Below, in pieces: positions 1 through 64,000 of a stretch of DNA of 64,000 nt. Source of the stretch: an uncultured Mollicutes bacterium (GTDB taxonomy: Bacteria; Bacillota_I; Bacilli_A; Acholeplasmatales; Anaeroplasmataceae); NCBI GenBank assembly GCA_945923475.1, contig CAMELE010000009.1, forward strand, positions 1-64,000. Reading direction: 5' to 3'. Both the position numbers and the translations under genes were made by a program. Under the pieces are notes generated by a model, which did no database searches, was not told the DNA's origin, and saw nothing but the letters and a program-made list of their open reading frames with translations. Positions within the stretch are counted from its first letter, which is position 1, and the number at the start of each line of letters is the position of its first letter.

Positions 1-4
1 AATC

Positions 5-46
5 CCACTGAATTTGGTATAAAATATATTTACCACTGAATTTGGT
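5..46. repeat. Two direct copies of a 14-bp repeat
   Basis: The 14-base sequence CCACTGAATTTGGT occurs at 5-18 and again at 33-46, exactly 28 bp apart. Short repeats near an end are typical of IS21-family terminal arrays, so this could be the tail of an insertion sequence lying mostly outside the window. No transposase is visible here, so that assignment is a guess. Confidence 0.4.
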
Positions 47-63
47 GCTTTACTAATAAAAAC

Positions 64-100
64 AACCTCACCCTTGAGCTATAAACTCTTAGATGAGGTT
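64..100. terminator. Probable bidirectional terminator
   Basis: A perfect 7-bp stem (AACCTCA at 64-70, TGAGGTT at 94-100) is followed by a T-rich tract on the + strand and preceded by an A-rich tract that becomes T-rich on the - strand. It probably ends transcription from the element or gene to the left. The loop is long (23 nt), which lowers confidence. Confidence 0.4.
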
Positions 101-117
101 TTCTTTTAGCATGATTT

Positions 118-163
118 AGTTTTATCCCTTACGGGGTTCATCGAAATCGATAAAACTTTTTTT
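118..163 (+). terminator. AT-rich hairpin followed by T7
   Basis: AGTTTTATC at 118-126 pairs perfectly with GATAAAACT at 149-157, and a run of T follows at once. This looks like a second rho-independent terminator upstream of the first gene. The stem has few G-C pairs, but the inner loop can form further pairs. Confidence 0.4.
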
Positions 164-235
164 ATTAAAAATAATGATAACTAATAGTATATTTTATCAA
201 TTTGTAGTATAATTCAAATAAAGTGAGGTAATAGT

Positions 236-439
236 ATGGCAGGAACAATATATCACGTATCAAAAAGAGAAAATGATGGTAGAGAATGGAAGGTATTTAT
301 TCAAGGCTCTACAAAGGTTATAAAGCTGTTTCCGACGCAAAAAGAAGCATTAGAGTATGCTTCATCATTATGTAAGAATAAAAACGATGGCTCTTATGTT
401 GTTCTTCATGGTTTGGATGGGAAAATAAGGAAGATATAG
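236..439 (+). CDS. DUF2188-family small protein
   Basis: This is a 67-residue soluble protein of the DUF2188 type. It begins with a short strand containing HVSK, has the core WKVFIQGSTKVIKLFPTQKE followed by a helix (ALEYASSL), and ends in the family-like VVLHGLDGKI. The molecular role of DUF2188 proteins is not known. GTGAGGT lies about 8 nt before the ATG and a TATAAT box lies at 208-213. The gene is followed after 2 nt by the cardiolipin synthase gene, so the two are probably co-transcribed. A second DUF2188-like gene lies at 49466-49651, so the genome has at least two. Family assignment rests on motif appearance only. Confidence 0.7.
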   Translation: MAGTIYHVSKRENDGREWKVFIQGSTKVIKLFPTQKEALEYASSLCKNKNDGSYVVLHGLDGKIRKI

Positions 440-441
440 TA

Positions 442-1962
442 ATGCGTTTTTTTAAGCTATTTTTTTCTCGGATTGCAATTTTTGCCCTTGTAATCTTAGT
501 TCAGATTGCATTTACAAGCTTTGGGATTTATTATTTGCAAAATAGATATCCGTTTGTCTCAGGTATTGTATCTATACTAAGCTTACTTATTGTACTACGA
601 CTTTTAGATTATGATGAGCCTGCTTCGTATAAAATTCCATGGATTACTCTTCTTTTTGTATTGCCATTTGTTGGCTTTGTAATGTTTTTATGCTTTGGAA
701 ATCGCAAAATTTCTAAAAAAAGAGCCTTATACTTTGAGGATGTGTACTCAGTTACTCAAAATGCTATACCCGAACCTGATGTTGAATTAAAAAAAAATGT
801 TATGGCATATGGTCAGTCACAATACATTCTTAATACGTGTAGATTTCCTGCATATCCAATGTGCTATTCCAAGTTTTTAAGTAGTGGAGAAGCTTTTTTT
901 GAATGCTTAAAGGAGGAATTAAAAAAAGCTAAAAAGTATATATTTATGGAGTATTTCATTATTGATAAGGGTTATATGTGGGATGAAATCCATAAAATAT
1001 TACTTCAAAAGCTTGAAGAGGGCGTTATGGTTTATGTCATGTATGACGATATTGGATCAGGGACTAAGGTAAGCTCTCGTTTTGCGTCAAACCTCAATAA
1101 GGAAGGAATAAAAGCGATAAGATTTAATAAATTCTATCCCTTTGTTTCGGTCATTCATAACCATCGTGATCACCGTAAAATTACAATTATAGATGGACTT
1201 GTTGGATTTACCGGTGGTGTTAATATAGCTGACGAATATATAAACGTTACTCATCCGTTTGGAGTTTGGAAGGACAGTGCATTGATGGTAAAGGGACCAG
1301 TTGTGGATTCCTTAGTTGCTTTATTTTTACAAAACTATAATGTAATGTCAAGACGTCAGCTTTTTATCGATGATTTTATTGTTAAAAATCATCAAAATGA
1401 TGATACAAGTGGTTATATTCAGGTTTATGGCTCTGGACCTAAGCCTATCTACAAGGAAAATATTGCGCTCGATGTTTATTTAAATATTATTAATCAAGCT
1501 AAAAAATATCTATATATTATGACTCCCTATTTAATTTGCGACTATTCGGTTTTACAAGCTTTAGTTTTAGCCAAAAGAAGAGGCGTTGATGTAAGAATAA
1601 TGACTCCTCATATTCCGGATAAAAAGATGGTTTATATATTAACAAAATCAAATTATAGAATGCTACTTGATGCCGGTGTTAAGGTATATGAATATAAACC
1701 AGGCTTTGTTCACTCAAAACTTTTTGTTGCAGATGATGAATATGGTGTTGTTGGTACAGTGAATCTTGATTATCGAAGCTTTATCCACCACTACGAATGT
1801 GGTGTTTGGATGTATAAAACAAATTCTATTCTTGAAATGAAGAAGGATTTCTTAGATACAACTAAAAATGATGGTATTGAAATGACTAAAGAGAACTCAC
1901 ATCTTGGTCCAATACTAAGATTAATTAAAATTATTTTAAGTTTATTTGCGCCTTTGTTATAA
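442..1962 (+). CDS. cls: Cardiolipin synthase (phospholipase D family)
   Basis: The protein (506 aa) condenses two phosphatidylglycerol molecules to cardiolipin at the membrane. The N-terminus has two hydrophobic segments (about residues 8-50 and 65-88), as in the Cls N-terminal membrane domain. Two phospholipase D catalytic motifs follow: HRDHRKITIIDGLVGFTGGV in the middle, and VHSKLFVADDEYGVVGTVNL with LDYRS near the C-terminus. Both HxK motifs are intact. The length fits Firmicutes Cls (about 480-510 aa). The start follows 2 nt after the DUF2188 stop. A second lipid cluster lies at 13.8-17.1 kb and plsY at 57.3 kb, so much of the phospholipid pathway is in this window. Confidence 0.93.
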   Translation: MRFFKLFFSRIAIFALVILVQIAFTSFGIYYLQNRYPFVSGIVSILSLLIVLRLLDYDEPASYKIPWITLLFVLPFVGFVMFLCFGNRKISKKRALYFEDVYSVTQNAIPEPDVELKKNVMAYGQSQYILNTCRFPAYPMCYSKFLSSGEAFFECLKEELKKAKKYIFMEYFIIDKGYMWDEIHKILLQKLEEGVMVYVMYDDIGSGTKVSSRFASNLNKEGIKAIRFNKFYPFVSVIHNHRDHRKITIIDGLVGFTGGVNIADEYINVTHPFGVWKDSALMVKGPVVDSLVALFLQNYNVMSRRQLFIDDFIVKNHQNDDTSGYIQVYGSGPKPIYKENIALDVYLNIINQAKKYLYIMTPYLICDYSVLQALVLAKRRGVDVRIMTPHIPDKKMVYILTKSNYRMLLDAGVKVYEYKPGFVHSKLFVADDEYGVVGTVNLDYRSFIHHYECGVWMYKTNSILEMKKDFLDTTKNDGIEMTKENSHLGPILRLIKIILSLFAPLL

Positions 1963-1986
1963 GGCGTTTTGTTTGGAAGGATTATT

Positions 1987-2979
1987 ATGATAGTATCTCA
2001 TGCATTATTACAAATTTTAGATTTTAAGGCTGGTAAGAATTATTTATCAGATGTTGAGCTTGATTTAGGCTCATCTACAACAATTGAATATATTTTAAAA
2101 ATATTAAATACTTGCTTAAATTCAACATTAAAGAAAAAAGGAACCTTTAATCAAGAAGGCGAGGTAAAGGATTTATTTATTAAATATAAAGATAATAAAA
2201 TAAGCTTTTTAGAGCTAGCCAATAAAATTACAGAAGATCTAAATTTATTTTATCAAAGGATTACTGATTGTCCTTCATTTGATTTAATATTTGGTGATTT
2301 TTCCTTAGATAGTGTTAAATATTTTGGCTTTGTACTAATTGAAAATAAGGAAACTCTAACGCATAAAATAGAAACAGTTGATGGAAAAACATCAAATATT
2401 GTGGTAAAAAATCTATATACCTTGCCAACAAGCGGTATTAGTATTAATAATTTCGCTTTAATAAACCTAGATACGCTTGATTTATACTGCAGTGAAAAGA
2501 AAAGACAGGTTGACGGAAATAATATTTATATTCTTCAGGAATATTTAAAGGCTAACTTTTCTATGTCTGAATCTTCTCAATACAAAATAATAAAAAATAT
2601 TACTACAAAAATATCCGAAGAAAACGGAGTAAATCCCACAATCGCAATGTCAAAGGTTAAAACATTCCTAATGGATAATCCAGTTATTGAGAATATGAAG
2701 CCAGAGGATATATCTAGTAAGGTTTTTGATACACACCCTGAGGCTAAGGCTTCCTTTGACGCAAAGATGCATGCAAATGGTATTGTGAATAATATTAATT
2801 TGGAAAGGGGCTTCGTTTTGAAGAAGGCTGATGTGCAAAAGATTAAAACGGATACTGAAATTGAAATAAGTATTCCAATAGAGTACGTTTCGAACAAGGA
2901 TTATGTCGAATTTATTGATGAAGATGATGGTACCACATCAATTAGAATTAAAAATATTAATAAGATCATAAATAAATAG
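1987..2979 (+). CDS. Nucleoid-associated protein, NdpA/YejK-like
   Basis: This is a soluble protein of about 330 residues resembling the 37-kDa nucleoid-associated protein family (NdpA/YejK). Family-like features are the N-terminal IVSHALLQILDF, a central strand region FGFVLIENKETLTHKI, and the late segment with FDTHPEAKASFDAKM followed by the IEISIPIEYVSN strand pair. In the family these proteins bind the nucleoid; the detailed role is unclear. An earlier in-frame TTG at 1969 exists, but GGAAGG at 1975-1980 sits about 7 nt before ATG 1987, so that start is preferred. It follows cls by 24 nt and probably shares its transcript. Confidence 0.65.
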   Translation: MIVSHALLQILDFKAGKNYLSDVELDLGSSTTIEYILKILNTCLNSTLKKKGTFNQEGEVKDLFIKYKDNKISFLELANKITEDLNLFYQRITDCPSFDLIFGDFSLDSVKYFGFVLIENKETLTHKIETVDGKTSNIVVKNLYTLPTSGISINNFALINLDTLDLYCSEKKRQVDGNNIYILQEYLKANFSMSESSQYKIIKNITTKISEENGVNPTIAMSKVKTFLMDNPVIENMKPEDISSKVFDTHPEAKASFDAKMHANGIVNNINLERGFVLKKADVQKIKTDTEIEISIPIEYVSNKDYVEFIDEDDGTTSIRIKNINKIINK

Positions 2980-3006
2980 TGTAGTTAAAGAATTATTGCC
3001 AATTAA

Positions 3007-3035
3007 TTGATAATAAAGATAAAATTTGGTATAAT
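3007..3035 (+). promoter_or_regulatory. Sigma-A-type promoter of gltX
   Basis: TTGATA at 3007-3012 and TATAAT at 3030-3035 are separated by exactly 17 nt, with TTTGG just before the -10. This is a near-consensus vegetative promoter 30 nt upstream of the preferred gltX start. It opens the gltX-ruvAB-queA-tgt transcription unit. Confidence 0.85.
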
Positions 3036-3064
3036 ACTTTGGATAAATGGAAGGAAGTTATTAT

Positions 3065-4657
3065 ATGTATTCGGATAAGCTAATTAATTTAATTTTTCCT
3101 AATATGGTAAATGATTTGGATTATTATGAAAAAAAATATCCAAAAAGAAAAAAGAATTATATCTTAAGATTTGCCCCAAGTCCCACAGGTTTTTTACATA
3201 CAGGTTCATTATATACGGCATTAATTAATTACAAAATGGCAAAGGATAATGATGGTATTTTTTATTTAAGAATTGAAGATACAGATACAAAAAGAACTGT
3301 TGAGGGATCTACAGATACTCTTAAGGAACAATTATCATACTTTGGTATCGAATACGATAATGACCCTACATATGGGCCATATTTCCAAAGCCAAAGAAGA
3401 GATATTTATAATGCTGGACTAGCATATCTTCTTAAAAAGGGTCTTGCTTATCCGTGCTTTCTATCAGAAAGTGAAATAGATGACATTAGAAGCTATCAAG
3501 AAAAAAATAATCTTCGTACGGGAATATATAAGGAATTTGCTAAATATCGTGATATAAGTGAAGAAGAGGCTATTAAAAGAATTCAAAATAATGAATCTTT
3601 TGTAATTAGATTAAAATCTAAGGGTAATTTTAATAATAAGTTTAAGTTTAAGGATGAATTAAGAGGGGAATTATTGCTTCCAGAAAATGATTTTGACATT
3701 GTAATTTATAAGCAGGATAAATTACCAACATATCATTTTGCCCATGCAATTGATGACCATTTTATGGGCACAACTCATGTAATTCGTGGAGAGGAATGGT
3801 TAACGAGTGCTCCTATTCATGTTGAATTATTTAATGCATTAGGTTTTGAGCTTCCTAAATACTTACATCTTGATTCAATTATGAAGCTTGATAATGGAAA
3901 TAAGCGTAAGCTATCAAAGCGTAAGGATCCTGAGGCTTCTGTTTCATATTTGATTGAGCTTGGGTATCCAAAGGAAGCTATAATAAATTATTTGTTATGC
4001 TTGGCTAATTCAAATTATGAAGAATACTTCTTAAAGTCTAAGAATAACAACATAGAAGATTTTAGATTAAGTACTGATAAGATGAGTAAGAATGGATCAT
4101 TATTTGATATTGCTAAGCTTAATAGTATTTCTAAGGAAACTATTTATTTCATGCCTGTTAATAATTTAGTTAAAGAAATAAGTAGATGGTCTTTTAATAA
4201 CAATAAGTCTTTATATGATTTGATACAATCTAATATTGAAATGTTTAAACAAATTATGTCAATTGGCTTAAATAATGAAAATCCACGTAAGGAATATGAA
4301 CGCTTTGAGCAAATATATGATAAAATTAAATTTTTCTATAATTCCGAGTACGATAGAATGCTATGTGAAATGCCATATAGTACTGATATAGTAAATAAGG
4401 TTTGTGAAGAGTTTATTAAAATACCATTTAATGTACCTGAGGATGAATGGCTTAGCAATGTTAAGTCTTTAAGCCAAGCTCTTGGCTTTGCTAAAAATAA
4501 AAAGGAAAAGGAAAATTTAGGACTTGAATATATGTTTGGAGATTTTATGAAAATAATTAGAATAAAGCTTTGTAAAAGTGAAAATTCTCCATCAATATAT
4601 GAAATACTAAACATACTAGGACTTGAAGAGGTTAAGAGGAGATTAAAAAATGTATAG
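3065..4657 (+). CDS. gltX: Glutamyl-tRNA synthetase
   Basis: This is a class I aminoacyl-tRNA synthetase (about 530 aa) that charges tRNA-Glu. The HIGH-type signature appears as RFAPSPTGFLHTGSL (HTGS in place of HIGH), IRGEEWLTSAPIH is present, and the KMSKS loop reads KRKLSKRKDP. A 30-35 residue N-terminal extension before RFAPSPTG is unlike the classical enzyme, and the C-terminal anticodon-binding half is divergent. The ATG at 3047 overlaps the Shine-Dalgarno GGAAGGA, so ATG 3065, about 8 nt after it, is the likelier start. Its 3' end overlaps ruvA by 8 nt, so translation is probably coupled. No glutaminyl-tRNA synthetase is seen here. Confidence 0.93.
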   Translation: MYSDKLINLIFPNMVNDLDYYEKKYPKRKKNYILRFAPSPTGFLHTGSLYTALINYKMAKDNDGIFYLRIEDTDTKRTVEGSTDTLKEQLSYFGIEYDNDPTYGPYFQSQRRDIYNAGLAYLLKKGLAYPCFLSESEIDDIRSYQEKNNLRTGIYKEFAKYRDISEEEAIKRIQNNESFVIRLKSKGNFNNKFKFKDELRGELLLPENDFDIVIYKQDKLPTYHFAHAIDDHFMGTTHVIRGEEWLTSAPIHVELFNALGFELPKYLHLDSIMKLDNGNKRKLSKRKDPEASVSYLIELGYPKEAIINYLLCLANSNYEEYFLKSKNNNIEDFRLSTDKMSKNGSLFDIAKLNSISKETIYFMPVNNLVKEISRWSFNNNKSLYDLIQSNIEMFKQIMSIGLNNENPRKEYERFEQIYDKIKFFYNSEYDRMLCEMPYSTDIVNKVCEEFIKIPFNVPEDEWLSNVKSLSQALGFAKNKKEKENLGLEYMFGDFMKIIRIKLCKSENSPSIYEILNILGLEEVKRRLKNV

Positions 4658-5210
4658 CTACATAAAGGGTGTTGTAAAAAAATTAAATCCTAAATATATT
4701 GTTTTAGAAAATAATGATATTGGATATCAGATTATTACTGCAAATCCGTATAATTTTCATTTAAATGAAAATGTAACTGTTTTTGTATACCAATATGTAA
4801 AAGAAGATATATTAGATTTATATGGATTCAAAACAGAAGATGAAAAAGAACTTTTTTTAAAGCTTATTTCAGTTAATGGTATTGGTCCTAAAAGTGCTCT
4901 TTCTATTTTGGCTTCGGCAACTGTACCAGAAATTATTAATGCAATTGAATCAAGAAACGATGCCTATTTAAAGAAGTTCCCTGGAATTGGACCTAAAGCA
5001 TCATTACAAATTATTCTTGATTTAAAGGGAAAGGTTTCATTTGATGATGAAAATGGTTTACCTACAAATTCTAAATCAGATACCTTAGTTGAGGCATTAA
5101 CAAGCCTTGGCTACAGTAAAAAGGATTCGACTAAGGTTGTTGGTAAACTTGATTTAACTAAGCCTGAGGGTGAACTTATTAAGGATGCTTTAAAATTATT
5201 AAATAATTAA
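4650..5210 (+). CDS. ruvA: Holliday junction DNA helicase subunit RuvA
   Basis: RuvA (186 aa) binds four-way DNA junctions and recruits RuvB for branch migration. The N-terminal OB-fold is followed by two helix-hairpin-helix segments, LISVNGIGPKSALSIL and LKKFPGIGPKASLQIILDL, both typical of RuvA. The short C-terminal RuvB-contact domain (about 140-186, LVEALTSLGYSKKD) is present. The start codon lies inside the end of gltX, and ruvB follows after 46 nt. This gltX-ruvA arrangement is not the usual ruvC/yebC neighbourhood. Confidence 0.95.
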   Translation: MYSYIKGVVKKLNPKYIVLENNDIGYQIITANPYNFHLNENVTVFVYQYVKEDILDLYGFKTEDEKELFLKLISVNGIGPKSALSILASATVPEIINAIESRNDAYLKKFPGIGPKASLQIILDLKGKVSFDDENGLPTNSKSDTLVEALTSLGYSKKDSTKVVGKLDLTKPEGELIKDALKLLNN

Positions 5211-5256
5211 TTATAAAAGTACCATAATTTTGGCTATTGTATAGTGAGGTGATTTT

Positions 5257-6261
5257 ATGTCAGAAAGAATTATAGATTCAAATTTACAAGATGAGGATAA
5301 CGAAGAGGTTACATTAAGACCTCAGTATCTAACTGAATATGTTGGACAAGCAGAGGCTAAGGAAATGCTTGATGTATATATTAAAGCCGCTTTAGGTCGT
5401 AACGAATCACTTGACCATGTTTTACTATACGGTCCTCCTGGACTTGGGAAAACCACATTAGCTGAAATTATTGCAAACGAGCTTGGAGTGAATATCAAAA
5501 CGGTATCCGGACCTTCTATTGAGAAATCGGGAGATTTAGCCTCAATTTTGACTTCACTTAATGAAGGTGATGTCTTATTTATCGATGAAATTCATCGATT
5601 ACCTTCATATGTTGAGGAAATTTTATATAGTGCAATGGAAGATTATTATTTAGATATTGTTGTTGGTAAGGATAGCGGGGCTAAATCAATTAGAGTTGAT
5701 TTACCACCATTTACATTAGTTGGAGCTACAACAAGATTTGGTGATTTATCAGCACCTTTGAGAGATCGTTTTGGGGTAGTACTTAGATTGAATTATTATA
5801 ATACGGATGAATTATATAAAATAATTACAAGAACTGCGCATGTATACCAAACCAATATTGAGGATGATGCTGCTCATGAGCTTGCGTTAAGAAGTAGAGG
5901 TACTCCTCGTATTGCCAATCGCTTATTTAGAAGAGTAAGAGATTTTGCGGCTGTACTTGGAGATGGTGTGATTGATTTAAAAATTTGCCAATATGCTTTA
6001 GATAAATTAAAAATAGATAAAACTGGCCTTGATCAAATTGATATTAAGTATTTAAAATGTATTATTGATCATTTTAAAGGAGGCCCCGTTGGTCTTGAAT
6101 CAATAGCAGCCTCAATAGGAGAGGTTTGCGGAACTATCGAGGACGTATATGAACCTTATTTGCTTCAAGAGGGATATATTAATCGTACACCTAGAGGTCG
6201 TGTCGCAACTAAAAAAGCTTATGATCTTGTAGGCATTTCATATCTGAAAGGATTGTTTTAA
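5257..6261 (+). CDS. ruvB: Holliday junction branch-migration ATPase RuvB
   Basis: RuvB (334 aa) is the AAA+ motor that drives branch migration with RuvA. Walker A is GPPGLGKTT, Walker B is LFIDEIHR, sensor 1 reads [19 protein letters not shown] (with the arginine finger), and the winged-helix C-terminus contains [15 protein letters not shown] and the final RTPRGR. GTGAGGTG lies about 7 nt before the ATG. The 46-nt gap after ruvA holds no clear terminator, so the pair is probably co-transcribed. queA follows after 2 nt. Confidence 0.97.
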
Positions 6262-6263
6262 TT

Positions 6264-7283
6264 ATGAATACTAATGATTTTGATTATTATTTGCCTGAGG
6301 AGCTTATTGCTCAAACTCCACTTAAGGACAGAAGCTCATCAAGGCTTCTTGTTTTAGATCGAAAAACAGGCGAAATTACTCATCGCCATTTTAAAGATAT
6401 TATTGATTATTTAGATAACAATGATGTTTTAGTTTTGAATGACACCAAGGTGATACCAGCTAGGCTATTTGGTGTAAAGGAGGATACTGAGGCTCATATT
6501 GAGGTGCTAATGCTTAAGGATATGGGAAATGATGTATGGCAATGCTTATGTAAGCCAGCAAGAAGAGTAAAGGTTGGTACTGTTGTTAGCTTTGGTGAAG
6601 GACTATTAAAGGCTATATGTCAATCTGAGGATGAGGATGGTATTAGATATTTTAAAATGGTTTATGAAGGGATTTTCTTAGAGATTCTTGATAAGCTAGG
6701 AACAATGCCATTACCTCCATATATTCACGAGCATTTAGAGGACAAAGATAGATATCAAACTGTATATGCTAAAAATCCAGGATCAGCAGCTGCGCCTACG
6801 GCAGGTCTACATTTTACAAAAGATATATTAGATAAGCTTGAGAAAAAGGGCGTTACAATCTGCTATATTACATTACATGTAGGACTTGGAACCTTTAGAC
6901 CAGTTGCGGTTGAGGACGTTACAAAGCATAAAATGCATTCTGAGTTTTATAGTATTTCAGCTGAAGTAGCTAATAAGCTTAATGAAGCTAAAAAGAATGG
7001 TAAGCGAATTGTAGCGGTAGGTACTACATCTACAAGAACACTTGAATCAGCTTATGATAACGGATTTAAGGAAGCTAGTGGTTGGACAGATATATTTATC
7101 TATCCGGGTTATCAATTTAAAGCTATTGATGCTCAAATTACAAATTTTCACTTACCAAAATCTACCTTAATTATGCTAGTTTCAGCTTTTGCAGGTAAGG
7201 ATAAAATTATGAATGCCTATAGTGAAGCAGTTAAGGAAAAATATCGTTTCTTTAGCTTTGGTGATTCAATGTTTATTAAATAA
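6264..7283 (+). CDS. queA: S-adenosylmethionine:tRNA ribosyltransferase-isomerase
   Basis: QueA (339 aa) transfers and rearranges the ribose of SAM onto preQ1 in tRNA, giving epoxyqueuosine. Diagnostic segments are the N-terminal [31 protein letters not shown], the mid-protein [13 protein letters not shown] and [10 protein letters not shown], and the C-terminal [19 protein letters not shown]. Length is normal. It lies 2 nt after ruvB and near tgt (8.29 kb), which performs the preceding base exchange. The two queuosine enzymes are separated only by a cyclophilin and an unknown gene. Confidence 0.97.
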
Positions 7284-7298
7284 AAGGATGGATAATAT

Positions 7299-7811
7299 AT
7301 GAAGAAATATAATGAATTTTTAAATGATAATAATCCAAGAGTAAGAATTACATTAGAAAATGGAATGGTCATGGTTGTGGAGCTTTTTGAGAGTTGTGCT
7401 CCTATTACGGTTAAGAATTTTTTAGATTTAGTTGAGGCTAAATTTTACAACGGCTTAATATTCCACCGTGTAATTAAGGATTTTATGATTCAAGGTGGAG
7501 ATCCACTTGGAAATGGCATGGGTGGTACTGATAATCCAATTGTTGGTGAGTTTAGATCAAATGGTGTTAAGAATGATTTATCTCATACAAGAGGCGTAAT
7601 TTCAATGGCTAGAACAAATAGACCTAATAGCGCGTCAAGCCAATTCTTTATTTGCCATAATGATGCGTTATTTTTAGATGGTCAATATGCTGGCTTTGGA
7701 GTGCTTGTTGAGGGATTTGATACACTTGATTATATTGCTTCTGTAAGTACTAATAAAGAAGATAAGCCAATTTCGGATGTTGTAATGAAATTAGTTGAAA
7801 GAGTTAGATAG
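7299..7811 (+). CDS. Cyclophilin-type peptidyl-prolyl cis-trans isomerase
   Basis: This is a 170-residue cytoplasmic cyclophilin that isomerises Xaa-Pro bonds. Characteristic segments are FHRVIKDFMIQGGDPLGNGMG, ISMARTNRPNSASSQFFIC (the GSQFFI-type core) and FLDGQYAGFGVLVEGFDTLD. No signal peptide or membrane segment is present. AAGGATGG precedes the ATG. It sits within the queA-tgt cluster, 15 nt after queA and 2 nt before the next gene, probably as a general folding factor rather than a queuosine enzyme. Confidence 0.95.
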   Translation: MKKYNEFLNDNNPRVRITLENGMVMVVELFESCAPITVKNFLDLVEAKFYNGLIFHRVIKDFMIQGGDPLGNGMGGTDNPIVGEFRSNGVKNDLSHTRGVISMARTNRPNSASSQFFICHNDALFLDGQYAGFGVLVEGFDTLDYIASVSTNKEDKPISDVVMKLVERVR

Positions 7812-7813
7812 TA

Positions 7814-9494
<1,681 letters not shown>

Positions 9495-9509
9495 AATTGA
9501 GGTTTTACA

Positions 9510-11048
9510 ATGTCATTGCTAGAGGTATCTGGATTAAGATTTAAATATACAGATAAAGAATTATATAATAATGCTGAATTCCGAATTCTATATGGTGACC
9601 ATATAGTTATAGTAGGACCTAATGGATGTGGGAAGTCAACATTTTTAAATATTATTGCAAAGAATATTATACCTGATGCTGGTAAAGTCGAATGGACTCC
9701 CCATATTAAATTTTCTTACTTAGATCAGCAATTAAAGGTTAAAGAGGATCAATCAATTAATAAGTATATCTATGGAGTTTTTGAGCCGTTATTTGTTAAG
9801 GAACAGCAAATGAATGCTTATTATAATATGCTTGCAACATGTAGTGAAAATGATTATGACAAAATCATAAATAGAGCTATGCAAATTCAAGAAGAGCTTG
9901 AAAAAAATGATTTTTATGCCATTAATTCGACAATTGGCAATATTGTTAATGGCTTAGGTATAGCAAGCTATGGTATGGATACTAAATTATCATGCCTATC
10001 AGGGGGCCAAAGAGCAAAGGTTTATTTAGCCAAAATGCTTCTTGAGGAGCATGATGTCCTTTTGATGGATGAACCAACAAACTTTTTAGATAGAGAGCAT
10101 ATTGAATGGTTAATCAAGTATTTAAATTCATTTAAAGGCGCTTTTGTAGTTGTATCACATGATGTTGAATTTGCTAGTCAAATATGTAATGTTGTATATA
10201 ATCTTGAAAATAAGGTGTTTACGCGATATAAAGGCAATTATGATTTCTTCTTAAAGGAAAGAGATTTGCGTAATGAGCATTATTTAAGAGAATATGAAAA
10301 CCAACAAAAGTTTATTAAGCAAACAAAGGACTTTATTGCGGCACATATTGTTAGAGCTACATCATCAAGAGCTGCTAAACAAAGAGTTAAGGTTCTTGAA
10401 AGGCTTGATGTACTTGATAAGCCTCAGGGTGAGCAAATAATTAAAATAAACTTTCCATTTTCCAAAAATTTAGGTCAAGAGGTTCTGAAGCTAGATAATC
10501 TTGTAATTGGTTATCATAATAATCCTATTCTAGAACCATTATCACTTTTAATAAAGCATAATGAAAAGGTTGCAATTCTTGGTCATAATGGTGTAGGAAA
10601 AACAACTCTATTAAAGACATTAATGAAGATTATACCAGCAATAAGTGGAACGTTTAAGTTTAATGATTCAGCGGATATTAATTATTTTACGCAAGAGCAT
10701 AGCTTTCTAGATAACGAAACGCCAATATCCTATTTAAGAGGTTTTTATCCATTAAAAACGGATGGTGAGCTTAGAAGTGTTTTAGCTAAGCTAGGTATTA
10801 AAGGTGATTTAGCACTCAAAAAGCTTAATGAATGCTCAGGCGGTGAGCAAACTAGAGTTCGAATTGCTTTAATGACTATGCAAAAATCGAATATATTAAT
10901 TTTAGATGAGCCAACAAACCATCTAGATAAGAATACCAAAGAAGCATTATATCAGGCAATTGAGGAATTCCCTGGTTCTGTAATTCTTGTGTCACATGAA
11001 AAGGATTTTTATGATGGCTTATTAGATTACGAAATTAGCTTTGAATAG
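9510..11048 (+). CDS. ABC-F family ATPase
   Basis: This 512-residue protein has two fused nucleotide-binding domains and no membrane part, as in ABC-F proteins that act on the ribosome. Domain 1 has GPNGCGKST, signature LSGGQRAKVYLAKML and Walker B LLMDEPTNFLD. Domain 2 has GHNGVGKTT, CSGGEQTRVRIAL and LILDEPTNHLD. The linker (about residues 245-315) is rich in basic and polar residues. It resembles the YbiT/Uup-like housekeeping branches more than the antibiotic-resistance ones, but that cannot be settled here. It follows tgt by 15 nt with a GAGGT ribosome site. Confidence 0.9.
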   Translation: MSLLEVSGLRFKYTDKELYNNAEFRILYGDHIVIVGPNGCGKSTFLNIIAKNIIPDAGKVEWTPHIKFSYLDQQLKVKEDQSINKYIYGVFEPLFVKEQQMNAYYNMLATCSENDYDKIINRAMQIQEELEKNDFYAINSTIGNIVNGLGIASYGMDTKLSCLSGGQRAKVYLAKMLLEEHDVLLMDEPTNFLDREHIEWLIKYLNSFKGAFVVVSHDVEFASQICNVVYNLENKVFTRYKGNYDFFLKERDLRNEHYLREYENQQKFIKQTKDFIAAHIVRATSSRAAKQRVKVLERLDVLDKPQGEQIIKINFPFSKNLGQEVLKLDNLVIGYHNNPILEPLSLLIKHNEKVAILGHNGVGKTTLLKTLMKIIPAISGTFKFNDSADINYFTQEHSFLDNETPISYLRGFYPLKTDGELRSVLAKLGIKGDLALKKLNECSGGEQTRVRIALMTMQKSNILILDEPTNHLDKNTKEALYQAIEEFPGSVILVSHEKDFYDGLLDYEISFE

Positions 11049-11058
11049 AAGGTGAACT

Positions 11059-11667
11059 ATGAAGGATTTTTTTGAATATGTTTGGACTACAAAAAATAAC
11101 GAGTTTGTGGTTACAGATAGAAAAAAAGCTGTTGAAACTGATGCTTTAAAGCAAAAAAAGTTAAAGTATTTATTCTTAACTTTATTTGTTATAGGTGTTG
11201 TTTTTTTAGGATTGTTTGTATATTTTACATCATCATCAAGCTTTAAGGAAGCTTTTATAAACTATTGGTATCTATTTATCTTTGGTATTATATTAAGCTT
11301 TGGTGCATATACTCCTTATGTTAAACTAAAAAATATGCAAGTGCCTGAAAATGATGAGAAAGAAAAGGATGACGCTTTTGACTCAAAGGTATACAAGGAT
11401 ATTTTAATTTATACAAGTGCTAAAAAGGATTCCATAGTACCATTTACAATTAAGGTATACTCAAATGATGAATGTATTTTTATTAATGATTTTATATCTA
11501 TTTATCGAATAGATAAAGCAAACATATCTGCAGAAAAGGAAGACAGAACATTTATCATTGATGATAAGAAGCTTGAAAATCTATATAAAATAATAATCAA
11601 AGGAAATGATTGTGATTTGTTTTTTTATTTAGATAAAGATCATGTTTATAATATAATAAATAATTAA
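11059..11667 (+). CDS. Hypothetical membrane protein with two TM segments
   Basis: This 202-residue protein is not recognised. Residues about 33-55 and 70-85 are strongly hydrophobic and form a TM hairpin. The short N-terminus and the charged C-terminal domain (about 90-202, alternating strands and acidic stretches such as NDEKEKDD) probably both face the cytoplasm. It is the last gene before a bidirectional terminator and starts 10 nt after the ABC-F gene. The C-terminal part could be a small PH-like or EbsA-like domain, but no motif supports this firmly. Confidence 0.65.
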   Translation: MKDFFEYVWTTKNNEFVVTDRKKAVETDALKQKKLKYLFLTLFVIGVVFLGLFVYFTSSSSFKEAFINYWYLFIFGIILSFGAYTPYVKLKNMQVPENDEKEKDDAFDSKVYKDILIYTSAKKDSIVPFTIKVYSNDECIFINDFISIYRIDKANISAEKEDRTFIIDDKKLENLYKIIIKGNDCDLFFYLDKDHVYNIINN

Positions 11668-11717
11668 AAAATCCTTTTGTTGAGCCTAAAAATTATAGTC
11701 TCTTCAAAGGGATTTTT
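11667..11717. terminator. Bidirectional terminator between convergent genes
   Basis: A 13-bp stem (11667-11679 with 11705-11717, one G-U pair) begins with A5 and ends with T5. It therefore works as a rho-independent terminator in both directions, for the gltX-to-11.6-kb operon and for ispG. Confidence 0.8.
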
Positions 11718-11721
11718 GTTA

Positions 11722-12759
11722 TTATAAAAGGTCGATTTCCTTTTTTAACTCGGAAATTATGTCATCCTCTTTAATTTTTCTTATAATTTGACCATGCTTA
11801 AATAAAACTGCTTCGCCTTTACCACCAGCAATACCTAAATCAGCCTCACGTGCCTCGCCAGGACCATTTACAACACAACCCATAACAGCCACATGAATAT
11901 CCTTTTTAACCGTGTATAAATAATTTTCAATTTCCTTAGCAATTGGAATCATATTATATTGGGTTCTACCACAGGTAGGACATGATGTAAAAATTGGTGT
12001 ATTATCAATCATGTTTAAATTCTTTAAAATTTCTTTAGCTGCTCGTATTTCATAAATTGGATCATCAGTTAAGGAAACTCTTATAGTATTTCCTATACCC
12101 TTTTTTAAAATAGAAGAAATTCCAATTGCTGATTTAATAATGCCTGAGAATGTAGTACCAGCCTCAGTAATACCAACATGTAATGGATAGGGGAAGGTGT
12201 TAGCCGCAAGCTCATATGCTTCCTCACAAAGATTAATATTTGACGCTTTAATTGAAATTACTATATTATGAAAATCTAATTCCTCTAAAATAGAGATATG
12301 CATTTTACATGCCTCAATCATATTTTTAGCATTTAATTCCATTCCTTTTGGAAGAGAACCACTATTTACACCAATTCTTATTGCAATATCATGCTTTTTT
12401 GCTAATTCAACAATTTCTTTAATCTTTTCCTTATTAGAAATATTTCCAGGATTTAATCTTATTTTATCTACACCTTGCTTAATAGCTTCAATCGCAAGCT
12501 CAGGATCAAAATGAATATCAGCTACAAGTGGAATATTAATTTGACGCTTAATCTGTCCAAGAGCCTTTGCGTCATCCATATTTAATACGGCAACACGAAT
12601 AATATCACAACCTGCATTAGCTAATTCGTTAATTTGCTTAACTGTAGCTAAAACATCATGCGTTTTTGTGTTTGTCATGCTTTGAATATAAACCTTATCA
12701 TTTCCACCTAAAATTAAATTGCCAACTCGACATGAATTTGTGGTATTTCTTGTAAACAT
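11722..12759 (-). CDS. ispG: 4-hydroxy-3-methylbut-2-enyl diphosphate synthase
   Basis: IspG (GcpE, 345 aa) is the 4Fe-4S enzyme of the DXP isoprenoid pathway that converts MEcPP to HMBPP. Family segments include YIQSMTNTKTHDV at the N-terminus, the TIM-barrel region RLNPGNISN, the cluster ligands CPTCGRTQ and MGCVVNGPGEA, and the preceding RVSLTDDP. The sequence has the short form without the plant-type insertion. It is transcribed alone on the - strand, convergent with the operon to its left. Its presence implies a complete DXP pathway elsewhere in the genome. Confidence 0.97.
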   Translation of the reverse strand: MFTRNTTNSCRVGNLILGGNDKVYIQSMTNTKTHDVLATVKQINELANAGCDIIRVAVLNMDDAKALGQIKRQINIPLVADIHFDPELAIEAIKQGVDKIRLNPGNISNKEKIKEIVELAKKHDIAIRIGVNSGSLPKGMELNAKNMIEACKMHISILEELDFHNIVISIKASNINLCEEAYELAANTFPYPLHVGITEAGTTFSGIIKSAIGISSILKKGIGNTIRVSLTDDPIYEIRAAKEILKNLNMIDNTPIFTSCPTCGRTQYNMIPIAKEIENYLYTVKKDIHVAVMGCVVNGPGEAREADLGIAGGKGEAVLFKHGQIIRKIKEDDIISELKKEIDLL

Positions 12760-12804
12760 ATTTAATCACCTGTTAGAATTATAGCACAAGATATAACAAA
12801 AATC

Positions 12805-12833
12805 TTGATAAAATAATAAAAAAATGATATGAT
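12805..12833 (+). promoter_or_regulatory. Promoter of rpmG
   Basis: TTGATA (12805-12810) and TATGAT (12828-12833) are spaced by 17 nt, a strong vegetative-type promoter 64 nt upstream of the rpmG start. The leader of about 55 nt contains no clear regulatory fold. Confidence 0.8.
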
Positions 12834-12897
12834 AATAAAGCGTTATAGTAAATACAAATTATTTTACGTAATTTAATTATAGAATGGAGGGAAAAAT

Positions 12898-13047
12898 ATG
12901 CGTGATTTAGTTAGATTAATTTGCGAGGAATGTGGCGAAGAAAACTACTATACAGATAAGAACAAAAGACTTAATCCTGAAAGAATTGAAATGAAGAAAT
13001 ATTGCCCACGTTGCCGTAAGCATACAAATCATAAAGAAAAGAAGTAA
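12898..13047 (+). CDS. rpmG: Ribosomal protein bL33
   Basis: This 49-residue protein of the large ribosomal subunit has the L33 pattern. The two zinc-binding CxxC pairs are in [11 protein letters not shown] and [11 protein letters not shown], with the basic [14 protein letters not shown] between them. It is therefore the zinc (C+) form of bL33. GGAGGG sits 8 nt before the ATG, a strong promoter lies upstream and a terminator directly downstream, so it forms a single-gene unit. Confidence 0.96.
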
Positions 13048-13048
13048 G

Positions 13049-13074
13049 AGCTAAAGTAATTTTTAGCTTTTTCT
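13049..13074 (+). terminator. Rho-independent terminator of rpmG
   Basis: AGCTAAA (13049-13055) pairs with TTTAGCT (13062-13068), followed by a T-rich tail. It starts 2 nt after the rpmG stop. Confidence 0.8.
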
Positions 13075-13099
13075 TTTTTCATAAAAGGAGTGTTTTAAG

Positions 13100-13693
13100 A
13101 TGAAAATTAAAAGATATACGGCAGGTCCATTTTTAACAAATACTTATCTAATAATTAATAATGATGAGGCTTTAGTGGTTGACCCTACAATTGGACTTGA
13201 TAAATATATTAATGATATAAATAATTATAAGATAAAGGGAGTATTATTAACACATGGCCATATTGACCATATTGCAACTGTTAATTTGTTTGACTGTAAG
13301 GTATATATATATGAGGATGAGGTTAATAAGCTATATAATAATCATTTGAATCTTTGTGATATGTTTGGTTATGATTTTCAATTTGAGAATCATGAAATAG
13401 TTAAATTAAAAAATAATGATGTTATTCTTTTTTCTGGGAAAGAAATTAAAGTTATCCATACTCCAGGACATACAAATGGTAGTATCTCATTTGTAATTGA
13501 CAATATGATTTTTACGGGGGATACATTATTTCAAATGAGTGTTGGAAGAACTGATTTTCCTACTGGAAATGCTCAAGAACTTAAAAAATCGGTTAATATG
13601 CTAATCGATGAATTTAGTGATAATACAATTATATATCCAGGCCATGGTGAGGCTACAACGATTGCAGATGAAAGGCATAATCCATTTTTATAA
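13100..13693 (+). CDS. Metallo-beta-lactamase-fold hydrolase (glyoxalase II-like)
   Basis: This is a 197-residue cytoplasmic hydrolase of the YqgX/GloB-like group. Metal ligands are in LTHGHIDHIA (HxHxDH), HTPGHTNGSIS, FTGDTLF (bridging Asp) and the C-terminal YPGHGE. The family-typical N-terminus TNTYLI and the segment GRTDFPTG are also present. Substrate is likely a thioester such as a lactoylthiol, but many members remain undefined. AAAAGGAGTG precedes the ATG. It is isolated from rpmG by a terminator. Confidence 0.9.
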   Translation: MKIKRYTAGPFLTNTYLIINNDEALVVDPTIGLDKYINDINNYKIKGVLLTHGHIDHIATVNLFDCKVYIYEDEVNKLYNNHLNLCDMFGYDFQFENHEIVKLKNNDVILFSGKEIKVIHTPGHTNGSISFVIDNMIFTGDTLFQMSVGRTDFPTGNAQELKKSVNMLIDEFSDNTIIYPGHGEATTIADERHNPFL

Positions 13694-13811
13694 TAGATAT
13701 AGAGCGTCTTCTATACCTTGCTTTTAATCCTATAGTGTGGTAAAATTACTTTAATGATTTAGGGCTTAAACGCTTTAAATTTAATTAGAGTAGATTTTAA
13801 TTGGTGATTAT

Positions 13812-14888
13812 ATGAATGAAACACAAGAGGTTAAAAAGCCTGGTAAAAATAAATATATATTAAGTATAGTATTCTTAATTGCACTTATAGTCGCTACATG
13901 TGTTGTCATTTTTACTAAATTCGATATAAAAGAGGTTTGGTCTGTTGTAAAAAGAGTAAACATTTTATATATTCTAATTGGGACAATGATGATTTTTGTA
14001 TATGTGCTTTTTGAAGGCCTAGCAATGAAAAGGGTTTTTAAAGCTATGGGAATTAATGTATCGGTTAAGGATAATTTTGCATATTCAGCAATTGATTATT
14101 ATTTTTGTGCTGTAACACCATCAGCTACTGGAGGACAACCAATCGTAGCCTATTACATGAGCAAGGATAAGATTTCATTTTCTCATTCTTCATTAACCCT
14201 ATTATTAAATACGGCATTATTTAAGATTGTACTTTTAGTATTATCTATTATTGCTATCTGTGTTTGTCATGAATTCGTGTTTAGTCATCCTATAATTATT
14301 GTTTTATATTTTATAGGATTTTTAATAAATATTTTTTTGATTTTATTATGCTTTATGACCGCATTCAAAAGAGATTGGGTTGAAAGATTAGGAAAAAAAC
14401 TTATTATATTCTTACACAAAATACACATTATTAAAAAGCCTGTTTCATCAATTCGTTTATTTAGAGGTAAAATGGACGAATATGAGGAGGGAGCTAACCT
14501 TATAAAGCAAAATCCGAAGCAGTTTACTATTGCATTAATTGATAATTTTGTTCAAAGAATTGCTTTATTCTCTGTAGGATATTTTGTATACATTTCTTTT
14601 TTTAAGATGTATCCAGAAATCAAAGGCTTTAATTATTTAGAATTGTTGTCAATTCAGGTTTTAGTGTCATTATGTGTTGATTCTTTACCACTTCCTGGTG
14701 GTGTTGGGATTTCTGAGGTATTATATTTATTATTACTTGGAAGTATTTATCAACAAAATGGGGTTGATATTTTAGCTAGTGCTATGATTTTAACCCGAGT
14801 TGTTAGCTTTTATATACCATTAATTATTACTGGCATCATTGTAGTTTGTAAGCAAATAATGGTTATTCGGATGTCAAAAAGGAGTTAG
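13812..14888 (+). CDS. Flippase-like membrane protein (UPF0104 / MprF N-terminal type)
   Basis: This 358-residue protein has about eight TM segments and belongs to the lysylphosphatidylglycerol synthase transmembrane (UPF0104) superfamily. The family motifs are FCAVTPSATGGQPIVAYYM (about residues 98-116) and the later LPLPGGVGISEVLYLLLLG. It lacks the soluble aminoacyl-transferase half of MprF, so it is more likely a lipid flippase or lipid-linked transport factor than a lysyl-PG synthase. It starts 6 nt before pssA begins and heads the four-gene phospholipid cluster, which suggests handling of phosphatidylserine or phosphatidylethanolamine (inference). Confidence 0.85.
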   Translation: MNETQEVKKPGKNKYILSIVFLIALIVATCVVIFTKFDIKEVWSVVKRVNILYILIGTMMIFVYVLFEGLAMKRVFKAMGINVSVKDNFAYSAIDYYFCAVTPSATGGQPIVAYYMSKDKISFSHSSLTLLLNTALFKIVLLVLSIIAICVCHEFVFSHPIIIVLYFIGFLINIFLILLCFMTAFKRDWVERLGKKLIIFLHKIHIIKKPVSSIRLFRGKMDEYEEGANLIKQNPKQFTIALIDNFVQRIALFSVGYFVYISFFKMYPEIKGFNYLELLSIQVLVSLCVDSLPLPGGVGISEVLYLLLLGSIYQQNGVDILASAMILTRVVSFYIPLIITGIIVVCKQIMVIRMSKRS

Positions 14889-14894
14889 ATTTTT

Positions 14895-15515
14895 ATGGTT
14901 GGTTTTTATAATTATACGGTATGGTTAACATACATTGCATTATTTAGTGGATCAGTTGGAATTTTCTTTTCATGCACTGGAAATCCACTTGTAGGTATTA
15001 TATGCTTAAGTATAAGTGGAATTCTAGATTTATTTGATGGAAAGGTAGCTAAGACAAAAAAATCTAGAACTGATGATGAAAAGAAGTATGGTATTGAAAT
15101 AGATTCTTTAACGGATTTAGTTTGTTTTGGTGTTCTTCCATGTTGCATTGGCTATGCTTTTGGGATGACTCATTGGGCATATTGCTTAGTATTTGGTTTA
15201 TTTATTTGTTGTGGAATGATTAGACTTGCTTATTACAATGTTCTTGAAGGACATCGTCAAGAGGAAGGTGGTAAGCCAGGATTTTTAGGAGTTCCTATTA
15301 CAACTTCATCAATGACTGCACCACTAGTTTTTATAATTTGTAAGCTTATTCCAAATGGTCAACAATATGTTTTTGCTGGTTATCTTCTGATTTTGGGACT
15401 ATTATATATCTTAAAAATAAGGCTACCAAAGCCAAATGTTAAGGGTGCTATTATAATGAGCATTATTTTAGTCATTATATATACTGTTGGAGTAATTTGG
15501 GTATGTCTAAAGTAA
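14895..15515 (+). CDS. pssA: CDP-diacylglycerol-serine O-phosphatidyltransferase
   Basis: PssA (206 aa) makes phosphatidylserine from CDP-diacylglycerol and serine in the membrane. The CDP-alcohol phosphatidyltransferase motif reads DLFDGKVAK, then YGIEIDSLTDLVCFG, which keeps the four aspartates. The usual Arg after the first DG pair is Lys. About seven hydrophobic segments are visible. The assignment as a serine (not glycerol) transferase is supported by psd directly downstream, with overlapping reading frames. The gene follows the flippase-like protein by 6 nt. Confidence 0.9.
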   Translation: MVGFYNYTVWLTYIALFSGSVGIFFSCTGNPLVGIICLSISGILDLFDGKVAKTKKSRTDDEKKYGIEIDSLTDLVCFGVLPCCIGYAFGMTHWAYCLVFGLFICCGMIRLAYYNVLEGHRQEEGGKPGFLGVPITTSSMTAPLVFIICKLIPNGQQYVFAGYLLILGLLYILKIRLPKPNVKGAIIMSIILVIIYTVGVIWVCLK

Positions 15516-16378
15516 GTATTATTAAAGATCGAAATGGTAAAGAATATAAGAATAAGGTTCTTTTAAGTCAACGCTTTTTATATCATACTCTTTTAGGAAG
15601 AATAGTTTTAAAGCAATTAATAAAGCCAAGCTTTTCGATTAAAATCGGGAAAAAATTAGATAGTAAAAAATCAATAAAAAAAGTGAATTCATTTGCTAAA
15701 AAAAATAATATAAAGCTTGATGATTATGAATTAGATAATATCACTTCATTTAATGATTTTTTCTCTAGAAAAATTAAGTCAGGTAAAAGAAAAATTGATT
15801 ATGACCCAACATCCTTGATTTCACCATGTGATTCAAAGCTAACAGTTTATAAGATATCCTCTAAATCAGTTTTTTCAATAAAAAATTCATTTTATAGTGT
15901 TGAAGAGTTGATTCATAATTCTCAATTAGCTAAGGAATTTGAGGGTGGATATTGCCTAGTATTTAGATTATGTGTTGATGATTATCATCGCTATTGCTAT
16001 ATTGATGAGGGAATAAAAGAAAAGAATGTTTTTATTCCAGGCTTTTTACATACTGTTAATCCAGTCGCATTTGATAATTATAAGGTTTTTTTGGAAAATC
16101 AAAGAGAATATACAATATTACATACAAAAAATTTTGGTGATGTAGTACAAATAGAGGTTGGAGCCTTGATGGTTGGAAAAATTGATAATTATCATCAAGA
16201 ATATAGCTTTGCCCGTGCAGAAGAAAAGGGTAAATTTTTATATGGTGGTTCCACAATCATTTTATTGATAAATAAAAATATTAAGATAGATGAGGATATT
16301 TTGATAAATAGTCAGAATAACACTGAAACTATTGTTAAGTATGGCGAAAAGATTGGACAAAAGACAGATGAAAGATAG
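15503..16378 (+). CDS. psd: Phosphatidylserine decarboxylase
   Basis: Psd (about 291 aa) converts phosphatidylserine to phosphatidylethanolamine. Family segments are FNDFFSRKIK, ISPCDSKL (catalytic Asp region), the DDYHRYCYIDEG block, HTVNPVAF, and EVGALMVGKI. The self-cleavage motif appears as GGST within FLYGGSTIILL, in place of the more common LGST; the Ser that becomes the pyruvoyl group is conserved. An in-frame TTG at 15497 exists, but ATG 15503 has GGAG about 10 nt upstream and is preferred. The start lies inside pssA, so the two are translationally coupled. Confidence 0.94.
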   Translation: MSKVSIIKDRNGKEYKNKVLLSQRFLYHTLLGRIVLKQLIKPSFSIKIGKKLDSKKSIKKVNSFAKKNNIKLDDYELDNITSFNDFFSRKIKSGKRKIDYDPTSLISPCDSKLTVYKISSKSVFSIKNSFYSVEELIHNSQLAKEFEGGYCLVFRLCVDDYHRYCYIDEGIKEKNVFIPGFLHTVNPVAFDNYKVFLENQREYTILHTKNFGDVVQIEVGALMVGKIDNYHQEYSFARAEEKGKFLYGGSTIILLINKNIKIDEDILINSQNNTETIVKYGEKIGQKTDER

Positions 16379-17063
16379 AATTATAAAATCAAAGTTTTAT
16401 CAAAATTGTCTTCGCTTTAATATTTTTTATTTAGTATTACCTATTATCATATATTTGATTATGTGGCTTTGTTATAATTTGGCAATATTTATTAATCATA
16501 ATGAGGTTATATTAGAACATGAAATTGACAAGCATATACCTTATATAAAATATTTTGTTGTTCTTTATTTTACATATTATTTTATGCCGATAGTTTTATT
16601 CTGGGCAATATCATTTAAGAATAAGAATAAGTACTATTTTTGCTTATTAGTTTTATGTATAAATAATTTATTATGCTATATTTTTTATTGCTTTTACAGT
16701 GTAAAGGTTATAAGAGAGAGCAGTGTAAATATAAATATGTCATTATGTGACATAAATTCATTTGATAGTATTTTTGACTATTTAGTTTCATTTATATATA
16801 GAATAGATAAAGATGCTTTAAATTCATTACCATCAATTCATGCAGGTACTGGGCTACTAATGATAATTATGTCAATTCCTGACAAGAGATGTAAATTGAA
16901 CATTTGGTTAATAGTATTCGGTATTTTTAGTGGTATTGGCTGCATCTTATCCACTGTGTTTATTAAACAACATAATCTTATTGATGTTATAGTCGGTTTA
17001 ATTTTAATGCTTGTCGTATATACGATTGCATTTATTATAAATAAGTATAAAATAAAAAGCTAG
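16368..17063 (+). CDS. PAP2-family membrane phosphatase
   Basis: The protein (about 230 aa) has six TM segments and the PAP2 catalytic core. PSIHAG lies about two thirds along and STVFIKQHNLIDVIVG follows, giving the two catalytic histidines and the Asp. The first basic motif is weak. Likely substrates are phosphatidic acid, phosphatidylglycerol phosphate or undecaprenyl diphosphate. The gene overlaps the 3' end of psd and completes the flippase-pssA-psd-PAP2 cluster. The ATG at 16368 is chosen because earlier in-frame starts lie far inside psd; no strong Shine-Dalgarno sequence is visible for any of them. Confidence 0.85.
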   Translation: MKDRIIKSKFYQNCLRFNIFYLVLPIIIYLIMWLCYNLAIFINHNEVILEHEIDKHIPYIKYFVVLYFTYYFMPIVLFWAISFKNKNKYYFCLLVLCINNLLCYIFYCFYSVKVIRESSVNINMSLCDINSFDSIFDYLVSFIYRIDKDALNSLPSIHAGTGLLMIIMSIPDKRCKLNIWLIVFGIFSGIGCILSTVFIKQHNLIDVIVGLILMLVVYTIAFIINKYKIKS

Positions 17064-17144
17064 CTCATAATTTTTGAATAAAATGTCTATAGAAAATGCA
17101 CTAGTCAATAGAAAGTAGACAATTGGTGGTATATTTTTATACAA

Positions 17145-17420
17145 TCAATTTTCTTGATTTATACAAAGCGAATTAAGAAGTAGATAAAGCTCAGATAATG
17201 CCTGTTGCTTTTCTTCGGCTTCTATTCGCTTTCTATATTTATCTTGTATCAAATTCTTTTCTTTAAAAGATATGGGTGTTTCATAATTTAACATATATGC
17301 TGGTCTCTCATAATTAAAGAAATGAATGTATTTTTCGATTGCTGCTGGAATGTCATCAGAATCATTAAATTTTAAATCTATAAATAATTCTTCCTTCAAC
17401 CATCCATTAATAGCTTCCAT
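17145..17420 (-). pseudogene. IS3-type transposase orfB, C-terminal fragment
   Basis: The 91 residues correspond to the end of the integrase core. They begin at MEAINGWLKEEL, whose Glu is the last of the DDE triad, and continue through FFNYERPAYMLNYETP, the usual IS150-group C-terminus. The N-terminal two thirds are missing. DNA upstream matches the + strand copy only through GTGCAATGGAAGC and then diverges, which marks the recombination point near 17425. It differs clearly from the + strand copy, so the two came from different elements. Confidence 0.85.
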
Positions 17421-17435
17421 TGCACGATTAAAAAA

Positions 17436-18370
17436 ATGATACTCAGCGAAAAGACGTGGTGCAAAGAAGGTGTACGTTACCTACTCAACATAGAATACGA
17501 AGTAATTATGGAATTATCCAGGAAGTATTCTATAAATGAATTATGTATTGAAATAGATGTTAATCGATCAGGTTTCTATAAATGGCTTAATAGATTATCC
17601 ACTACTTCTACCAGAATGCAAGATAGAATCAATAATATTCAACTTTTTATCAAATACCATATTAAATATCCATCACATGGTTATAGGTGGTTAAATGCTA
17701 AAATAAGACTAGATATGGGACTTATAATATCTGGTCAATACGCACATAGAATATGTAAGTACGCTGGAATTGCCTCACATGCTAGACATGTTAAAAGATA
17801 TGGTAAAGCCAAAAAGGAATTAAAAGGCTTTCCAAAGTTGGTTTTAAAAAGCATGAAAGTAACAGCTCCATATATGGTTGTCGTTAGTGATATGACAGCC
17901 TTTTAGGCAAACGGTGTATATTATGAATTAACATTATTTATGGACTTATACAATGACGAAATAATAGCTTATTCTTTATCCGATAAAAAGGGGATCCAAA
18001 CACATATCACTTGACTCTTTTGGAGGTTTTACAAAAGAAAAAAGAGTACGCAGACTTTGAAACAATCCTTCACACTGATCAAAGGTCTGTATACTCCTCA
18101 AAGAAATTCAATTAATCCCTTCCCTTATATAATATCATACATTCAATGTCTCGAGCAGGAAAACCTACAGATAATGGTGCAATGGAAGCTATTAATGGAT
18201 GGTTGAAGGAAGAATTATTTAATGATTTTAGAATTAAAGAATCGGACGAGCCGACTCTGGTAGTTGAAAAATCTATTAAGTTTTTTAACGAGGAAAGACT
18301 ACTTATTCTCTTAATTACCTAAACCTTAAGCAATTTAAGGAACTTTATGACCCCCCTAAAACATTAAAAG
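17436..18370 (+). pseudogene. IS3-type transposase orfB, disrupted
   Basis: Residues from about 17436 read as an IS150-type OrfB: an HTH_21-like part (NRSGFYKWLNR, SHGYRWLNAKI) and the first Asp in VVVSDMTAF. The frame then stops at TAG 17904-17906. Homology resumes in other frames with HTDQRSVYSSK, a TAA at 18113-18115, then SMSRAGKPTDNGAMEAINGW and, after another shift near 18297, YSLNYLNLKQFKELY. There are at least two stops and two frameshifts, so no active transposase is made. Confidence 0.88.
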
Positions 18371-18414
18371 TGTCTACTTTCTATTGACTAGTGCACATTA
18401 TCCAAAAATTTTTA

Positions 18415-20862
18415 TTATTTAATTTTAATAGATAATAGTCTTATTTCTAGAGCTTCAACTGTTGTTTGAATTTGAATTTGATTATTTATGATTGCTCCGT
18501 GAGATAATAATATTTTTGGAGATGATTGATTTGCTAAAGCTTTTGTAACTGCTAAGGATGGGTTACTCCTAACTCCGATTTCCTCAGCAGTATCAAAAAT
18601 TGAACCACTGTATCTGTTTACATAAGTCTGCTCCAACTCATAGGTTTTACCTTGAATATTATTTAAACAAATATTAAAAACAATATTCTTGTTTCCAGCA
18701 AATGGTATGTATCTATTATGATATGATAATTCAAAATATTCGCTACAAGCGTATAAATTTGAAAAATGTTCATAATTATATAATAATATTACTATTTTAT
18801 TTGAATTTTCCTTAGTAATAATAATGCCTTTATCCTGTAATATTATTTCATTACCTAAACTAGAAAGGAATTTATATGCATAATAGCTTGGCTTTTTTAA
18901 ACCATTATAGGTAAAAAATCCTAAGCCACCATGTAACATATCATCAGGCATTTGAGTTTCGTCAATCATGTCAGTTAAATACCAATGACCAAATGAATCA
19001 AGCTTATCAATGTTCTCAACTATGTTTTTTATGATATATGTTGAACTAAAAACAGTATCAGATAACAAATTACGATGAGAGGTAGTAAAGTTAAATTCGG
19101 TTAAATAAATAGTTTTTCCATGATAAAAATCGGATGATCTAACAAAGGTAACAAAGCTATTAAATATGTCAGGATCAGTAGAGAACTGTTCCTTTTTTAT
19201 TTGTTTAAAAAAGTTACTTAAGTTGTTAGAACTATAATGAACAATTAAAAAGTCTGGATAGCAATTATTATCCCGTGCATATTTTAAGAATTTTTTGTCA
19301 AAGCTGATTGTTTCGTTACAAACAGGAATTAAAGAAGGAGAGCCTATCCTAAGATTTTGATTTTTTCTTTTTATTGCTTTAAATATTCCTTCGTAAAGCT
19401 TAAAAAAACGATTATCATCTGGTAAACCATATGCAAATTTAGAGGTATCTGGTACATTCCAAAATGTAAATAGCCAACTTTCAATTTGATCACCATATCG
19501 ATCATGTATATGCTCAATAAAGCTTTCTACTAAAAATAAATAATCATCATCATTTATTGGTAAGGAAATTATCATTCCATTTTCATATCTATTATTTGGA
19601 TTTTCAGCCATTGCAGAGGGCATATAGCTTATTTGAATTAAAGGCTTAATGTTTAAACTAAGAATATAATCTAGTACCATATCAACGTATAAGAATGATA
19701 TATTATAGTGGTTGTTTTTCTTAATTACAACATGCATAGTATCATCAAAAATTCCGTTAAATTTGACATACTTAAACGGGATGTCTTGTAATAATTCCTC
19801 AATCATTTTTTTTATTGGATCTGATAGGAAATCAACGGCTCTAGCAACTGTAAAAAAGTTTAGGTATGTTTTTTTTAATGGGGTGGAAGAGTTAAAATCT
19901 GCTATAAAGCTCTGAATAACAGAGTTTTTATGTTTTTTATATGGTAAATCATATTTTTGATTATTATTTTTAAGTAACTTATCTAAATATTTATTTGTTT
20001 CAAATTGCATAGAAATAATTGGATTTACATTCGTATTATCAGAATTTGCTTTTCTACGATATTCAGTCGGAGACATATTATGAATTTTTTTGAATGCTCT
20101 AACATAACCTCTTTGATCTGAAAAACCATAGCGTAAAGCTATATCATTTAGGGTTGTGTTTTCTTCAACTAAGGTGGCTATTGATTTTGAAACTCGCAAT
20201 TCATCATAATAATCTTGAAAATTTTTGCCTAAATTTTTTTCAAAAAACGTAGAAATATAAGGAACAGTCATTTGATATTTATTAGATAGATCCTTTAATG
20301 TAATACTTTTTTCATAATTATCATTTAAGAATTTAATAATCTCTCTTAGCTTTAAAAGCTGTTTTTTTACTGTAACCTTTTTTGAGTTAGAAATTATACG
20401 ATATTTATTCATTAGTTCCGCAAATAATGAATAGATGATTGATAAATTTCCATAGCGACTATTGTCCTGGTATTTTAAATTATAATTAATAAGAGAAGAA
20501 ATTAAAACTTTTATTTTTTGATATGGACTTTTATCCTTTTCTAAAGAAGAATTACAGTCAAATAATAGACCCTCTCTTTCATCTGCACTCAAACCCAAGC
20601 CTTCTAGGTTTATTTGTGCACTCAATACAACTGCCTCCCTCGAATGAAGTTCATAAATGTCAAAGGGGTTGCATAAAAAAACATCATCACTGTTAAGTAT
20701 AAATAGACGATCATTAACAGTTATTTCTAAATATCCCTCCAAAACGTAAAAAAGCTCAATGTTTTGATTCCAATGAGGCTTTATATCGCCTAACTTGTAA
20801 ATATACATTTTCAGTGGTAAATTTTGTTCAAATTTAAATGGTTCATATTTTATATAATTCAT
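18415..20862 (-). CDS. AraC-family regulator fused to a GH39-like domain
   Basis: This 815-residue cytoplasmic protein has three parts. Residues 1-80 form a cupin-type sensing domain (HWNQNIELFYVLEGYLEI). Residues about 170-272 are an AraC double helix-turn-helix (ITLKDLSNKYQMTVPYIS, then LNDIALRYGFSDQRGYVRAF and MSPTEYRR). Residues about 310-815 resemble glycoside hydrolase family 39. In that domain the acid/base motif WNEP reads WNVP (Val470), while the nucleophile-type motif LTEFN keeps Glu589. Hydrolysis is therefore unlikely and a sugar-sensing role is inferred. It is transcribed divergently from the transporter operon and probably controls it. An upstream TTGTAA-N17-TATAAT promoter ends only 6 nt before the ATG, and no ribosome site is present. 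Confidence 0.88.
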   Translation of the reverse strand: MNYIKYEPFKFEQNLPLKMYIYKLGDIKPHWNQNIELFYVLEGYLEITVNDRLFILNSDDVFLCNPFDIYELHSREAVVLSAQINLEGLGLSADEREGLLFDCNSSLEKDKSPYQKIKVLISSLINYNLKYQDNSRYGNLSIIYSLFAELMNKYRIISNSKKVTVKKQLLKLREIIKFLNDNYEKSITLKDLSNKYQMTVPYISTFFEKNLGKNFQDYYDELRVSKSIATLVEENTTLNDIALRYGFSDQRGYVRAFKKIHNMSPTEYRRKANSDNTNVNPIISMQFETNKYLDKLLKNNNQKYDLPYKKHKNSVIQSFIADFNSSTPLKKTYLNFFTVARAVDFLSDPIKKMIEELLQDIPFKYVKFNGIFDDTMHVVIKKNNHYNISFLYVDMVLDYILSLNIKPLIQISYMPSAMAENPNNRYENGMIISLPINDDDYLFLVESFIEHIHDRYGDQIESWLFTFWNVPDTSKFAYGLPDDNRFFKLYEGIFKAIKRKNQNLRIGSPSLIPVCNETISFDKKFLKYARDNNCYPDFLIVHYSSNNLSNFFKQIKKEQFSTDPDIFNSFVTFVRSSDFYHGKTIYLTEFNFTTSHRNLLSDTVFSSTYIIKNIVENIDKLDSFGHWYLTDMIDETQMPDDMLHGGLGFFTYNGLKKPSYYAYKFLSSLGNEIILQDKGIIITKENSNKIVILLYNYEHFSNLYACSEYFELSYHNRYIPFAGNKNIVFNICLNNIQGKTYELEQTYVNRYSGSIFDTAEEIGVRSNPSLAVTKALANQSSPKILLSHGAIINNQIQIQTTVEALEIRLLSIKIK

Positions 20863-20868
20863 ATCTAT

Positions 20869-20897
20869 ATTATATATTAATTAATTGTATTTTACAA
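20869..20897 (-). promoter_or_regulatory. Promoter of the AraC-GH39 regulator
   Basis: On the - strand TTGTAA (20892-20897) and TATAAT (20869-20874) are spaced by 17 nt. Transcription should start at about 20862, the A of the ATG itself, giving a leaderless mRNA. No Shine-Dalgarno sequence lies in front of the start codon, which agrees with this. Confidence 0.7.
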
Positions 20898-20931
20898 GAT
20901 AATAGCAGATTTTTAAGATTTTTTTATTTTA

Positions 20932-20945
20932 TGAAAACGCTTAAA
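20932..20945 (+). promoter_or_regulatory. cre-like operator, copy 1
   Basis: TGAAAACGCTTAAA matches the CcpA catabolite-responsive consensus TGWAARCGYTWNCW at 13 of 14 positions. It lies between the two divergent promoters, upstream of both. A second copy in opposite orientation is centred 52 bp away. Confidence 0.65.
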
Positions 20946-20983
20946 AATACATTTTTATTAAAAATTTAGTCTTAAAATAAAAA

Positions 20984-20997
20984 ATAAAGCGTTTTCA
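20984..20997 (-). promoter_or_regulatory. cre-like operator, copy 2
   Basis: On the - strand the sequence TGAAAACGCTTTAT again matches the cre consensus at 13 of 14 positions. It overlaps the -35 region (20992-20997) of the transporter operon, so bound regulator would block RNA polymerase. It shares the 13-bp core TATGAAAACGCTT with copy 1. A dedicated LacI-type regulator is an alternative to CcpA. Confidence 0.65.
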
Positions 20998-21020
20998 TAT
21001 AATTAAATTAGAATTATAAT
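20992..21020 (+). promoter_or_regulatory. Promoter of the sugar transporter operon
   Basis: TATAAT at 21015-21020 has a weak -35 (TTTTCA, 20992-20997) at 17 nt spacing. A weak -35 overlapped by a cre-like box suggests an activator-dependent, catabolite-repressed promoter. Transcription should begin near 21027, giving a leader of about 70 nt. Confidence 0.65.
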
Positions 21021-21060
21021 ATAAATAGAAAGGTTAGGAAAATTACATTAACCTAAAGGA

Positions 21061-21101
21061 AAGGAGGAGTATGAACTGAATGTTCATACAAACAAATTAT
21101 G
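21061..21101 (+). promoter_or_regulatory. Ribosome binding site with intervening hairpin
   Basis: The only strong Shine-Dalgarno sequence, AAGGAGG at 21061-21067, lies 31 nt before the ATPase start at 21099, too far for normal use. Between them GTATGAAC (21069-21076) and GTTCATAC (21082-21089) form a perfect 8-bp stem with a 5-nt loop. Folding this out leaves about 10 nt between the site and the ATG, the optimal spacing. The 5' arm also holds a minimal reading frame, ATG AAC TGA, at 21071-21079. Confidence 0.65.
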
Positions 21102-23165
21102 AAAGAGCCTATTTTTAAAGCATCACATATTGTAAAGCAATTCGGTCCAACAATTGCTTTAAACGATGTTGATATTGAGATTTATCCTGGTGAAATTCGT
21201 GGCTTTATCGGCGAAAATGGATCTGGTAAATCTACAATGTCTGCTATTATGACAGGAATTTATCAAAAAACATCTGGAACAATGGAATATCATGGAAAGC
21301 CTTGGGAACCATCATCCATGATTGAAGCACTTAATGGTGGTATCGGTATTATTGTTCAAGAATCTGGTACGATTAGTCAAATTAGCGTTGCTGAAAATAT
21401 TTATTTAGGTGAACTAAATCAATTTTCAGGGATCCATTATTTTGAGGAAAGAAGGCTTGAAAATTTTTCACCTTTATTTAAACTTAATATTTCGGATATG
21501 GATTCTATTACTAAAGCTTATATTGATAAGATTGTTATTAATAATAAGCTTAAAGCCAAAAAAATGAAAAAAGAAGCTATTTTAAAGATTAAAGAATTGT
21601 ACTTTGCTCACAAGGATGAGCTTGAAAAAAGTAATTTAGATAATCGTAATGAATTAATTAATCATTTTGATTCAATGGCAAATGATTCATTTAAGAAATT
21701 TAAGGAAAATGAAGAAGCAATTGATGCTAAATATGAAAAGAATGAAGAAAAACTTGATGAGGTTATTGCTAAAAGGAGAAGAACTCATGAACATAATGAG
21801 AATAAAGCTTCCTATAGAAGAGAAGTTAAAAAAGAGTATGATGTAATCTACATGAAGCTTAATTGGCTAAAAAATGACTGTCAGTCATTAAAAAATCATT
21901 ATATAAATTTAGTTAATGATATAAAAGGATTGGGTTGTAATAAGCATATTAAAACTTTTAAGGAATTCTGGTTAAAGACAATATTTGGTCTTTTTGTAAA
22001 TGGTAAAAAGCTTCGTAAGCATGCAGGATATGCTCTTGCAAAGATTGGAGTAAATGATATTAATCCTGGCGTTATTACGGCTGCATATGATATGCAAGCA
22101 AGAAAACTTATTGAAATTGCTAAATGCTTAAATAAAAATCCAGAGATTTTTATTGTTGATGAAACAACAACTGCATTATCTGAAACAGGAAGAAATCTTC
22201 TTTATAAAAAGATGAATGAGCTAAAGGAACAAGGCAAATCAGTTTTGTTTATTTCTCACGATTTAGATGAACTAATGGACAAATGTGATACTCTTACAGT
22301 TTTAAGAGATGGTAATATTGTTGCGAATCTTGATAAGGAAAAAGGTGAATTCGATGCTGACGCAATCAAGAAATATATGATTGGACGTGAGTTAAAGGGT
22401 GATTATTATCGTTCTGATTATGATGGAAACCATAGTTCTGAGGTTGTGTTAAAAATGGTGGACGGAATTGAAGGAAATCAATTACGTCATGTTAATCTAG
22501 AATTACATAAGGGTGAAATTCTTGGAATAGGTGGATTATCTGAATGTGGAATGCATACGTTAGGTAAAGCGTTATTTGGTAATATTAAAATCGAAGGTGG
22601 ATACGTCTATACTGGAGAAAACTTAGATAAATTGGTTAGAAGTGAATCATTCGCGATGAAGCAAAAAATTGGCTACTTATCAAAAAATCGTGATGTTGAA
22701 GCTCTAGCTCTTAAAACATCAATATTTGATAATATAGCAATTGCATCTATAAATAATATTGCTAAATTAAATTTCTTTGTAACAAAATCTGCAGAAAAGA
22801 AGCTTGTAAATGAGCAGGTTAGAAAATTACAAATCAAGTGTAATTCACCTGAACAGCTTGTTAATGCACTATCTGGAGGAAATAAACAAAAGGTTTCCTT
22901 TGCTAAGTGGATAGCTAATGATTCAGAGATATTAATTCTTGATTGTCCAACTCGTGGAGTTGATATCGGTGTAAAGCAATTTATTTATCAATTGTTATAT
23001 AAGATGAAGCAAGAGGGTAAATCAATAATAATGATTTCAGAAGAACTTCCAGAGCTTATTGGTATGTCTGATCGTATTTTAATTATGAAAGATGGACAAA
23101 TCAAGAAGGAGTTTAATAGAAGTAAAACTTTAACACAAGAAGAAATCGTTGAATATATGATTTAG
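21099..23165 (+). CDS. CUT2 sugar ABC transporter ATPase with helical insertion
   Basis: This 688-residue protein has the RbsA/MglA layout of two fused nucleotide-binding domains, but the family is usually about 500 residues. Domain 1 has Walker A GENGSGKST (38-46), the Q-loop Gln87, Walker B IFIVDETTTAL (350-360) and SHDLDE. Domain 2 has a degenerate Walker A (GGLSECGMHTLG), signature LSGGNKQKVSFAKW (591-604) and Walker B ILILDCPTRGVD, where the usual Glu is Cys. Residues about 112-300 form an extra, strongly charged helical region between the Q-loop and the signature of domain 1. It is the first gene of the operon, followed by two permeases and a binding lipoprotein. Confidence 0.92.
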   Translation: MKEPIFKASHIVKQFGPTIALNDVDIEIYPGEIRGFIGENGSGKSTMSAIMTGIYQKTSGTMEYHGKPWEPSSMIEALNGGIGIIVQESGTISQISVAENIYLGELNQFSGIHYFEERRLENFSPLFKLNISDMDSITKAYIDKIVINNKLKAKKMKKEAILKIKELYFAHKDELEKSNLDNRNELINHFDSMANDSFKKFKENEEAIDAKYEKNEEKLDEVIAKRRRTHEHNENKASYRREVKKEYDVIYMKLNWLKNDCQSLKNHYINLVNDIKGLGCNKHIKTFKEFWLKTIFGLFVNGKKLRKHAGYALAKIGVNDINPGVITAAYDMQARKLIEIAKCLNKNPEIFIVDETTTALSETGRNLLYKKMNELKEQGKSVLFISHDLDELMDKCDTLTVLRDGNIVANLDKEKGEFDADAIKKYMIGRELKGDYYRSDYDGNHSSEVVLKMVDGIEGNQLRHVNLELHKGEILGIGGLSECGMHTLGKALFGNIKIEGGYVYTGENLDKLVRSESFAMKQKIGYLSKNRDVEALALKTSIFDNIAIASINNIAKLNFFVTKSAEKKLVNEQVRKLQIKCNSPEQLVNALSGGNKQKVSFAKWIANDSEILILDCPTRGVDIGVKQFIYQLLYKMKQEGKSIIMISEELPELIGMSDRILIMKDGQIKKEFNRSKTLTQEEIVEYMI

Positions 23166-23179
23166 AAAGGAGAATTTAG

Positions 23180-24682
23180 ATGGAGAACATTAATTATAAT
23201 GAGCCAGCTTTACAGTGCGAGTACTTTGATTCACAAATAGTTAATAAGGTTTTAGAATTTTATAAACTAAAGCCTGAGCAAAAGTCAAAGGAAGAGCAAA
23301 CTGCCCTTAAAAATGAAATTAAATGCTTATATTTAGAAGAGGATGCTAAACTAAAATATGAAATTATAAATAGTTTAGCTGACCTAAAGGAAGAACATCT
23401 TTTAACTATTTCTAAGATTAATCAAGAACTTCAAAGTAATTTAAATATGATTGAAGGAAAATATGACAAAGATGATAAAAAACAGCTTCAAGAATATAAG
23501 AATATTAAGGTTGGTCATGAAACAGTTGCGAAAAGGGCAAGAATAAAAGAAAACAATAGCTATGCTGATTTAATAAAAGGTGAAAAATATAAAAGGGTTA
23601 CTCTTCATCTTGAGTATACAAAACTTGTGTACTTAATAACAGGAAAGGTTTCTCCAATAGAAAGCTTACGTAGTAAAAGCTTTGAAATGAGGGCGAATCT
23701 AAATATTAAACGCACATTAAAGAATAAACACACTTGGTTTAATCTAGTTCCTTGGCTTATGCTAATAATAATTATAGCCTCCTATGCAATAGGAAAATCT
23801 ATTACAGGCTATAGTGGTAATTTAGGTGATGTAATTAGTAATGGAATATTCGTTGCAGTTGTAGCTACAGGTGCAGTATATATTTATTCCCAAGGTGGAT
23901 TTGATATGTCACTTGGTAATGCATCCTTGATGTGTGCGACAGTTGCAGCTTTGATGTTCAACTCAACTCACAATTTAGCAGTTTCATTAATTGTGGCAAT
24001 TATTGTTGGTGCTGGACTTGGTATTGTAAATGCCATTTTAGCTACAATGCTTAATTTGCCAGTAATGGTTATGACACTTACAATGATGAATATACTTGCT
24101 GCTATTCATGAGGCTATCTTAGGTAGTCGTGGTGGATTAATTTCTGTTGATACAGGAATGATTTCTAATGTATGGATTTATGCTTTATTCTTATTAATAT
24201 TCTTTATACTATGCTGGTTTATTTTTAACTATACAAAGGTAGGAAGAAGAAACAAATTTATTGGTTCAAATAAGGTTGCAGCTAGATTTAATGGTATTAA
24301 TCTTATGAGAGCAGGTATTATTTCCTTTGCCATTTCCGGTGTAGGATTAGGTATTTGTGGATTCTTATTTGCTTGTTCAAAGTCAGGTAGTATGTATGGT
24401 GCGTCCACTGTTTTGGGACAAGTTGGATTAAACGTTGTTATTGCGATTGTTTTTGGTGGTATGACAACAAGTGGTGGACCAAAGTCAAAGGTAAGTTGCG
24501 CAATAATCGGAGCTTTCTTCTCTGTATTCTTAGACGAATTCTTTGCAGCTATTTCAACTCCAACATTCCAGGTTGGTAATTATTCATATATGGTTAAGGG
24601 AATAGTATTTATCATTGTTTCTCTTGCTAATATGTGGGACACAAGAAGTAAAATGTTAGCTTCAGGAGGTAGTATACAATAA
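23180..24682 (+). CDS. CUT2 ABC transporter permease 1 with N-terminal helical extension
   Basis: Residues about 188-500 are an RbsC-type permease with about 8-10 TM segments and the family segments GGFDMSLGNASLM and VFGGMTTSGGP. Residues 1-185 are an extra hydrophilic, helix-forming domain rich in Lys and Glu with no membrane segment. Normal RbsC proteins begin within about 20 residues of the first TM. The extension shares the pattern IKxLY followed 44 residues later by KY(D/E)K with the insertion in the ATPase, so the two may be related. AAAGGAG precedes the ATG, and the stop overlaps the start of permease 2. Confidence 0.9.
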   Translation: MENINYNEPALQCEYFDSQIVNKVLEFYKLKPEQKSKEEQTALKNEIKCLYLEEDAKLKYEIINSLADLKEEHLLTISKINQELQSNLNMIEGKYDKDDKKQLQEYKNIKVGHETVAKRARIKENNSYADLIKGEKYKRVTLHLEYTKLVYLITGKVSPIESLRSKSFEMRANLNIKRTLKNKHTWFNLVPWLMLIIIIASYAIGKSITGYSGNLGDVISNGIFVAVVATGAVYIYSQGGFDMSLGNASLMCATVAALMFNSTHNLAVSLIVAIIVGAGLGIVNAILATMLNLPVMVMTLTMMNILAAIHEAILGSRGGLISVDTGMISNVWIYALFLLIFFILCWFIFNYTKVGRRNKFIGSNKVAARFNGINLMRAGIISFAISGVGLGICGFLFACSKSGSMYGASTVLGQVGLNVVIAIVFGGMTTSGGPKSKVSCAIIGAFFSVFLDEFFAAISTPTFQVGNYSYMVKGIVFIIVSLANMWDTRSKMLASGGSIQ

Positions 24683-25803
24683 TGAAATATCAAGAACCGA
24701 TTAAATTTAACAGTAAATCTATTATTCATAATAGAAGTGTTCAACGTAAAACTAAAAAATGGTTTTGGTCATTGTTATGTCCTATAATTATGCTTGTGAT
24801 TGCAATTATTATGTCAAGAGCGAGTGGAACATCATTATTCTTTATTGGTAATGCTTCAGATAACTTTTCAAATATTATGATTATGGCTAGAACGGCAGTT
24901 ATGACTTTGATTGCAGCTTTAGCATTAAATACTAATCTTAACTCTGGTAGAATGGATTTCTCATTAGGTGCTACAGGTATTCTAGCTTGCTTATTTGCAT
25001 CACTAATTGTACCTGGGGTAGATACTATTGCTCATATTTTTGAATTTTTATTATTAAGTATAATATTTGGTATGATTTTAGGATTTATTCATTCAATAGT
25101 TTTAATATTAACAAAGCTTCCTCCAATCGTTATATCACTTGGAATGTGCTTAGTTTATGAGGGAATAGCTAAGGTTGTGGCTGTTTCAAACGGATCATCT
25201 GGTACAGTTAATTTACAAATGGGCTCACATACAACCTCTTTCTTTCAAGAACCTATTATTCTAATTCCTCTAGCTATACTTGTTTGTGTTATCATGGCTG
25301 CAGCTTTATGTTACACAAAATTTGGCTATAATAAATTAGCTCTTGTATATGATCAAAAAATATCTGTAGATACAGGTATTAATGAGATTTCTCATTGTAT
25401 TGCTTCATTCATTATTGCTGGTGCTTTAATAGCTATATATCAGGTTATGTCATCTTGTGGTACGTCAAGTATTTCAATTGAGGTTAACCTAGCTTCATCT
25501 GGAGCGGTATTTAGAAATTTCTTACCAATTTTTATTGGTGGTATTTTAGCAAGATATAGTAATCAAATTGTCGGATTATTACTTGCTGTAGTTGGTACAA
25601 CGTTATTGTATTCTTATGGATTTGATAATGCATTGTCATCTACTGTATCTAGCTTAATTAACGGCTTTAGTGTATTTGCAGTATTAGTTTATATGGTTGA
25701 TAAGAATCGCTTCCTTAACTGGTGTAAAATGAAAAAATATGTTTGGAAGGAAAAACGTTTAAATAAAAGAATTAGTGGAGGTGATGTAAATGAAGAAGCA
25801 TAG
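24682..25803 (+). CDS. CUT2 ABC transporter permease 2
   Basis: This is a 373-residue permease with about ten TM segments. It contains an RbsC/LsrD-like core: LNSGRMDFSLGATGILAC, LPPIVISLGMCLVYEGIAK and PIFIGGILARYSNQIVGL. The N-terminal 30 residues are basic and short, so it lacks the large extension of permease 1. It overlaps permease 1 by one base (TAATG) and the binding-protein gene by 14 bases. Two different permeases imply a heterodimeric pore, as in Lsr and nucleoside-type systems. Confidence 0.92.
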   Translation: MKYQEPIKFNSKSIIHNRSVQRKTKKWFWSLLCPIIMLVIAIIMSRASGTSLFFIGNASDNFSNIMIMARTAVMTLIAALALNTNLNSGRMDFSLGATGILACLFASLIVPGVDTIAHIFEFLLLSIIFGMILGFIHSIVLILTKLPPIVISLGMCLVYEGIAKVVAVSNGSSGTVNLQMGSHTTSFFQEPIILIPLAILVCVIMAAALCYTKFGYNKLALVYDQKISVDTGINEISHCIASFIIAGALIAIYQVMSSCGTSSISIEVNLASSGAVFRNFLPIFIGGILARYSNQIVGLLLAVVGTTLLYSYGFDNALSSTVSSLINGFSVFAVLVYMVDKNRFLNWCKMKKYVWKEKRLNKRISGGDVNEEA

Positions 25804-27166
25804 AATATTTAGAAAACTTGCAACCTACCTAGCTCTTGGTGTAACAGCAGCATCATTAGCATCTTGCGAATCCTTGTTTGTGTTCGGTAAGGATGAAATT
25901 AATGCTAATGATATTGAAACCTTTGATGGAACAAACAATGCAATTTTTTTTGCACTATATAATTATTACGGCTACGAAGGACAACACTTTACTAATAAGT
26001 GGTTAGGTATGAACGATGCATTAAAGGATCATGGCATAACTGTTACAGGCTACGAGGGTGAAAAAGATGCAAGAAAATTTAAAATTAAAAGAGAAGAAAA
26101 CTGTGATTTACCAGATGATGCTGTTATATATATGGTTAATAATCAAAACTGGGATGCTGGTATTCAATATAATAAGCCTTTTGCCCAATATCATCCAATG
26201 GCAGTAATTTCAACCTGTAATGGTGTTGAATTTGCCTCATCACCAATCCTATCAACAGGAGATTCGATATCAAATGCTACAATGGGTGGTTTTTCTAAAA
26301 CATATCGTGACGCGTTTGTTAATGGATCATTAAGATATTTAGTTGCTAAATATTCAGCACATATTTTACCTATTTTTGCTGCTTCAGTCGATGCTGTTAA
26401 AAAAGGAGAGGCTATGAGAAATGCTGATGGAACAGCTCTTCATTTAGGGATTACAAACTGGTCAATTCAAACTCTTGATGAGTACGATGAGATGGCTGCA
26501 GTTGATTCAATTAGTTCTGAGCATCCTACTCTTAGAAAAATAAATGTAGATCAGTTCTTTGATCCTAGTAGTGAATCATATGGTGCAGAAAAGCTTGCAC
26601 AATGGGTTAAGGATTCATCAAAAGAAAATGTAAAGGAACTTTATAAACTAAATGGTGAAAATGAAGCCCAGGATAAAGCAACTTATCGAACTGGTAAAGA
26701 GATTAAATGTGGAATTATTGCACCATCTAGTGTTAATGATCAGGTTCAAAAATATATTGATTTTATTAAAGGCTATCTAGCAACAGCATATAATGTGACA
26801 GTTCTTCCAGTTGGAGCTGTTACAAGTAGTAATACACAAAGTCAGGTTGCGAAAACATTATGTAATCAAGGAGCTGATTTTATAATATCTTTACAAGATG
26901 ATACGGATCGTAATAATGCAGCAAGAGTATGTAATGACAATAAGGTTTTCTTTGCAATTGGCGGTTCATGTCAAAATGAAATTGATTATGAAGAAATAAA
27001 AAATTTAAAATATTATGTTGGCTCTATCGGAACCTCAACAAGCGAGGAAAGAAGAGCTGCTAAAGAAATGACAGAGTACTATTTACAATGTATGATTCAT
27101 AGAGCAAATGGCGATTTAGAGGCATTCCAAATTGAATATAAGGGTTTGAGAAAAGAGGATAACTAG
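25790..27166 (+). CDS. Sugar-binding lipoprotein of the ABC transporter
   Basis: This 458-residue protein has a lipoprotein signal (LGVTAASLASC, Cys26) and is predicted to be anchored outside the membrane. The mature part looks like a two-lobed periplasmic binding protein of the sugar/nucleoside (Peripla_BP_4 or BMP-like) type: GIIAPSSVNDQVQKYIDFIKG, then LCNQGADFIISLQDD and FAIGGSCQNEID. It is larger than typical RbsB (about 300 residues), with a central insertion around residues 150-300. Placement after two permeases fixes its role. GGAGGTGA precedes the ATG. The ligand cannot be deduced from sequence alone. Confidence 0.88.
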   Translation: MKKHRIFRKLATYLALGVTAASLASCESLFVFGKDEINANDIETFDGTNNAIFFALYNYYGYEGQHFTNKWLGMNDALKDHGITVTGYEGEKDARKFKIKREENCDLPDDAVIYMVNNQNWDAGIQYNKPFAQYHPMAVISTCNGVEFASSPILSTGDSISNATMGGFSKTYRDAFVNGSLRYLVAKYSAHILPIFAASVDAVKKGEAMRNADGTALHLGITNWSIQTLDEYDEMAAVDSISSEHPTLRKINVDQFFDPSSESYGAEKLAQWVKDSSKENVKELYKLNGENEAQDKATYRTGKEIKCGIIAPSSVNDQVQKYIDFIKGYLATAYNVTVLPVGAVTSSNTQSQVAKTLCNQGADFIISLQDDTDRNNAARVCNDNKVFFAIGGSCQNEIDYEEIKNLKYYVGSIGTSTSEERRAAKEMTEYYLQCMIHRANGDLEAFQIEYKGLRKEDN

Positions 27167-27167
27167 T

Positions 27168-27899
27168 ATGGCAAAACTAACAATTGAAATCTATGCTAAA
27201 GCATTAGCAAGAAGAACAACATTCGATTTAGTTATTCCATCATTAAATCTTCATGGATGCTTAAATAATGAGAATGAACATTATTATGAAAATCTTGAGA
27301 AAACATATCCATTAGTTATATTTCTACATGGTTTTGGGGATAATGCAAATGCGTGGCAAAATAATACTCAAGTAATAAAACTATGTGAAGAAAACAAAAT
27401 TGCAGCGTGCTTTATTAATGGAGATAATAAATGGTATCTTAATATGGGGCCAATAGATGACTATTATTCTTTAATAGAAAGAGATATATTAGACTATTTA
27501 TATGGTAATTTCCGTTGCTTATCAAGAAATATGCCTTTAGGAATTGCTGGAGTCTCAATGGGTGGTTATGGTGCTTTGTATCATTATTTGAACAATACAA
27601 ATAAATATCAAGCATGTATTGCATTATCTCCTGCGACAAAGCCTGATTCATTAGATGAGTCAAAATATGGTAGTCTTAAGGATTTATTCTTAGTAAGAAA
27701 AAATGATAAATTAAACATTTATTTATCAGTTGGTACAAAAGATTTTATTTATAATGCATCAAAGGAATTTGATACATTCTTATCAGAAAATAAGATAAAT
27801 GTTAGCTATAAGATTATTGAAGGTGCTGATCATTCGTGGAATACATGGAATAATCAAACATTAGAAGTTATAAATTATTTAAAAAAAATAGGTTTTTAG
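27168..27899 (+). CDS. Alpha/beta-hydrolase esterase (EstA / feruloyl esterase-like)
   Basis: This is a 243-residue cytoplasmic esterase of the esterase-D/tributyrin esterase group. The oxyanion and nucleophile segments are FLHGFGDNANAWQNN and GVSMGGYGALYH (GxSxG), with the catalytic His in GADHSWNTWN near the C-terminus. No signal peptide is present, so it acts on imported substrate. In this operon it probably removes acyl groups (acetyl, feruloyl or similar) from the glycoside brought in by the transporter; that substrate is an inference. It starts 1 nt after the binding-protein stop. Confidence 0.87.
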   Translation: MAKLTIEIYAKALARRTTFDLVIPSLNLHGCLNNENEHYYENLEKTYPLVIFLHGFGDNANAWQNNTQVIKLCEENKIAACFINGDNKWYLNMGPIDDYYSLIERDILDYLYGNFRCLSRNMPLGIAGVSMGGYGALYHYLNNTNKYQACIALSPATKPDSLDESKYGSLKDLFLVRKNDKLNIYLSVGTKDFIYNASKEFDTFLSENKINVSYKIIEGADHSWNTWNNQTLEVINYLKKIGF

Positions 27900-27917
27900 A
27901 AAAGAAAGGATGATAAA

Positions 27918-29687
27918 ATGAAAAAAATTAAATTATTATTTGGATGTACTTTAAGTGTTTTAAGTTTAGCTGCTTTAATTGGATGTAAAGGTGGTTCAGA
28001 TACTACAACTAATAATCAAACTACTGTTCAAACCTCTCAAACACCAGCATTTGATGTTAATTCGGTTATCGCTAATTATAAAAGCAGTGTAGAGGGAACT
28101 GTAAAATTAACATATAAGACTGATTATATTGTGGATGTTAATGCTAATGGTGGTAATGCTAATATGGAGGCGTTTAAGCATCATATTGTATCTAATAATA
28201 CAGTTGAAATGGATCTTGGAAGTGATTTATACATTTATGTAAAGAAGGATAAGCAAGATCTTAAGGTAAGTGAAGATGTAACTACTACAGAAGCTTTACT
28301 ATATAAGGATGGCATAAAATACTATTATTTAACATCTACAACAAGTAAAGTCGAGGTTTCAGCTGATAAGGCTAAAGAAAAGGTTGGTGAAATTTTTTCG
28401 GAAATGACAGAGGAGCAAGCTGGAATAATTACACTTGATAGCTTGATTTATAATAGTACCTCTAAGGACTATGAATTAAAAAATTTTGGTTTAACTGAAA
28501 CATTTGTTGCCTCTGATTTAAATGATCCTGTTTATTCTACAGGTAGTGTAGCTGGTGGCCTAAGCGTTTTATATAAACCTGAATATGTTGGATATCATAC
28601 AGATGGTGGTTGGTCAGATTTTTCTAATAAAACTGATAATTATGCAGCATTATGTGAGGTAGAAACAAATAATCTTGGCTATGTTACAAAATGGAAGGAA
28701 ACATATAATAAGGCAAGTCTTGACTTTGCAATTATGAATCCAGCTCCTACTGTTAGTATAACTGGTACAAGAGAATTTATTTCTTCATATGGTGATACAT
28801 TAACAAAGAAAAATGCCTTAGCTGAAGTAAAGGCTACAGCTAAATATGAAGCTGTTGCAAATGGTACTTATCAGGTTAAAACATGTGCTATGGGTGATTT
28901 TGCTAATATGACAGATGTAGAAAATGGCGCTTCAATTGAAGTTGGTAAGATTCTTTGTATTAAACCAACTGCAAATGAAGGATATAAAGTAAAGAGTGTT
29001 GCCATAAATGATGTAGCTACACCATTAGTGAATCCTTCTCAAGCAGGTGGATGGTATTGCTATACTATTATTGCAGGAGAAAATAATATTGCAGTTGAAT
29101 TTGAAGCTCAAGAAGGTGTTGTATTCTCACAATCAGCAAATGGAACATATACTGTATCATCTTTTGAATTAAACGGACAAACTCCTACTAATTTTGTTCA
29201 ATTAACATCAGGAGATAAGGTTGATGCTGGAAAATGGTTAGGTGTAAAGTGTACTCCTGAAGAAGGCTATGTCGTTGATAGTGTTAAAGTTAATGGTACT
29301 GATGCTACATTAATGGGTGGATATTATTGCTCAAAGGTAGTAGAAGGCACAGTAGTATTTGAAGTTGTTGTAACATTTAAAGCATCACAGCCTGTTGATC
29401 CAACAGCTACAATTAATGTAACAAATTCATCTAATGTTGAATATCAACTTCAATCATTTGTCTATGGACAAAATGGACCTTCTAATTATCAAGTAATTAC
29501 TGATGGTAAAATTACATCTGGTCAAACTATTTGGGGAGCAATCGTAGTTTCAAGTAGTACTAGTGTTACAGTAACAGTTAATGGTACAGTTACTAATGTA
29601 AATATTCCTAATGGTCAAAATATATTCTATTGCTTCGCAGTTTCTACAGGTGGAGCATATGAGGTTGTAATAACTATAAATCAATAA
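27918..29687 (+). CDS. Lipoprotein with three tandem C-terminal repeats
   Basis: This 589-residue secreted lipoprotein has a signal peptide ending in AALIGC (Cys at about 23) and a Thr/Gln-rich spacer. The N-terminal domain (about 45-285) is unrecognised. The C-terminus holds three repeats of about 80-90 residues. Each begins with a strand like NGTYQV or NGTYTV (the third is NVEYQL), contains a GD/GQ turn, and ends with a conserved aromatic-Tyr-Cys triplet (GWYCYT, GYYCSK, IFYCFA). The first two also share EGYxVxSVxxN. They resemble divergent InlB-B or Big-type surface repeats. It may capture the substrate for the transporter. It is followed by a terminator, so later genes may also need their own promoter. 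Confidence 0.8.
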   Translation: MKKIKLLFGCTLSVLSLAALIGCKGGSDTTTNNQTTVQTSQTPAFDVNSVIANYKSSVEGTVKLTYKTDYIVDVNANGGNANMEAFKHHIVSNNTVEMDLGSDLYIYVKKDKQDLKVSEDVTTTEALLYKDGIKYYYLTSTTSKVEVSADKAKEKVGEIFSEMTEEQAGIITLDSLIYNSTSKDYELKNFGLTETFVASDLNDPVYSTGSVAGGLSVLYKPEYVGYHTDGGWSDFSNKTDNYAALCEVETNNLGYVTKWKETYNKASLDFAIMNPAPTVSITGTREFISSYGDTLTKKNALAEVKATAKYEAVANGTYQVKTCAMGDFANMTDVENGASIEVGKILCIKPTANEGYKVKSVAINDVATPLVNPSQAGGWYCYTIIAGENNIAVEFEAQEGVVFSQSANGTYTVSSFELNGQTPTNFVQLTSGDKVDAGKWLGVKCTPEEGYVVDSVKVNGTDATLMGGYYCSKVVEGTVVFEVVVTFKASQPVDPTATINVTNSSNVEYQLQSFVYGQNGPSNYQVITDGKITSGQTIWGAIVVSSSTSVTVTVNGTVTNVNIPNGQNIFYCFAVSTGGAYEVVITINQ

Positions 29688-29695
29688 TATATATT

Positions 29696-29725
29696 TAAGC
29701 CCTAAAAAGGGCTTAGATATATTTT
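29696..29725 (+). terminator. Terminator inside the sugar locus
   Basis: TAAGCCC (29696-29702) pairs with GGGCTTA (29709-29715), followed by GATATATTTTT. It could end or attenuate the first half of the operon after the lipoprotein gene and so lower expression of the enzyme genes relative to the transporter. Confidence 0.65.
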
Positions 29726-29797
29726 TAAGAATTAATCTAGTAATTTAAGCTGAAAGGATTGTTAATCAGATAAATAGGTTGATTACAGGTGAAAAAT

Positions 29798-30643
29798 ATG
29801 AATCTAGCGAAAAATGAAGATTTAAAAAATAAAGTTATTGTAATTACAGGTGGTGGAGGTGTAATATGCTCTGCAATAGCTGAAGGATTTTGTATGGCAG
29901 GTGCCAAGGTTGCACTTTTAAACTTAAGTCTAGAGGCAGCATCCACAAAAGCAGAAGAGTTAACTAATAAAGGCTATATTGCTAAGGCATATCAATGCAA
30001 TGTGTTGAAGAAGGATGAGCTTATTAGAGCTCACGATGAAATTGTTAAAGATCTAGGTCCATGTGATGTGCTAATCAATGGAGCTGGTGGAAATAATGCA
30101 AAAGCAAATACTGATAACGAATTCTTTGAAAAAAATGATTTAGGTGAACTTAAAACCTTCTTTGATTTAGATGAAAGTGGAATTGAATTTGTTTTTAATT
30201 TAAATTTTTTAGGAACATTGTTACCATCTCAGGTTTTCGCACGTGATATGATTGGAAGAAGTGGATGCTCAATTATTAATATTTCTTCGATGAATGCATT
30301 TACACCACTGACTAAAATTCCTGCATATAGTGCTGCAAAAGCTGCTGTGTCTAATTTTACTCAATGGCTTGCTGTTCACTTCTCTCATGTTGGTATTAGG
30401 TGTAATGCAATTGCTCCTGGCTTCTTAGTTACATCTCAAAATCACGATTTGCTATTTGATAAGAATGAAAAGCCAACTCAAAGAGCCCAAAAAATCTTAA
30501 AAAATACTCCAGTTGAGCGATTTGGTTCACCTGCTGAAATGGTTGGGCCAACGCTATTTCTTGCCAATCCAAACGCATCTGGCTTTGTAAATGGTGTTGT
30601 TTTACCGATTGATGGTGGCTTTAATGCTTATTCTGGAGTATAG
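29798..30643 (+). CDS. uxuB: SDR-family D-mannonate oxidoreductase
   Basis: This 281-residue short-chain dehydrogenase interconverts fructuronate and mannonate with NAD(P)H. The cofactor loop is ITGGGGVICSAIAEGF, a pattern typical of UxuB-type SDRs. The catalytic Ser is in INISSMNAF and the Tyr-Lys pair in AYSAAKAAV; AIAPGFLVTSQN and the C-terminal PIDGGFNAYSGV also fit. The GTG at 29789 is an alternative start, but AGGTGA lies just before ATG 29798. The next gene encodes mannonate dehydratase, which strongly supports the assignment. Confidence 0.88.
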   Translation: MNLAKNEDLKNKVIVITGGGGVICSAIAEGFCMAGAKVALLNLSLEAASTKAEELTNKGYIAKAYQCNVLKKDELIRAHDEIVKDLGPCDVLINGAGGNNAKANTDNEFFEKNDLGELKTFFDLDESGIEFVFNLNFLGTLLPSQVFARDMIGRSGCSIINISSMNAFTPLTKIPAYSAAKAAVSNFTQWLAVHFSHVGIRCNAIAPGFLVTSQNHDLLFDKNEKPTQRAQKILKNTPVERFGSPAEMVGPTLFLANPNASGFVNGVVLPIDGGFNAYSGV

Positions 30644-30658
30644 TAGGAGGAATACATT

Positions 30659-31717
30659 ATGAAGATGACATTTAGATGGTATGGATATGATGACAAAAAT
30701 ACGCTTAATTATATAAGACAAATTCCTGGAGTTACAGGAGTTGTAACTGCATTATATACAGTACCAGTTGGTAACGTTTGGCCTGAGGATGAGGTAAAAA
30801 AACTAAAGGTATACGTTAATTCATATGGCCTTGAAATGGAGGTTATTGAATCAGTACCTGTATCTGAGGATATCAAGCTTAGAAAGGGTGATTACAAAAA
30901 GCATATTGAAAATTTTAAGGAAAATATTCGAATTTTAGCTCGTAATGGAGTTAAATGCATTTGCTATAATTTTATGCCTGTATTTGATTGGACCCGCTCT
31001 CAGCTTAATCATAAGCTTTCTGATGGTTCAAATGCTTTAGTATATTACAAGGAAGATGTTGCAAAACTAGATCCAACTAAGCTAACTTTACCAGGTTGGG
31101 ATTCATCATATCAGCCAAATGAAGTAAAGAAGCTTATAGCTCAATACCAAGAACTAGGTGAAGATGGCTTATGGAATAATCTTAAGCTCTTTTTAGAGGA
31201 GATTATTCCAGTTGCCAAAGAATGTGATGTATTAATGGCTATTCATCCAGATGATCCTGCGTGGCCTATTTTTGGAATTCCAAGAATTATTACTAATGAG
31301 AAGAATCTTGATCGTTTTTTAAGCCTTGTGGATGATCATTACAATGGTTTAACATTATGCTCTGGTTCTCTTGGAACTAATCCTAATAACAATATGGTTC
31401 GTATCTTTAAAAAATATGCAGAAATGGATCGTATTCATTTTGCTCATATTAGAAATATAAAAATTGTTGGAGATCAATCATTTGAGGAATCAGCGCATTA
31501 CTCAAAATGTGGATCGCTTGATATGGTTGGTATGATTAAGGCATTGCATGATGCAGGATTTAATAAGTATATTCGCCCCGATCATGGAAGAATGATTTGG
31601 GATGAGAATGCTAAACCAGGATATGGATTATATGATAGAGCATTAGGCTCAATGTATATTACTGGCATTTGGGAAACACTTGATAGAATTGATAATAAGA
31701 AAGAAGAGATATTATGA
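30659..31717 (+). CDS. uxuA: D-mannonate dehydratase
   Basis: UxuA (352 aa) is a TIM-barrel, Mn-dependent enzyme that converts D-mannonate to 2-keto-3-deoxygluconate. Family segments are TFRWYGYDD at the start, NFMPVFDWTRS, MAIHPDDPAWPIFGIPRI, TLCSGSLG, FAHIRN and RPDHGRMIWDE near the end. Length is about that of Firmicutes UxuA. TAGGAGGA precedes the ATG. Its TGA stop overlaps the start of the next gene. Glucuronate isomerase and KDG kinase are not in the window. Confidence 0.96.
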   Translation: MKMTFRWYGYDDKNTLNYIRQIPGVTGVVTALYTVPVGNVWPEDEVKKLKVYVNSYGLEMEVIESVPVSEDIKLRKGDYKKHIENFKENIRILARNGVKCICYNFMPVFDWTRSQLNHKLSDGSNALVYYKEDVAKLDPTKLTLPGWDSSYQPNEVKKLIAQYQELGEDGLWNNLKLFLEEIIPVAKECDVLMAIHPDDPAWPIFGIPRIITNEKNLDRFLSLVDDHYNGLTLCSGSLGTNPNNNMVRIFKKYAEMDRIHFAHIRNIKIVGDQSFEESAHYSKCGSLDMVGMIKALHDAGFNKYIRPDHGRMIWDENAKPGYGLYDRALGSMYITGIWETLDRIDNKKEEIL

Positions 31718-33657
31718 AATTATTAGAGCCTTTAAAAATTGGTAATATTACTCTAAAGAATAGAATTATGTTTCCACCTTTGACAACTGGTTATGAGGAA
31801 AAGGATGGTTCTATTGGTAATCATTCATTTAATTTTTATAAAAGATTAGCTGAGGGAGGTGCAGGATATATTGTTATTGGAGATGTTACACCTATAATGA
31901 ACTTTTCCCCTGCCCCTAAACTATTTAATGATTCACAGATTGTTAGCTATAAAAAACTAGCCGATGCAGTTCATGAATATGGCTGCAAATTAGGTGTGCA
32001 AATATTTCACCCAGAATATCATGCTGAAAAGATAATGAGCTTGTTTATTTCTGGCAAGCAAAAAGAAGCCTATGATTTATTACATTATGATATGATTCAT
32101 TTTGTTAGCGAGGTAACAAAAGAAGAATTATTAGATATTTGTGATAAAATTTGTAAATGTGCTCAAAGAGCATATAAAGCAGGAGTAGATGTCTGCGAAA
32201 TTCATGGTGATCGTTTGTGTGGGTCATTATGCTCAACTATTTTAAATCATCGTAACGATGAATTTGGTGGATCTTTTGATAACAGAATTAGATTTGCATT
32301 ATTAGTTGTAGATGGAATCAAGAGTCTATGTCCTGAAATGACAATTGAATATAAGCTACCTATTGTTACAAAGCAAAAGGATGGAACATTACAAGGAAAG
32401 GGTGGCTTAGAAATCGAAGAAGCAATTAAATTTGCAAAAATTCTTGAAAAGCATGGCGTTGATTCAATTCATGTTGCCCAAGCAAATCACACAGGTAATA
32501 TGAATGATACAATTCCTGCAATGGGCACAAGACCATATGGATTTATGATTGAGGAAACAAAGTCTATCAAAAAGGTTGTTAGTATTCCTGTATCATTTGT
32601 TGGTCGTATTACATCAGCTCAAATGGCTGAATCTCTTATTCAAAGTGGTGTATGTGACTATGTTGCATTTGGTAGAAATTTACTTACTGACCCGTATCTT
32701 CCAAAACGTCTAGAATCTGGTGATATGAGTATTATTCGTCGTTGTATGATGTGTAACAAAGGATGTACAGATTCAATAATGTCAAGACGCTTTATTTCTT
32801 GTGTTTTAAATGCAGAAAATGGTTATGAAGATAAAAGAATAATTACTAAGGCTACAAATATCAAAAAAGTTTTAGTAGTTGGTGCTGGTATAGCTGGACT
32901 TGAGGCTACTCGAGTTTTATCGCTTAGAGGTCACAAGGTTACACTTCTTGAAAAGGAGTATAAGCTTGGAGGGCAAATTAACATAGCATGTATACCACCT
33001 CGTAAGGAGGAAATGCGTAGATCAGTTTTATTCTATGAGCAAATTCTGCCTAGACTTGAGAATGTAACTGTAAAGCTTGGCCATTCATTTAAACCAGAGG
33101 ATGCAAAAGGATTTGACGAAGTTATTATTGCTACAGGTGCAAAGAGCCTTCATCCTAATATTCCTGGTATTGATAACATTAACGTTCTTGACTCATGGGA
33201 TATTTTAAAGGGTACAAAAGAGGTGTATGGAAAGGTTGCTGTTTGTGGTGGAGGACTTGTTGGAGCCGAAACAGCTGAATATATTGCATCTAAGGGCTAT
33301 GATGTTACAATAATTGAAATGAAAGAGAAAATAGCTCAAGATGAATCTAGTACAATTTTACCTTCAATGATGTCAGACTTTAAAAAATATGATACAAAGC
33401 TATTACCTTTACATAAGATATTAGAATTTAAGCTAAATGGAGTTTTAACAGAAATTATTGATAAAGATGGAAATAAGGTAAGCGAAGAATTTATTGAAGC
33501 AGATACAATTGTAAATGCTTTATCATCTGTAAAGGTTATTCCTTGTGTAGATGGAATTAATGTACCAATTCATTATATTGGTGATTGTGGTGGACAAAGA
33601 CCATCAAATATTGAAAATGCAGTTAAAAGTGCTTATGATTGCGCAGTAAGCATTTAG
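31714..33657 (+). CDS. NADH:flavin oxidoreductase with 4Fe-4S and FAD domains
   Basis: This 647-residue enzyme has the layout of 2,4-dienoyl-CoA reductase, 2-enoate reductase and BaiCD/BaiH. Residues 1-340 are an FMN barrel (KNRIMFPPLTTGY, EIHGDRLCGSLCSTILNHRND). The cluster ligands are CMMCNKGC plus a later Cys in FISCVLN. The C-terminal half binds FAD (VVGAGIAGLEATRVL) and NAD (VCGGGLVGAETAEYIA). Such enzymes reduce activated double bonds or oxidise related metabolites. In this locus it could act on an aglycone or hydroxycinnamate freed by the esterase and glycosidase (inference). It overlaps uxuA by 4 bases. Confidence 0.9.
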   Translation: MKLLEPLKIGNITLKNRIMFPPLTTGYEEKDGSIGNHSFNFYKRLAEGGAGYIVIGDVTPIMNFSPAPKLFNDSQIVSYKKLADAVHEYGCKLGVQIFHPEYHAEKIMSLFISGKQKEAYDLLHYDMIHFVSEVTKEELLDICDKICKCAQRAYKAGVDVCEIHGDRLCGSLCSTILNHRNDEFGGSFDNRIRFALLVVDGIKSLCPEMTIEYKLPIVTKQKDGTLQGKGGLEIEEAIKFAKILEKHGVDSIHVAQANHTGNMNDTIPAMGTRPYGFMIEETKSIKKVVSIPVSFVGRITSAQMAESLIQSGVCDYVAFGRNLLTDPYLPKRLESGDMSIIRRCMMCNKGCTDSIMSRRFISCVLNAENGYEDKRIITKATNIKKVLVVGAGIAGLEATRVLSLRGHKVTLLEKEYKLGGQINIACIPPRKEEMRRSVLFYEQILPRLENVTVKLGHSFKPEDAKGFDEVIIATGAKSLHPNIPGIDNINVLDSWDILKGTKEVYGKVAVCGGGLVGAETAEYIASKGYDVTIIEMKEKIAQDESSTILPSMMSDFKKYDTKLLPLHKILEFKLNGVLTEIIDKDGNKVSEEFIEADTIVNALSSVKVIPCVDGINVPIHYIGDCGGQRPSNIENAVKSAYDCAVSI

Positions 33658-33673
33658 TAAATAGGAGGGGTAT

Positions 33674-35428
33674 ATGGTTGATTTAACAAAACGTCCATTT
33701 TACTTATCTATGAAACAAATAAACTGGGTTGAAAAAACTTTGAATCAAATGAGTGAAGTGGAAAAACTTGAGCAATTGTTTATTGATCTTGTTAATACAA
33801 ATGATAAAACTACAATTGATAATTTATGTAAAACGCGTCGCTTTGGTGGTGTAAGATATGGAAATCGACCTGCTAAGATGATCCTTGAGCAAAATAACTT
33901 TCTCCAGGCAGCATCTAAAATCCCTCTTTTAATTGCTTGCAATGCTGAAAGTGGTGGTTCTGGTGCTGCTGCGGGTGGAACAGAAGTTGGTAATGGTATT
34001 AAAATAGGAGCTACAGGAGATTATAATTACGCATATCAATTAGGTTATATTTCGGGAATGGAAGGTAAAGCAATTGGCTGTAATATGACATTTGCACCTG
34101 TGGTGGATATAAATATGAACTTTCATAATCCAATTATTTCTTTAAGGAGCTTTGGTAGTAGTAAAGAATTAGTTAAACGATGCGGAATTGAATATTTGAA
34201 GGGTGCTCATAAAGCAGGTATTGCTTGCGCAGCTAAGCATTTTCCTGGGGATGGTGTTGATGAAAGAGATCAGCATTTATCGTATAGTGTTAACAGCTTA
34301 TCCATTGATGAGTGGGATAATACATTCGGTGATGTTTATAAAGGATTGATAGAGGAAGATTTAGATGCGATAATGATAGGCCATATAATGCTGCCAAGCT
34401 ATCAAAAATACTTTAATCCTAATATGAGTGATTCAGATTGGCTACCAGCAACCTTATCAAAGGAAATTGTTACAAATTTATTGAGAGATAAGCTAGGCTT
34501 TAATGGATTAGTACTGACTGATGCTTCACATATGGTTGGATTAACTGGTATAATGAAAAGAGAGGATATTATTCCTACGGCAATTAATGCTGGCTGTGAT
34601 ATGATTTTATTTTATAATGATTTTGAAGAGGATTTATCTTATGCAAAAAAAGCATTAGAAAATAATGTGATATCGTTAGAGCGTTTAAATGATGCGGTTA
34701 GACGTATTTTAGGTCTTAAAGCTCATCTAGCATTAAATGAATCTAATAATCAACTTACTGATGCTTCATTATCTGGTTTTGCGAAAGAAGAATATTTAAA
34801 TGTTGCTAAGGAAATATCAGCAAAAGCAATAACACTGGTCAAAAACAACCAACAAGGTTTACTACCAATAACTACACAAAAATATCATCGAATTCTATTG
34901 GTTTCTCAGGAATCAACAAATTTATTATCTAAATTTTCAAATTCACTTAGTAAGGAAAAAAACTATGCTGAAGTATTTAAGGAACTACTTGAGGCTGAAG
35001 GCTTTGAGGTAGAAATATTTGAATCACTTGAGCGAAAACTAGAAGGTGCGAGTAAAGAGGAATTATTTAAAATTATGAATAATCTATATTCTCAAAAGAC
35101 ATCAATAGCTTCTGTTAAGGAAAAATATGATTTGATAATTCATTTAGCGAATGTTGGTGGAAATGGAACTGTTCAAAGATTAAATTGGGCATTTACTAAA
35201 GGATCATTAGATGTTCCTTGGTATTCCCATGAACTACCAGTTATATTTATCTCTCTAGCATGTCCGTTTCATTTATTTGATGTCCCCGAGGTTCAAACAT
35301 ATATCAATGCATATGACAAGCAACCTCATACTTTAGCCTCAATAGTTAGAAAGCTTACAGGTAAGGAAAGCTTTTTAGGTAAATCTCCAGTTGATGCCTT
35401 CTGTGGAAGAAATGAGTTGAAATTATGA
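33674..35428 (+). CDS. Glycoside hydrolase family 3 enzyme
   Basis: This is a 584-residue GH3 enzyme of the short NagZ-like type with a second domain. Segments are PLLIACNAESGG, FAPVVDINMNFHNPII, AKHFPGDGVDERDQH (substrate loop), and GLVLTDASHMVG, whose Asp is the nucleophile. Residues about 385-584 form the alpha/beta C-terminal domain with ITLVKNNQQGLLPI. No signal peptide is present, so it cleaves glycosides inside the cell after import. Specificity (beta-N-acetylhexosaminidase, beta-xylosidase or beta-glucosidase) cannot be fixed by sight. GGAGGGG precedes the ATG. Confidence 0.9.
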   Translation: MVDLTKRPFYLSMKQINWVEKTLNQMSEVEKLEQLFIDLVNTNDKTTIDNLCKTRRFGGVRYGNRPAKMILEQNNFLQAASKIPLLIACNAESGGSGAAAGGTEVGNGIKIGATGDYNYAYQLGYISGMEGKAIGCNMTFAPVVDINMNFHNPIISLRSFGSSKELVKRCGIEYLKGAHKAGIACAAKHFPGDGVDERDQHLSYSVNSLSIDEWDNTFGDVYKGLIEEDLDAIMIGHIMLPSYQKYFNPNMSDSDWLPATLSKEIVTNLLRDKLGFNGLVLTDASHMVGLTGIMKREDIIPTAINAGCDMILFYNDFEEDLSYAKKALENNVISLERLNDAVRRILGLKAHLALNESNNQLTDASLSGFAKEEYLNVAKEISAKAITLVKNNQQGLLPITTQKYHRILLVSQESTNLLSKFSNSLSKEKNYAEVFKELLEAEGFEVEIFESLERKLEGASKEELFKIMNNLYSQKTSIASVKEKYDLIIHLANVGGNGTVQRLNWAFTKGSLDVPWYSHELPVIFISLACPFHLFDVPEVQTYINAYDKQPHTLASIVRKLTGKESFLGKSPVDAFCGRNELKL

Positions 35429-36258
35429 AAAAAATTAGTGAATTTATTCCCCAATATAGCTTTTTAGTTTGTGTTGATAGTGATGGATGTGCCATCGATT
35501 CAATGAGAATTAAGCATGAAAAATGCTTCGGAAGAGCATTAATTGAAATTTGGAATTTAGAAAATAAAAAAGAAATCTGTCACAAAATTTGGAATGATGT
35601 TAATCTTTATTCAAAATCAAGAGGCATCAATCGATTTCTAGCTCTTGAAAAAGTCCTTAAAAGAATTAACGATGAGATTATTTATATCGAAGGATTAAAT
35701 GATTTAACTCAGTATATTAAGGATAATAAAGTCTACTCAAATGCTTCCTTAACAGAATATATTAAAGAACATGAATCAAATATGTTGAAAAAGTGCCTTG
35801 ATTGGTCTAATCTGACAAATAAGTATATTAAAGGTCTTAACCCTCTTGATGTGGTTGAATTCCCGTATGTTAAGGGACAATTGAATAAAATTGCCTTAAA
35901 GGCTGATGTAGCTGTTGTATCTAGTGCTAATTATGAGGCTATTACGGAAGAATGGAATCGCTTAGGACTAAGTAATTTTGTTGCAGTATGCTGTACACAA
36001 AATGATGGTTCAAAGGAAGAATGTCTTGAAAAACTTGCAAAAAACTACAAAACATCTAATGTGATAATGATCGGTGATAGTCCAGGAGATTTAGAAGCCG
36101 CAAGAAAGAATGGAATATATTTTTATCCGATTCTTGTTAACAAGGAAGATGATTCATGGAAAAGAATTAATTCATATTTAGATTTATTTTTTAGTAATCA
36201 ATTAGATTATTGTCAACAAAGATTAATTGATCAATTTGAGAGTAATTTGATAATATAA
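35425..36258 (+). CDS. HAD-superfamily hydrolase
   Basis: This 277-residue protein has the HAD core: nucleophile motif VCVDSDGCAIDSM (Asp18, Asp20), motif II VVSSANYEAI, a Lys in the middle region, and VIMIGDSPGDLEAARKNG as the metal-binding end motif. The cap is helical and inserted after motif I. It starts within the stop of the GH3 gene (ATGA overlap) and ends the sugar locus. It probably dephosphorylates a small phosphorylated sugar or acts as a repair phosphatase. The substrate is unknown. Confidence 0.85.
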   Translation: MKKISEFIPQYSFLVCVDSDGCAIDSMRIKHEKCFGRALIEIWNLENKKEICHKIWNDVNLYSKSRGINRFLALEKVLKRINDEIIYIEGLNDLTQYIKDNKVYSNASLTEYIKEHESNMLKKCLDWSNLTNKYIKGLNPLDVVEFPYVKGQLNKIALKADVAVVSSANYEAITEEWNRLGLSNFVAVCCTQNDGSKEECLEKLAKNYKTSNVIMIGDSPGDLEAARKNGIYFYPILVNKEDDSWKRINSYLDLFFSNQLDYCQQRLIDQFESNLII

Positions 36259-36358
36259 ATTATTTAATAATAGTAAATATGACTTATAAAATCTAAAACT
36301 AAAATATAATTATTTTATATTAGAATTAAGATGACACTTATAGCTGGTTTTATAAAAA

Positions 36359-36920
36359 GGGGCTGTGAAAAAACCTAAGTTTTGAAGAAAAACAGATTTA
36401 GGGCTTTCATAGCCTTTTTTTTCGTATAAAAACAAAAAACGCTCTGGGAATCGAACCCGGAGACGTCTTTATGTTAGAATAGTATTGCACACAATTATTC
36501 TACATGAGTTATTATAACACAAGACAATCTTTTTTTATACTTTCCTCAACTATAAAGGTTGAGGAAACGGAAAAAATTGATAAATTTTTAGCATTATTAG
36601 ATAAATCAGGAGTATGTGATTTATTAAAAGAACAAATGATTTATGATGATAAAAATAAAGGAGGTAAACATGGATATAATGTATATAATATGTTGGTGAC
36701 AATAATCTATAGTTTTGCGTTCAATAAGGCTTCGTTAAGAAATATAGAAGATTTATGTATTTATGATTTAAGACTTATCTATATTATGGAAAATGAAACT
36801 CCAACATATAAAACAATTGGAAATTTTATAAATGAATATATAGTACCCAACAGAGATAAAATATTTTCTTTAATTACAAAAGCAATATTCGACGACTGTA
36901 ATCTGAAAATGGATAAAGCT
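36359..36920 (+). mobile_element. IS1182-family remnant, 5' part
   Basis: The segment starts with GGGGCTGTGAAAAAAC, which resembles IS1182-type ends in Firmicutes. The adjacent region forms a hairpin (GGCTGTGAAA with TTTCATAGCC, 36361-36370 and 36408-36417) followed by T8. It contains the beginning of an IS1182 transposase gene and is cut off where the IS3-type element begins. It also includes a tRNA T-arm-like hairpin on the opposite strand at about 36441-36466. Confidence 0.65.
36504..36920 (+). pseudogene. IS1182-type transposase, N-terminal fragment
   Basis: About 139 codons of a DUF772-containing IS1182 transposase remain: the N-terminal VEETEKIDKFLALLDKSG, then YNMLVTIIYSFAFNKASLRN and IYIMENETPTYKTIGNFINE. 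The catalytic domain is missing because the frame runs into inverted IS3 sequence near 36920. The last codons to the stop at 36950 derive from that junction. No active product is expected. Confidence 0.82.
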
Positions 36921-37608
36921 ATCTATACATTTTCCAACTCTAGACATTGATTGTATCATTCTAGCTTGATCTAATTTAAATTTGAATTGGTTAGATGTGT
37001 ATTGAAATCCTCTATCACTATGGAATAATGGTTTAGCACCTGGATTTGCTTTTAATGCTAAATCAAATGTATCAAATACTAATTTGTTATTATTCGAATT
37101 ACTTAAAACATATGATACTATTCGTCTATCATATAAATCTATGATTACTGATAAATATATTTTTTGTTTTTGACCAATCACTTTAAATTCAGTAACGTCT
37201 GTACACCATTTTTGATTTTGCCATAGTGCTTCAAAATTTCTATTTAATATATTTTAACCAACTTGTTCAGGTTTAACTTTAACGTAATTCGAATGTTTAC
37301 GTCTAATTCTCGCATGAATATGTATTACTTTCATTAATCTATGAATATACTTAATGCTATAAGAAGATTGATTGAAGTGATTAATATACATGGTCATTCG
37401 CCTATAACCAAGTATGCCATTATAAGTTTCGTTGTATTCAATTATTATATTTGCTAATTCATTATCTTGAATTTCTTTTTTAGGTATTGCTCTATTTTTC
37501 CGTTTATAATAGCTAGATCTTGGTATTTCTAATGTTTTACATAAGAAATCAACTGTAAAACCAGGTTTATCTTTAAATTCATCTATCGTTTCGCATTTGT
37601 CTTCTTGC
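36921..37608 (-). pseudogene. IS150-type transposase orfB, disrupted
   Basis: Homology is clear: FCKTLEIP-type N-terminus (VDFLCKTLEIPRSSYYKR), LGYRRMTMYINH, WCTDVTEFKV (first Asp) and FHSDRGFQYTS (second Asp), then SMSRVGKCID. The frame contains a TAA at 37254-37256 and does not connect with the -1 frame expected from the orfA slippery site; a one-base loss in the A run near 37587-37594 would explain this. After GKCID it runs into IS1182 DNA, so the third catalytic residue is missing. Confidence 0.87.
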
Positions 37609-38316
37609 CTAACAAGCGAGAATCTCTTTCCATTCGTTCCTGTATTTCGATGCTTTTTTTAATACTTCAATAACCATCTTAGAACGTTCCAATTCTTTTT
37701 TTAACTTTTCTATCTCAATATATTTCTTTTCTATATCAGAAAGCTCATGTTTAGGCTCTTTAGAAGAAGGACGTCCTCTTGAATCAGAAAGATCATCTTC
37801 ACCAGATTCATTATATTTTTTTACCCAATTATAAACATTAGCGTATGGAACACTATATTTATCTGCGGCACCTTTAAAATCATTATTATTAGCTAATACA
37901 TAATTAACTATTTCTAATCTTTCTTCTAATGTAGTCCTTCTTGATTTCATAGTATAGACATCCCCTTTAGGATTATAATCCTTAATCTCTATGCCTTTAT
38001 TATACTTTTTTACCCATTTTTTTACAATTGAGGATGCTAAAATAGAATACTTTGCGGCTAATTCATCGTACGATATATATCCAGATAAATACTCTTTAAT
38101 TACTGTTAATTTAAGTTCTTTCGTGTATTCTTTATTTCTTAGTGAAGAATCAAATTCTTTATCTTTCATAATTCTATACCTTACAATCCATTGATATATT
38201 AAATCATCGCTAGATATGCAATATTTATTAGCTAATACTGAAGGCGATTCTCCTTTCAAATATCTTTTAACAATTTCTAATTTTAATTCCTTACTATATT
38301 TTGCTTTTCTTCCCAT
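37609..38316 (-). CDS. IS150-type transposase OrfA (helix-turn-helix)
   Basis: The 235-residue protein has three tandem helix-turn-helix units of the IS150 OrfA type: YSKELKLEIVKRYLKGES, YTKELKLTVIKEYLSGYIS and TLEERLEIVNYVLANNN, followed by a coiled coil (EKKYIEIEKLKKELERSKM). ATG 38316 follows GGAGGT by 8 nt; longer upstream frames lack a ribosome site. A slippery A7 (TTTTTTT at 37654-37660 on the + strand) near the end is the usual frameshift signal for OrfAB. OrfA may still be made although orfB is dead, and could act as a repressor of related elements. Confidence 0.85.
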   Translation of the reverse strand: MGRKAKYSKELKLEIVKRYLKGESPSVLANKYCISSDDLIYQWIVRYRIMKDKEFDSSLRNKEYTKELKLTVIKEYLSGYISYDELAAKYSILASSIVKKWVKKYNKGIEIKDYNPKGDVYTMKSRRTTLEERLEIVNYVLANNNDFKGAADKYSVPYANVYNWVKKYNESGEDDLSDSRGRPSSKEPKHELSDIEKKYIEIEKLKKELERSKMVIEVLKKASKYRNEWKEILAC

Positions 38317-38436
38317 AAAAAAATACCTCCAAAGTAGACTTACAATAATTTTGGGGGTATCGCGAATCCCCATGGGGATTGTTATCCTTTTCTCTTTTAA
38401 TTATTTTATTTGTCTACTTTGGAGATATCATATCAT
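38317..38436 (-). promoter_or_regulatory. IS leader that can sequester the orfA ribosome site
   Basis: In - strand RNA, CTCCAAAGTAGAC from the element end (38413-38425) is the exact complement of GTCTACTTTGGAG (38327-38339), which contains the orfA Shine-Dalgarno sequence. A transcript entering from outside would carry both arms and hide the ribosome site. A transcript starting inside the element would lack the first arm. Between them sits a perfect 16-bp palindrome (38365-38380) centred on CCCCATGGGG. Confidence 0.6.
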
Positions 38437-38477
38437 TATCTAATTTTTTACGTAATTTTTGATTGAGCTAGCTTTTT

Positions 38478-39062
38478 TTAGAATGGATTTTCATTTCTTT
38501 CTTTTTCGTCTTGGGCAATTTCTTGATTCTTGCCAATTAAAAATAGAATACGTTTAGCAATTGTAATATATGCGTTCGCAGTAGCAGCTAAGCTTACTGC
38601 AATATCAGTTAATTGCTCCTCATCATTAGGGGATATGTTTTTTAGAGCTTGTTTAGCTTGAATACATGCCTCCTCTGTCTTGGCACCATATACTTTTTTA
38701 AAGCTATTGAACGCATCACTATTATTCCCATCTTTATATTTAATATCAAGAATTTGCTTAATTTCGTTTATTGTTAATACCTGTTTAAGAGCATATGTTT
38801 CCTCTAGTAAAGCTAAATGCTCCTTTGAATATTTCTTAGAAATAGGTGCTGATATAACCTGTCCTTTAACATAATTGTTAATCATAGAAGAAGTAATTTG
38901 CTTATCTTGAGAGCTTGTGCTGAAGATAGATAAGCTTCTGTCAAGATAGGTTATAACCTGTTCCATGTATAAATCAATATCTGGGAATCTTTCATAATCT
39001 GGGAAACGATAGTTTTGAAGTTCGTTTAACCATTTAGATAATATGTCGTTAATATTTAGCAT
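38478..39062 (-). CDS. DUF1836 domain protein
   Basis: This 194-residue cytoplasmic protein matches the DUF1836 pattern: RFPDYERFPDIDLYMEQVI near the N-terminus, ITSSMINNYVKGQVISAP, then KKYSKEHLALLEE and LKQVLTINEIKQIL. The family has a winged-helix-like character and is widespread in Firmicutes, but its role is not established. The start follows AAAAGAGGTG. The short tail is charged (QDEKERNENPF). It lies just beyond the IS3-type element and is divergent from the next gene. Confidence 0.85.
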   Translation of the reverse strand: MLNINDILSKWLNELQNYRFPDYERFPDIDLYMEQVITYLDRSLSIFSTSSQDKQITSSMINNYVKGQVISAPISKKYSKEHLALLEETYALKQVLTINEIKQILDIKYKDGNNSDAFNSFKKVYGAKTEEACIQAKQALKNISPNDEEQLTDIAVSLAATANAYITIAKRILFLIGKNQEIAQDEKERNENPF

Positions 39063-39200
39063 TATAAAACACCTCTTTTAATGTTTATATTCTAACATAA
39101 AATTACAAATAATACAATTATTTTTTATCTTAAATCGTTGACAAAGAAATGAATAAGAAGTAAACTAGTATTATAAACTAGATGTAATGAGGTGATGATG

Positions 39201-39803
39201 ATGAAGAAAATGAAAAAAATAATGATTTGGGGGTCTAATCTTTTTTTAGATGTTCTTTTTGATTTAAAAAAAGGTTATATTTGTACAGCTGACAATTGTT
39301 CGTTTAAATTAAGCACTAAATTCATTGTAGATAATTTTTCCATGAAATCATTATCATCTGAAAAGGCCTCTAATATGATTCTTAAGGCTTTAAAAATTGA
39401 TAATCAATATAACTCTGCTATAATTGAATTAGGATCCGTTGACATGCTAAATATATTGAAAAATAATGAAAAATTAGATGATTTTAAGAATAATTTAAGT
39501 CAAATTATTGCAGCATTAAAATATTTTGAAATCAAACCTTATTTAGTTACCCTATGTCCAATAGATCCAATTAAATATAAGCTAAAATATGAATTGGATT
39601 CGAGTGTTGATGATATTATTTTAATTCATAAGAGAATTAATAAAGTAATCAAAGAGCTTGCAAGCAAATATGAGGTTGAATTGATTGATGATAATAAAAC
39701 TATTTCTAAAAATAAATATTCATATTTATCGGACGATGGTAACAGCATCAATGCTTATGGGCACAGCCTTTTAGAAGCGATGGTTTCTAGAAAAATAGTA
39801 TAA
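39201..39803 (+). CDS. SGNH-hydrolase-like protein with altered catalytic motifs
   Basis: This 200-residue soluble protein resembles GDSL/SGNH esterases in layout. Block I reads IMIWGSNLFLDVLF (GSN instead of GDS), the NxD/GxND block reads AIIELGSVDMLNIL, and the C-terminal His block reads YLSDDGNSINAYGHSLLEA, where the usual DxxH is not clear. The Ser is present but the oxyanion and His positions are doubtful, so activity is uncertain. Several in-frame start codons occur; ATG 39201 lies 7 nt after GAGGTG and is preferred. A hairpin follows the stop. Confidence 0.6.
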   Translation: MKKMKKIMIWGSNLFLDVLFDLKKGYICTADNCSFKLSTKFIVDNFSMKSLSSEKASNMILKALKIDNQYNSAIIELGSVDMLNILKNNEKLDDFKNNLSQIIAALKYFEIKPYLVTLCPIDPIKYKLKYELDSSVDDIILIHKRINKVIKELASKYEVELIDDNKTISKNKYSYLSDDGNSINAYGHSLLEAMVSRKIV

Positions 39804-39815
39804 GAATATAAAAAA

Positions 39816-39849
39816 CACCTATTGCATATTAATTAATAGGTGATTTTTT
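39816..39849 (+). terminator. Terminator-like hairpin containing the next ribosome site
   Basis: CACCTATT (39816-39823) pairs with AATAGGTG (39835-39842), followed by A and T6. It looks like a terminator for the SGNH-like gene, yet AGGTGA in its 3' arm is the Shine-Dalgarno sequence for the gene starting at 39850. The hairpin may therefore both stop transcription and limit translation. Confidence 0.6.
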
Positions 39850-40134
39850 ATGTCAAAGGATTCAGAACCATTACTATTTATTGATACAATATCACAAATT
39901 AATGAATCGATTCATGAATCAAAAGGTAATAAGGTTTTTCTTAATAGAATAGATGATATAAAGGCAATGCTATATTATAAAATGGATATATTAATTGAGG
40001 TTAAAACAAAAAACACCTTAATAGAAGGTGTAGTAAAATCTGTTGATGAATTTGGATTAAAGCTTATTGTTGACAACCAGGAAAAAACTATTAAACTAAA
40101 TGAAATTGATAATATTAATATATTAAGGCTATAA
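39850..40134 (+). CDS. Small protein with Sm-like/SH3-type barrel
   Basis: I do not recognise a named family for this 94-residue protein. Residues about 45-94 (DILIEVKTKNTLIEGVVKSV followed by FGLKLIVDN and TIKLNEIDNINIL) have the strand order and Gly positions of a small Sm-like barrel. Residues 1-40 are helical. It converges with, and overlaps by 6 nt, a CotY/Z-like gene on the other strand, which suggests a spore-related neighbourhood but does not prove a role. Confidence 0.6.
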   Translation: MSKDSEPLLFIDTISQINESIHESKGNKVFLNRIDDIKAMLYYKMDILIEVKTKNTLIEGVVKSVDEFGLKLIVDNQEKTIKLNEIDNINILRL

Positions 40135-40530
40135 TGATGTTAAATTACAAGGAGTTGTAGAGATTGGTTCAAGACATTGGATATAGCAAATACATTCACC
40201 ATCAATTGTTAATGTATAAGGTGTAGCTGATAAGGTTGAATCATCTAGAGTTAATAATCTAAGCGTAATATATCTATTGCAGCGAATAGATTCTACTTTA
40301 AAATGAAATGCTGTTTGACCTGTTGTTCCTACATTACCAGATAAAGTACCTCCACATCGTAAGCCAATTATAAGTGGAATGGTATTATTTGCAAATGAAA
40401 TTAGCGAATTTTGACATGTGATGCATTCTTGTTCCTCAGAAATAATGGCTTCCTTTTGCATTTTGTCAATTTTTTTTAATATTTCAATAATGTATGAGCA
40501 GTCATCACATAAAGTATTTTGGTTTTCCAT
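40129..40530 (-). CDS. CotY/CotZ-like spore coat protein
   Basis: This 133-residue Cys-rich protein resembles the CotY/CotZ outer-coat proteins. Shared features are an N-terminal helix with CDDCSYIIEILKKIDKMQ, a CxxC-type pair (ECITCQNSL), NNTIPLII, AFHFKVESIRCNRYITLRLL and the C-terminal GECICYIQCLEP with several cysteines. Coat members of this type cross-link through disulfides. GGAGGTGA precedes the ATG. An upstream CATATACTA (- strand, 40595-40603) fits the sigma-K -10 pattern CATANNNTA, but no matching -35 is seen. It is evidence that the organism sporulates. Confidence 0.75.
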   Translation of the reverse strand: MENQNTLCDDCSYIIEILKKIDKMQKEAIISEEQECITCQNSLISFANNTIPLIIGLRCGGTLSGNVGTTGQTAFHFKVESIRCNRYITLRLLTLDDSTLSATPYTLTIDGECICYIQCLEPISTTPCNLTSL

Positions 40531-40693
40531 TTAGTTCACCTCCTATTTTAATTTATGAAAAACAGAATTGAATTTAATAATAAATTTATCCTAATAGTAT
40601 ATGATAAAATTTATATTATTTTATTTTCTATTATTGATTAAATTCTTAATATTATCTATAATAGAGATAGAAGAATTATCTGAGGTGATTAAA

Positions 40694-41050
40694 TTGTATT
40701 TGATTAGTAATACAGCAATGGGATTGATAATTGGTTGTAGCATTTTACTTGTAGCGATAATTGTTTTAGCTTTAGTTCTTATTTTAAAGAACAAATCTAA
40801 AGGGATTAAAATTGATGAAGAATTTATGAACCAATTAATATCATCTCTTGGGGCTAAAGAAAATATAATAAGCTATTCTGTTGAAAATTCAAGAGTAAAG
40901 TTTGAATTACTTGATGTTAGCAAGGCAAATTTAGATTCATTAAAAGAATTATCTTCAAAAGGTGTTTTTGTAACAAATAACACCGTTAAAACTTTGTTTA
41001 AATATGAATCAAAGCAAATTGTTGCAAATTTGAATCGAATTATCAAATAG
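40694..41050 (+). CDS. Membrane-anchored PTS EIIB-like domain without the active Cys
   Basis: From TTG 40694 (6 nt after GAGGTG) the product is 118 residues: one TM segment (about 10-32) and then a domain like the glucose-type PTS IIB fold (FMNQLISSLGAKENIISYSV, RVKFELLD, LKELSSKGVFV, QIVANLNRI). In true EIIB domains the LGGxxNI block is followed by Cys-x-T-R-L; here that position reads VENSR and no Cys is present. It cannot carry phosphate in the usual way. It lies 10 nt before ptsH, so it may sense or bind PTS components. Confidence 0.65.
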   Translation: MYLISNTAMGLIIGCSILLVAIIVLALVLILKNKSKGIKIDEEFMNQLISSLGAKENIISYSVENSRVKFELLDVSKANLDSLKELSSKGVFVTNNTVKTLFKYESKQIVANLNRIIK

Positions 41051-41060
41051 GGGGATTATT

Positions 41061-41333
41061 ATGGAAAAGACGTTTTTAATAACAGCTGAAGCTGGAATTC
41101 ATGCTAGACCAGCCACAAGTTTAGTTGGAGAAGCTAACCGATTTAATAGTAATCTATTAATTAAACTCGGAGATAGAGAGGTAAATCTTAAGTCTATCAT
41201 GGGAGTTATGTCTCTAGGAATTAACAATGGTAGTATTGTTAAGATTACTGCTGATGGTGATGATGCAGCTGATGCATTAGATGCTATTGGTAATATTATT
41301 TATCAATTAAAGCTTGGAAAAGAATATTGTTAA
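41061..41333 (+). CDS. ptsH: Phosphocarrier protein HPr
   Basis: HPr (90 aa) passes phosphate from enzyme I to PTS sugar permeases. The active His14 is in GIHARPATSL and the regulatory Ser45 in LKSIMGVMSL, so it keeps the site for HPr kinase and CcpA-based catabolite control. That agrees with the cre-like boxes at 20.9 kb. ptsI is not adjacent, unlike in many Bacilli. GGGGGA precedes the ATG and a hairpin follows the stop. Confidence 0.95.
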   Translation: MEKTFLITAEAGIHARPATSLVGEANRFNSNLLIKLGDREVNLKSIMGVMSLGINNGSIVKITADGDDAADALDAIGNIIYQLKLGKEYC

Positions 41334-41341
41334 TTAAAATG

Positions 41342-41365
41342 TTAGGCATTCAAATGGATGCCTAA
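41342..41365 (+). terminator. Hairpin after ptsH
   Basis: TTAGGCAT (41342-41349) pairs perfectly with ATGCCTAA (41358-41365) around an 8-nt loop. The following tract is only moderately T-rich, so termination may be partial. Confidence 0.55.
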
Positions 41366-41394
41366 TATTATTACGTATGGAAGGAGATATTTAT

Positions 41395-42756
41395 ATGAAT
41401 TTTAATAAGGATGAATTTTTAAAAAGGGCATTAGAATATAAGAACGCATGGATAGATACAACAAGAAAACTTGTTTCTTTTCCTTCTGTTTTAGAGGAAT
41501 ATGATGAAAGCAGTGAAACACCATTTGGACAAGGTAACAAGGATGCATTAGATTGGATGTTAAATTTTGCTAAAAATGATGGATTTGAAGTTTATAATTG
41601 TGATAATTATGCAGGACATATTGCATGGGGAGAAGGAGAGGATTTAGGAATTCTTGCTCATCTTGATGTTGTACCAGCAGTAGGAAATTGGACAAACAAT
41701 CCATTTGATGCAACATTGACTGAAAATGATACAAAGCTTGTTGGTCGTGGTGTTAATGACGATAAAGGACCACTTGTTGCATCATATTATGCAATGAAAA
41801 TTTTAAGAGATATGGGACTTAAACCAAACAAAAGAGTATTATTAATTATGGGTTGTGATGAGGAGTCAGGATCTCGTTGTTTGAGCCATTATTTTAGTAA
41901 AAATCCTATGCCTAAAATTGGCTTTTCACCAGATGCTTGCTTCCCTTTAATAAATGGAGAGAAGGTTGGTATACACTATTTTGTTAATGGTAGTATTAAA
42001 AGCCATGTTAAGAAAATGTATGCTGGTGAAAGAATGAATATCGTACCTGATTTAGCTTATATGGAATTAGATATTGATTTAAAAAATGAATATAAGAATT
42101 TCCTTAGTCAAAAAGGATATAATGGTAAAATTGATGGTGATAAGTATTATGCATACGGAGTATCTGCTCATGCAATGTCACCTGATAAAGGGGTTAATGC
42201 AGCATTTATTTTATTTGAGTTTATAAATGAATATGCTAAGGATGAATTATCAAGCTTTGTAATTGATTATTTAGCTAATGATCCTTTTGGACATAAGCTT
42301 GGAATTGATGTATATCACGAAGAAATGAAGGAATTAACTCAAAATGTTGGTATGATTAGAATTGAAAATGGTAACGTTTCTATTGGTGTAGATTGTCGAG
42401 TACCAGTTGAAAACCATGAGTCCTTGATGCAGCAAAAGCTAAATAAGGCATTAGATGGTACAAAATTAAAGGCTGAGGTTCATAAGGGTGGAGTATTACA
42501 TTATGTTCCAAAGAACTCAGAATTAGTTCAGACTCTTTTAAGCTCATATCGTGATATCACTGGTGATATTACATCTGATGCTTATACTATTGGCGGTGGT
42601 ACTTATGCTAAGTTTATTGATAATGCTGTGGCATTTGGTCCACAGTTTATCGGAAGAGAAGATGTAGATCATCAAGTTGATGAATATGTATATGTTGAAG
42701 ATTATGTAAAGGTTATGGCAATATACGCAGATGCCATATATAAGTTGGTAAAATAA
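41395..42756 (+). CDS. pepV: M20-family dipeptidase, PepV type
   Basis: This 453-residue metallopeptidase cleaves dipeptides and some tripeptides in the cytoplasm. Zinc ligands and catalytic residues lie in ILAHLDVVPAVGNW, GRGVNDDKGPLVASYYAM (bridging Asp) and LLIMGCDEESGSRC (Glu pair). The lid domain follows, then TIGGGTYAKF and AFGPQF with the last ligands. An upstream ATG at 41377 overlaps the ribosome site GGAAGGAG, so ATG 41395 is preferred. The final A of its stop codon is the first base of trmB. Confidence 0.93.
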   Translation: MNFNKDEFLKRALEYKNAWIDTTRKLVSFPSVLEEYDESSETPFGQGNKDALDWMLNFAKNDGFEVYNCDNYAGHIAWGEGEDLGILAHLDVVPAVGNWTNNPFDATLTENDTKLVGRGVNDDKGPLVASYYAMKILRDMGLKPNKRVLLIMGCDEESGSRCLSHYFSKNPMPKIGFSPDACFPLINGEKVGIHYFVNGSIKSHVKKMYAGERMNIVPDLAYMELDIDLKNEYKNFLSQKGYNGKIDGDKYYAYGVSAHAMSPDKGVNAAFILFEFINEYAKDELSSFVIDYLANDPFGHKLGIDVYHEEMKELTQNVGMIRIENGNVSIGVDCRVPVENHESLMQQKLNKALDGTKLKAEVHKGGVLHYVPKNSELVQTLLSSYRDITGDITSDAYTIGGGTYAKFIDNAVAFGPQFIGREDVDHQVDEYVYVEDYVKVMAIYADAIYKLVK

Positions 42757-43424
42757 TGAGATTAAGAAAAGTAAAAAACGCATTTGAAGATTTAGCGAAG
42801 GATACAAGGTATTTTATAATTAATCCTAAGGACTATAAAGGAAAATGGGCCAAAGATGTTTTCCATAATGATAATCCAATTCATATTGAAATTGGGTGTG
42901 GTAAAGGTCAGTTTATGATGAACTGGGCAAAAACTATGCCAGATGTAAATTTTATTGCGATTGAAAAATATGATAGTGTTTTAATAAGAACCTTAGAAAA
43001 GGTAAGCCAAGAGGATATACCAAATTTAAAACTAGTATTACTAGATGCACTCATGCTAGAAGAGGTTTTTAAAAAGGATGAGGTCTCGACAATTTATTTA
43101 AATTTCTCCGATCCATGGCCTAAAAATAGACACGCAAAGAGAAGACTAACATCATATATTTATTTAGATATTTACAAAAATATTCTTAAGGATGACGGGG
43201 TTATTATCCAAAAAACAGATAACAGAGGTCTTTTTGAATCATCATTGGAGTCTTTTAGTCAAAATAATTGGTACTTATCTGGAATTTCATTGGACTTGCA
43301 TAAAACAGATATATTTAATATTACAACAGAATACGAGGATAAATGGTCACCAAAAGGACCTATTTATCGACTTGAAGCTAGAACATTTAAATCAGAAGAT
43401 AATAATAAAAGCGAAGCTAACTAA
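42756..43424 (+). CDS. trmB: tRNA (guanine-N7-)-methyltransferase
   Basis: TrmB (222 aa) methylates G46 of tRNAs using SAM. The SAM-binding motif is HIEIGCGKGQFMMNWAK; further family segments are FIAIEKYDSVL, the substrate motif LNFSDPWPKNRHAKRRL, and YEDKWSPKGPIYRLEART at the C-terminus. It shares one base with the pepV stop and is followed at once by a terminator. Confidence 0.95.
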   Translation: MRLRKVKNAFEDLAKDTRYFIINPKDYKGKWAKDVFHNDNPIHIEIGCGKGQFMMNWAKTMPDVNFIAIEKYDSVLIRTLEKVSQEDIPNLKLVLLDALMLEEVFKKDEVSTIYLNFSDPWPKNRHAKRRLTSYIYLDIYKNILKDDGVIIQKTDNRGLFESSLESFSQNNWYLSGISLDLHKTDIFNITTEYEDKWSPKGPIYRLEARTFKSEDNNKSEAN

Positions 43425-43436
43425 TACTTCGCTTTT
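43407..43436. terminator. Bidirectional terminator after trmB
   Basis: A perfect 10-bp stem (AAAAGCGAAG, 43407-43416, with CTTCGCTTTT, 43427-43436) starts with A and ends with T runs. It serves trmB and the convergent membrane-protein gene. Confidence 0.85.
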
Positions 43437-44223
43437 ATATTTGTCCATTAATTCCTTGAATTGCATAATAGTATAATAAAAATACTAAAATTAATAATGG
43501 TAATGATATAATAAATTTTATACCAACTTTAGATTCTAGTTTATGTTCAAATATTTTTCTTTTTTCTATAGATATTAATTCAGGATTTTCAGTACTAATA
43601 TGATAATATAAAAAATAAGGATTTTTCATAAATAACCATGTAAAATAATATATAACATTAAAAATTGGTATAATAGAAACAAAAGCAATTTTGATAAATT
43701 TTATAATTAGTTTTCTACAGATTGTAAAAAAGTAAATAACAGTTGGTATTAATATAACTATAGAGAAGATAAAAGAGTATTCAGTACTTGAATAATTAAG
43801 AAAAGCGTTATAATTTAAGCTTTGTATATCATTAATTAATTCTAAGATGAAATCCACATTTCCAGATTTTTGAAAATATTTCATATAATCAATAAGGGAA
43901 AAACCAAAAATGGCGACCTTACATAGCTTACTAATAAAGAATATGATTGAATATAGCATATAATGATTTAAAGCATATGTAGAATGACATATAAACTTTA
44001 CTGTAATAGAAGTAGCTATATTTAGTAAAGTAAAGAATATCACCATATCAAGCACATAAATATTGTTTAATATTAGTTTGGTATATACGGTATATAATGT
44101 AATTAGTATTACAGATAATAACGAAAGTAATCTTTTATCAGAATTAGAAACATGTAAATATTTGAAGGTTACATCCTTACTGGCAATGATTTCAGATGCT
44201 TGTAGCTTTTCACTTAGAGTCAT
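43435..44223 (-). CDS. Hypothetical integral membrane protein
   Basis: This 262-residue protein has about six hydrophobic segments (roughly residues 33-53, 58-78, 88-108, 148-168, 172-200 and 240-258) and no recognised motif. The N-terminus is soluble and polar, and a charged stretch (ELISIEKRKIFEHKLESK) precedes the last TM. Its start overlaps the stop of the upstream C_GCAxxG gene by 14 nt, so the two are co-transcribed. Function unknown. Confidence 0.65.
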   Translation of the reverse strand: MTLSEKLQASEIIASKDVTFKYLHVSNSDKRLLSLLSVILITLYTVYTKLILNNIYVLDMVIFFTLLNIATSITVKFICHSTYALNHYMLYSIIFFISKLCKVAIFGFSLIDYMKYFQKSGNVDFILELINDIQSLNYNAFLNYSSTEYSFIFSIVILIPTVIYFFTICRKLIIKFIKIAFVSIIPIFNVIYYFTWLFMKNPYFLYYHISTENPELISIEKRKIFEHKLESKVGIKFIISLPLLILVFLLYYYAIQGINGQI

Positions 44224-44644
44224 GATTTGATTTCCTATTCAATAGTAATTTTGTTTCGATAAGATTACATGCTTCCTCTATACATAGGTTACAAGGCAAA
44301 ATAATTTTTCCGGTATTTAATCCTTTAAGATCATTACACATAGATGTATTATATTTTTTTTCAAAGTCATTGATTAATTCTTGACCAATAGCGTAGGTTT
44401 GATGCTTGGTTTTAGGATTTGCTATATCACCATCACTGTTTACTAGTCCTGCAATCATCACCGCCGCAAGCAAAGCCCCACATGTACGTCTTAGACCTGA
44501 TACTCCAGAGCCAAAGCCTTCACTAATTTTAAATAATATAGTCTCATCAATATCAAAGTAATCACTGTAGGTTAATAAAACAGCCTGACAGCAATTTAAC
44601 CCACTTTTCCATTTATTAACTGCTATTTGCTTCCTTGATTCCAT
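44210..44644 (-). CDS. C_GCAxxG_C_C-family redox protein
   Basis: This is a 144-residue member of the family named for its cysteine pattern. The sequence shows GLNCCQAVLLTY, GFGSGVSGLRRTCGALLAAVM (the GCA-like block reads TCGALLAA), a mid CN in TSMCNDLKG and the C-terminal PCNLCIEEACNLIE. It is thought to bind metal or act in thiol redox chemistry, but no precise reaction is known. ATG 44644 follows GGGAG and is preferred to the ATG 27 nt upstream. It ends in TGA that overlaps the membrane-protein start. Confidence 0.85.
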   Translation of the reverse strand: MESRKQIAVNKWKSGLNCCQAVLLTYSDYFDIDETILFKISEGFGSGVSGLRRTCGALLAAVMIAGLVNSDGDIANPKTKHQTYAIGQELINDFEKKYNTSMCNDLKGLNTGKIILPCNLCIEEACNLIETKLLLNRKSNHDSK

Positions 44645-44798
44645 AGTTATAACTCCCACAAAATAATACAAAATTCGTATATTGATTGAATTATACTTTA
44701 TTTAATAAGAAATTTCAATCGTATAACCTTATAAAGTAAAAGTAATAAAATGATAAAATAGTGATATAATTGAAATATCGAAATAAGGAAGGGTATTT

Positions 44799-45866
44799 AT
44801 GAATATTAAAATTGAATTAACAAAAAATCCGAAAAAACATCCAGAAAAAGGGACAAAGTTGGGTTTTGGTAAAATATTTACAGATCATATGTTTTTAATG
44901 AATTATGAGGAAGGAAAGGGTTGGTATAATCCTCGTATTGAGCCATATCATAAAATTTCATTAGATCCTTCAGCGATGGTATTTCATTATGGGCAGGAAA
45001 TGTTTGAAGGAATGAAGGCATATTTATCTAAGGATGGAAATATATATTTATTCAGACCTGATATGAATGCAAAGAGAGCAAATAATTCTAATGAAAGGCT
45101 TTGTATTCCTAAAATTGATGATATTGATTTTGTAGAAGCGGTTAAAACATTAGTTAATATAGATAAAGATTGGATACCAACTGATGAAGGAACAGCATTA
45201 TATATTCGTCCTTTTGTAATTGCAACTGATGAGTTTTTAGGTGTTGCAACCTCAAAAACATATTTATTTATAATAATATTATCACCATCAGGTGCGTATT
45301 ATGAATCAGGCCTAAAGCCAGTTGGAATTTGGATAGAGGATGAATATGTTAGAGCTGTCAAGGGTGGTATTGGTTATGCAAAAACTGGTGGAAACTATGC
45401 AGCATCGCTAATTGCTCAAGAGAAGGCTCATAATGATGGTTATTCACAGGTTTTATGGCTTGATGGTGTACATAGAAAATACATTGAAGAGGTTGGTGCG
45501 ATGAACATTTTCTTCAAGGTAAATGGTAAAGTAATTACTCCTAAATTATCAGGCTCTATTTTACCTGGTGTTACTAGAGATTCAGTATTAAAACTTGTTA
45601 GAAGCTTTGGCTTTGAGGCTAGTGAAGAACTAATATCAGTTGATGATTTAATTGGTTGGCAAAAAAATGGTGAGCTAGAAGAAGTATTTGGTACAGGTAC
45701 TGCAGCTGTAATTTCACCTGTTGGACGTCTGCGCTATAAGGATGAGGTTTTCATAATTAAGGATGGAAATATTGGACCATTAAGTCAAAAGCTATATGAT
45801 ACATTAACTGGTATTCAATGGGGTAGAATTCCTGATCCATTTAATTGGAGATATAAAGTAAATTAA
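44799..45866 (+). CDS. ilvE: Branched-chain amino acid aminotransferase
   Basis: IlvE (355 aa) transfers amino groups between glutamate and branched-chain keto acids with PLP. It is of the longer eukaryote/Bacillus type: SLDPSAMVFHYGQEMFEGMK, YIRPFVIATDE, the PLP-binding region YAKTGGNYAASLIAQ, LDGVHRKYIEEVGAMNIFF and the C-terminal EEVFGTGTAAVISPVG. GGAAGGG precedes the ATG. It is a single-gene unit with its own terminator. The TATAAT at 44765-44770 is a plausible -10 with no clear -35. Confidence 0.95.
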   Translation: MNIKIELTKNPKKHPEKGTKLGFGKIFTDHMFLMNYEEGKGWYNPRIEPYHKISLDPSAMVFHYGQEMFEGMKAYLSKDGNIYLFRPDMNAKRANNSNERLCIPKIDDIDFVEAVKTLVNIDKDWIPTDEGTALYIRPFVIATDEFLGVATSKTYLFIIILSPSGAYYESGLKPVGIWIEDEYVRAVKGGIGYAKTGGNYAASLIAQEKAHNDGYSQVLWLDGVHRKYIEEVGAMNIFFKVNGKVITPKLSGSILPGVTRDSVLKLVRSFGFEASEELISVDDLIGWQKNGELEEVFGTGTAAVISPVGRLRYKDEVFIIKDGNIGPLSQKLYDTLTGIQWGRIPDPFNWRYKVN

Positions 45867-45870
45867 GATT

Positions 45871-45899
45871 AAAATCTACGTTTTGTAGATTTTTCTTTT
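45871..45899 (+). terminator. Terminator of ilvE
   Basis: AAAATCTAC (45871-45879) pairs with GTAGATTTT (45885-45893), followed by CTTTTT. Confidence 0.8.
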
Positions 45900-45962
45900 T
45901 AATAATTCACTTTTATTTCACATTATTTGGTAGTATAATATAACCATATAGAGGAGTTTATT

Positions 45963-46616
45963 ATGCGATTATTAGTTGTGGATGATGATAGACAATTAAA
46001 TATGGCTCTAAAAGAGTCCTTAACTGAAGAAAAAATAGAGGTATATTCTGCTTATGATGGGTTACAAGCTCTTGAATTTTTAAAGGAAAACTCATGTGAC
46101 TTAGTTCTTATGGATGTAGATATGCCTAATCTTGATGGTATTTCAACTATGAAGTCTCTAAGGGCTTCTTATAATGTCCCTGTCATATTAATGGGAGAAA
46201 GAAAAGAAGAAATTGATGTAATTTATGCCTACGAAGCGGGTTGTATTGATTATATAAGGAAGCCTTTTTTCTTGAAAGAGGTATGCTTAAAAATAAGAAA
46301 TCTTTCTTTTAAATCTCAATCACAGTACATCATTTATGGTGGTATTAAAATTGATACTTTAGGAAGAACATTATTTGTAGATGGGGTAAAAGAAAACTTA
46401 ACGCAAAAGGAATTCCAATTATTGAAGTATTTAGTAGATAATGAGGGTATTGCGATTGAAAGAGAAAAATTGTTGAATGATGTTTGGGGATATGGCTTTT
46501 TTGGCGATGATAGAACAATAGATACTCATATTAAAATGCTAAGAAATTCACTTGGAAAATATAAAAATTGTATTCAAACTATTCGTGGCTTTGGATATAA
46601 GTTTGAGTATAAATAA
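45963..46616 (+). CDS. Orphan OmpR/PhoB-family response regulator
   Basis: This 217-residue protein has a receiver domain (acidic pocket DDD at 7-9, phospho-acceptor Asp51 in LVLMDVDMPNLDG, Lys100 in IRKPF) and a winged-helix DNA-binding domain (LTQKEFQLLKYLVDNEG, then WGYGFFGDDRTIDTHIKMLR and IRGFGYKF). The conserved switch Thr/Ser after the fourth strand is replaced: the strand reads PVILMGE with Gly78. No histidine kinase is adjacent. Its stop overlaps the start of the peptidase-PheA gene by one base, an unusual operon partner. It may respond to a kinase encoded elsewhere or work without phosphorylation. Confidence 0.88.
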   Translation: MRLLVVDDDRQLNMALKESLTEEKIEVYSAYDGLQALEFLKENSCDLVLMDVDMPNLDGISTMKSLRASYNVPVILMGERKEEIDVIYAYEAGCIDYIRKPFFLKEVCLKIRNLSFKSQSQYIIYGGIKIDTLGRTLFVDGVKENLTQKEFQLLKYLVDNEGIAIEREKLLNDVWGYGFFGDDRTIDTHIKMLRNSLGKYKNCIQTIRGFGYKFEYK

Positions 46617-48109
46617 TGGCTAGGTTTTATTTGATTGGCGGGCATGATTTTGATTTAAAAAATAATTATATTGCTCGTCGTTTAATTGAATTGTCAGGAA
46701 TAGAAAAACCACGAATTTTATTTTTTCCAACGGCTGCTTTAGATATAAAAAGAGCAATAAGCTCATTTAAAAAGGAATTTGATGGAATATCATATCTATT
46801 TGATTTTGTAGATTTAAAAACTGAACCTAGAAATGATATATTAACTAAGATAAGCTTAGCTGATATATATTACTTTAGTGGTGGTAATACTCGTGAACTA
46901 ATGAGCTTTTTATCTAAATCTGGATATGATAAGCTACTAATAGACTTAGCAAAATCAAACAAAATTATTGCTGGTGTTTCTGCAGGTGCAATTTTATGGA
47001 CTAAATTTGGCTTAACAGACACTGAAGCGTATAATGATCATGATAATTATTATAACTATAATAAAATTTCAGGCTTAGGTATATTAGATTTTGCATTTTG
47101 TCCGCATTTTAATTTAGGTGATCGTATTTTATATTTTAAACAAATGCTTTGTAATGTTGATAAAGCATATGCCTTAGATGAGGATACAGCCATTTATATT
47201 AATGGAGATAATACGCAAATATTTAAAGCAAATAGAGGCTTAAATGTTTATAAATTTATGAAGGATGAAAACTATATGATGAACAAAGTAGAAAATCAAA
47301 GAATTATTACACTTGGACCATCAGGAACTTTCTCAGAGGTTGCATGTAAGAAATTATCGGAATTTGAAGGAAAGGATTATCAAATTGAATTTTATCCAAC
47401 AATTTCCTTGGCTGCAAAGAAAATTGCAGAATATGGATTTGGTATTTTACCATTTGAAAATACATTAGATGGTTATGTTCAGGAAACCCTTGATATGTTA
47501 CATAAATATAATTTATATATTGATAAGGATATATCAGTTCCTGTTCATTTTAAGTTTGTAACTAAAGCAGATAATATAAATAATGTTAAAAAGCTTTATG
47601 TTCAATTTAAAGCAAAGGGACAATGCTTAGATTTTATAAATAAATATGGATTTGAAGTAATTGAAACTGAAAGCAACGTAACTTCATATGAAAAGCTTAA
47701 AAATTCAGGCCCTACATATGGAGCAATTATTCCAATGCATATAAATGATGGTTTGTTCAAATTTACAATAGAAAATGTTGAGGATAGTGAAAATAACATA
47801 ACAAGATTTTTGGTGTTAAAAAAAGATTTCGATTTTAAAGCAGAATCTAATTTAACATGTTCACTTATTCTTGATGCAAAAAAGGATGAACCGGGAATTT
47901 TAATTGAGGCTCTTGTTAAGTTTTATGCACTTAAAATTAATTTAAATGCAATTATGTCAAGACCTACAAAGGAAGAATTAGGTAAATATTTCTTCTATAC
48001 GGAATTTAAAACCTGTAAAAATATAACAGAAATATCTTCGTTAATTGAAAGAATTAATGAAGAAGGAAATTTTACAATTAAATGCTTAGGATTTTATAAA
48101 TCCTTGTAA
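46616..48109 (+). CDS. Fusion of S51 peptidase E-like domain and prephenate dehydratase
   Basis: A single 497-residue frame joins two families. Residues 1-215 are peptidase E-like (S51): YYFSGGNTRELM and the nucleophile elbow AGVSAGAIL (Ser122), with CPHFN further on. Residues about 228-497 are prephenate dehydratase: TLGPSGTFSEVA (234-243), LPFENTLDGYVQETLDM, the catalytic ITRFLVL (TRF 396-398) and an ACT domain with EPGILIEAL and IMSRPTK for phenylalanine feedback. Thus it may cleave Asp-X dipeptides and make phenylpyruvate. AAGGA at 47261-47265 lies 10 nt before in-frame ATG 47276, so a separate PheA could also be made. It is co-transcribed with the orphan response regulator. Confidence 0.9.
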   Translation: MARFYLIGGHDFDLKNNYIARRLIELSGIEKPRILFFPTAALDIKRAISSFKKEFDGISYLFDFVDLKTEPRNDILTKISLADIYYFSGGNTRELMSFLSKSGYDKLLIDLAKSNKIIAGVSAGAILWTKFGLTDTEAYNDHDNYYNYNKISGLGILDFAFCPHFNLGDRILYFKQMLCNVDKAYALDEDTAIYINGDNTQIFKANRGLNVYKFMKDENYMMNKVENQRIITLGPSGTFSEVACKKLSEFEGKDYQIEFYPTISLAAKKIAEYGFGILPFENTLDGYVQETLDMLHKYNLYIDKDISVPVHFKFVTKADNINNVKKLYVQFKAKGQCLDFINKYGFEVIETESNVTSYEKLKNSGPTYGAIIPMHINDGLFKFTIENVEDSENNITRFLVLKKDFDFKAESNLTCSLILDAKKDEPGILIEALVKFYALKINLNAIMSRPTKEELGKYFFYTEFKTCKNITEISSLIERINEEGNFTIKCLGFYKSL

Positions 48110-48135
48110 TCTATTTAAACGGAGGGAAAAAGAAT

Positions 48136-49434
48136 ATGAGAATGGTAGATTTAATTGAGAAAAAAAGAGATGGATATAAACTAGATAAGGAAGAAATAGA
48201 ATTCATTATTTCTGGTTACACAAAGGGTGATATTCCTGATTATCAGGTTTCTGCATTTTTAATGGCTGTATATTTAAAGGGCATGGATGATGAAGAAGCT
48301 ACAAATATGGCAATATCTATGCTAAACTCTGGAGATAAGCTAGATTTATCTATGATTGATGGAGTTAAGGTTGATAAGCATTCAACTGGCGGTGTTGGAG
48401 ATAAAACAAGCTTAGTGTTAGCACCACTTGTAGCTTCATTTGGTGTTAATTTTGCCAAAATGTCAGGTAGAGGCTTAGGTCATACTGGTGGAACACTTGA
48501 TAAGCTTGAATCAATTGAGGGATTTAATATTGCAGTAAGTCCTAAGGATTTTATCAAGCAAGTCCAAAAAATTAACATTGCAATTGTTGGTCAAACCGGG
48601 AATTTAACACCTGCAGATAAGAAATTATATGCATTAAGAGATGTAACAGGTACAGTTTCATCTATTCCTTTAATTGCATCATCTATTATGTCTAAAAAAC
48701 TAGCATCTGGTGCTAATGCGATTTGTCTTGATGTTAAGGTTGGCTCTGGTGCATTTATGAAAAATCTTGATGATGCTAGACATTTAGCAAGATTAATGGT
48801 TCAAATTGGTAAGAATTGTGGTAGAAATATGACAGCATTACTTACTAATATGGAAGAGCCTCTTGGCCTTGCAGTTGGTAATGCACTTGAGGTTAAGGAA
48901 GCTATAGCGACACTTAATGGTAATGGACCTAAGGATTTACTAGATTTATGTTTAGAAATAGGATCATATTTATTAATAGACGCAAAGAAATTTGTAACTA
49001 AAGAGGAAGCAAAAGCTGCAATGCTTGAAAACATTAAAAATAAGAAAGCATTAAATAAATTAATTGATCTTGTAGTTGCACAAGGTGGAAATAAGGAATA
49101 TATTACAAATCCTGACCTTTTTGCCAAAGCAAAGGAAGTTATTGAGGTTAAATCAAAAACATCAGGTTATGTGAGTCATATAGATGCTTTAGGCATTGGG
49201 CATGCAGCTATGATTTTAGGTGCTGGAAGAGAAACATTAGAGGATAAGGTTGACATGGCAGTTGGTATTGTTTTAAACAAAAAGGTTGGAGATCATGTCT
49301 CTGTTGGTGAAACATTATGCTATATTCATACAAATGGTAAAAACACTAATGAATCAATTGAAAAAGCATTTGAATCATTTGAGATTAAACAAGAAGAGGT
49401 TAAATCACAGCTTATTTTAGATATTATAAGATAG
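48136..49434 (+). CDS. pdp: Pyrimidine-nucleoside phosphorylase
   Basis: The 432-residue enzyme cleaves uridine, deoxyuridine or thymidine with phosphate to base and pentose-1-phosphate. Family segments are the N-terminal MVDLIEKKRDGYKLDKEEI, the signature KMSGRGLGHTGGTLDKLES, phosphate-site KHSTGGVGDKTSL, and DVKVGSGAFMK. GGAGGG precedes the ATG. A terminator follows, so it ends its unit. It closely follows the peptidase-PheA gene (26 nt) and may share its transcript. Confidence 0.94.
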   Translation: MRMVDLIEKKRDGYKLDKEEIEFIISGYTKGDIPDYQVSAFLMAVYLKGMDDEEATNMAISMLNSGDKLDLSMIDGVKVDKHSTGGVGDKTSLVLAPLVASFGVNFAKMSGRGLGHTGGTLDKLESIEGFNIAVSPKDFIKQVQKINIAIVGQTGNLTPADKKLYALRDVTGTVSSIPLIASSIMSKKLASGANAICLDVKVGSGAFMKNLDDARHLARLMVQIGKNCGRNMTALLTNMEEPLGLAVGNALEVKEAIATLNGNGPKDLLDLCLEIGSYLLIDAKKFVTKEEAKAAMLENIKNKKALNKLIDLVVAQGGNKEYITNPDLFAKAKEVIEVKSKTSGYVSHIDALGIGHAAMILGAGRETLEDKVDMAVGIVLNKKVGDHVSVGETLCYIHTNGKNTNESIEKAFESFEIKQEEVKSQLILDIIR

Positions 49435-49438
49435 TAAT

Positions 49439-49463
49439 AAAGGAGCCAAAAAAAGGCTCCTTT
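49439..49463. terminator. Terminator between pdp and a convergent gene
   Basis: AGGAGCC (49441-49447) pairs with GGCTCCT (49455-49461) around an A7 loop, with A and T runs on the two sides. It can serve both pdp and the small gene on the - strand. Confidence 0.8.
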
Positions 49464-49465
49464 AA

Positions 49466-49651
49466 TTATTGTTGGTTAGGCTCGTTTTGAATTACAAGCT
49501 CGCAACCGCACTCCGCACAAAGGTTTCTTGCTTTTTGGACACATTCTTCCTTTGTACTATAGTGATGAGGTCTTACACATCCATATTGGTCCTCAATTTC
49601 CCAAGTGTTAGGATGTTCTTTGCATGGTCTTGCAGTAATTTTTTTATTCAT
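49466..49651 (-). CDS. DUF2188-like small protein
   Basis: This 61-residue protein starts at ATG 49651, which follows GGAG by 10 nt; the longer frame upstream has no ribosome site. The core WEIEDQYGCVRPHHYSTKEE then a helix and CGCELVIQNEPN follows the DUF2188 pattern of strand, helix and final strand with a V-H/Q-N end. It has four cysteines, which most DUF2188 proteins lack, so it may bind metal or be redox-sensitive. It is related in layout to the gene at 236-439. Confidence 0.7.
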   Translation of the reverse strand: MNKKITARPCKEHPNTWEIEDQYGCVRPHHYSTKEECVQKARNLCAECGCELVIQNEPNQQ

Positions 49652-49828
49652 TATTAAAAACTCCTTTTGAAGATTTAACTTCATCATTATTTTATATAGA
49701 TATATTATTTTTATTCGACTTGGAAATTATTGTTTTAGTTTAAATCAAATAATTATATTTTATAAGATATTTTTGACTTTATTTTAATTATAGTCTAAAA
49801 AAGAATTAATATAACTAAGGGTGATATT

Positions 49829-50086
49829 ATGAGGCAGATTGATGAAGCTGAGCCGCACACTCGTTTATTCAACATTTAGTGAACCACATACAGTAATCAA
49901 AGAAAAAACAAATGTTTATTATGTGGTGGCAGAGCAGATATAGGTTTCGCTGAAGCATATTCACTTTCGAAAAACAGAGTTTATTTAACTGAAGCAGGAA
50001 GCTACGTTTTACCAAATGGAACTATAGTATTAGTTGAAGCTGATGTTGAAGATTTTTTAAAAGGAACACTAAATTATATGAATTAG
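49829..50086 (+). pseudogene. Small gene with two consecutive in-frame stops
   Basis: One frame of 86 codons runs from ATG 49829 to TAG 50084-50086, interrupted only by TAG TGA at codons 17 and 18 (49877-49882). After the stops it reads on with good coding character, including CLLCGGRADIGFAEAYSLSK and YVLPNGTIVLVEADVEDF. The family is not recognised. It is best read as a recently lost small gene. The next gene starts 31 nt later. Confidence 0.55.
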
Positions 50087-50116
50087 TTACGTTTATCGAT
50101 TATGGAGGCGATAAGT

Positions 50117-50992
50117 ATGAAAAAAATTTATCTATTAGTAAATACATTATTAATAGTGTTATTAATGGTAGGATGCAATCCTAGCAATGTAGTCATAACA
50201 TCAGAAACTCAAGATTTTAATTTAGATGGAAAATATTATGCTAAGCAAATTTATCATACGTTTGATAGTGGTGAAAGTTCGTCTATAATAGATATAAAGG
50301 ATAATAAAATATATGATTGTGAAATTAAAGAGACTTCATTGCAATGGGATTTTTCTGTTGTTATAAATGATTCTACCACATTATCATATGCAAAAGATAC
50401 AAAGTGCTATTATGCTGAATTGAACGCTAAAGATGATTATAAATTTGGTTATTATATATTTAATCAAGATAAAATGTATTTGTTTGGTGCTAACTGTAGT
50501 GAAAAATCTGGTTATAATGTTATATTTGGATTTGAATTATCTGATGTAAATGTATATCTAAATAAAGACCATTACTATATATATAGAAATGGATATGGTA
50601 GCACTGCATTTGATGAAAGTGGATCTAATACTGAATCCTTAGAGTTAATTAAAACAAATGAACAACTTTATGAATATTGTGAAAAATATATCTTTATTAA
50701 TCCGAATCTAGTAGTTGAAAGTTATATTAAACAATTAAATCAAATGGATTCAAATTTTTTTGAAAAATATGCAATTGTAATATATTCTACTGAGATAAAT
50801 GTTGATTATTCATTACTAGTTGATAGTGTCAATGTTAAAAATGATAAGCTAGTTTTAAATTTACGCTATTCAATTCCTGAAGATGGAGTTCTTGCTATTG
50901 TTAGGCCATGGAGTACGATTATAGTTGTAGAAAAAAGTATTTTAAATGGCGTTGAGGATGTAGTAGTAGATAGAGTAATGGATGTTGAATAA
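50117..50992 (+). CDS. Hypothetical lipoprotein
   Basis: This 291-residue protein has a lipoprotein signal ending LMVGC (Cys about 20) and a mature domain rich in strands and aromatic residues. No family is recognised. ATG 50117 follows GGAGGCG by 8 nt, while an earlier ATG at 50102 overlaps that site. A strong terminator ends the unit. Genes for a broken small protein (upstream) and a D,D-carboxypeptidase (downstream) flank it, so a cell-envelope location is certain but the role is not. Confidence 0.75.
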   Translation: MKKIYLLVNTLLIVLLMVGCNPSNVVITSETQDFNLDGKYYAKQIYHTFDSGESSSIIDIKDNKIYDCEIKETSLQWDFSVVINDSTTLSYAKDTKCYYAELNAKDDYKFGYYIFNQDKMYLFGANCSEKSGYNVIFGFELSDVNVYLNKDHYYIYRNGYGSTAFDESGSNTESLELIKTNEQLYEYCEKYIFINPNLVVESYIKQLNQMDSNFFEKYAIVIYSTEINVDYSLLVDSVNVKNDKLVLNLRYSIPEDGVLAIVRPWSTIIVVEKSILNGVEDVVVDRVMDVE

Positions 50993-51005
50993 AATAATAA
51001 GTATG

Positions 51006-51033
51006 CACATAGATTATTTCTATGTGTTTTTTT
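51006..51033 (+). terminator. Terminator after the lipoprotein gene
   Basis: CACATAG (51006-51012) pairs with CTATGTG (51020-51026) around a 7-nt loop, followed by T7. Confidence 0.85.
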
Positions 51034-51093
51034 ACGGTTAACGGAATAAGTTATAATATTAGCATTTTTTCATAATATTAATTGGTGAATATT

Positions 51094-52218
51094 TTGAAAA
51101 AAATACTTATTTCTTTTTTATTAATTTTTAATGTTTTATTTAGTTGTTCAATTAAAAAAATAAATGCCGAATCTGAATTCTGCACAAATGCTAAAAGTGC
51201 AATTTTAATTTCAACCACAAATAATACTGTTTTATATGAAAAAAACAAAGATGAAAGGCTTCCAATCGCCTCAATGACTAAGGTTATGACACTTGCGCTT
51301 ATTTACGATGCTATAAAGGATAATCGAATTTCCATGGATGATATACTAACTACATCAGCTCATGCTAAATCCATGGGTGGATCTCAGGTTTATTTAGAAG
51401 AAGGAGAAAAATCAAAGCTTAAAGATTTAATTAAGTGTATTTGCATTGCAAGTGCTAATGATGCGGCTGTAACAGTTGCAGAATATGTGTATGGAAGCGA
51501 AAGTATGTTTGTAAATGAAATGAATAAAAAAGCATCATCACTTGGTATGAAAAATACATTTTATTCAGATGTTACAGGTTTATCGGATGAAAATCATTAT
51601 TCATCAGCTCATGACATGGCGATAATTTCAAGCTATTTAGTTGAAACGCACCCTGAGGTGCTTGAATATACAAGCATGAAGGAAAGCTATTTTAGAGAAG
51701 ATACAGATAAACCCTTTTGGCTAGTTAATACAAATAAGCTTATAGGTAGTGATTCCATAGATGGACTTAAAACAGGATGGACAAATAAAGCTGGATATTG
51801 TATATCGGCAACAAAAAAAGAAAATGGTATGAGACTTATTACAGTAGTAATGGGCTATGAAAATCCTATTAAAAGAAATTCAGAGGCAAAAGAGCTTTTA
51901 AATTATGGTTCTAAAAATTACATGGTAAAAAGTTTTATTAGTCCAACGGATATTATTATTAGAAAAGAATCTATTTTATATCGCAATGGTTATGTAGAAT
52001 ATGTCGCAAGTAAAGAAATAGATGTTGTAATGAAAAAGAGTGAAGAGGGAAATTATCAGATTAGAAATAATTATGATAGTAAAAATCCAGATGGTGGGTA
52101 TATTGAGCTTTATTATAATGAAGAAATGATTGAAAAGTCAGAAATATTTAAAAATAATTCTAAAAAAAGAAACATTTTTGAATTACTAATTAATATAATA
52201 AATAAAGTAATATTATAG
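51094..52218 (+). CDS. D-alanyl-D-alanine carboxypeptidase (S11 family, DacF-like)
   Basis: This 374-residue exported enzyme trims the terminal D-Ala of peptidoglycan pentapeptides. A signal sequence of about 25 residues leads to the catalytic motifs PIASMTKVM (SxxK), ASAND (SxN) and LKTGWTNKAG (KTG). The C-terminal domain is short, with a positively charged tail. TTG 51094 is 7-8 nt after GGTGA, better than upstream TTG 51082 or GTG 51085. DacF homologues act in spore cortex formation, which would fit the coat genes found here. Confidence 0.9.
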   Translation: MKKILISFLLIFNVLFSCSIKKINAESEFCTNAKSAILISTTNNTVLYEKNKDERLPIASMTKVMTLALIYDAIKDNRISMDDILTTSAHAKSMGGSQVYLEEGEKSKLKDLIKCICIASANDAAVTVAEYVYGSESMFVNEMNKKASSLGMKNTFYSDVTGLSDENHYSSAHDMAIISSYLVETHPEVLEYTSMKESYFREDTDKPFWLVNTNKLIGSDSIDGLKTGWTNKAGYCISATKKENGMRLITVVMGYENPIKRNSEAKELLNYGSKNYMVKSFISPTDIIIRKESILYRNGYVEYVASKEIDVVMKKSEEGNYQIRNNYDSKNPDGGYIELYYNEEMIEKSEIFKNNSKKRNIFELLINIINKVIL

Positions 52219-52329
52219 GCCAAAATGTAAAAAAATATCAAATAAAATAATTAAGAATTTTCAAAAAAAATGAAATAGTATTTTTTGGAAAATTTTTGCT
52301 AGATTGCAATAATAAAGTTTACAATTAGG

Positions 52330-52358
52330 GGAATTATCCATTGGATGATTCCTTTTTT
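52330..52358 (+). terminator. Terminator of the carboxypeptidase gene
   Basis: GGAATTATCC (52330-52339) pairs with GGATGATTCC (52343-52352), one G-U pair, followed by T6. It lies directly beside the left end of the IS30-type element. Confidence 0.75.
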
Positions 52359-53433
52359 ATACAGTTAATTGTATGGAGATATTTAATTTTGATAATTCTT
52401 TGATGAATAAAGAAGCTGAAGTTTCAAATGAGAATTGTTTTCGAGGGTAATTATTGATTCTATTAATTGTTAATTGCAATTCTTTATTGGTAATAGTAGT
52501 AAAATCAGTGCCTTTAGGATAATAGCGTCTAATCATTTTATTAAAATTTTCATTGGATCCTCTTTCCCATGAATGATATGCATGGGCAAAGTATATTCTT
52601 ACTTTTTTGCCATTTTTTAAAGCTAATGACATGCCTATTGCATCTTTGAATTCGCAACCATTATCTGCAGTAATTGTTTTGAATACGTCATAAAAATATT
52701 TTCCAAATTTTGATTTAATCTTCTTTAAGGCATTAACTATACATTTCTTAGATTTTTTAGGAATAAGAACAGTAATACCATATCTAGTTTTACGTTCTAC
52801 TAAGGTCATTAAGCAAGTTGATTTTCCTTTACGCTTACCAACTACACAATCAATCTCCCAATGTCCAAATTCAATTCTATCAGAAATGTCAGGCCTTAGT
52901 TCTATTGATTCTCCACCTTCAGGCTTTTCATGTGTTTTTTCTTGTCTACGGGCTTTTGTGCGCTTTTTTTTGGCATATAATAGGTCATCTACAGTTACAT
53001 CAAGTTTCTTTGAATAAATTAGATTATATATTGTTTTATAACATACCTTATGAGTAATCTCTCCATTTTCGTACATTACTGCAATATTATGAGCGATAAC
53101 CTCTGGAGACAGTTTTTCTCTAACTCCTGATTCTATAATTGAGATTAACTCTTTACAATCATCAATTATAGATAATCTACCTTTCCAGTGAGCAGATTCA
53201 TCATGCTTATATTGTGCTGCATATGGATCATATACATGTTCAATAGTTAAATCTGTTTTGATATGTTCAATAGTTCCTCGAGATATTTCATTATGTATAG
53301 CTTGCCTAGAAAAACCTAGTTCTTTAGCTATAGTAGTTATAGAATCACCATCGTTTAAAGCTTTAGCTATGATAGAACGATGTAAAAAGTGTATATTTTT
53401 TGAATCAAGTGTAGTAGAATAATAAGTAGACAT
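52357..53433 (-). CDS. IS30-family transposase
   Basis: This 358-residue transposase appears complete. The N-terminus has an HTH_38-type domain (IAKALNDGDSITTIAKELGF, RQAIHNEISRGTIE) and the C-terminus the rve-type DDE core: FGHWEIDCVVGKRKGK (first Asp), TITADNGCEFKD (second Asp) and AHAYHSWERGSNENFN with the Glu, then RRYYPKGTDF. The ATG follows GGAACTAACC weakly. Its stop codon extends two bases beyond the inverted repeat, so it depends on flanking DNA. It is the only insertion sequence in the window that could still be active. Confidence 0.95.
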   Translation of the reverse strand: MSTYYSTTLDSKNIHFLHRSIIAKALNDGDSITTIAKELGFSRQAIHNEISRGTIEHIKTDLTIEHVYDPYAAQYKHDESAHWKGRLSIIDDCKELISIIESGVREKLSPEVIAHNIAVMYENGEITHKVCYKTIYNLIYSKKLDVTVDDLLYAKKKRTKARRQEKTHEKPEGGESIELRPDISDRIEFGHWEIDCVVGKRKGKSTCLMTLVERKTRYGITVLIPKKSKKCIVNALKKIKSKFGKYFYDVFKTITADNGCEFKDAIGMSLALKNGKKVRIYFAHAYHSWERGSNENFNKMIRRYYPKGTDFTTITNKELQLTINRINNYPRKQFSFETSASLFIKELSKLNISIQLTV

Positions 53434-53489
53434 ATGGTTAGTTCCTTTCTAATGATTTCTTGTCAATCTCATTATACAACTAACTGTAT
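52359..53489 (-). mobile_element. IS30-family insertion sequence
   Basis: Inverted repeats of 16 bp with one mismatch (52359-52374 and 53474-53489, core TACAGTTAATTGTA) flank the transposase gene, about 1131 bp in all. No clear target duplication is visible. Hairpins sit just outside both ends (52330-52352 and 53515-53530), which fits an insertion near a terminator or palindrome. The exact outer boundary may be a few bases further. Confidence 0.8.
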
Positions 53490-53514
53490 GTCTTTTTAAT
53501 TTTTTTTTGGCGCG

Positions 53515-53530
53515 ACACCCCATGGGGTGT
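53515..53530. other. Perfect palindrome beside the IS30 element
   Basis: ACACCCCATGGGGTGT is a perfect 16-bp palindrome preceded by GGCGCG. It resembles the palindrome in the IS3-type leader (38365-38380), where AATCCCC...GGGGATT replaces ACACCCC...GGGGTGT and CGCG again lies directly beside it. Both lie upstream of a transposase in the same orientation. Confidence 0.6.
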
Positions 53531-53669
53531 TCCTTTCTTATATGAATCTTACAAATATAAAGTGTCAATTTAAATTTTACAACTTATATTTTGGAAAATT
53601 TTTCTTTAATTTTTTTTACAAATGTGATATAAATATAATAGTAAATTTTCGATTTAATCTGGTGATAAT

Positions 53670-55637
53670 ATGTTAGATATGGATTTTTTAAAGTTAATAG
53701 ATGAATATAAAAGTAAACCAACTGAAAAAAAGAATCTAGATTCTATCAGAAAGTTTACGCTTAAGAATTTGTATTATTATGAAAATATTGAAGAGTATGT
53801 CAATTATTTTCAAGATGTTACAGAAAAATTAAATGATAGCATTGGTTATGCGTTAAGCCTAGTAATGAAGTTTTGGATTCATTATGGTACTGATTTGGAA
53901 TATGGTATGTCTTTTAATAAGCAGGCTTTAGAGATTTATCATTCGTTTGATGATTATCAGCATAAGGTTGGTTATTTATCTGCTTTAAATAATTTATTTA
54001 TTTATAATAATTACAAAGGAAATCTCCTTGAAAATTATAAGATTTTGAATCAAGCACGAGAGATTTGTAATGATTTATCAGACCCAACATATTACATTTC
54101 ATTTTCTTTAAATAGTGTGTATTTACTATGTAATTTAACTTTGTATGATCAAGCATTACATATAATTAATGAAATGAAAAACCAAAAAATATTTTTAAGT
54201 CCTTCAAATATTGCAGTTATGAACAATATGGAAGTTAAAATACTACTTTATATTGGCCTTCCAGAAGAAGCTCTAAAAAAAGCATTTGAAAATATTGAAT
54301 ATAACGAAGTACATCAGGTGTTTGTTAAAGCTTTGCCTTTAAGAAGTCTGCTTGCTGTATATGATAAGCTTGAGGATAAAGAGAATGCAACTAAGGTAGC
54401 TAATGAAATTCTTGAATTGCTTAAAAATGAGAATACTAATATTGATTATGCAGAGATTTATTATGAACTTGGCCGTTATTTTAGAATGATGGGAGATTTT
54501 CAAAAGGCATATAAATATTTTTTAGATGCATATAAGTTCCGTTCTAAGGTTTTAGGTGAGCAATTACCATTTTTAACCGAAGCTTCAATGATGTTTAAAG
54601 CATCAAATGATATGGATAACTACTTAGAAAGTGTTGAGGCTAAATATAGTCTTGGTATGCAGGTTAATCAGGTTTTAAAGTATATAATTAAGAATAATTC
54701 TCAAACTAAGATTGAATCACTAGCCAGCTTTGGCTATAAGTATTTAGCAGATAAGCTATTAGATATGACAAAGTTTATTAATGATTTGTCCATTGTAAAT
54801 GATGAAAGAAGCTTAAAGGATACAATTGCAAGATTAATTCCTAAACTTTTAAACATATCAAGTGCAACTCTTATTATGGCAAATGATATTGATGAATTTA
54901 AAGAGGATGTTATTTCAGAATGTAGCTTTAAGTCGGATAATATGGTTCACTTGGTTGACTTAGATATTCCAAAAAAGCATCGTTCAAATATTACTGATAT
55001 TATTATTGTTGCACTTAAAAATAGTTTAAATGAGATAATTGGCTATTTAGTTTTAAAATATATTAATGATACTTCTAATAAGACAGAAAGAATAAATTAT
55101 TTTGGTGGTATTATTAATGAGATAATTACATCTCACCTAATTAATATGTCTAAGTATAATGATGTATTAACTAAATATAATAAGGATCAACTAACGAAGT
55201 GCTATAATAGATATGGTTTAAATGAAATATTAAGTAACCATTTTAGCAATAGTAATGAAGAATTGTATTATGTTATGATGGATATTGATTATTTTAAAAA
55301 GATTAATGACACCTATGGACATTCTTGTGGGGATTTAATTCTTGAGCAATTAGGATCAAAGCTTATTGAGTTTTTTGGTGATAGAAATGTTGCTCGTATT
55401 GGTGGAGAAGAGTTTGTTGCCCTTGTTAATATTCATGAAGATATAGAAAAGATTCTCAATAAATTTATAGATATTATAAATGAGATGACGGTAGTTTATA
55501 ATGAACATGAGATTAAGTTTACTTTATCCATTGGTGTATCAAGGATTTCTAGTCCGGTAATTGATGATGCAGCTAGAGAAGCAGATAGAAAACTATATAA
55601 GGTTAAAAAGGATGGTAAAAACCATTTCGTATTATAA
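53670..55637 (+). CDS. Diguanylate cyclase with N-terminal TPR region
   Basis: This 655-residue cytoplasmic protein has a long helical N-terminus with TPR-like pairs (for example YYELGRYFRMMGDFQKAYKY), a middle region of about 370-490 that may be a GAF-type sensor, and a C-terminal GGDEF domain. The domain starts at DQLTKCYNRYG, contains MDIDYFKKINDTYGHSCGD and the active motif ARIGGEEFVAL. GGEEF is a functional variant, so c-di-GMP synthesis is expected. The usual RxxD inhibitory site is absent (FFGD). No signal sequence or TM is present. A TATAAT at 53634-53639 may be its -10. Confidence 0.9.
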   Translation: MLDMDFLKLIDEYKSKPTEKKNLDSIRKFTLKNLYYYENIEEYVNYFQDVTEKLNDSIGYALSLVMKFWIHYGTDLEYGMSFNKQALEIYHSFDDYQHKVGYLSALNNLFIYNNYKGNLLENYKILNQAREICNDLSDPTYYISFSLNSVYLLCNLTLYDQALHIINEMKNQKIFLSPSNIAVMNNMEVKILLYIGLPEEALKKAFENIEYNEVHQVFVKALPLRSLLAVYDKLEDKENATKVANEILELLKNENTNIDYAEIYYELGRYFRMMGDFQKAYKYFLDAYKFRSKVLGEQLPFLTEASMMFKASNDMDNYLESVEAKYSLGMQVNQVLKYIIKNNSQTKIESLASFGYKYLADKLLDMTKFINDLSIVNDERSLKDTIARLIPKLLNISSATLIMANDIDEFKEDVISECSFKSDNMVHLVDLDIPKKHRSNITDIIIVALKNSLNEIIGYLVLKYINDTSNKTERINYFGGIINEIITSHLINMSKYNDVLTKYNKDQLTKCYNRYGLNEILSNHFSNSNEELYYVMMDIDYFKKINDTYGHSCGDLILEQLGSKLIEFFGDRNVARIGGEEFVALVNIHEDIEKILNKFIDIINEMTVVYNEHEIKFTLSIGVSRISSPVIDDAAREADRKLYKVKKDGKNHFVL

Positions 55638-55638
55638 T

Positions 55639-55674
55639 AAAAAACAATTTTCGTTATTTTGAAAATTGTTTTTT
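55639..55674. terminator. Bidirectional terminator, 14-bp stem
   Basis: A perfect 14-bp stem (55639-55652 with 55661-55674) starts with A6 and ends with T6. It ends the GGDEF gene and overlaps the last codons of the convergent cotJC gene. Confidence 0.85.
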
Positions 55675-56214
55675 ATATTTCTCAAGTAATTCTTTGAATC
55701 TATTAAAATGAATTATTTCTCTTTGTCTTAAGAAGGACAATGGTGCAAGTATTTCCTCATCGTTTGTAATGTCCATTAAATGTTCATACATAGTTCTAGC
55801 CTTTTGTTCTGCTGCAAGGTCTTCATATAAATCAGAAATAAAGTCACCAGTTGATGCGTAATATGTTATTGAAAATGGATTCCCAGATGCATCTGTTGGA
55901 ACAAAAGAACTTCCATGATCAACATAGTTTTCTAATAGCTTTGATTCTTTAATCTTATCTATTGATACGTTTTTAGTTAATTGTCGTATCATTTCACTTA
56001 ATATTTCGACATGTGCAATTTCCTCAGTACCAATGTCTGTAAGAAGAGCCTTACCTTCAACTGTTGGCATAGTATCTGCTTGATTTAGGTATCTTAAAGC
56101 TGCACCTAGCTCACCTGCATATGATCCAATTGCGGTAACTAAGTATTTAGCATAATCCAAATTAGGTTTAGTTATACAAACTGGATATAGTAGATTCCTT
56201 TGATAATTCCACAT
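55654..56214 (-). CDS. cotJC: CotJC-type spore coat protein (Mn-catalase family)
   Basis: The 186-residue protein belongs to the manganese-catalase-like CotJC family of spore coat proteins. It shows the ferritin-like helix pairs with metal ligands: GSYAGELGAALRYLNQA, IGTEEIAHVEILSEMI and DLAAEQKARTMYEHL followed by LRQREIIHFNRF, giving the Glu/His set of a dinuclear site. Length matches the family. It starts one base inside the upstream cotJ gene, so the two are coupled. It marks the organism as a likely endospore former. Confidence 0.92.
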   Translation of the reverse strand: MWNYQRNLLYPVCITKPNLDYAKYLVTAIGSYAGELGAALRYLNQADTMPTVEGKALLTDIGTEEIAHVEILSEMIRQLTKNVSIDKIKESKLLENYVDHGSSFVPTDASGNPFSITYYASTGDFISDLYEDLAAEQKARTMYEHLMDITNDEEILAPLSFLRQREIIHFNRFKELLEKYKKQFSK

Positions 56215-56576
56215 TATTTATCACCTACCCAAGGTAAATCTAAATAGCAATATTTAGAGAAATCCTTTAACGGTATGTTTGAAAGTGCATTATATTTTTC
56301 TTCATAAAAGGTAAGTAAATTATAGTAATCCTTTTTTACCTTGTTATAATAATCTAATAATTCTTTGTTACTTGGATTTATATCTAGCAGGTATGATAGG
56401 TCTATTAGGTTAAAACGATATGCCATTATTAGCAGTAAAATATTTTCTTTTTCAGATGCTTGATTATTGAAGGTAACCCTTTTGTACTTATAAAAAGAAT
56501 ATTCATCCTTAAATGAATTGCCTAATGCTAAAGCATTCAAAGGATTTAATATATTATTTATATCTATTTTAATCAC
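56214..56576 (-). CDS. CotJA-CotJB fusion-like spore coat protein
   Basis: This 120-residue protein aligns in two parts. Residues about 10-35 (LNPLNALALGNSFKDEYSFYK) follow the CotJA pattern of Ala-Leu-x-x-Gly-x-x-Phe then Tyr. Residues about 42-120 follow CotJB: ILLLIMAYRFNLIDLSYLLDINPSNKE, YYNLLTFYEEKYN and the terminal LDLPWVGDK, like the PW-ending CotJB tail. In Bacillus these are separate genes cotJA and cotJB upstream of cotJC. Here one frame takes both places. The TAA-ATG junction with cotJC overlaps. Family membership of the CotJA part is less certain. Confidence 0.7.
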   Translation of the reverse strand: MIKIDINNILNPLNALALGNSFKDEYSFYKYKRVTFNNQASEKENILLLIMAYRFNLIDLSYLLDINPSNKELLDYYNKVKKDYYNLLTFYEEKYNALSNIPLKDFSKYCYLDLPWVGDK

Positions 56577-56634
56577 TCCATAATATTATATTAGTTAAAT
56601 ATTATTTATGAAATGATAAAAAACTAAAATAAAA

Positions 56635-56649
56635 AGGAGTTAAACTCCT
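56635..56649 (-). terminator. Terminator of the ferredoxin gene
   Basis: On the - strand AGGAGT (as + strand 56644-56649) pairs with 56635-56640 around a 3-nt loop, followed by T5ATTTT. It ends the ferredoxin transcript, 10 nt after its stop. Confidence 0.65.
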
Positions 56650-56658
56650 CTTTATTAA

Positions 56659-56829
56659 TTATTCTTCATCAATTGCTCCTACAGGACAAGCAGCTTGGCA
56701 TGCTCCACAATCGATACAAACATTTGGATCAATGTGAGATACGTCCTCAAGAGTAATTGCACCTACAGGACACTCGTTTACACAAGCGCCGCAAGCGATA
56801 CAAGAAGATTCATTTACTTTTCTTGGCAT
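56659..56829 (-). CDS. 2[4Fe-4S] ferredoxin
   Basis: This 56-residue clostridial-type ferredoxin carries low-potential electrons in the cytoplasm. Two cluster motifs are complete: CIACGACVNECPVGAI and CIDCGACQAACPVGAI, each CxxCxxCxxxCP. AAGGAGGA precedes the ATG. It has its own terminator and is a single-gene unit. Together with IspG and the Fe-S flavoenzyme it fits an anaerobic lifestyle. Confidence 0.96.
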   Translation of the reverse strand: MPRKVNESSCIACGACVNECPVGAITLEDVSHIDPNVCIDCGACQAACPVGAIDEE

Positions 56830-57047
56830 ATTCTTTTCCTCCTTGTATATTAATTATAACATTTATCTATTATTTTAGGCAAGATTTTTACATGAATAAT
56901 CGCAAAAAAAATCAAAATTTGTTATATATAATTTTATATAAAGAAAAATATGTAGAAGTAATGATTCAAATTATGGGTAAAACTGCTAATTTTTATTGAT
57001 ATTTATTCATAAATTTAGTAGAATAAAGAAAGTAAGGAGTTGAAACT

Positions 57048-57263
57048 ATGGTTTGGTGGCAAGTTTTGATTATATGCATAATAGTATTACTTGTAGGATT
57101 TGTTGCTGGATTTATTGTAGCTCGAAAATTATTTAAGAGCCAACTAAAGAAAAATCCACCAATTAATGAAAAAATGATTCGCGCTATGTTTTCACAAATG
57201 GGTCGTACTCCATCTGAAAAGCAGGTTCGTGCAGTTATGCGTTCAATGGAAGAACAAAAATAG
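57048..57263 (+). CDS. yneF: UPF0154 (YneF-like) membrane protein
   Basis: The 71-residue protein has one N-terminal TM segment (about 4-26, IIVLLVGFVAGFIVARKLF) and the UPF0154 C-terminus NPPINEKMIRAMFSQMGRTP followed by SEKQVRAVMRSM. The family is found throughout Bacilli and Mollicutes; its function is unknown. AAGGAG precedes the ATG. A terminator follows. Confidence 0.95.
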   Translation: MVWWQVLIICIIVLLVGFVAGFIVARKLFKSQLKKNPPINEKMIRAMFSQMGRTPSEKQVRAVMRSMEEQK

Positions 57264-57271
57264 TAAATTTA

Positions 57272-57300
57272 AAGCTAAGCTTGTCTTAGTTTTATTTTTA
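57272..57300 (+). terminator. Terminator of yneF
   Basis: AAGCTAAG (57272-57279) pairs with CTTAGTTT (57285-57292, one G-U), followed by TATTTTTATTT. Confidence 0.7.
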
Positions 57301-57312
57301 TTTACAAAAAAA

Positions 57313-57328
57313 GAGGAAGTCATTCCTC
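57313..57328 (-). terminator. Terminator of plsY
   Basis: On the - strand GAGGA (57324-57328) pairs with TCCTC (57313-57317), followed by T7. The loop contains the plsY TGA stop. Confidence 0.65.
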
Positions 57329-58018
57329 AATTTTTTTCTTTTTAAAGCAATTTTCAGTTCCGTTTTTCAATCTTTTGAAATTTTCTTTATGCTTAAATAT
57401 TAAAACGAATACTAATATAGTGTAAAGTCCAACTGTAAACCAATCTGGTCTACCAAATAAGTATTCAAGTCCTCCGTTTGTACCATTATATCCAACAAAG
57501 TGAAGTATCCATACGGTAGTTCCTACTGTTAATGCTGCAAAAGAACTACACAAGCATACATAACCAGTTAATACAAATACTAATCCAAAAACAATTAAGC
57601 AGTTTATTCCAGCCAGTGGAGTTAGTGCCATAACAACTCCAAGAGATACAGCTACCGCCTTTCCACCTTTGAATTTTAGATAAATGGAAAACAAATGTCC
57701 GATTATGGCCGCAAGTCCATAGAAAATATATGGAATCATTGGCTCCATAATATTTAATGGTTCAAATAAATATTTGACTAAAATAATTACTATTGCGCCC
57801 TTCAATACATCAAAGAAGAACACTGTATATCCAACCTTTTTCCCTAATACCCTGATACAATTTGTTGTACCTATATTTTTTGATCCATGCTCTCTTACAT
57901 CAATCCTTGTAATTGTTTTTCCGATTACTAGTCCGAATGGAATTGAGCCTAGTAAGTAAGAAACAATTAATAAGACAATAGATAGAATTATTGTCGTTGC
58001 ATTTATTTGTAAAATCAT
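57320..58018 (-). CDS. plsY: Acyl-phosphate:glycerol-3-phosphate acyltransferase
   Basis: PlsY (232 aa) transfers an acyl group from acyl-phosphate to glycerol-3-phosphate, the first step of phospholipid synthesis. It has six to seven TM segments and the loop motifs YLLGSIPFGLVIGK, DVREHGSKNIGTTN, FFDVLKGA, GHLFSIYLKFKGGKAVA. The lysine- and glutamate-rich C-terminal tail (FKKKKIEE) is a little longer than usual. It is transcribed away from parE and shares that intergenic region. Confidence 0.96.
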   Translation of the reverse strand: MILQINATTIILSIVLLIVSYLLGSIPFGLVIGKTITRIDVREHGSKNIGTTNCIRVLGKKVGYTVFFFDVLKGAIVIILVKYLFEPLNIMEPMIPYIFYGLAAIIGHLFSIYLKFKGGKAVAVSLGVVMALTPLAGINCLIVFGLVFVLTGYVCLCSSFAALTVGTTVWILHFVGYNGTNGGLEYLFGRPDWFTVGLYTILVFVLIFKHKENFKRLKNGTENCFKKKKIEE

Positions 58019-58183
58019 ATTAACAACCTCTTGAAAGTATTATACACTTTATTTTAATACATTGCAAATTTATTTTATTAAAATAAACATATTCAATTAA
58101 GAAAAAAGAATATAAATATTGAGAAAAATGCTGAATTATGATAAACTAAATATACTGAAATAATTTACAAGGATGTGGGAAAT

Positions 58184-60118
58184 ATGGCTGAAAAGCATTA
58201 TGATGATACCGATATTCAGATTTTATCTGGACTTGATCCAGTAAGAAAAAGACCAGGTATGTACATTGGTTCAACAGATTCTCGTGGCTTACACTATTTG
58301 ATATGGGAGCTTGTTGATAACGCTATCGATGAAGCACTAGCTGGATATGGTAAAGAAATTACTGTTGATTTAAATCAGGATGGCTCTGTAACTGTTACTG
58401 ACCAAGGTCGTGGTGTACCATGTGGAATAAACAAAGAAACTGGAAAGAGCTCCCTTGAAGTCATATATTCTATATTACATGCCGGTGGTAAATTCGGTCA
58501 AGGTGGAGGATATAAGGTTTCTGGAGGACTTCATGGTGTTGGTGGTAAGGTTGTAAATGCCCTATCTACGTATTTTGATGTTCAATCAATGAGGGATGGA
58601 GAAATTCACCATATTCAATTTAAGGACGGAGGGAAGAAGGTCATTGATGCTGAGGTTATTGGCAAAACTAATAAGACTGGTACAATTATTACCTTTAAAC
58701 CTGATCCAAAAATATTCTCAACTGTAATTTTTAATTATGATACAATCAAGGAAAGATTAAGAGAAGGTGCATTCTTAATTAAAGGATTAAGAATGAGTAT
58801 TAATGATAAAAAGAATAATAAAAAAGAGTCATTTTATTATGAAAAAGGTATTTCAGAATATGTATCTTTATTAAATGAAAAGAAAAAACCATTATTTGAT
58901 GTTGCTTATTTTGATCAAACCTCAGGACCAATTGAGGTTGAGGTTGCGATGCAATTTAATGAGGGCTTTGATGAAAGCATTGTTTCATTTGCTAATAATG
59001 TTAGAACTCGTGATGGTGGTTCTCACGAAATTGGCTTTAAAACGGGATTGACTAGAGCGGTTAACGACTATGCTAGGAAGTTTAATTTAATCAAGGAAAA
59101 GGAAGCTAATCTAGAAGGTACTGATATTAGAACAGGTTTAACTGCTATTGTATCTGTTCGTGTTGAAGAATCAGTTTTAGAGTTTGAAGGTCAAACAAAG
59201 GGTAAATTGGGTACACCAATTGCCAAGACAATTGTAGATAATATCACTTATGAAAAATATACATATTATTTACATGAACATGCAGATGTAGCTAAGTTTA
59301 TTGTTGAAAAGGCGCTTCTTAATAGAAAGGCAAGAGAAGCTTCAAGAAAAGCACGTGATCAAATTAGGCTTGACAAAAAGGATAAGAATGAATTAAATCT
59401 ATCAGGTAAGCTTTCGCCAGCACAGGAGAAGAATCCATTAATCAACGAATTATTCTTAGTTGAGGGAGATTCTGCCGGTGGTTCTGCTAAAAATGGTCGA
59501 GATCGTCGTTTCCAGGCTATCCTACCTTTACGTGGTAAGGTATTAAATACTGAAAGAGCTAACCAAGAAAACGCACTTCAAAACCAAGAAATTGCGACTA
59601 TGATTTATACAATTGGTGCCGAATTTGGGGACAAATTTGATATTAGAAAGTGTAATTATAAAAAGGTTGTAATAATGACCGATGCTGATGATGATGGAGC
59701 TCATATTCAAATATTACTTTTAACATTCTTCTTTAGATATATGAGGCCTTTAATTGAGGATGGCCGTGTTTATATTGCTCTTCCTCCATTATTTAAGGTA
59801 ACTGTTAAGGGAAAGAATCCTACAGTTAAGTATTTATATTCAACTGATGAGTTAACTGAATATACAAACAAATATCAAAAAGAATCATTAATAATCCAGC
59901 GTTTCAAAGGACTTGGTGAAATGAATGCTGAACAATTATGGGAAACAACTATGAATCCGGAGTCTAGAACCCTAATTCAAGTTAAAATTGATGATTTAGA
60001 TGAAGCTGAATCAGAGGTTAACTTACTGATGGGTGATGATGCTGCCAGACGTCGTACTTGGCTTGAAAATCATGTAGCCTTTACGCTTGAAGATGAGATT
60101 CAAATTGAAAATCTATAG
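58184..60118 (+). CDS. parE: DNA topoisomerase IV subunit B
   Basis: ParE (644 aa) is the ATPase subunit that drives chromosome decatenation. It has the GHKL ATPase core (RPGMYIGST, ELVDNAIDEALAGYG, HAGGKFGQGGGYKVSGGLHG), then transducer and the Toprim domain EGDSAGGSAKNGRDRRFQAI, PLRGKVLNTERA and MTDADDDGAHI. ParE rather than GyrB is supported by parC directly downstream. A GTG at 58175 could start it, but ATG 58184 has GGATGTGGG about 6 nt upstream. TTGAGA (58119-58124) and TAAACT (58142-58147) are a possible promoter. Confidence 0.94.
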   Translation: MAEKHYDDTDIQILSGLDPVRKRPGMYIGSTDSRGLHYLIWELVDNAIDEALAGYGKEITVDLNQDGSVTVTDQGRGVPCGINKETGKSSLEVIYSILHAGGKFGQGGGYKVSGGLHGVGGKVVNALSTYFDVQSMRDGEIHHIQFKDGGKKVIDAEVIGKTNKTGTIITFKPDPKIFSTVIFNYDTIKERLREGAFLIKGLRMSINDKKNNKKESFYYEKGISEYVSLLNEKKKPLFDVAYFDQTSGPIEVEVAMQFNEGFDESIVSFANNVRTRDGGSHEIGFKTGLTRAVNDYARKFNLIKEKEANLEGTDIRTGLTAIVSVRVEESVLEFEGQTKGKLGTPIAKTIVDNITYEKYTYYLHEHADVAKFIVEKALLNRKAREASRKARDQIRLDKKDKNELNLSGKLSPAQEKNPLINELFLVEGDSAGGSAKNGRDRRFQAILPLRGKVLNTERANQENALQNQEIATMIYTIGAEFGDKFDIRKCNYKKVVIMTDADDDGAHIQILLLTFFFRYMRPLIEDGRVYIALPPLFKVTVKGKNPTVKYLYSTDELTEYTNKYQKESLIIQRFKGLGEMNAEQLWETTMNPESRTLIQVKIDDLDEAESEVNLLMGDDAARRRTWLENHVAFTLEDEIQIENL

Positions 60119-60129
60119 GAGGGTGGATT

Positions 60130-62796
60130 ATGGCAAAAAAAGATAGTATTAAAGTTAAACTTGATATGTTTCAAAAAGAAACCTTCCAATATGAAAGATT
60201 AGAGGATGTTCTTGGAGATCGCTTTGGACGCTATTCAAAGGCAATCATTCAAGAAAGAGCTATCCCCGATGTAAGAGATGGTTTAAAGCCAGTTCAACGT
60301 CGTATATTATACGCAATGAACCATATGAAAATTACATCAACAAGTCAATATAAAAAATCAGCTCGTATATGTGGTGAGGTAATGGGTAAATATCACCCAC
60401 ATGGTGACTTATCTATCTATGAAGCAATGGTTCGTATGAGCCAAACCTGGCGTATGTCAGTTCCTTTAATTGATATGCAAGGTAACAATGGCTCAATTGA
60501 TGGCGATGGTCCAGCTGCCATGCGTTATACAGAATCAAGATTATCAAAAAATGCTGATTACTTATTACAGGATATTGATAAGAATACAGTAGTATTTATG
60601 GATAACTTTGATGGAGAAGAAAAAGAACCAACTGTCCTTCCGGCTAAATTCCCTAATTTACTTGTAAATGGAGCTGTTGGTATTTCCTCAGGTTATGCAA
60701 CATATATTCCAACTCATAACCTTGCAGAGACTATTGATGCAACTATATATAAAATTGATCATCCAAATATGGATATTAATGAACTTCTTGAGATTATGCC
60801 AGGTCCAGACTTTCCTACTGGGGGTATTGCAGAAGGAATCAATGGAATCAAGGAGGCATTTTTAACAGGTGCTGGTACAGTTGTTGTTAAATCAAAGATA
60901 ATATTTGAGGATTTTGGTGATAATCAACGTCGTATTGTTGTTACAGAAATTCCATTTGATACAAATAAGCAAAAAACTGTAGAAAGAATTGATCAGTTAA
61001 GAATTGATCGTAAGGTTGATGGTATAGCTGAGGTTCGTGATGAATCTGACCGTCAAGGCTTAAGAATTGCGATTGATCTTAAAAAAGGTGCAAATGAAAC
61101 TGCTATTTTAAATTACTTATACAAAAATACAGACCTACAGGTAAATATTAAATATAATATGGTTGTCATTAGAAACCAACGACCTGAGCGTTTAGGAGTA
61201 TTACAAATTTTAGATGCATATATAGAGCATCAAAAGGATGTTATAACTAATCGAACAAATTATTTACTTCAAAAGGCAACTGACCGTTTACATATTGTAC
61301 TAGGTTTAATCAAAATGGTTTCGATTTTAGATGAGGTTATTAAGACCATTAGAGCATCATCTAATAAGGCAGAATCAAAAGAAAATTTAATGAAAAAATT
61401 TGATTTCTCTGAACGTCAGGCAGAAGCTATTGTAACAATGCAATTATATCGTTTATCTAATACAGATGTAACGGCATTACATGAAGAAAAGGCTACATTA
61501 GAAGCAAACATAGCCTTATACAATGAAATCCTAGGATCTGATAAAAAGCTGTTAAAGGTAATTAAGAATGAGCTTGTTGAGATGAAAAAGAATATCGTTA
61601 CTCCTCGTAGAACCGAAATTCGAGCTGAAGTATCTGACCTATCTATTGATGAACAGGATTTAATCCAAAAGGAGCAGGTACACTTTGTTGCATCAAAAGA
61701 TGGCTATCTAAAGCGTGTAACAATGAAAAATTACAATCTTTCAAAGCTTAACACCCTTAAAGAAAAAGATACTATTATTTTTGAGGGGGATGTTCTTACA
61801 ACAGATACTATGCTTGGCTTTACCAATCTAGGTAATTATGTCTTTATTCCTATTTTTAAGGTTGATGAATGTAAAATGAAGGATATTGGAGTATACATCA
61901 ATAATATTGCTCAAATATCCCCAGTTGAAAAGTTGATCAAAGTTTTCATAATTGATAAATTCGACTCAAATAGGACATTACTTTTAACCACAAGGAATGG
62001 CTTAATTAAACAAACTGTTTTATCCGATTTTATTGTTTCTAGATATTCAAAGGCTGTACGAGCAATGAAGCTAGGTCAGGGTGATGAATTAGTATCAGTT
62101 GATTTAATAACAAATCCACTTGAAATAATTACTGTTACAAATGGCTGTGATGTATTACGCTTTAGAGCATCAGATGTTTCATTATATGGAACTGCAGCTG
62201 GTGGAATCAAGGCTATTGCTTTAAAACCAAAGGATTATGTTGTTCAGGCATTCTATGCTAATAAAAATGATGATTTATTAGTTTTAACAAATAGAGGCTA
62301 CATTAAACGACAAAAAATTGATGAATTGACCTTATCTAAGCGTGCTAGAAGCGGTCAAGCTGTAATTAAGAAGATTAAGTCTAATCCTCATTTAGCTGTT
62401 AGTGCAGCTAAACTTACTGCAAATCAATATAAGGAAAATGTTGATTTAACAGTTATTTATAATAATGGAATAGACGTACTTAAGGTTTTTGATATTAAAT
62501 ATACTCAAACAGATGCTGGTACAAATATTTTAGCTGATGGACTAGGTGAACCAATAGGAATGATGATTAGTCAGCCAAAGAATCCAGATATTGCCCCATC
62601 AGATGATTATTTAATTGAAAAGGATAATAATATTGATTTCTTTAGCTTTGAAAATATGGAAGAAAAGCCTATAAAGGCTTCAAAATCTAAGAGTATTGAA
62701 GATGAATTAGATGAAATACTTAAGAATGAATCAAAAGCTAAGGATGAAGGCAATATAAAGTTTGAAAAAATTTCATTATTTGATGATGAAGAATAA
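60130..62796 (+). CDS. parC: DNA topoisomerase IV subunit A
   Basis: ParC (888 aa) cuts and rejoins DNA in topoisomerase IV. The breakage-reunion domain shows RAIPDVRDGLKPVQRRIL, the quinolone region YHPHGDLSIYEAM and the catalytic Tyr133 in AMRYTESRL. The C-terminal beta-pinwheel blades follow, for example VRAMKLGQGDELVSV and LVLTNRGYIKR, and the protein ends in an acidic tail. At the Ser80-equivalent position Leu94 is found (GDLSIYE), while the Glu84 equivalent is kept. It follows parE by 11 nt with GGAGGG. A terminator follows. Confidence 0.95.
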   Translation: MAKKDSIKVKLDMFQKETFQYERLEDVLGDRFGRYSKAIIQERAIPDVRDGLKPVQRRILYAMNHMKITSTSQYKKSARICGEVMGKYHPHGDLSIYEAMVRMSQTWRMSVPLIDMQGNNGSIDGDGPAAMRYTESRLSKNADYLLQDIDKNTVVFMDNFDGEEKEPTVLPAKFPNLLVNGAVGISSGYATYIPTHNLAETIDATIYKIDHPNMDINELLEIMPGPDFPTGGIAEGINGIKEAFLTGAGTVVVKSKIIFEDFGDNQRRIVVTEIPFDTNKQKTVERIDQLRIDRKVDGIAEVRDESDRQGLRIAIDLKKGANETAILNYLYKNTDLQVNIKYNMVVIRNQRPERLGVLQILDAYIEHQKDVITNRTNYLLQKATDRLHIVLGLIKMVSILDEVIKTIRASSNKAESKENLMKKFDFSERQAEAIVTMQLYRLSNTDVTALHEEKATLEANIALYNEILGSDKKLLKVIKNELVEMKKNIVTPRRTEIRAEVSDLSIDEQDLIQKEQVHFVASKDGYLKRVTMKNYNLSKLNTLKEKDTIIFEGDVLTTDTMLGFTNLGNYVFIPIFKVDECKMKDIGVYINNIAQISPVEKLIKVFIIDKFDSNRTLLLTTRNGLIKQTVLSDFIVSRYSKAVRAMKLGQGDELVSVDLITNPLEIITVTNGCDVLRFRASDVSLYGTAAGGIKAIALKPKDYVVQAFYANKNDDLLVLTNRGYIKRQKIDELTLSKRARSGQAVIKKIKSNPHLAVSAAKLTANQYKENVDLTVIYNNGIDVLKVFDIKYTQTDAGTNILADGLGEPIGMMISQPKNPDIAPSDDYLIEKDNNIDFFSFENMEEKPIKASKSKSIEDELDEILKNESKAKDEGNIKFEKISLFDDEE

Positions 62797-62804
62797 AGTA
62801 AAGT

Positions 62805-62834
62805 AAGGATACCAAAAAACGGTATCTTTTCTTT
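62805..62834 (+). terminator. Terminator of parEC
   Basis: AAGGATACC (62805-62813) pairs with GGTATCTTT (62821-62829, one G-U) around a 7-nt loop, followed by TCTTT. Confidence 0.75.
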
Positions 62835-62873
62835 ACGGATTAATTATGATAAAATTTTTATGGATGTGATACT

Positions 62874-63692
62874 ATGCGTATTGATTTACATAATCATTCA
62901 AAATATTCAGATGGTTTATATTCTGTTAAAAATTTAATTGAAATTGCCAAAAAGCAGAAGGTTGATGTATTGGCATTAACCGATCATGATAGTGTGTTTG
63001 GTGTTGATGAAGCATATGAAATCGGGGCACAATATGGAATTAAAGTGCTAAAAGGAATGGAATTATCTACATTTTATAAGGGAAATACTGTGCATATTGT
63101 AGCTTTATTTAAACATAATATTGTGCCAAAAGAGCTATACGATTTTTCACAAAATATAATCGATATAAGAAATAATAGATGTATAAAAATGATGGAAAAT
63201 ATTAGAAATATCTATAATGTAAAAACAGATATGGATTATTTATTTAAGGATGCAACTATTATTACAAGAGCTAATATGTATCAGTGTTTAATTCATTCAA
63301 ATCCTAATTTAACTCATGAAGAGGCTCATCAGATGGTTAGTGATAAATCACCAGCATATATTCCATCTACAAAACTAGATACAGTCTCTGGTTTAAAAAT
63401 GCTAAGGGAACTTGACTCGATAGCGATTTTAGCTCACCCAACACTTATCAAAAGAGATATTGTTGAGGAAATAATAAAGCTAGGATTTGATGGAATTGAA
63501 GCTAGATATCCTTTAAATAAAGAAAATGATTTTGAATACTTTGCAGACCTTGCAAAAAAATATAATATGTTTATTAGTGCGGGTTCAGATTTTCATGGTG
63601 ATGACAGGCATGCGATGATAGGTACTTCAGTATTAAATGAAGCGGAATTTAAAATAATTTTAAATAAGCTTGAATTAGGAGATGATTTTTAA
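62874..63692 (+). CDS. PHP-domain phosphoesterase
   Basis: This 272-residue cytoplasmic enzyme belongs to the PHP family with YciV/TrpH-like members. Metal ligands are in RIDLHNHSKYSDG (HxH), LALTDHDSVFGVDEA, VKGMELST-like LKGMELST, ILAHPTL and the C-terminal SAGSDFHGDDRH. It probably hydrolyses phosphoesters such as 3',5'-bisphosphates or RNA ends. GGATGTG precedes the ATG. Its TAA shares one base with the ATG of engB. Confidence 0.9.
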   Translation: MRIDLHNHSKYSDGLYSVKNLIEIAKKQKVDVLALTDHDSVFGVDEAYEIGAQYGIKVLKGMELSTFYKGNTVHIVALFKHNIVPKELYDFSQNIIDIRNNRCIKMMENIRNIYNVKTDMDYLFKDATIITRANMYQCLIHSNPNLTHEEAHQMVSDKSPAYIPSTKLDTVSGLKMLRELDSIAILAHPTLIKRDIVEEIIKLGFDGIEARYPLNKENDFEYFADLAKKYNMFISAGSDFHGDDRHAMIGTSVLNEAEFKIILNKLELGDDF

Positions 63693-64000
63693 TGAAAATT
63701 AAAAGTGCAGAATTTATAAAAAGTGGAACAAATATGTCCCATATGTTACAGGAAGGACATCCTGAATTTATGTTTTGTGGTCGCTCAAATGTAGGCAAGT
63801 CAAGCTTTATTAATGCACTTGTTAATCGTAAGGCACTAGCCAGAACATCCTCAAACCCAGGAAAGACACAAACGTTAAATCTGTTTTTAATAAATGATAG
63901 TATTATTTTTGTGGATGTCCCAGGTTATGGTTATGCGCGCGTTTCAAAATCTATACGGGAGACATTTGAGCCAATGATAAAATCATATATTACAAATAGA
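63692..64000 (+). CDS. engB: Ribosome-biogenesis GTPase EngB/YsxC, partial
   Basis: The gene begins here and runs past the window end, so only 103 residues are seen. G1 is FCGRSNVGKSSFINAL, G2 lies in SSNPGKTQTLNLF, and G3 is FVDVPGYGYARV, an unmistakable EngB set. The product helps assemble the 50S subunit. It is coupled to the PHP gene by a TAATG overlap. Confidence 0.93.
   Translation, partial: MKIKSAEFIKSGTNMSHMLQEGHPEFMFCGRSNVGKSSFINALVNRKALARTSSNPGKTQTLNLFLINDSIIFVDVPGYGYARVSKSIRETFEPMIKSYITNR

Follow-up and report, generated by a model that had tools for sequence, protein, structure and literature searches.

Predicted helical arms on the ATPase and one permease of a CUT2-like ABC importer, encoded beside esterase, putative bilirubin reductase and glucuronate genes

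An ABC importer encoded by an Anaeroplasmataceae bacterium carries a long additional block in its ATPase and another in one of its two permeases. These paired arms are real and unusual, and their gene neighbourhood, which includes an esterase, a putative bilirubin reductase (BilR) and genes for glucuronate use, is in our view a more important discovery than the arms themselves. The two arms may together make a stalk on the cytoplasmic side, and the locus may import and cleave a glucuronate ester, with conjugated bilirubin as the leading candidate; we advance this reading tentatively, as one with a good chance, if slightly less than an even one, of being right.

An ABC importer with arms on motor and channel alike would, if true, represent a new way to tie an ATPase to its permease or to place an enzyme at the transporter exit, and would be a simple test system. 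The gene context, in turn, offers a testable candidate route for the uptake and use of conjugated bilirubin by gut bacteria. In the usual description, beta-glucuronidase deconjugates this bilirubin first and BilR acts afterwards (PMC10769871). Text searches of that paper and of the BilV preprint (PMC13252198) found no mention of a transporter, and literature searches returned no report of CUT2 arms or of a bilR-transporter-glucuronate locus.

The genes lie in a 64-kb window of contig CAMELE010000009.1, where the window is the whole stretch of DNA that was analysed. Its relevant features are as follows.

18415-20862, minus strand: divergent AraC-type regulator fused to a GH39 domain (PF12833, PF01229)
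21099-23165, plus strand: probable CUT2 (RbsA-type) ATPase of 688 aa with two fused nucleotide-binding domains (NBDs), PF00005 in two stretches, best NCBIfam match RbsA
21423-22004, plus strand: ATPase arm, an insert of residues ~109-302 in the helical subdomain of NBD1, from alignments and AlphaFold2 (AF2; pLDDT about 82-97)
23180-24682, plus strand: permease 1, 500 aa, BPD_transp_2 (PF02653 at residues 217-480)
23180-23731, plus strand: permease arm, an N-terminal extension of residues 1-184, from alignments and AF2
24682-25803, plus strand: permease 2, 373 aa, armless (PF02653; orthologues in armed operons are 361-374 aa)
25790-27166, plus strand: substrate-binding lipoprotein, strongly diverged
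27168-27899, plus strand: esterase, CE1/EstA-like (PF00756), without a signal peptide, found in armed operons only
27918-29687, plus strand: lipoprotein, function unassigned, kept in the branch of the window and L041-L044
29789-30643, plus strand: SDR, D-mannonate oxidoreductase of the fructuronate reductase type (NF006132, 422 bits, cut-off 281)
30659-31717, plus strand: mannonate dehydratase UxuA (TIGR00695, 388 bits, cut-off 200)
31714-33657, plus strand: putative bilirubin reductase, long form (BilR; NF045599, 992 bits, cut-off 750; HGDR at 164-167)
33674-35428, plus strand: GH3 glycoside hydrolase
35425-36258, plus strand: HAD-like hydrolase, family assigned by reading; its orthologue adjoins BilR in two armed genomes

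All genes from 21099 to 36258 are on one strand with intergenic gaps of at most 101 nt, and bilR overlaps uxuA by 4 nt. A putative terminator-like hairpin at 29696-29715 falls between the lipoprotein and SDR genes.

The transporter is best read as a CUT2-type ABC importer, a variant with two arms. RbsA is the best NCBIfam match of the ATPase, at 371 bits and thus under the equivalog cut-off of 745, and PF02653 (BPD_transp_2) is present in both permeases. As in the CUT2 importers RbsABC, XylFGH, AraFGH and MglABC, a single ATPase with two fused NBDs is encoded with BPD_transp_2 permeases and a lipoprotein binding protein, in identical gene order. The window system differs from these in its two hairpins of ~185 residues, one in NBD1 and the other preceding TM1 of a single permease, in its diverged binding protein and its two different permeases, and in its linkage to esterase, BilR and glucuronate genes. 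Pfam gave no match for the binding protein in the window, L041 or L044, and a weak, sub-cut-off match to Peripla_BP_4 in L034 and in the armless L039. A search of solved structures turned up no CUT2 ATPase. ABC-F proteins such as EttA, which was among the top matches in a fold search with the ATPase, likewise have a helical arm inserted in NBD1. The arm of MtbEttA comprises residues 94-136 (PMC8782954), whereas that of the window is several times longer and part of an importer. ABC-F proteins act on ribosomes without a permease; in every readable armed operon, by contrast, permease genes adjoin the ATPase gene, where an ABC-F protein would have no transmembrane partner.

A preliminary description of this DNA had placed about 185 extra residues in NBD1 of the ATPase and about as many ahead of TM1 of permease 1, and alignment to relatives bears this out, giving blocks of ATPase residues ~109-302 and permease residues 1-184. 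The ATPase insert falls after the Q-loop region of NBD1 and ahead of its signature, and the spacing from the SVAEN to the xEIAK motif is 239 residues in the window ATPase versus 54-62 in relatives. Both blocks are also, as had been described, charged and helical, with 34-37% K/R/E/D and helices at pLDDT about 82-97 in AF2 models, which were run on single proteins with family alignments. The models place helices of the ATPase arm at residues 132-147, 150-214, 221-276 and 282-296, with a six-residue turn at 215-220. Those of the permease arm are placed at 18-29, 37-91, 100-154 and 159-209, the last continuing into TM1, with a turn at 92-99; here pLDDT is 91-97 over residues 11-160 and lower near 170-190. 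The elements follow the same order in both arms, namely a short helix, a helix of 65 (ATPase) or 55 (permease) residues, the tip, a helix of 56 or 55 residues, and a linker helix. Both arms are thus predicted to be long antiparallel helical hairpins, and hairpin helices of 55-65 residues correspond to 80-95 A in length.

Purifying selection acts on both arms. Between two congeners, dN/dS is 0.16 and 0.18 for the arms and 0.03-0.05 for the remainder of each protein, and the evolutionary rate of the arms is about fivefold that of the protein cores. Pfam and PDB sequence searches yielded no meaningful match for either arm. In a fold search with permease 1, BtuC-type permeases came out on top, and the chains that aligned over the arm (XPR1/SPX and others) were all below significance.

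When 84,980 species genomes were scanned with the permease family, 80 loci came up. The permease arm is present in eight genomes: that of the window, its congener L036, L041-L044, G037 (L034) and G036 (L035). The check on co-occurrence that the preliminary description had proposed came out in its favor, as the ATPase arm is likewise present in all eight of these genomes and neither arm occurs in any of 71 other loci. The L036 ATPase is cut at its start, yet contains the arm. Among the 71 armless loci, in which some frames are incomplete, permeases reach 367 aa and ATPases 539 aa. Searches of 55 genomes of the family, 160 of the order and 395 of the class added two armless relatives, both from the order, without adding to the armed genomes, and a profile of the ATPase arm found no other confident bearer across the order. 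In a tree, the armed permeases form one clade with support of 95/94, which argues for one gain retained together and not for eight independent gains; a single origin of the arms, in one clade, is strongly supported by these sequences. The clade is old, identity at its base being 30%, and both arms have been kept by members whose DNA ranges from 28% to 51% GC. Permease 2 has no added arm.

Because the two matching helical elements are missing from normal relatives and strictly co-occur, they are plausibly coupled. Packed next to each other, the arms may make up a stalk on the cytoplasmic side that holds NBD1 to the armed permease, and coupling of ATPase and permease through the arms is likely. 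Such a stalk would fix the order of the heteromeric complex. With less assurance, it might also give a cytosolic partner a place to dock at the transporter exit, and the esterase of the operon would be the best candidate for this partner.

Judged from related importers of the lineage, NBD arms as such do not appear unusual, and it is their pairing with a permease arm that seems special to the CUT2 system. OppD and OppF of the same order have inserts at the corresponding site, from Q-loop to signature as in the CUT2 ATPase, without a permease arm, and in sequence these inserts are not robustly related to the CUT2 arms. The OppD of the window genome has about 175 extra residues at this position, and its OppF has smaller inserts. 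Across the order, OppD open frames range from ~345 aa (insert-free) to >700 aa, and the Q-loop-to-signature spacing is 195-432 in the OppD loci read versus 59 in an insert-free OppF. OppB and OppC have no N-terminal arm. With its permeases unarmed, OppD shows that an NBD arm does not generally require a counterpart on the permease. These observations all favor the alternative that the CUT2 arms are convergent, unrelated coiled-coil hairpins in an arm-prone lineage, with their coupling incidental or through separate partners, and we regard this as a serious possibility, though on balance not the case. What it does not readily accommodate is that the CUT2 arms are never found apart, and that arms of the CUT2 and OppD systems do not track each other between genomes. 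Thus, L044 has an armed CUT2 system and an insert-free frame of 384 aa as its best OppD match, and L047 shows the reverse.

Two further genes track the arms. A PF00756 esterase gene directly follows the binding-protein gene in all 7 armed loci whose sequence extends that far, and is absent from all 59 armless loci with 5 kb or more of downstream sequence. No signal peptide was seen when the esterase sequence was read by eye, and its relatives in the PDB are EstA and feruloyl esterases. The gene at 31714-33657 reads as a bilirubin reductase, BilR, and not as a generic enoate reductase: its NCBIfam score is 992 bits against a curated cut-off of 750, and it has the HGDR motif, which has been shown to matter for bilirubin reduction. 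The long form, HGDR at 164-167 and a score above the NCBIfam cut-off are shared with the BilR of Hall et al. 2024 (PMC10769871); that study describes bilQRS operons, whereas the window bilR sits in a run of transporter and glucuronate genes. BilR above the cut-off is present in every one of the eight armed genomes and in 2 of 26 armless genomes (hypergeometric 2.5e-6, without phylogenetic correction).

Gene order varies among the armed genomes. The L044 contig reads permease 1, permease 2, substrate-binding protein, esterase, lipoprotein, SDR, HAD, BilR, UxaC (glucuronate isomerase), Eda and a KdgK-like kinase. In L041, BilR and another reductase of the OYE type are encoded immediately upstream of the transporter, on the opposite strand, and in G502 the GH3, SDR, HAD and BilR genes are together on a contig end. 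In G036 and G037, the arms and esterase are present and BilR is elsewhere in the genome, with no uxuA or SDR neighbours seen. GH3 homologues are also found beside many armless relatives, which share the GH39-type regulators too, so that it is the linkage to esterase and BilR that would have come with the arms. The GH3 and GH39 genes also suit plant-glycan substrates.

This gene content suggests that the imported substrate would be a glucuronate ester, which the esterase would cleave inside the cell. The freed glucuronate would then enter a route through UxaC, the SDR, UxuA, KdgK and Eda, and the released aglycone would be reduced by BilR, making conjugated bilirubin the leading candidate cargo. 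Bilirubin glucuronides are acyl-glucuronide esters. Conjugated bilirubin would fit as cargo because its glucuronic acid is ester-linked and because BilR is present in all armed genomes. A more ambitious version is a self-contained system for conjugated bilirubin, comprising import, an arm-docked esterase, glucuronate use, BilR, and arms that keep the insoluble pigment on an enzyme platform; we consider that version unlikely. Several observations count against the reading of a stalk and a bilirubin cargo, namely the OppD arms with armless permeases, the restriction of co-occurrence to one clade, the layout in G036 and G037, the hairpin at 29696-29715, and the fit of the GH3 and GH39 genes to plant glycans.

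The cargo could instead be feruloylated or acetylated glucurono-xylan oligosaccharides, not bilirubin conjugates. This is possible, if somewhat doubtful. The resemblance of the esterase to feruloyl and EstA esterases suits such a cargo, as do the AraC-GH39 and GH3 neighbours, and UxuA and the SDR would use the glucuronate side chains. However, the xylan-like genes are common to armless relatives, and it is the esterase and BilR linkage that tracks the arms. The OYE-type enzyme, moreover, is assigned to BilR by both the curated cut-off and the HGDR motif, and its distribution (8/8 armed versus 2/26 armless genomes) speaks for a bilirubin conjugate.

The preliminary description had further proposed that the arms are a duplicated accessory domain tying ATPase to permease, on the strength of motifs shared by the two blocks. 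The motifs are exactly where it had placed them (IKELY 164, KYEK 211 and AKRRR 224 in the ATPase; IKCLY 47, KYDK 94 and AKRAR 117 in permease 1). IKxLY and KY(D/E)K are not conserved among orthologues, with only a KR pair kept in both blocks, and we therefore rejected shared motifs as proof of homology. The similarity had also been described as possibly composition-driven, a caution answered only in part. A Smith-Waterman comparison of the blocks scored 88, versus 44.9 +/- 7.8 in 2000 shuffles (maximum 80), and so exceeds plain composition, whereas the best ungapped diagonal is unremarkable (p 0.17).

Profile-profile comparison of arm with arm gave E values of 6.6e-4 and 1.8e-4, depending on direction, at a probability of 27-48% and collinear over ~134 columns. 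The best sequence-only profile alignment sets permease residues 33-168 against ATPase residues about 150-292, and pairs each element, from helix 1 through the tip and helix 2 to the linker helix, with its counterpart in the other arm. The match surpasses 450 block shuffles, of which the best reached E 2.8e-3, and also the coiled coils of RecN and RNase Y (scores 30-33 versus <=21). Together with the identical predicted topology, it would suit a true duplication, in which an ancestor gained a second copy of one hairpin domain, passed from the ATPase to the permease or in the other direction, and the copies are now homotypically paired. On most row subsets, however, the similarity falls to E 0.002-0.19. 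A profile-to-sequence search of 1984 ORFs recovered nothing but the permease of the window itself (E 0.18), and even this match was gone once the window and L036 rows were removed, so that this search leaves the two families unconnected. The arms of OppD, an independently placed control from the same order, reach E values down to 9e-4 against the permease arm, and the arm-arm similarity appears only slightly above this control. We consider duplication improbable, and convergent coiled-coil hairpins would be at least as likely. What stands of the earlier proposal is the matching helical elements and their strict co-occurrence; duplication is unsupported as it was put, the profile similarity being subset-dependent and nearly equalled by the OppD arms. 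The profile comparison that was to refute the proposal, by showing no relation beyond coiled-coil composition, thus falls on neither side.

It is quite improbable that the arms scaffold some general structure in the cytosol of the cell and have no bearing on the cargo of the transporter, for although arm-like inserts occur in several importers of the lineage, both CUT2 arms are retained at very different GC and their presence does not follow that of the OppD arms.

The bilirubin reductase (BilR) gene shares a single strand run with the transporter in the window and overlaps the mannonate dehydratase gene uxuA by 4 nt. BilR scored above its cut-off in all eight genomes with the armed transporter, that is, with helical inserts in the ATPase and first permease, versus 2 of 26 armless ones.

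Window 18415-20862, divergent from the transporter: AraC-type regulator with a fused GH39 domain
Window 29696-29715, in the gap separating the lipoprotein gene from the SDR gene: an AAGCCC/GGGCTT hairpin with a T-rich stretch after it
Window 31714-33657: BilR, long form, HGDR motif present
L245:121-2106, L247:4885-6828 and L253:14007-15950: second OYE-family reductase, without HGDR
G000:C7:36000-47000 (locus L166, window's genome): second CUT2 system, armless
L165:3563-5146 and 5136-6755 (G000:C38, window's genome): OppD and OppF

The hairpin is possibly an internal terminator or attenuator. A BilV-like vinyl reductase (cf. PMC13252198) is one possible identity for the second OYE-family reductase, which lies close to BilR in three armed genomes and directly adjoins it in two of them.

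The armless CUT2 system is probably the ordinary relative. The AraC-GH39 fusion also occurs next to many relatives; the armless system is accompanied by an AraC-GH39-like regulator, together with GH3 and HAD genes.

Long, charged, helical inserts were also seen in the nucleotide-binding domains of OppD and OppF in the window's genome. Within the order, OppD frames differ in length, the shortest being about 345 aa and the longest exceeding 700 aa.
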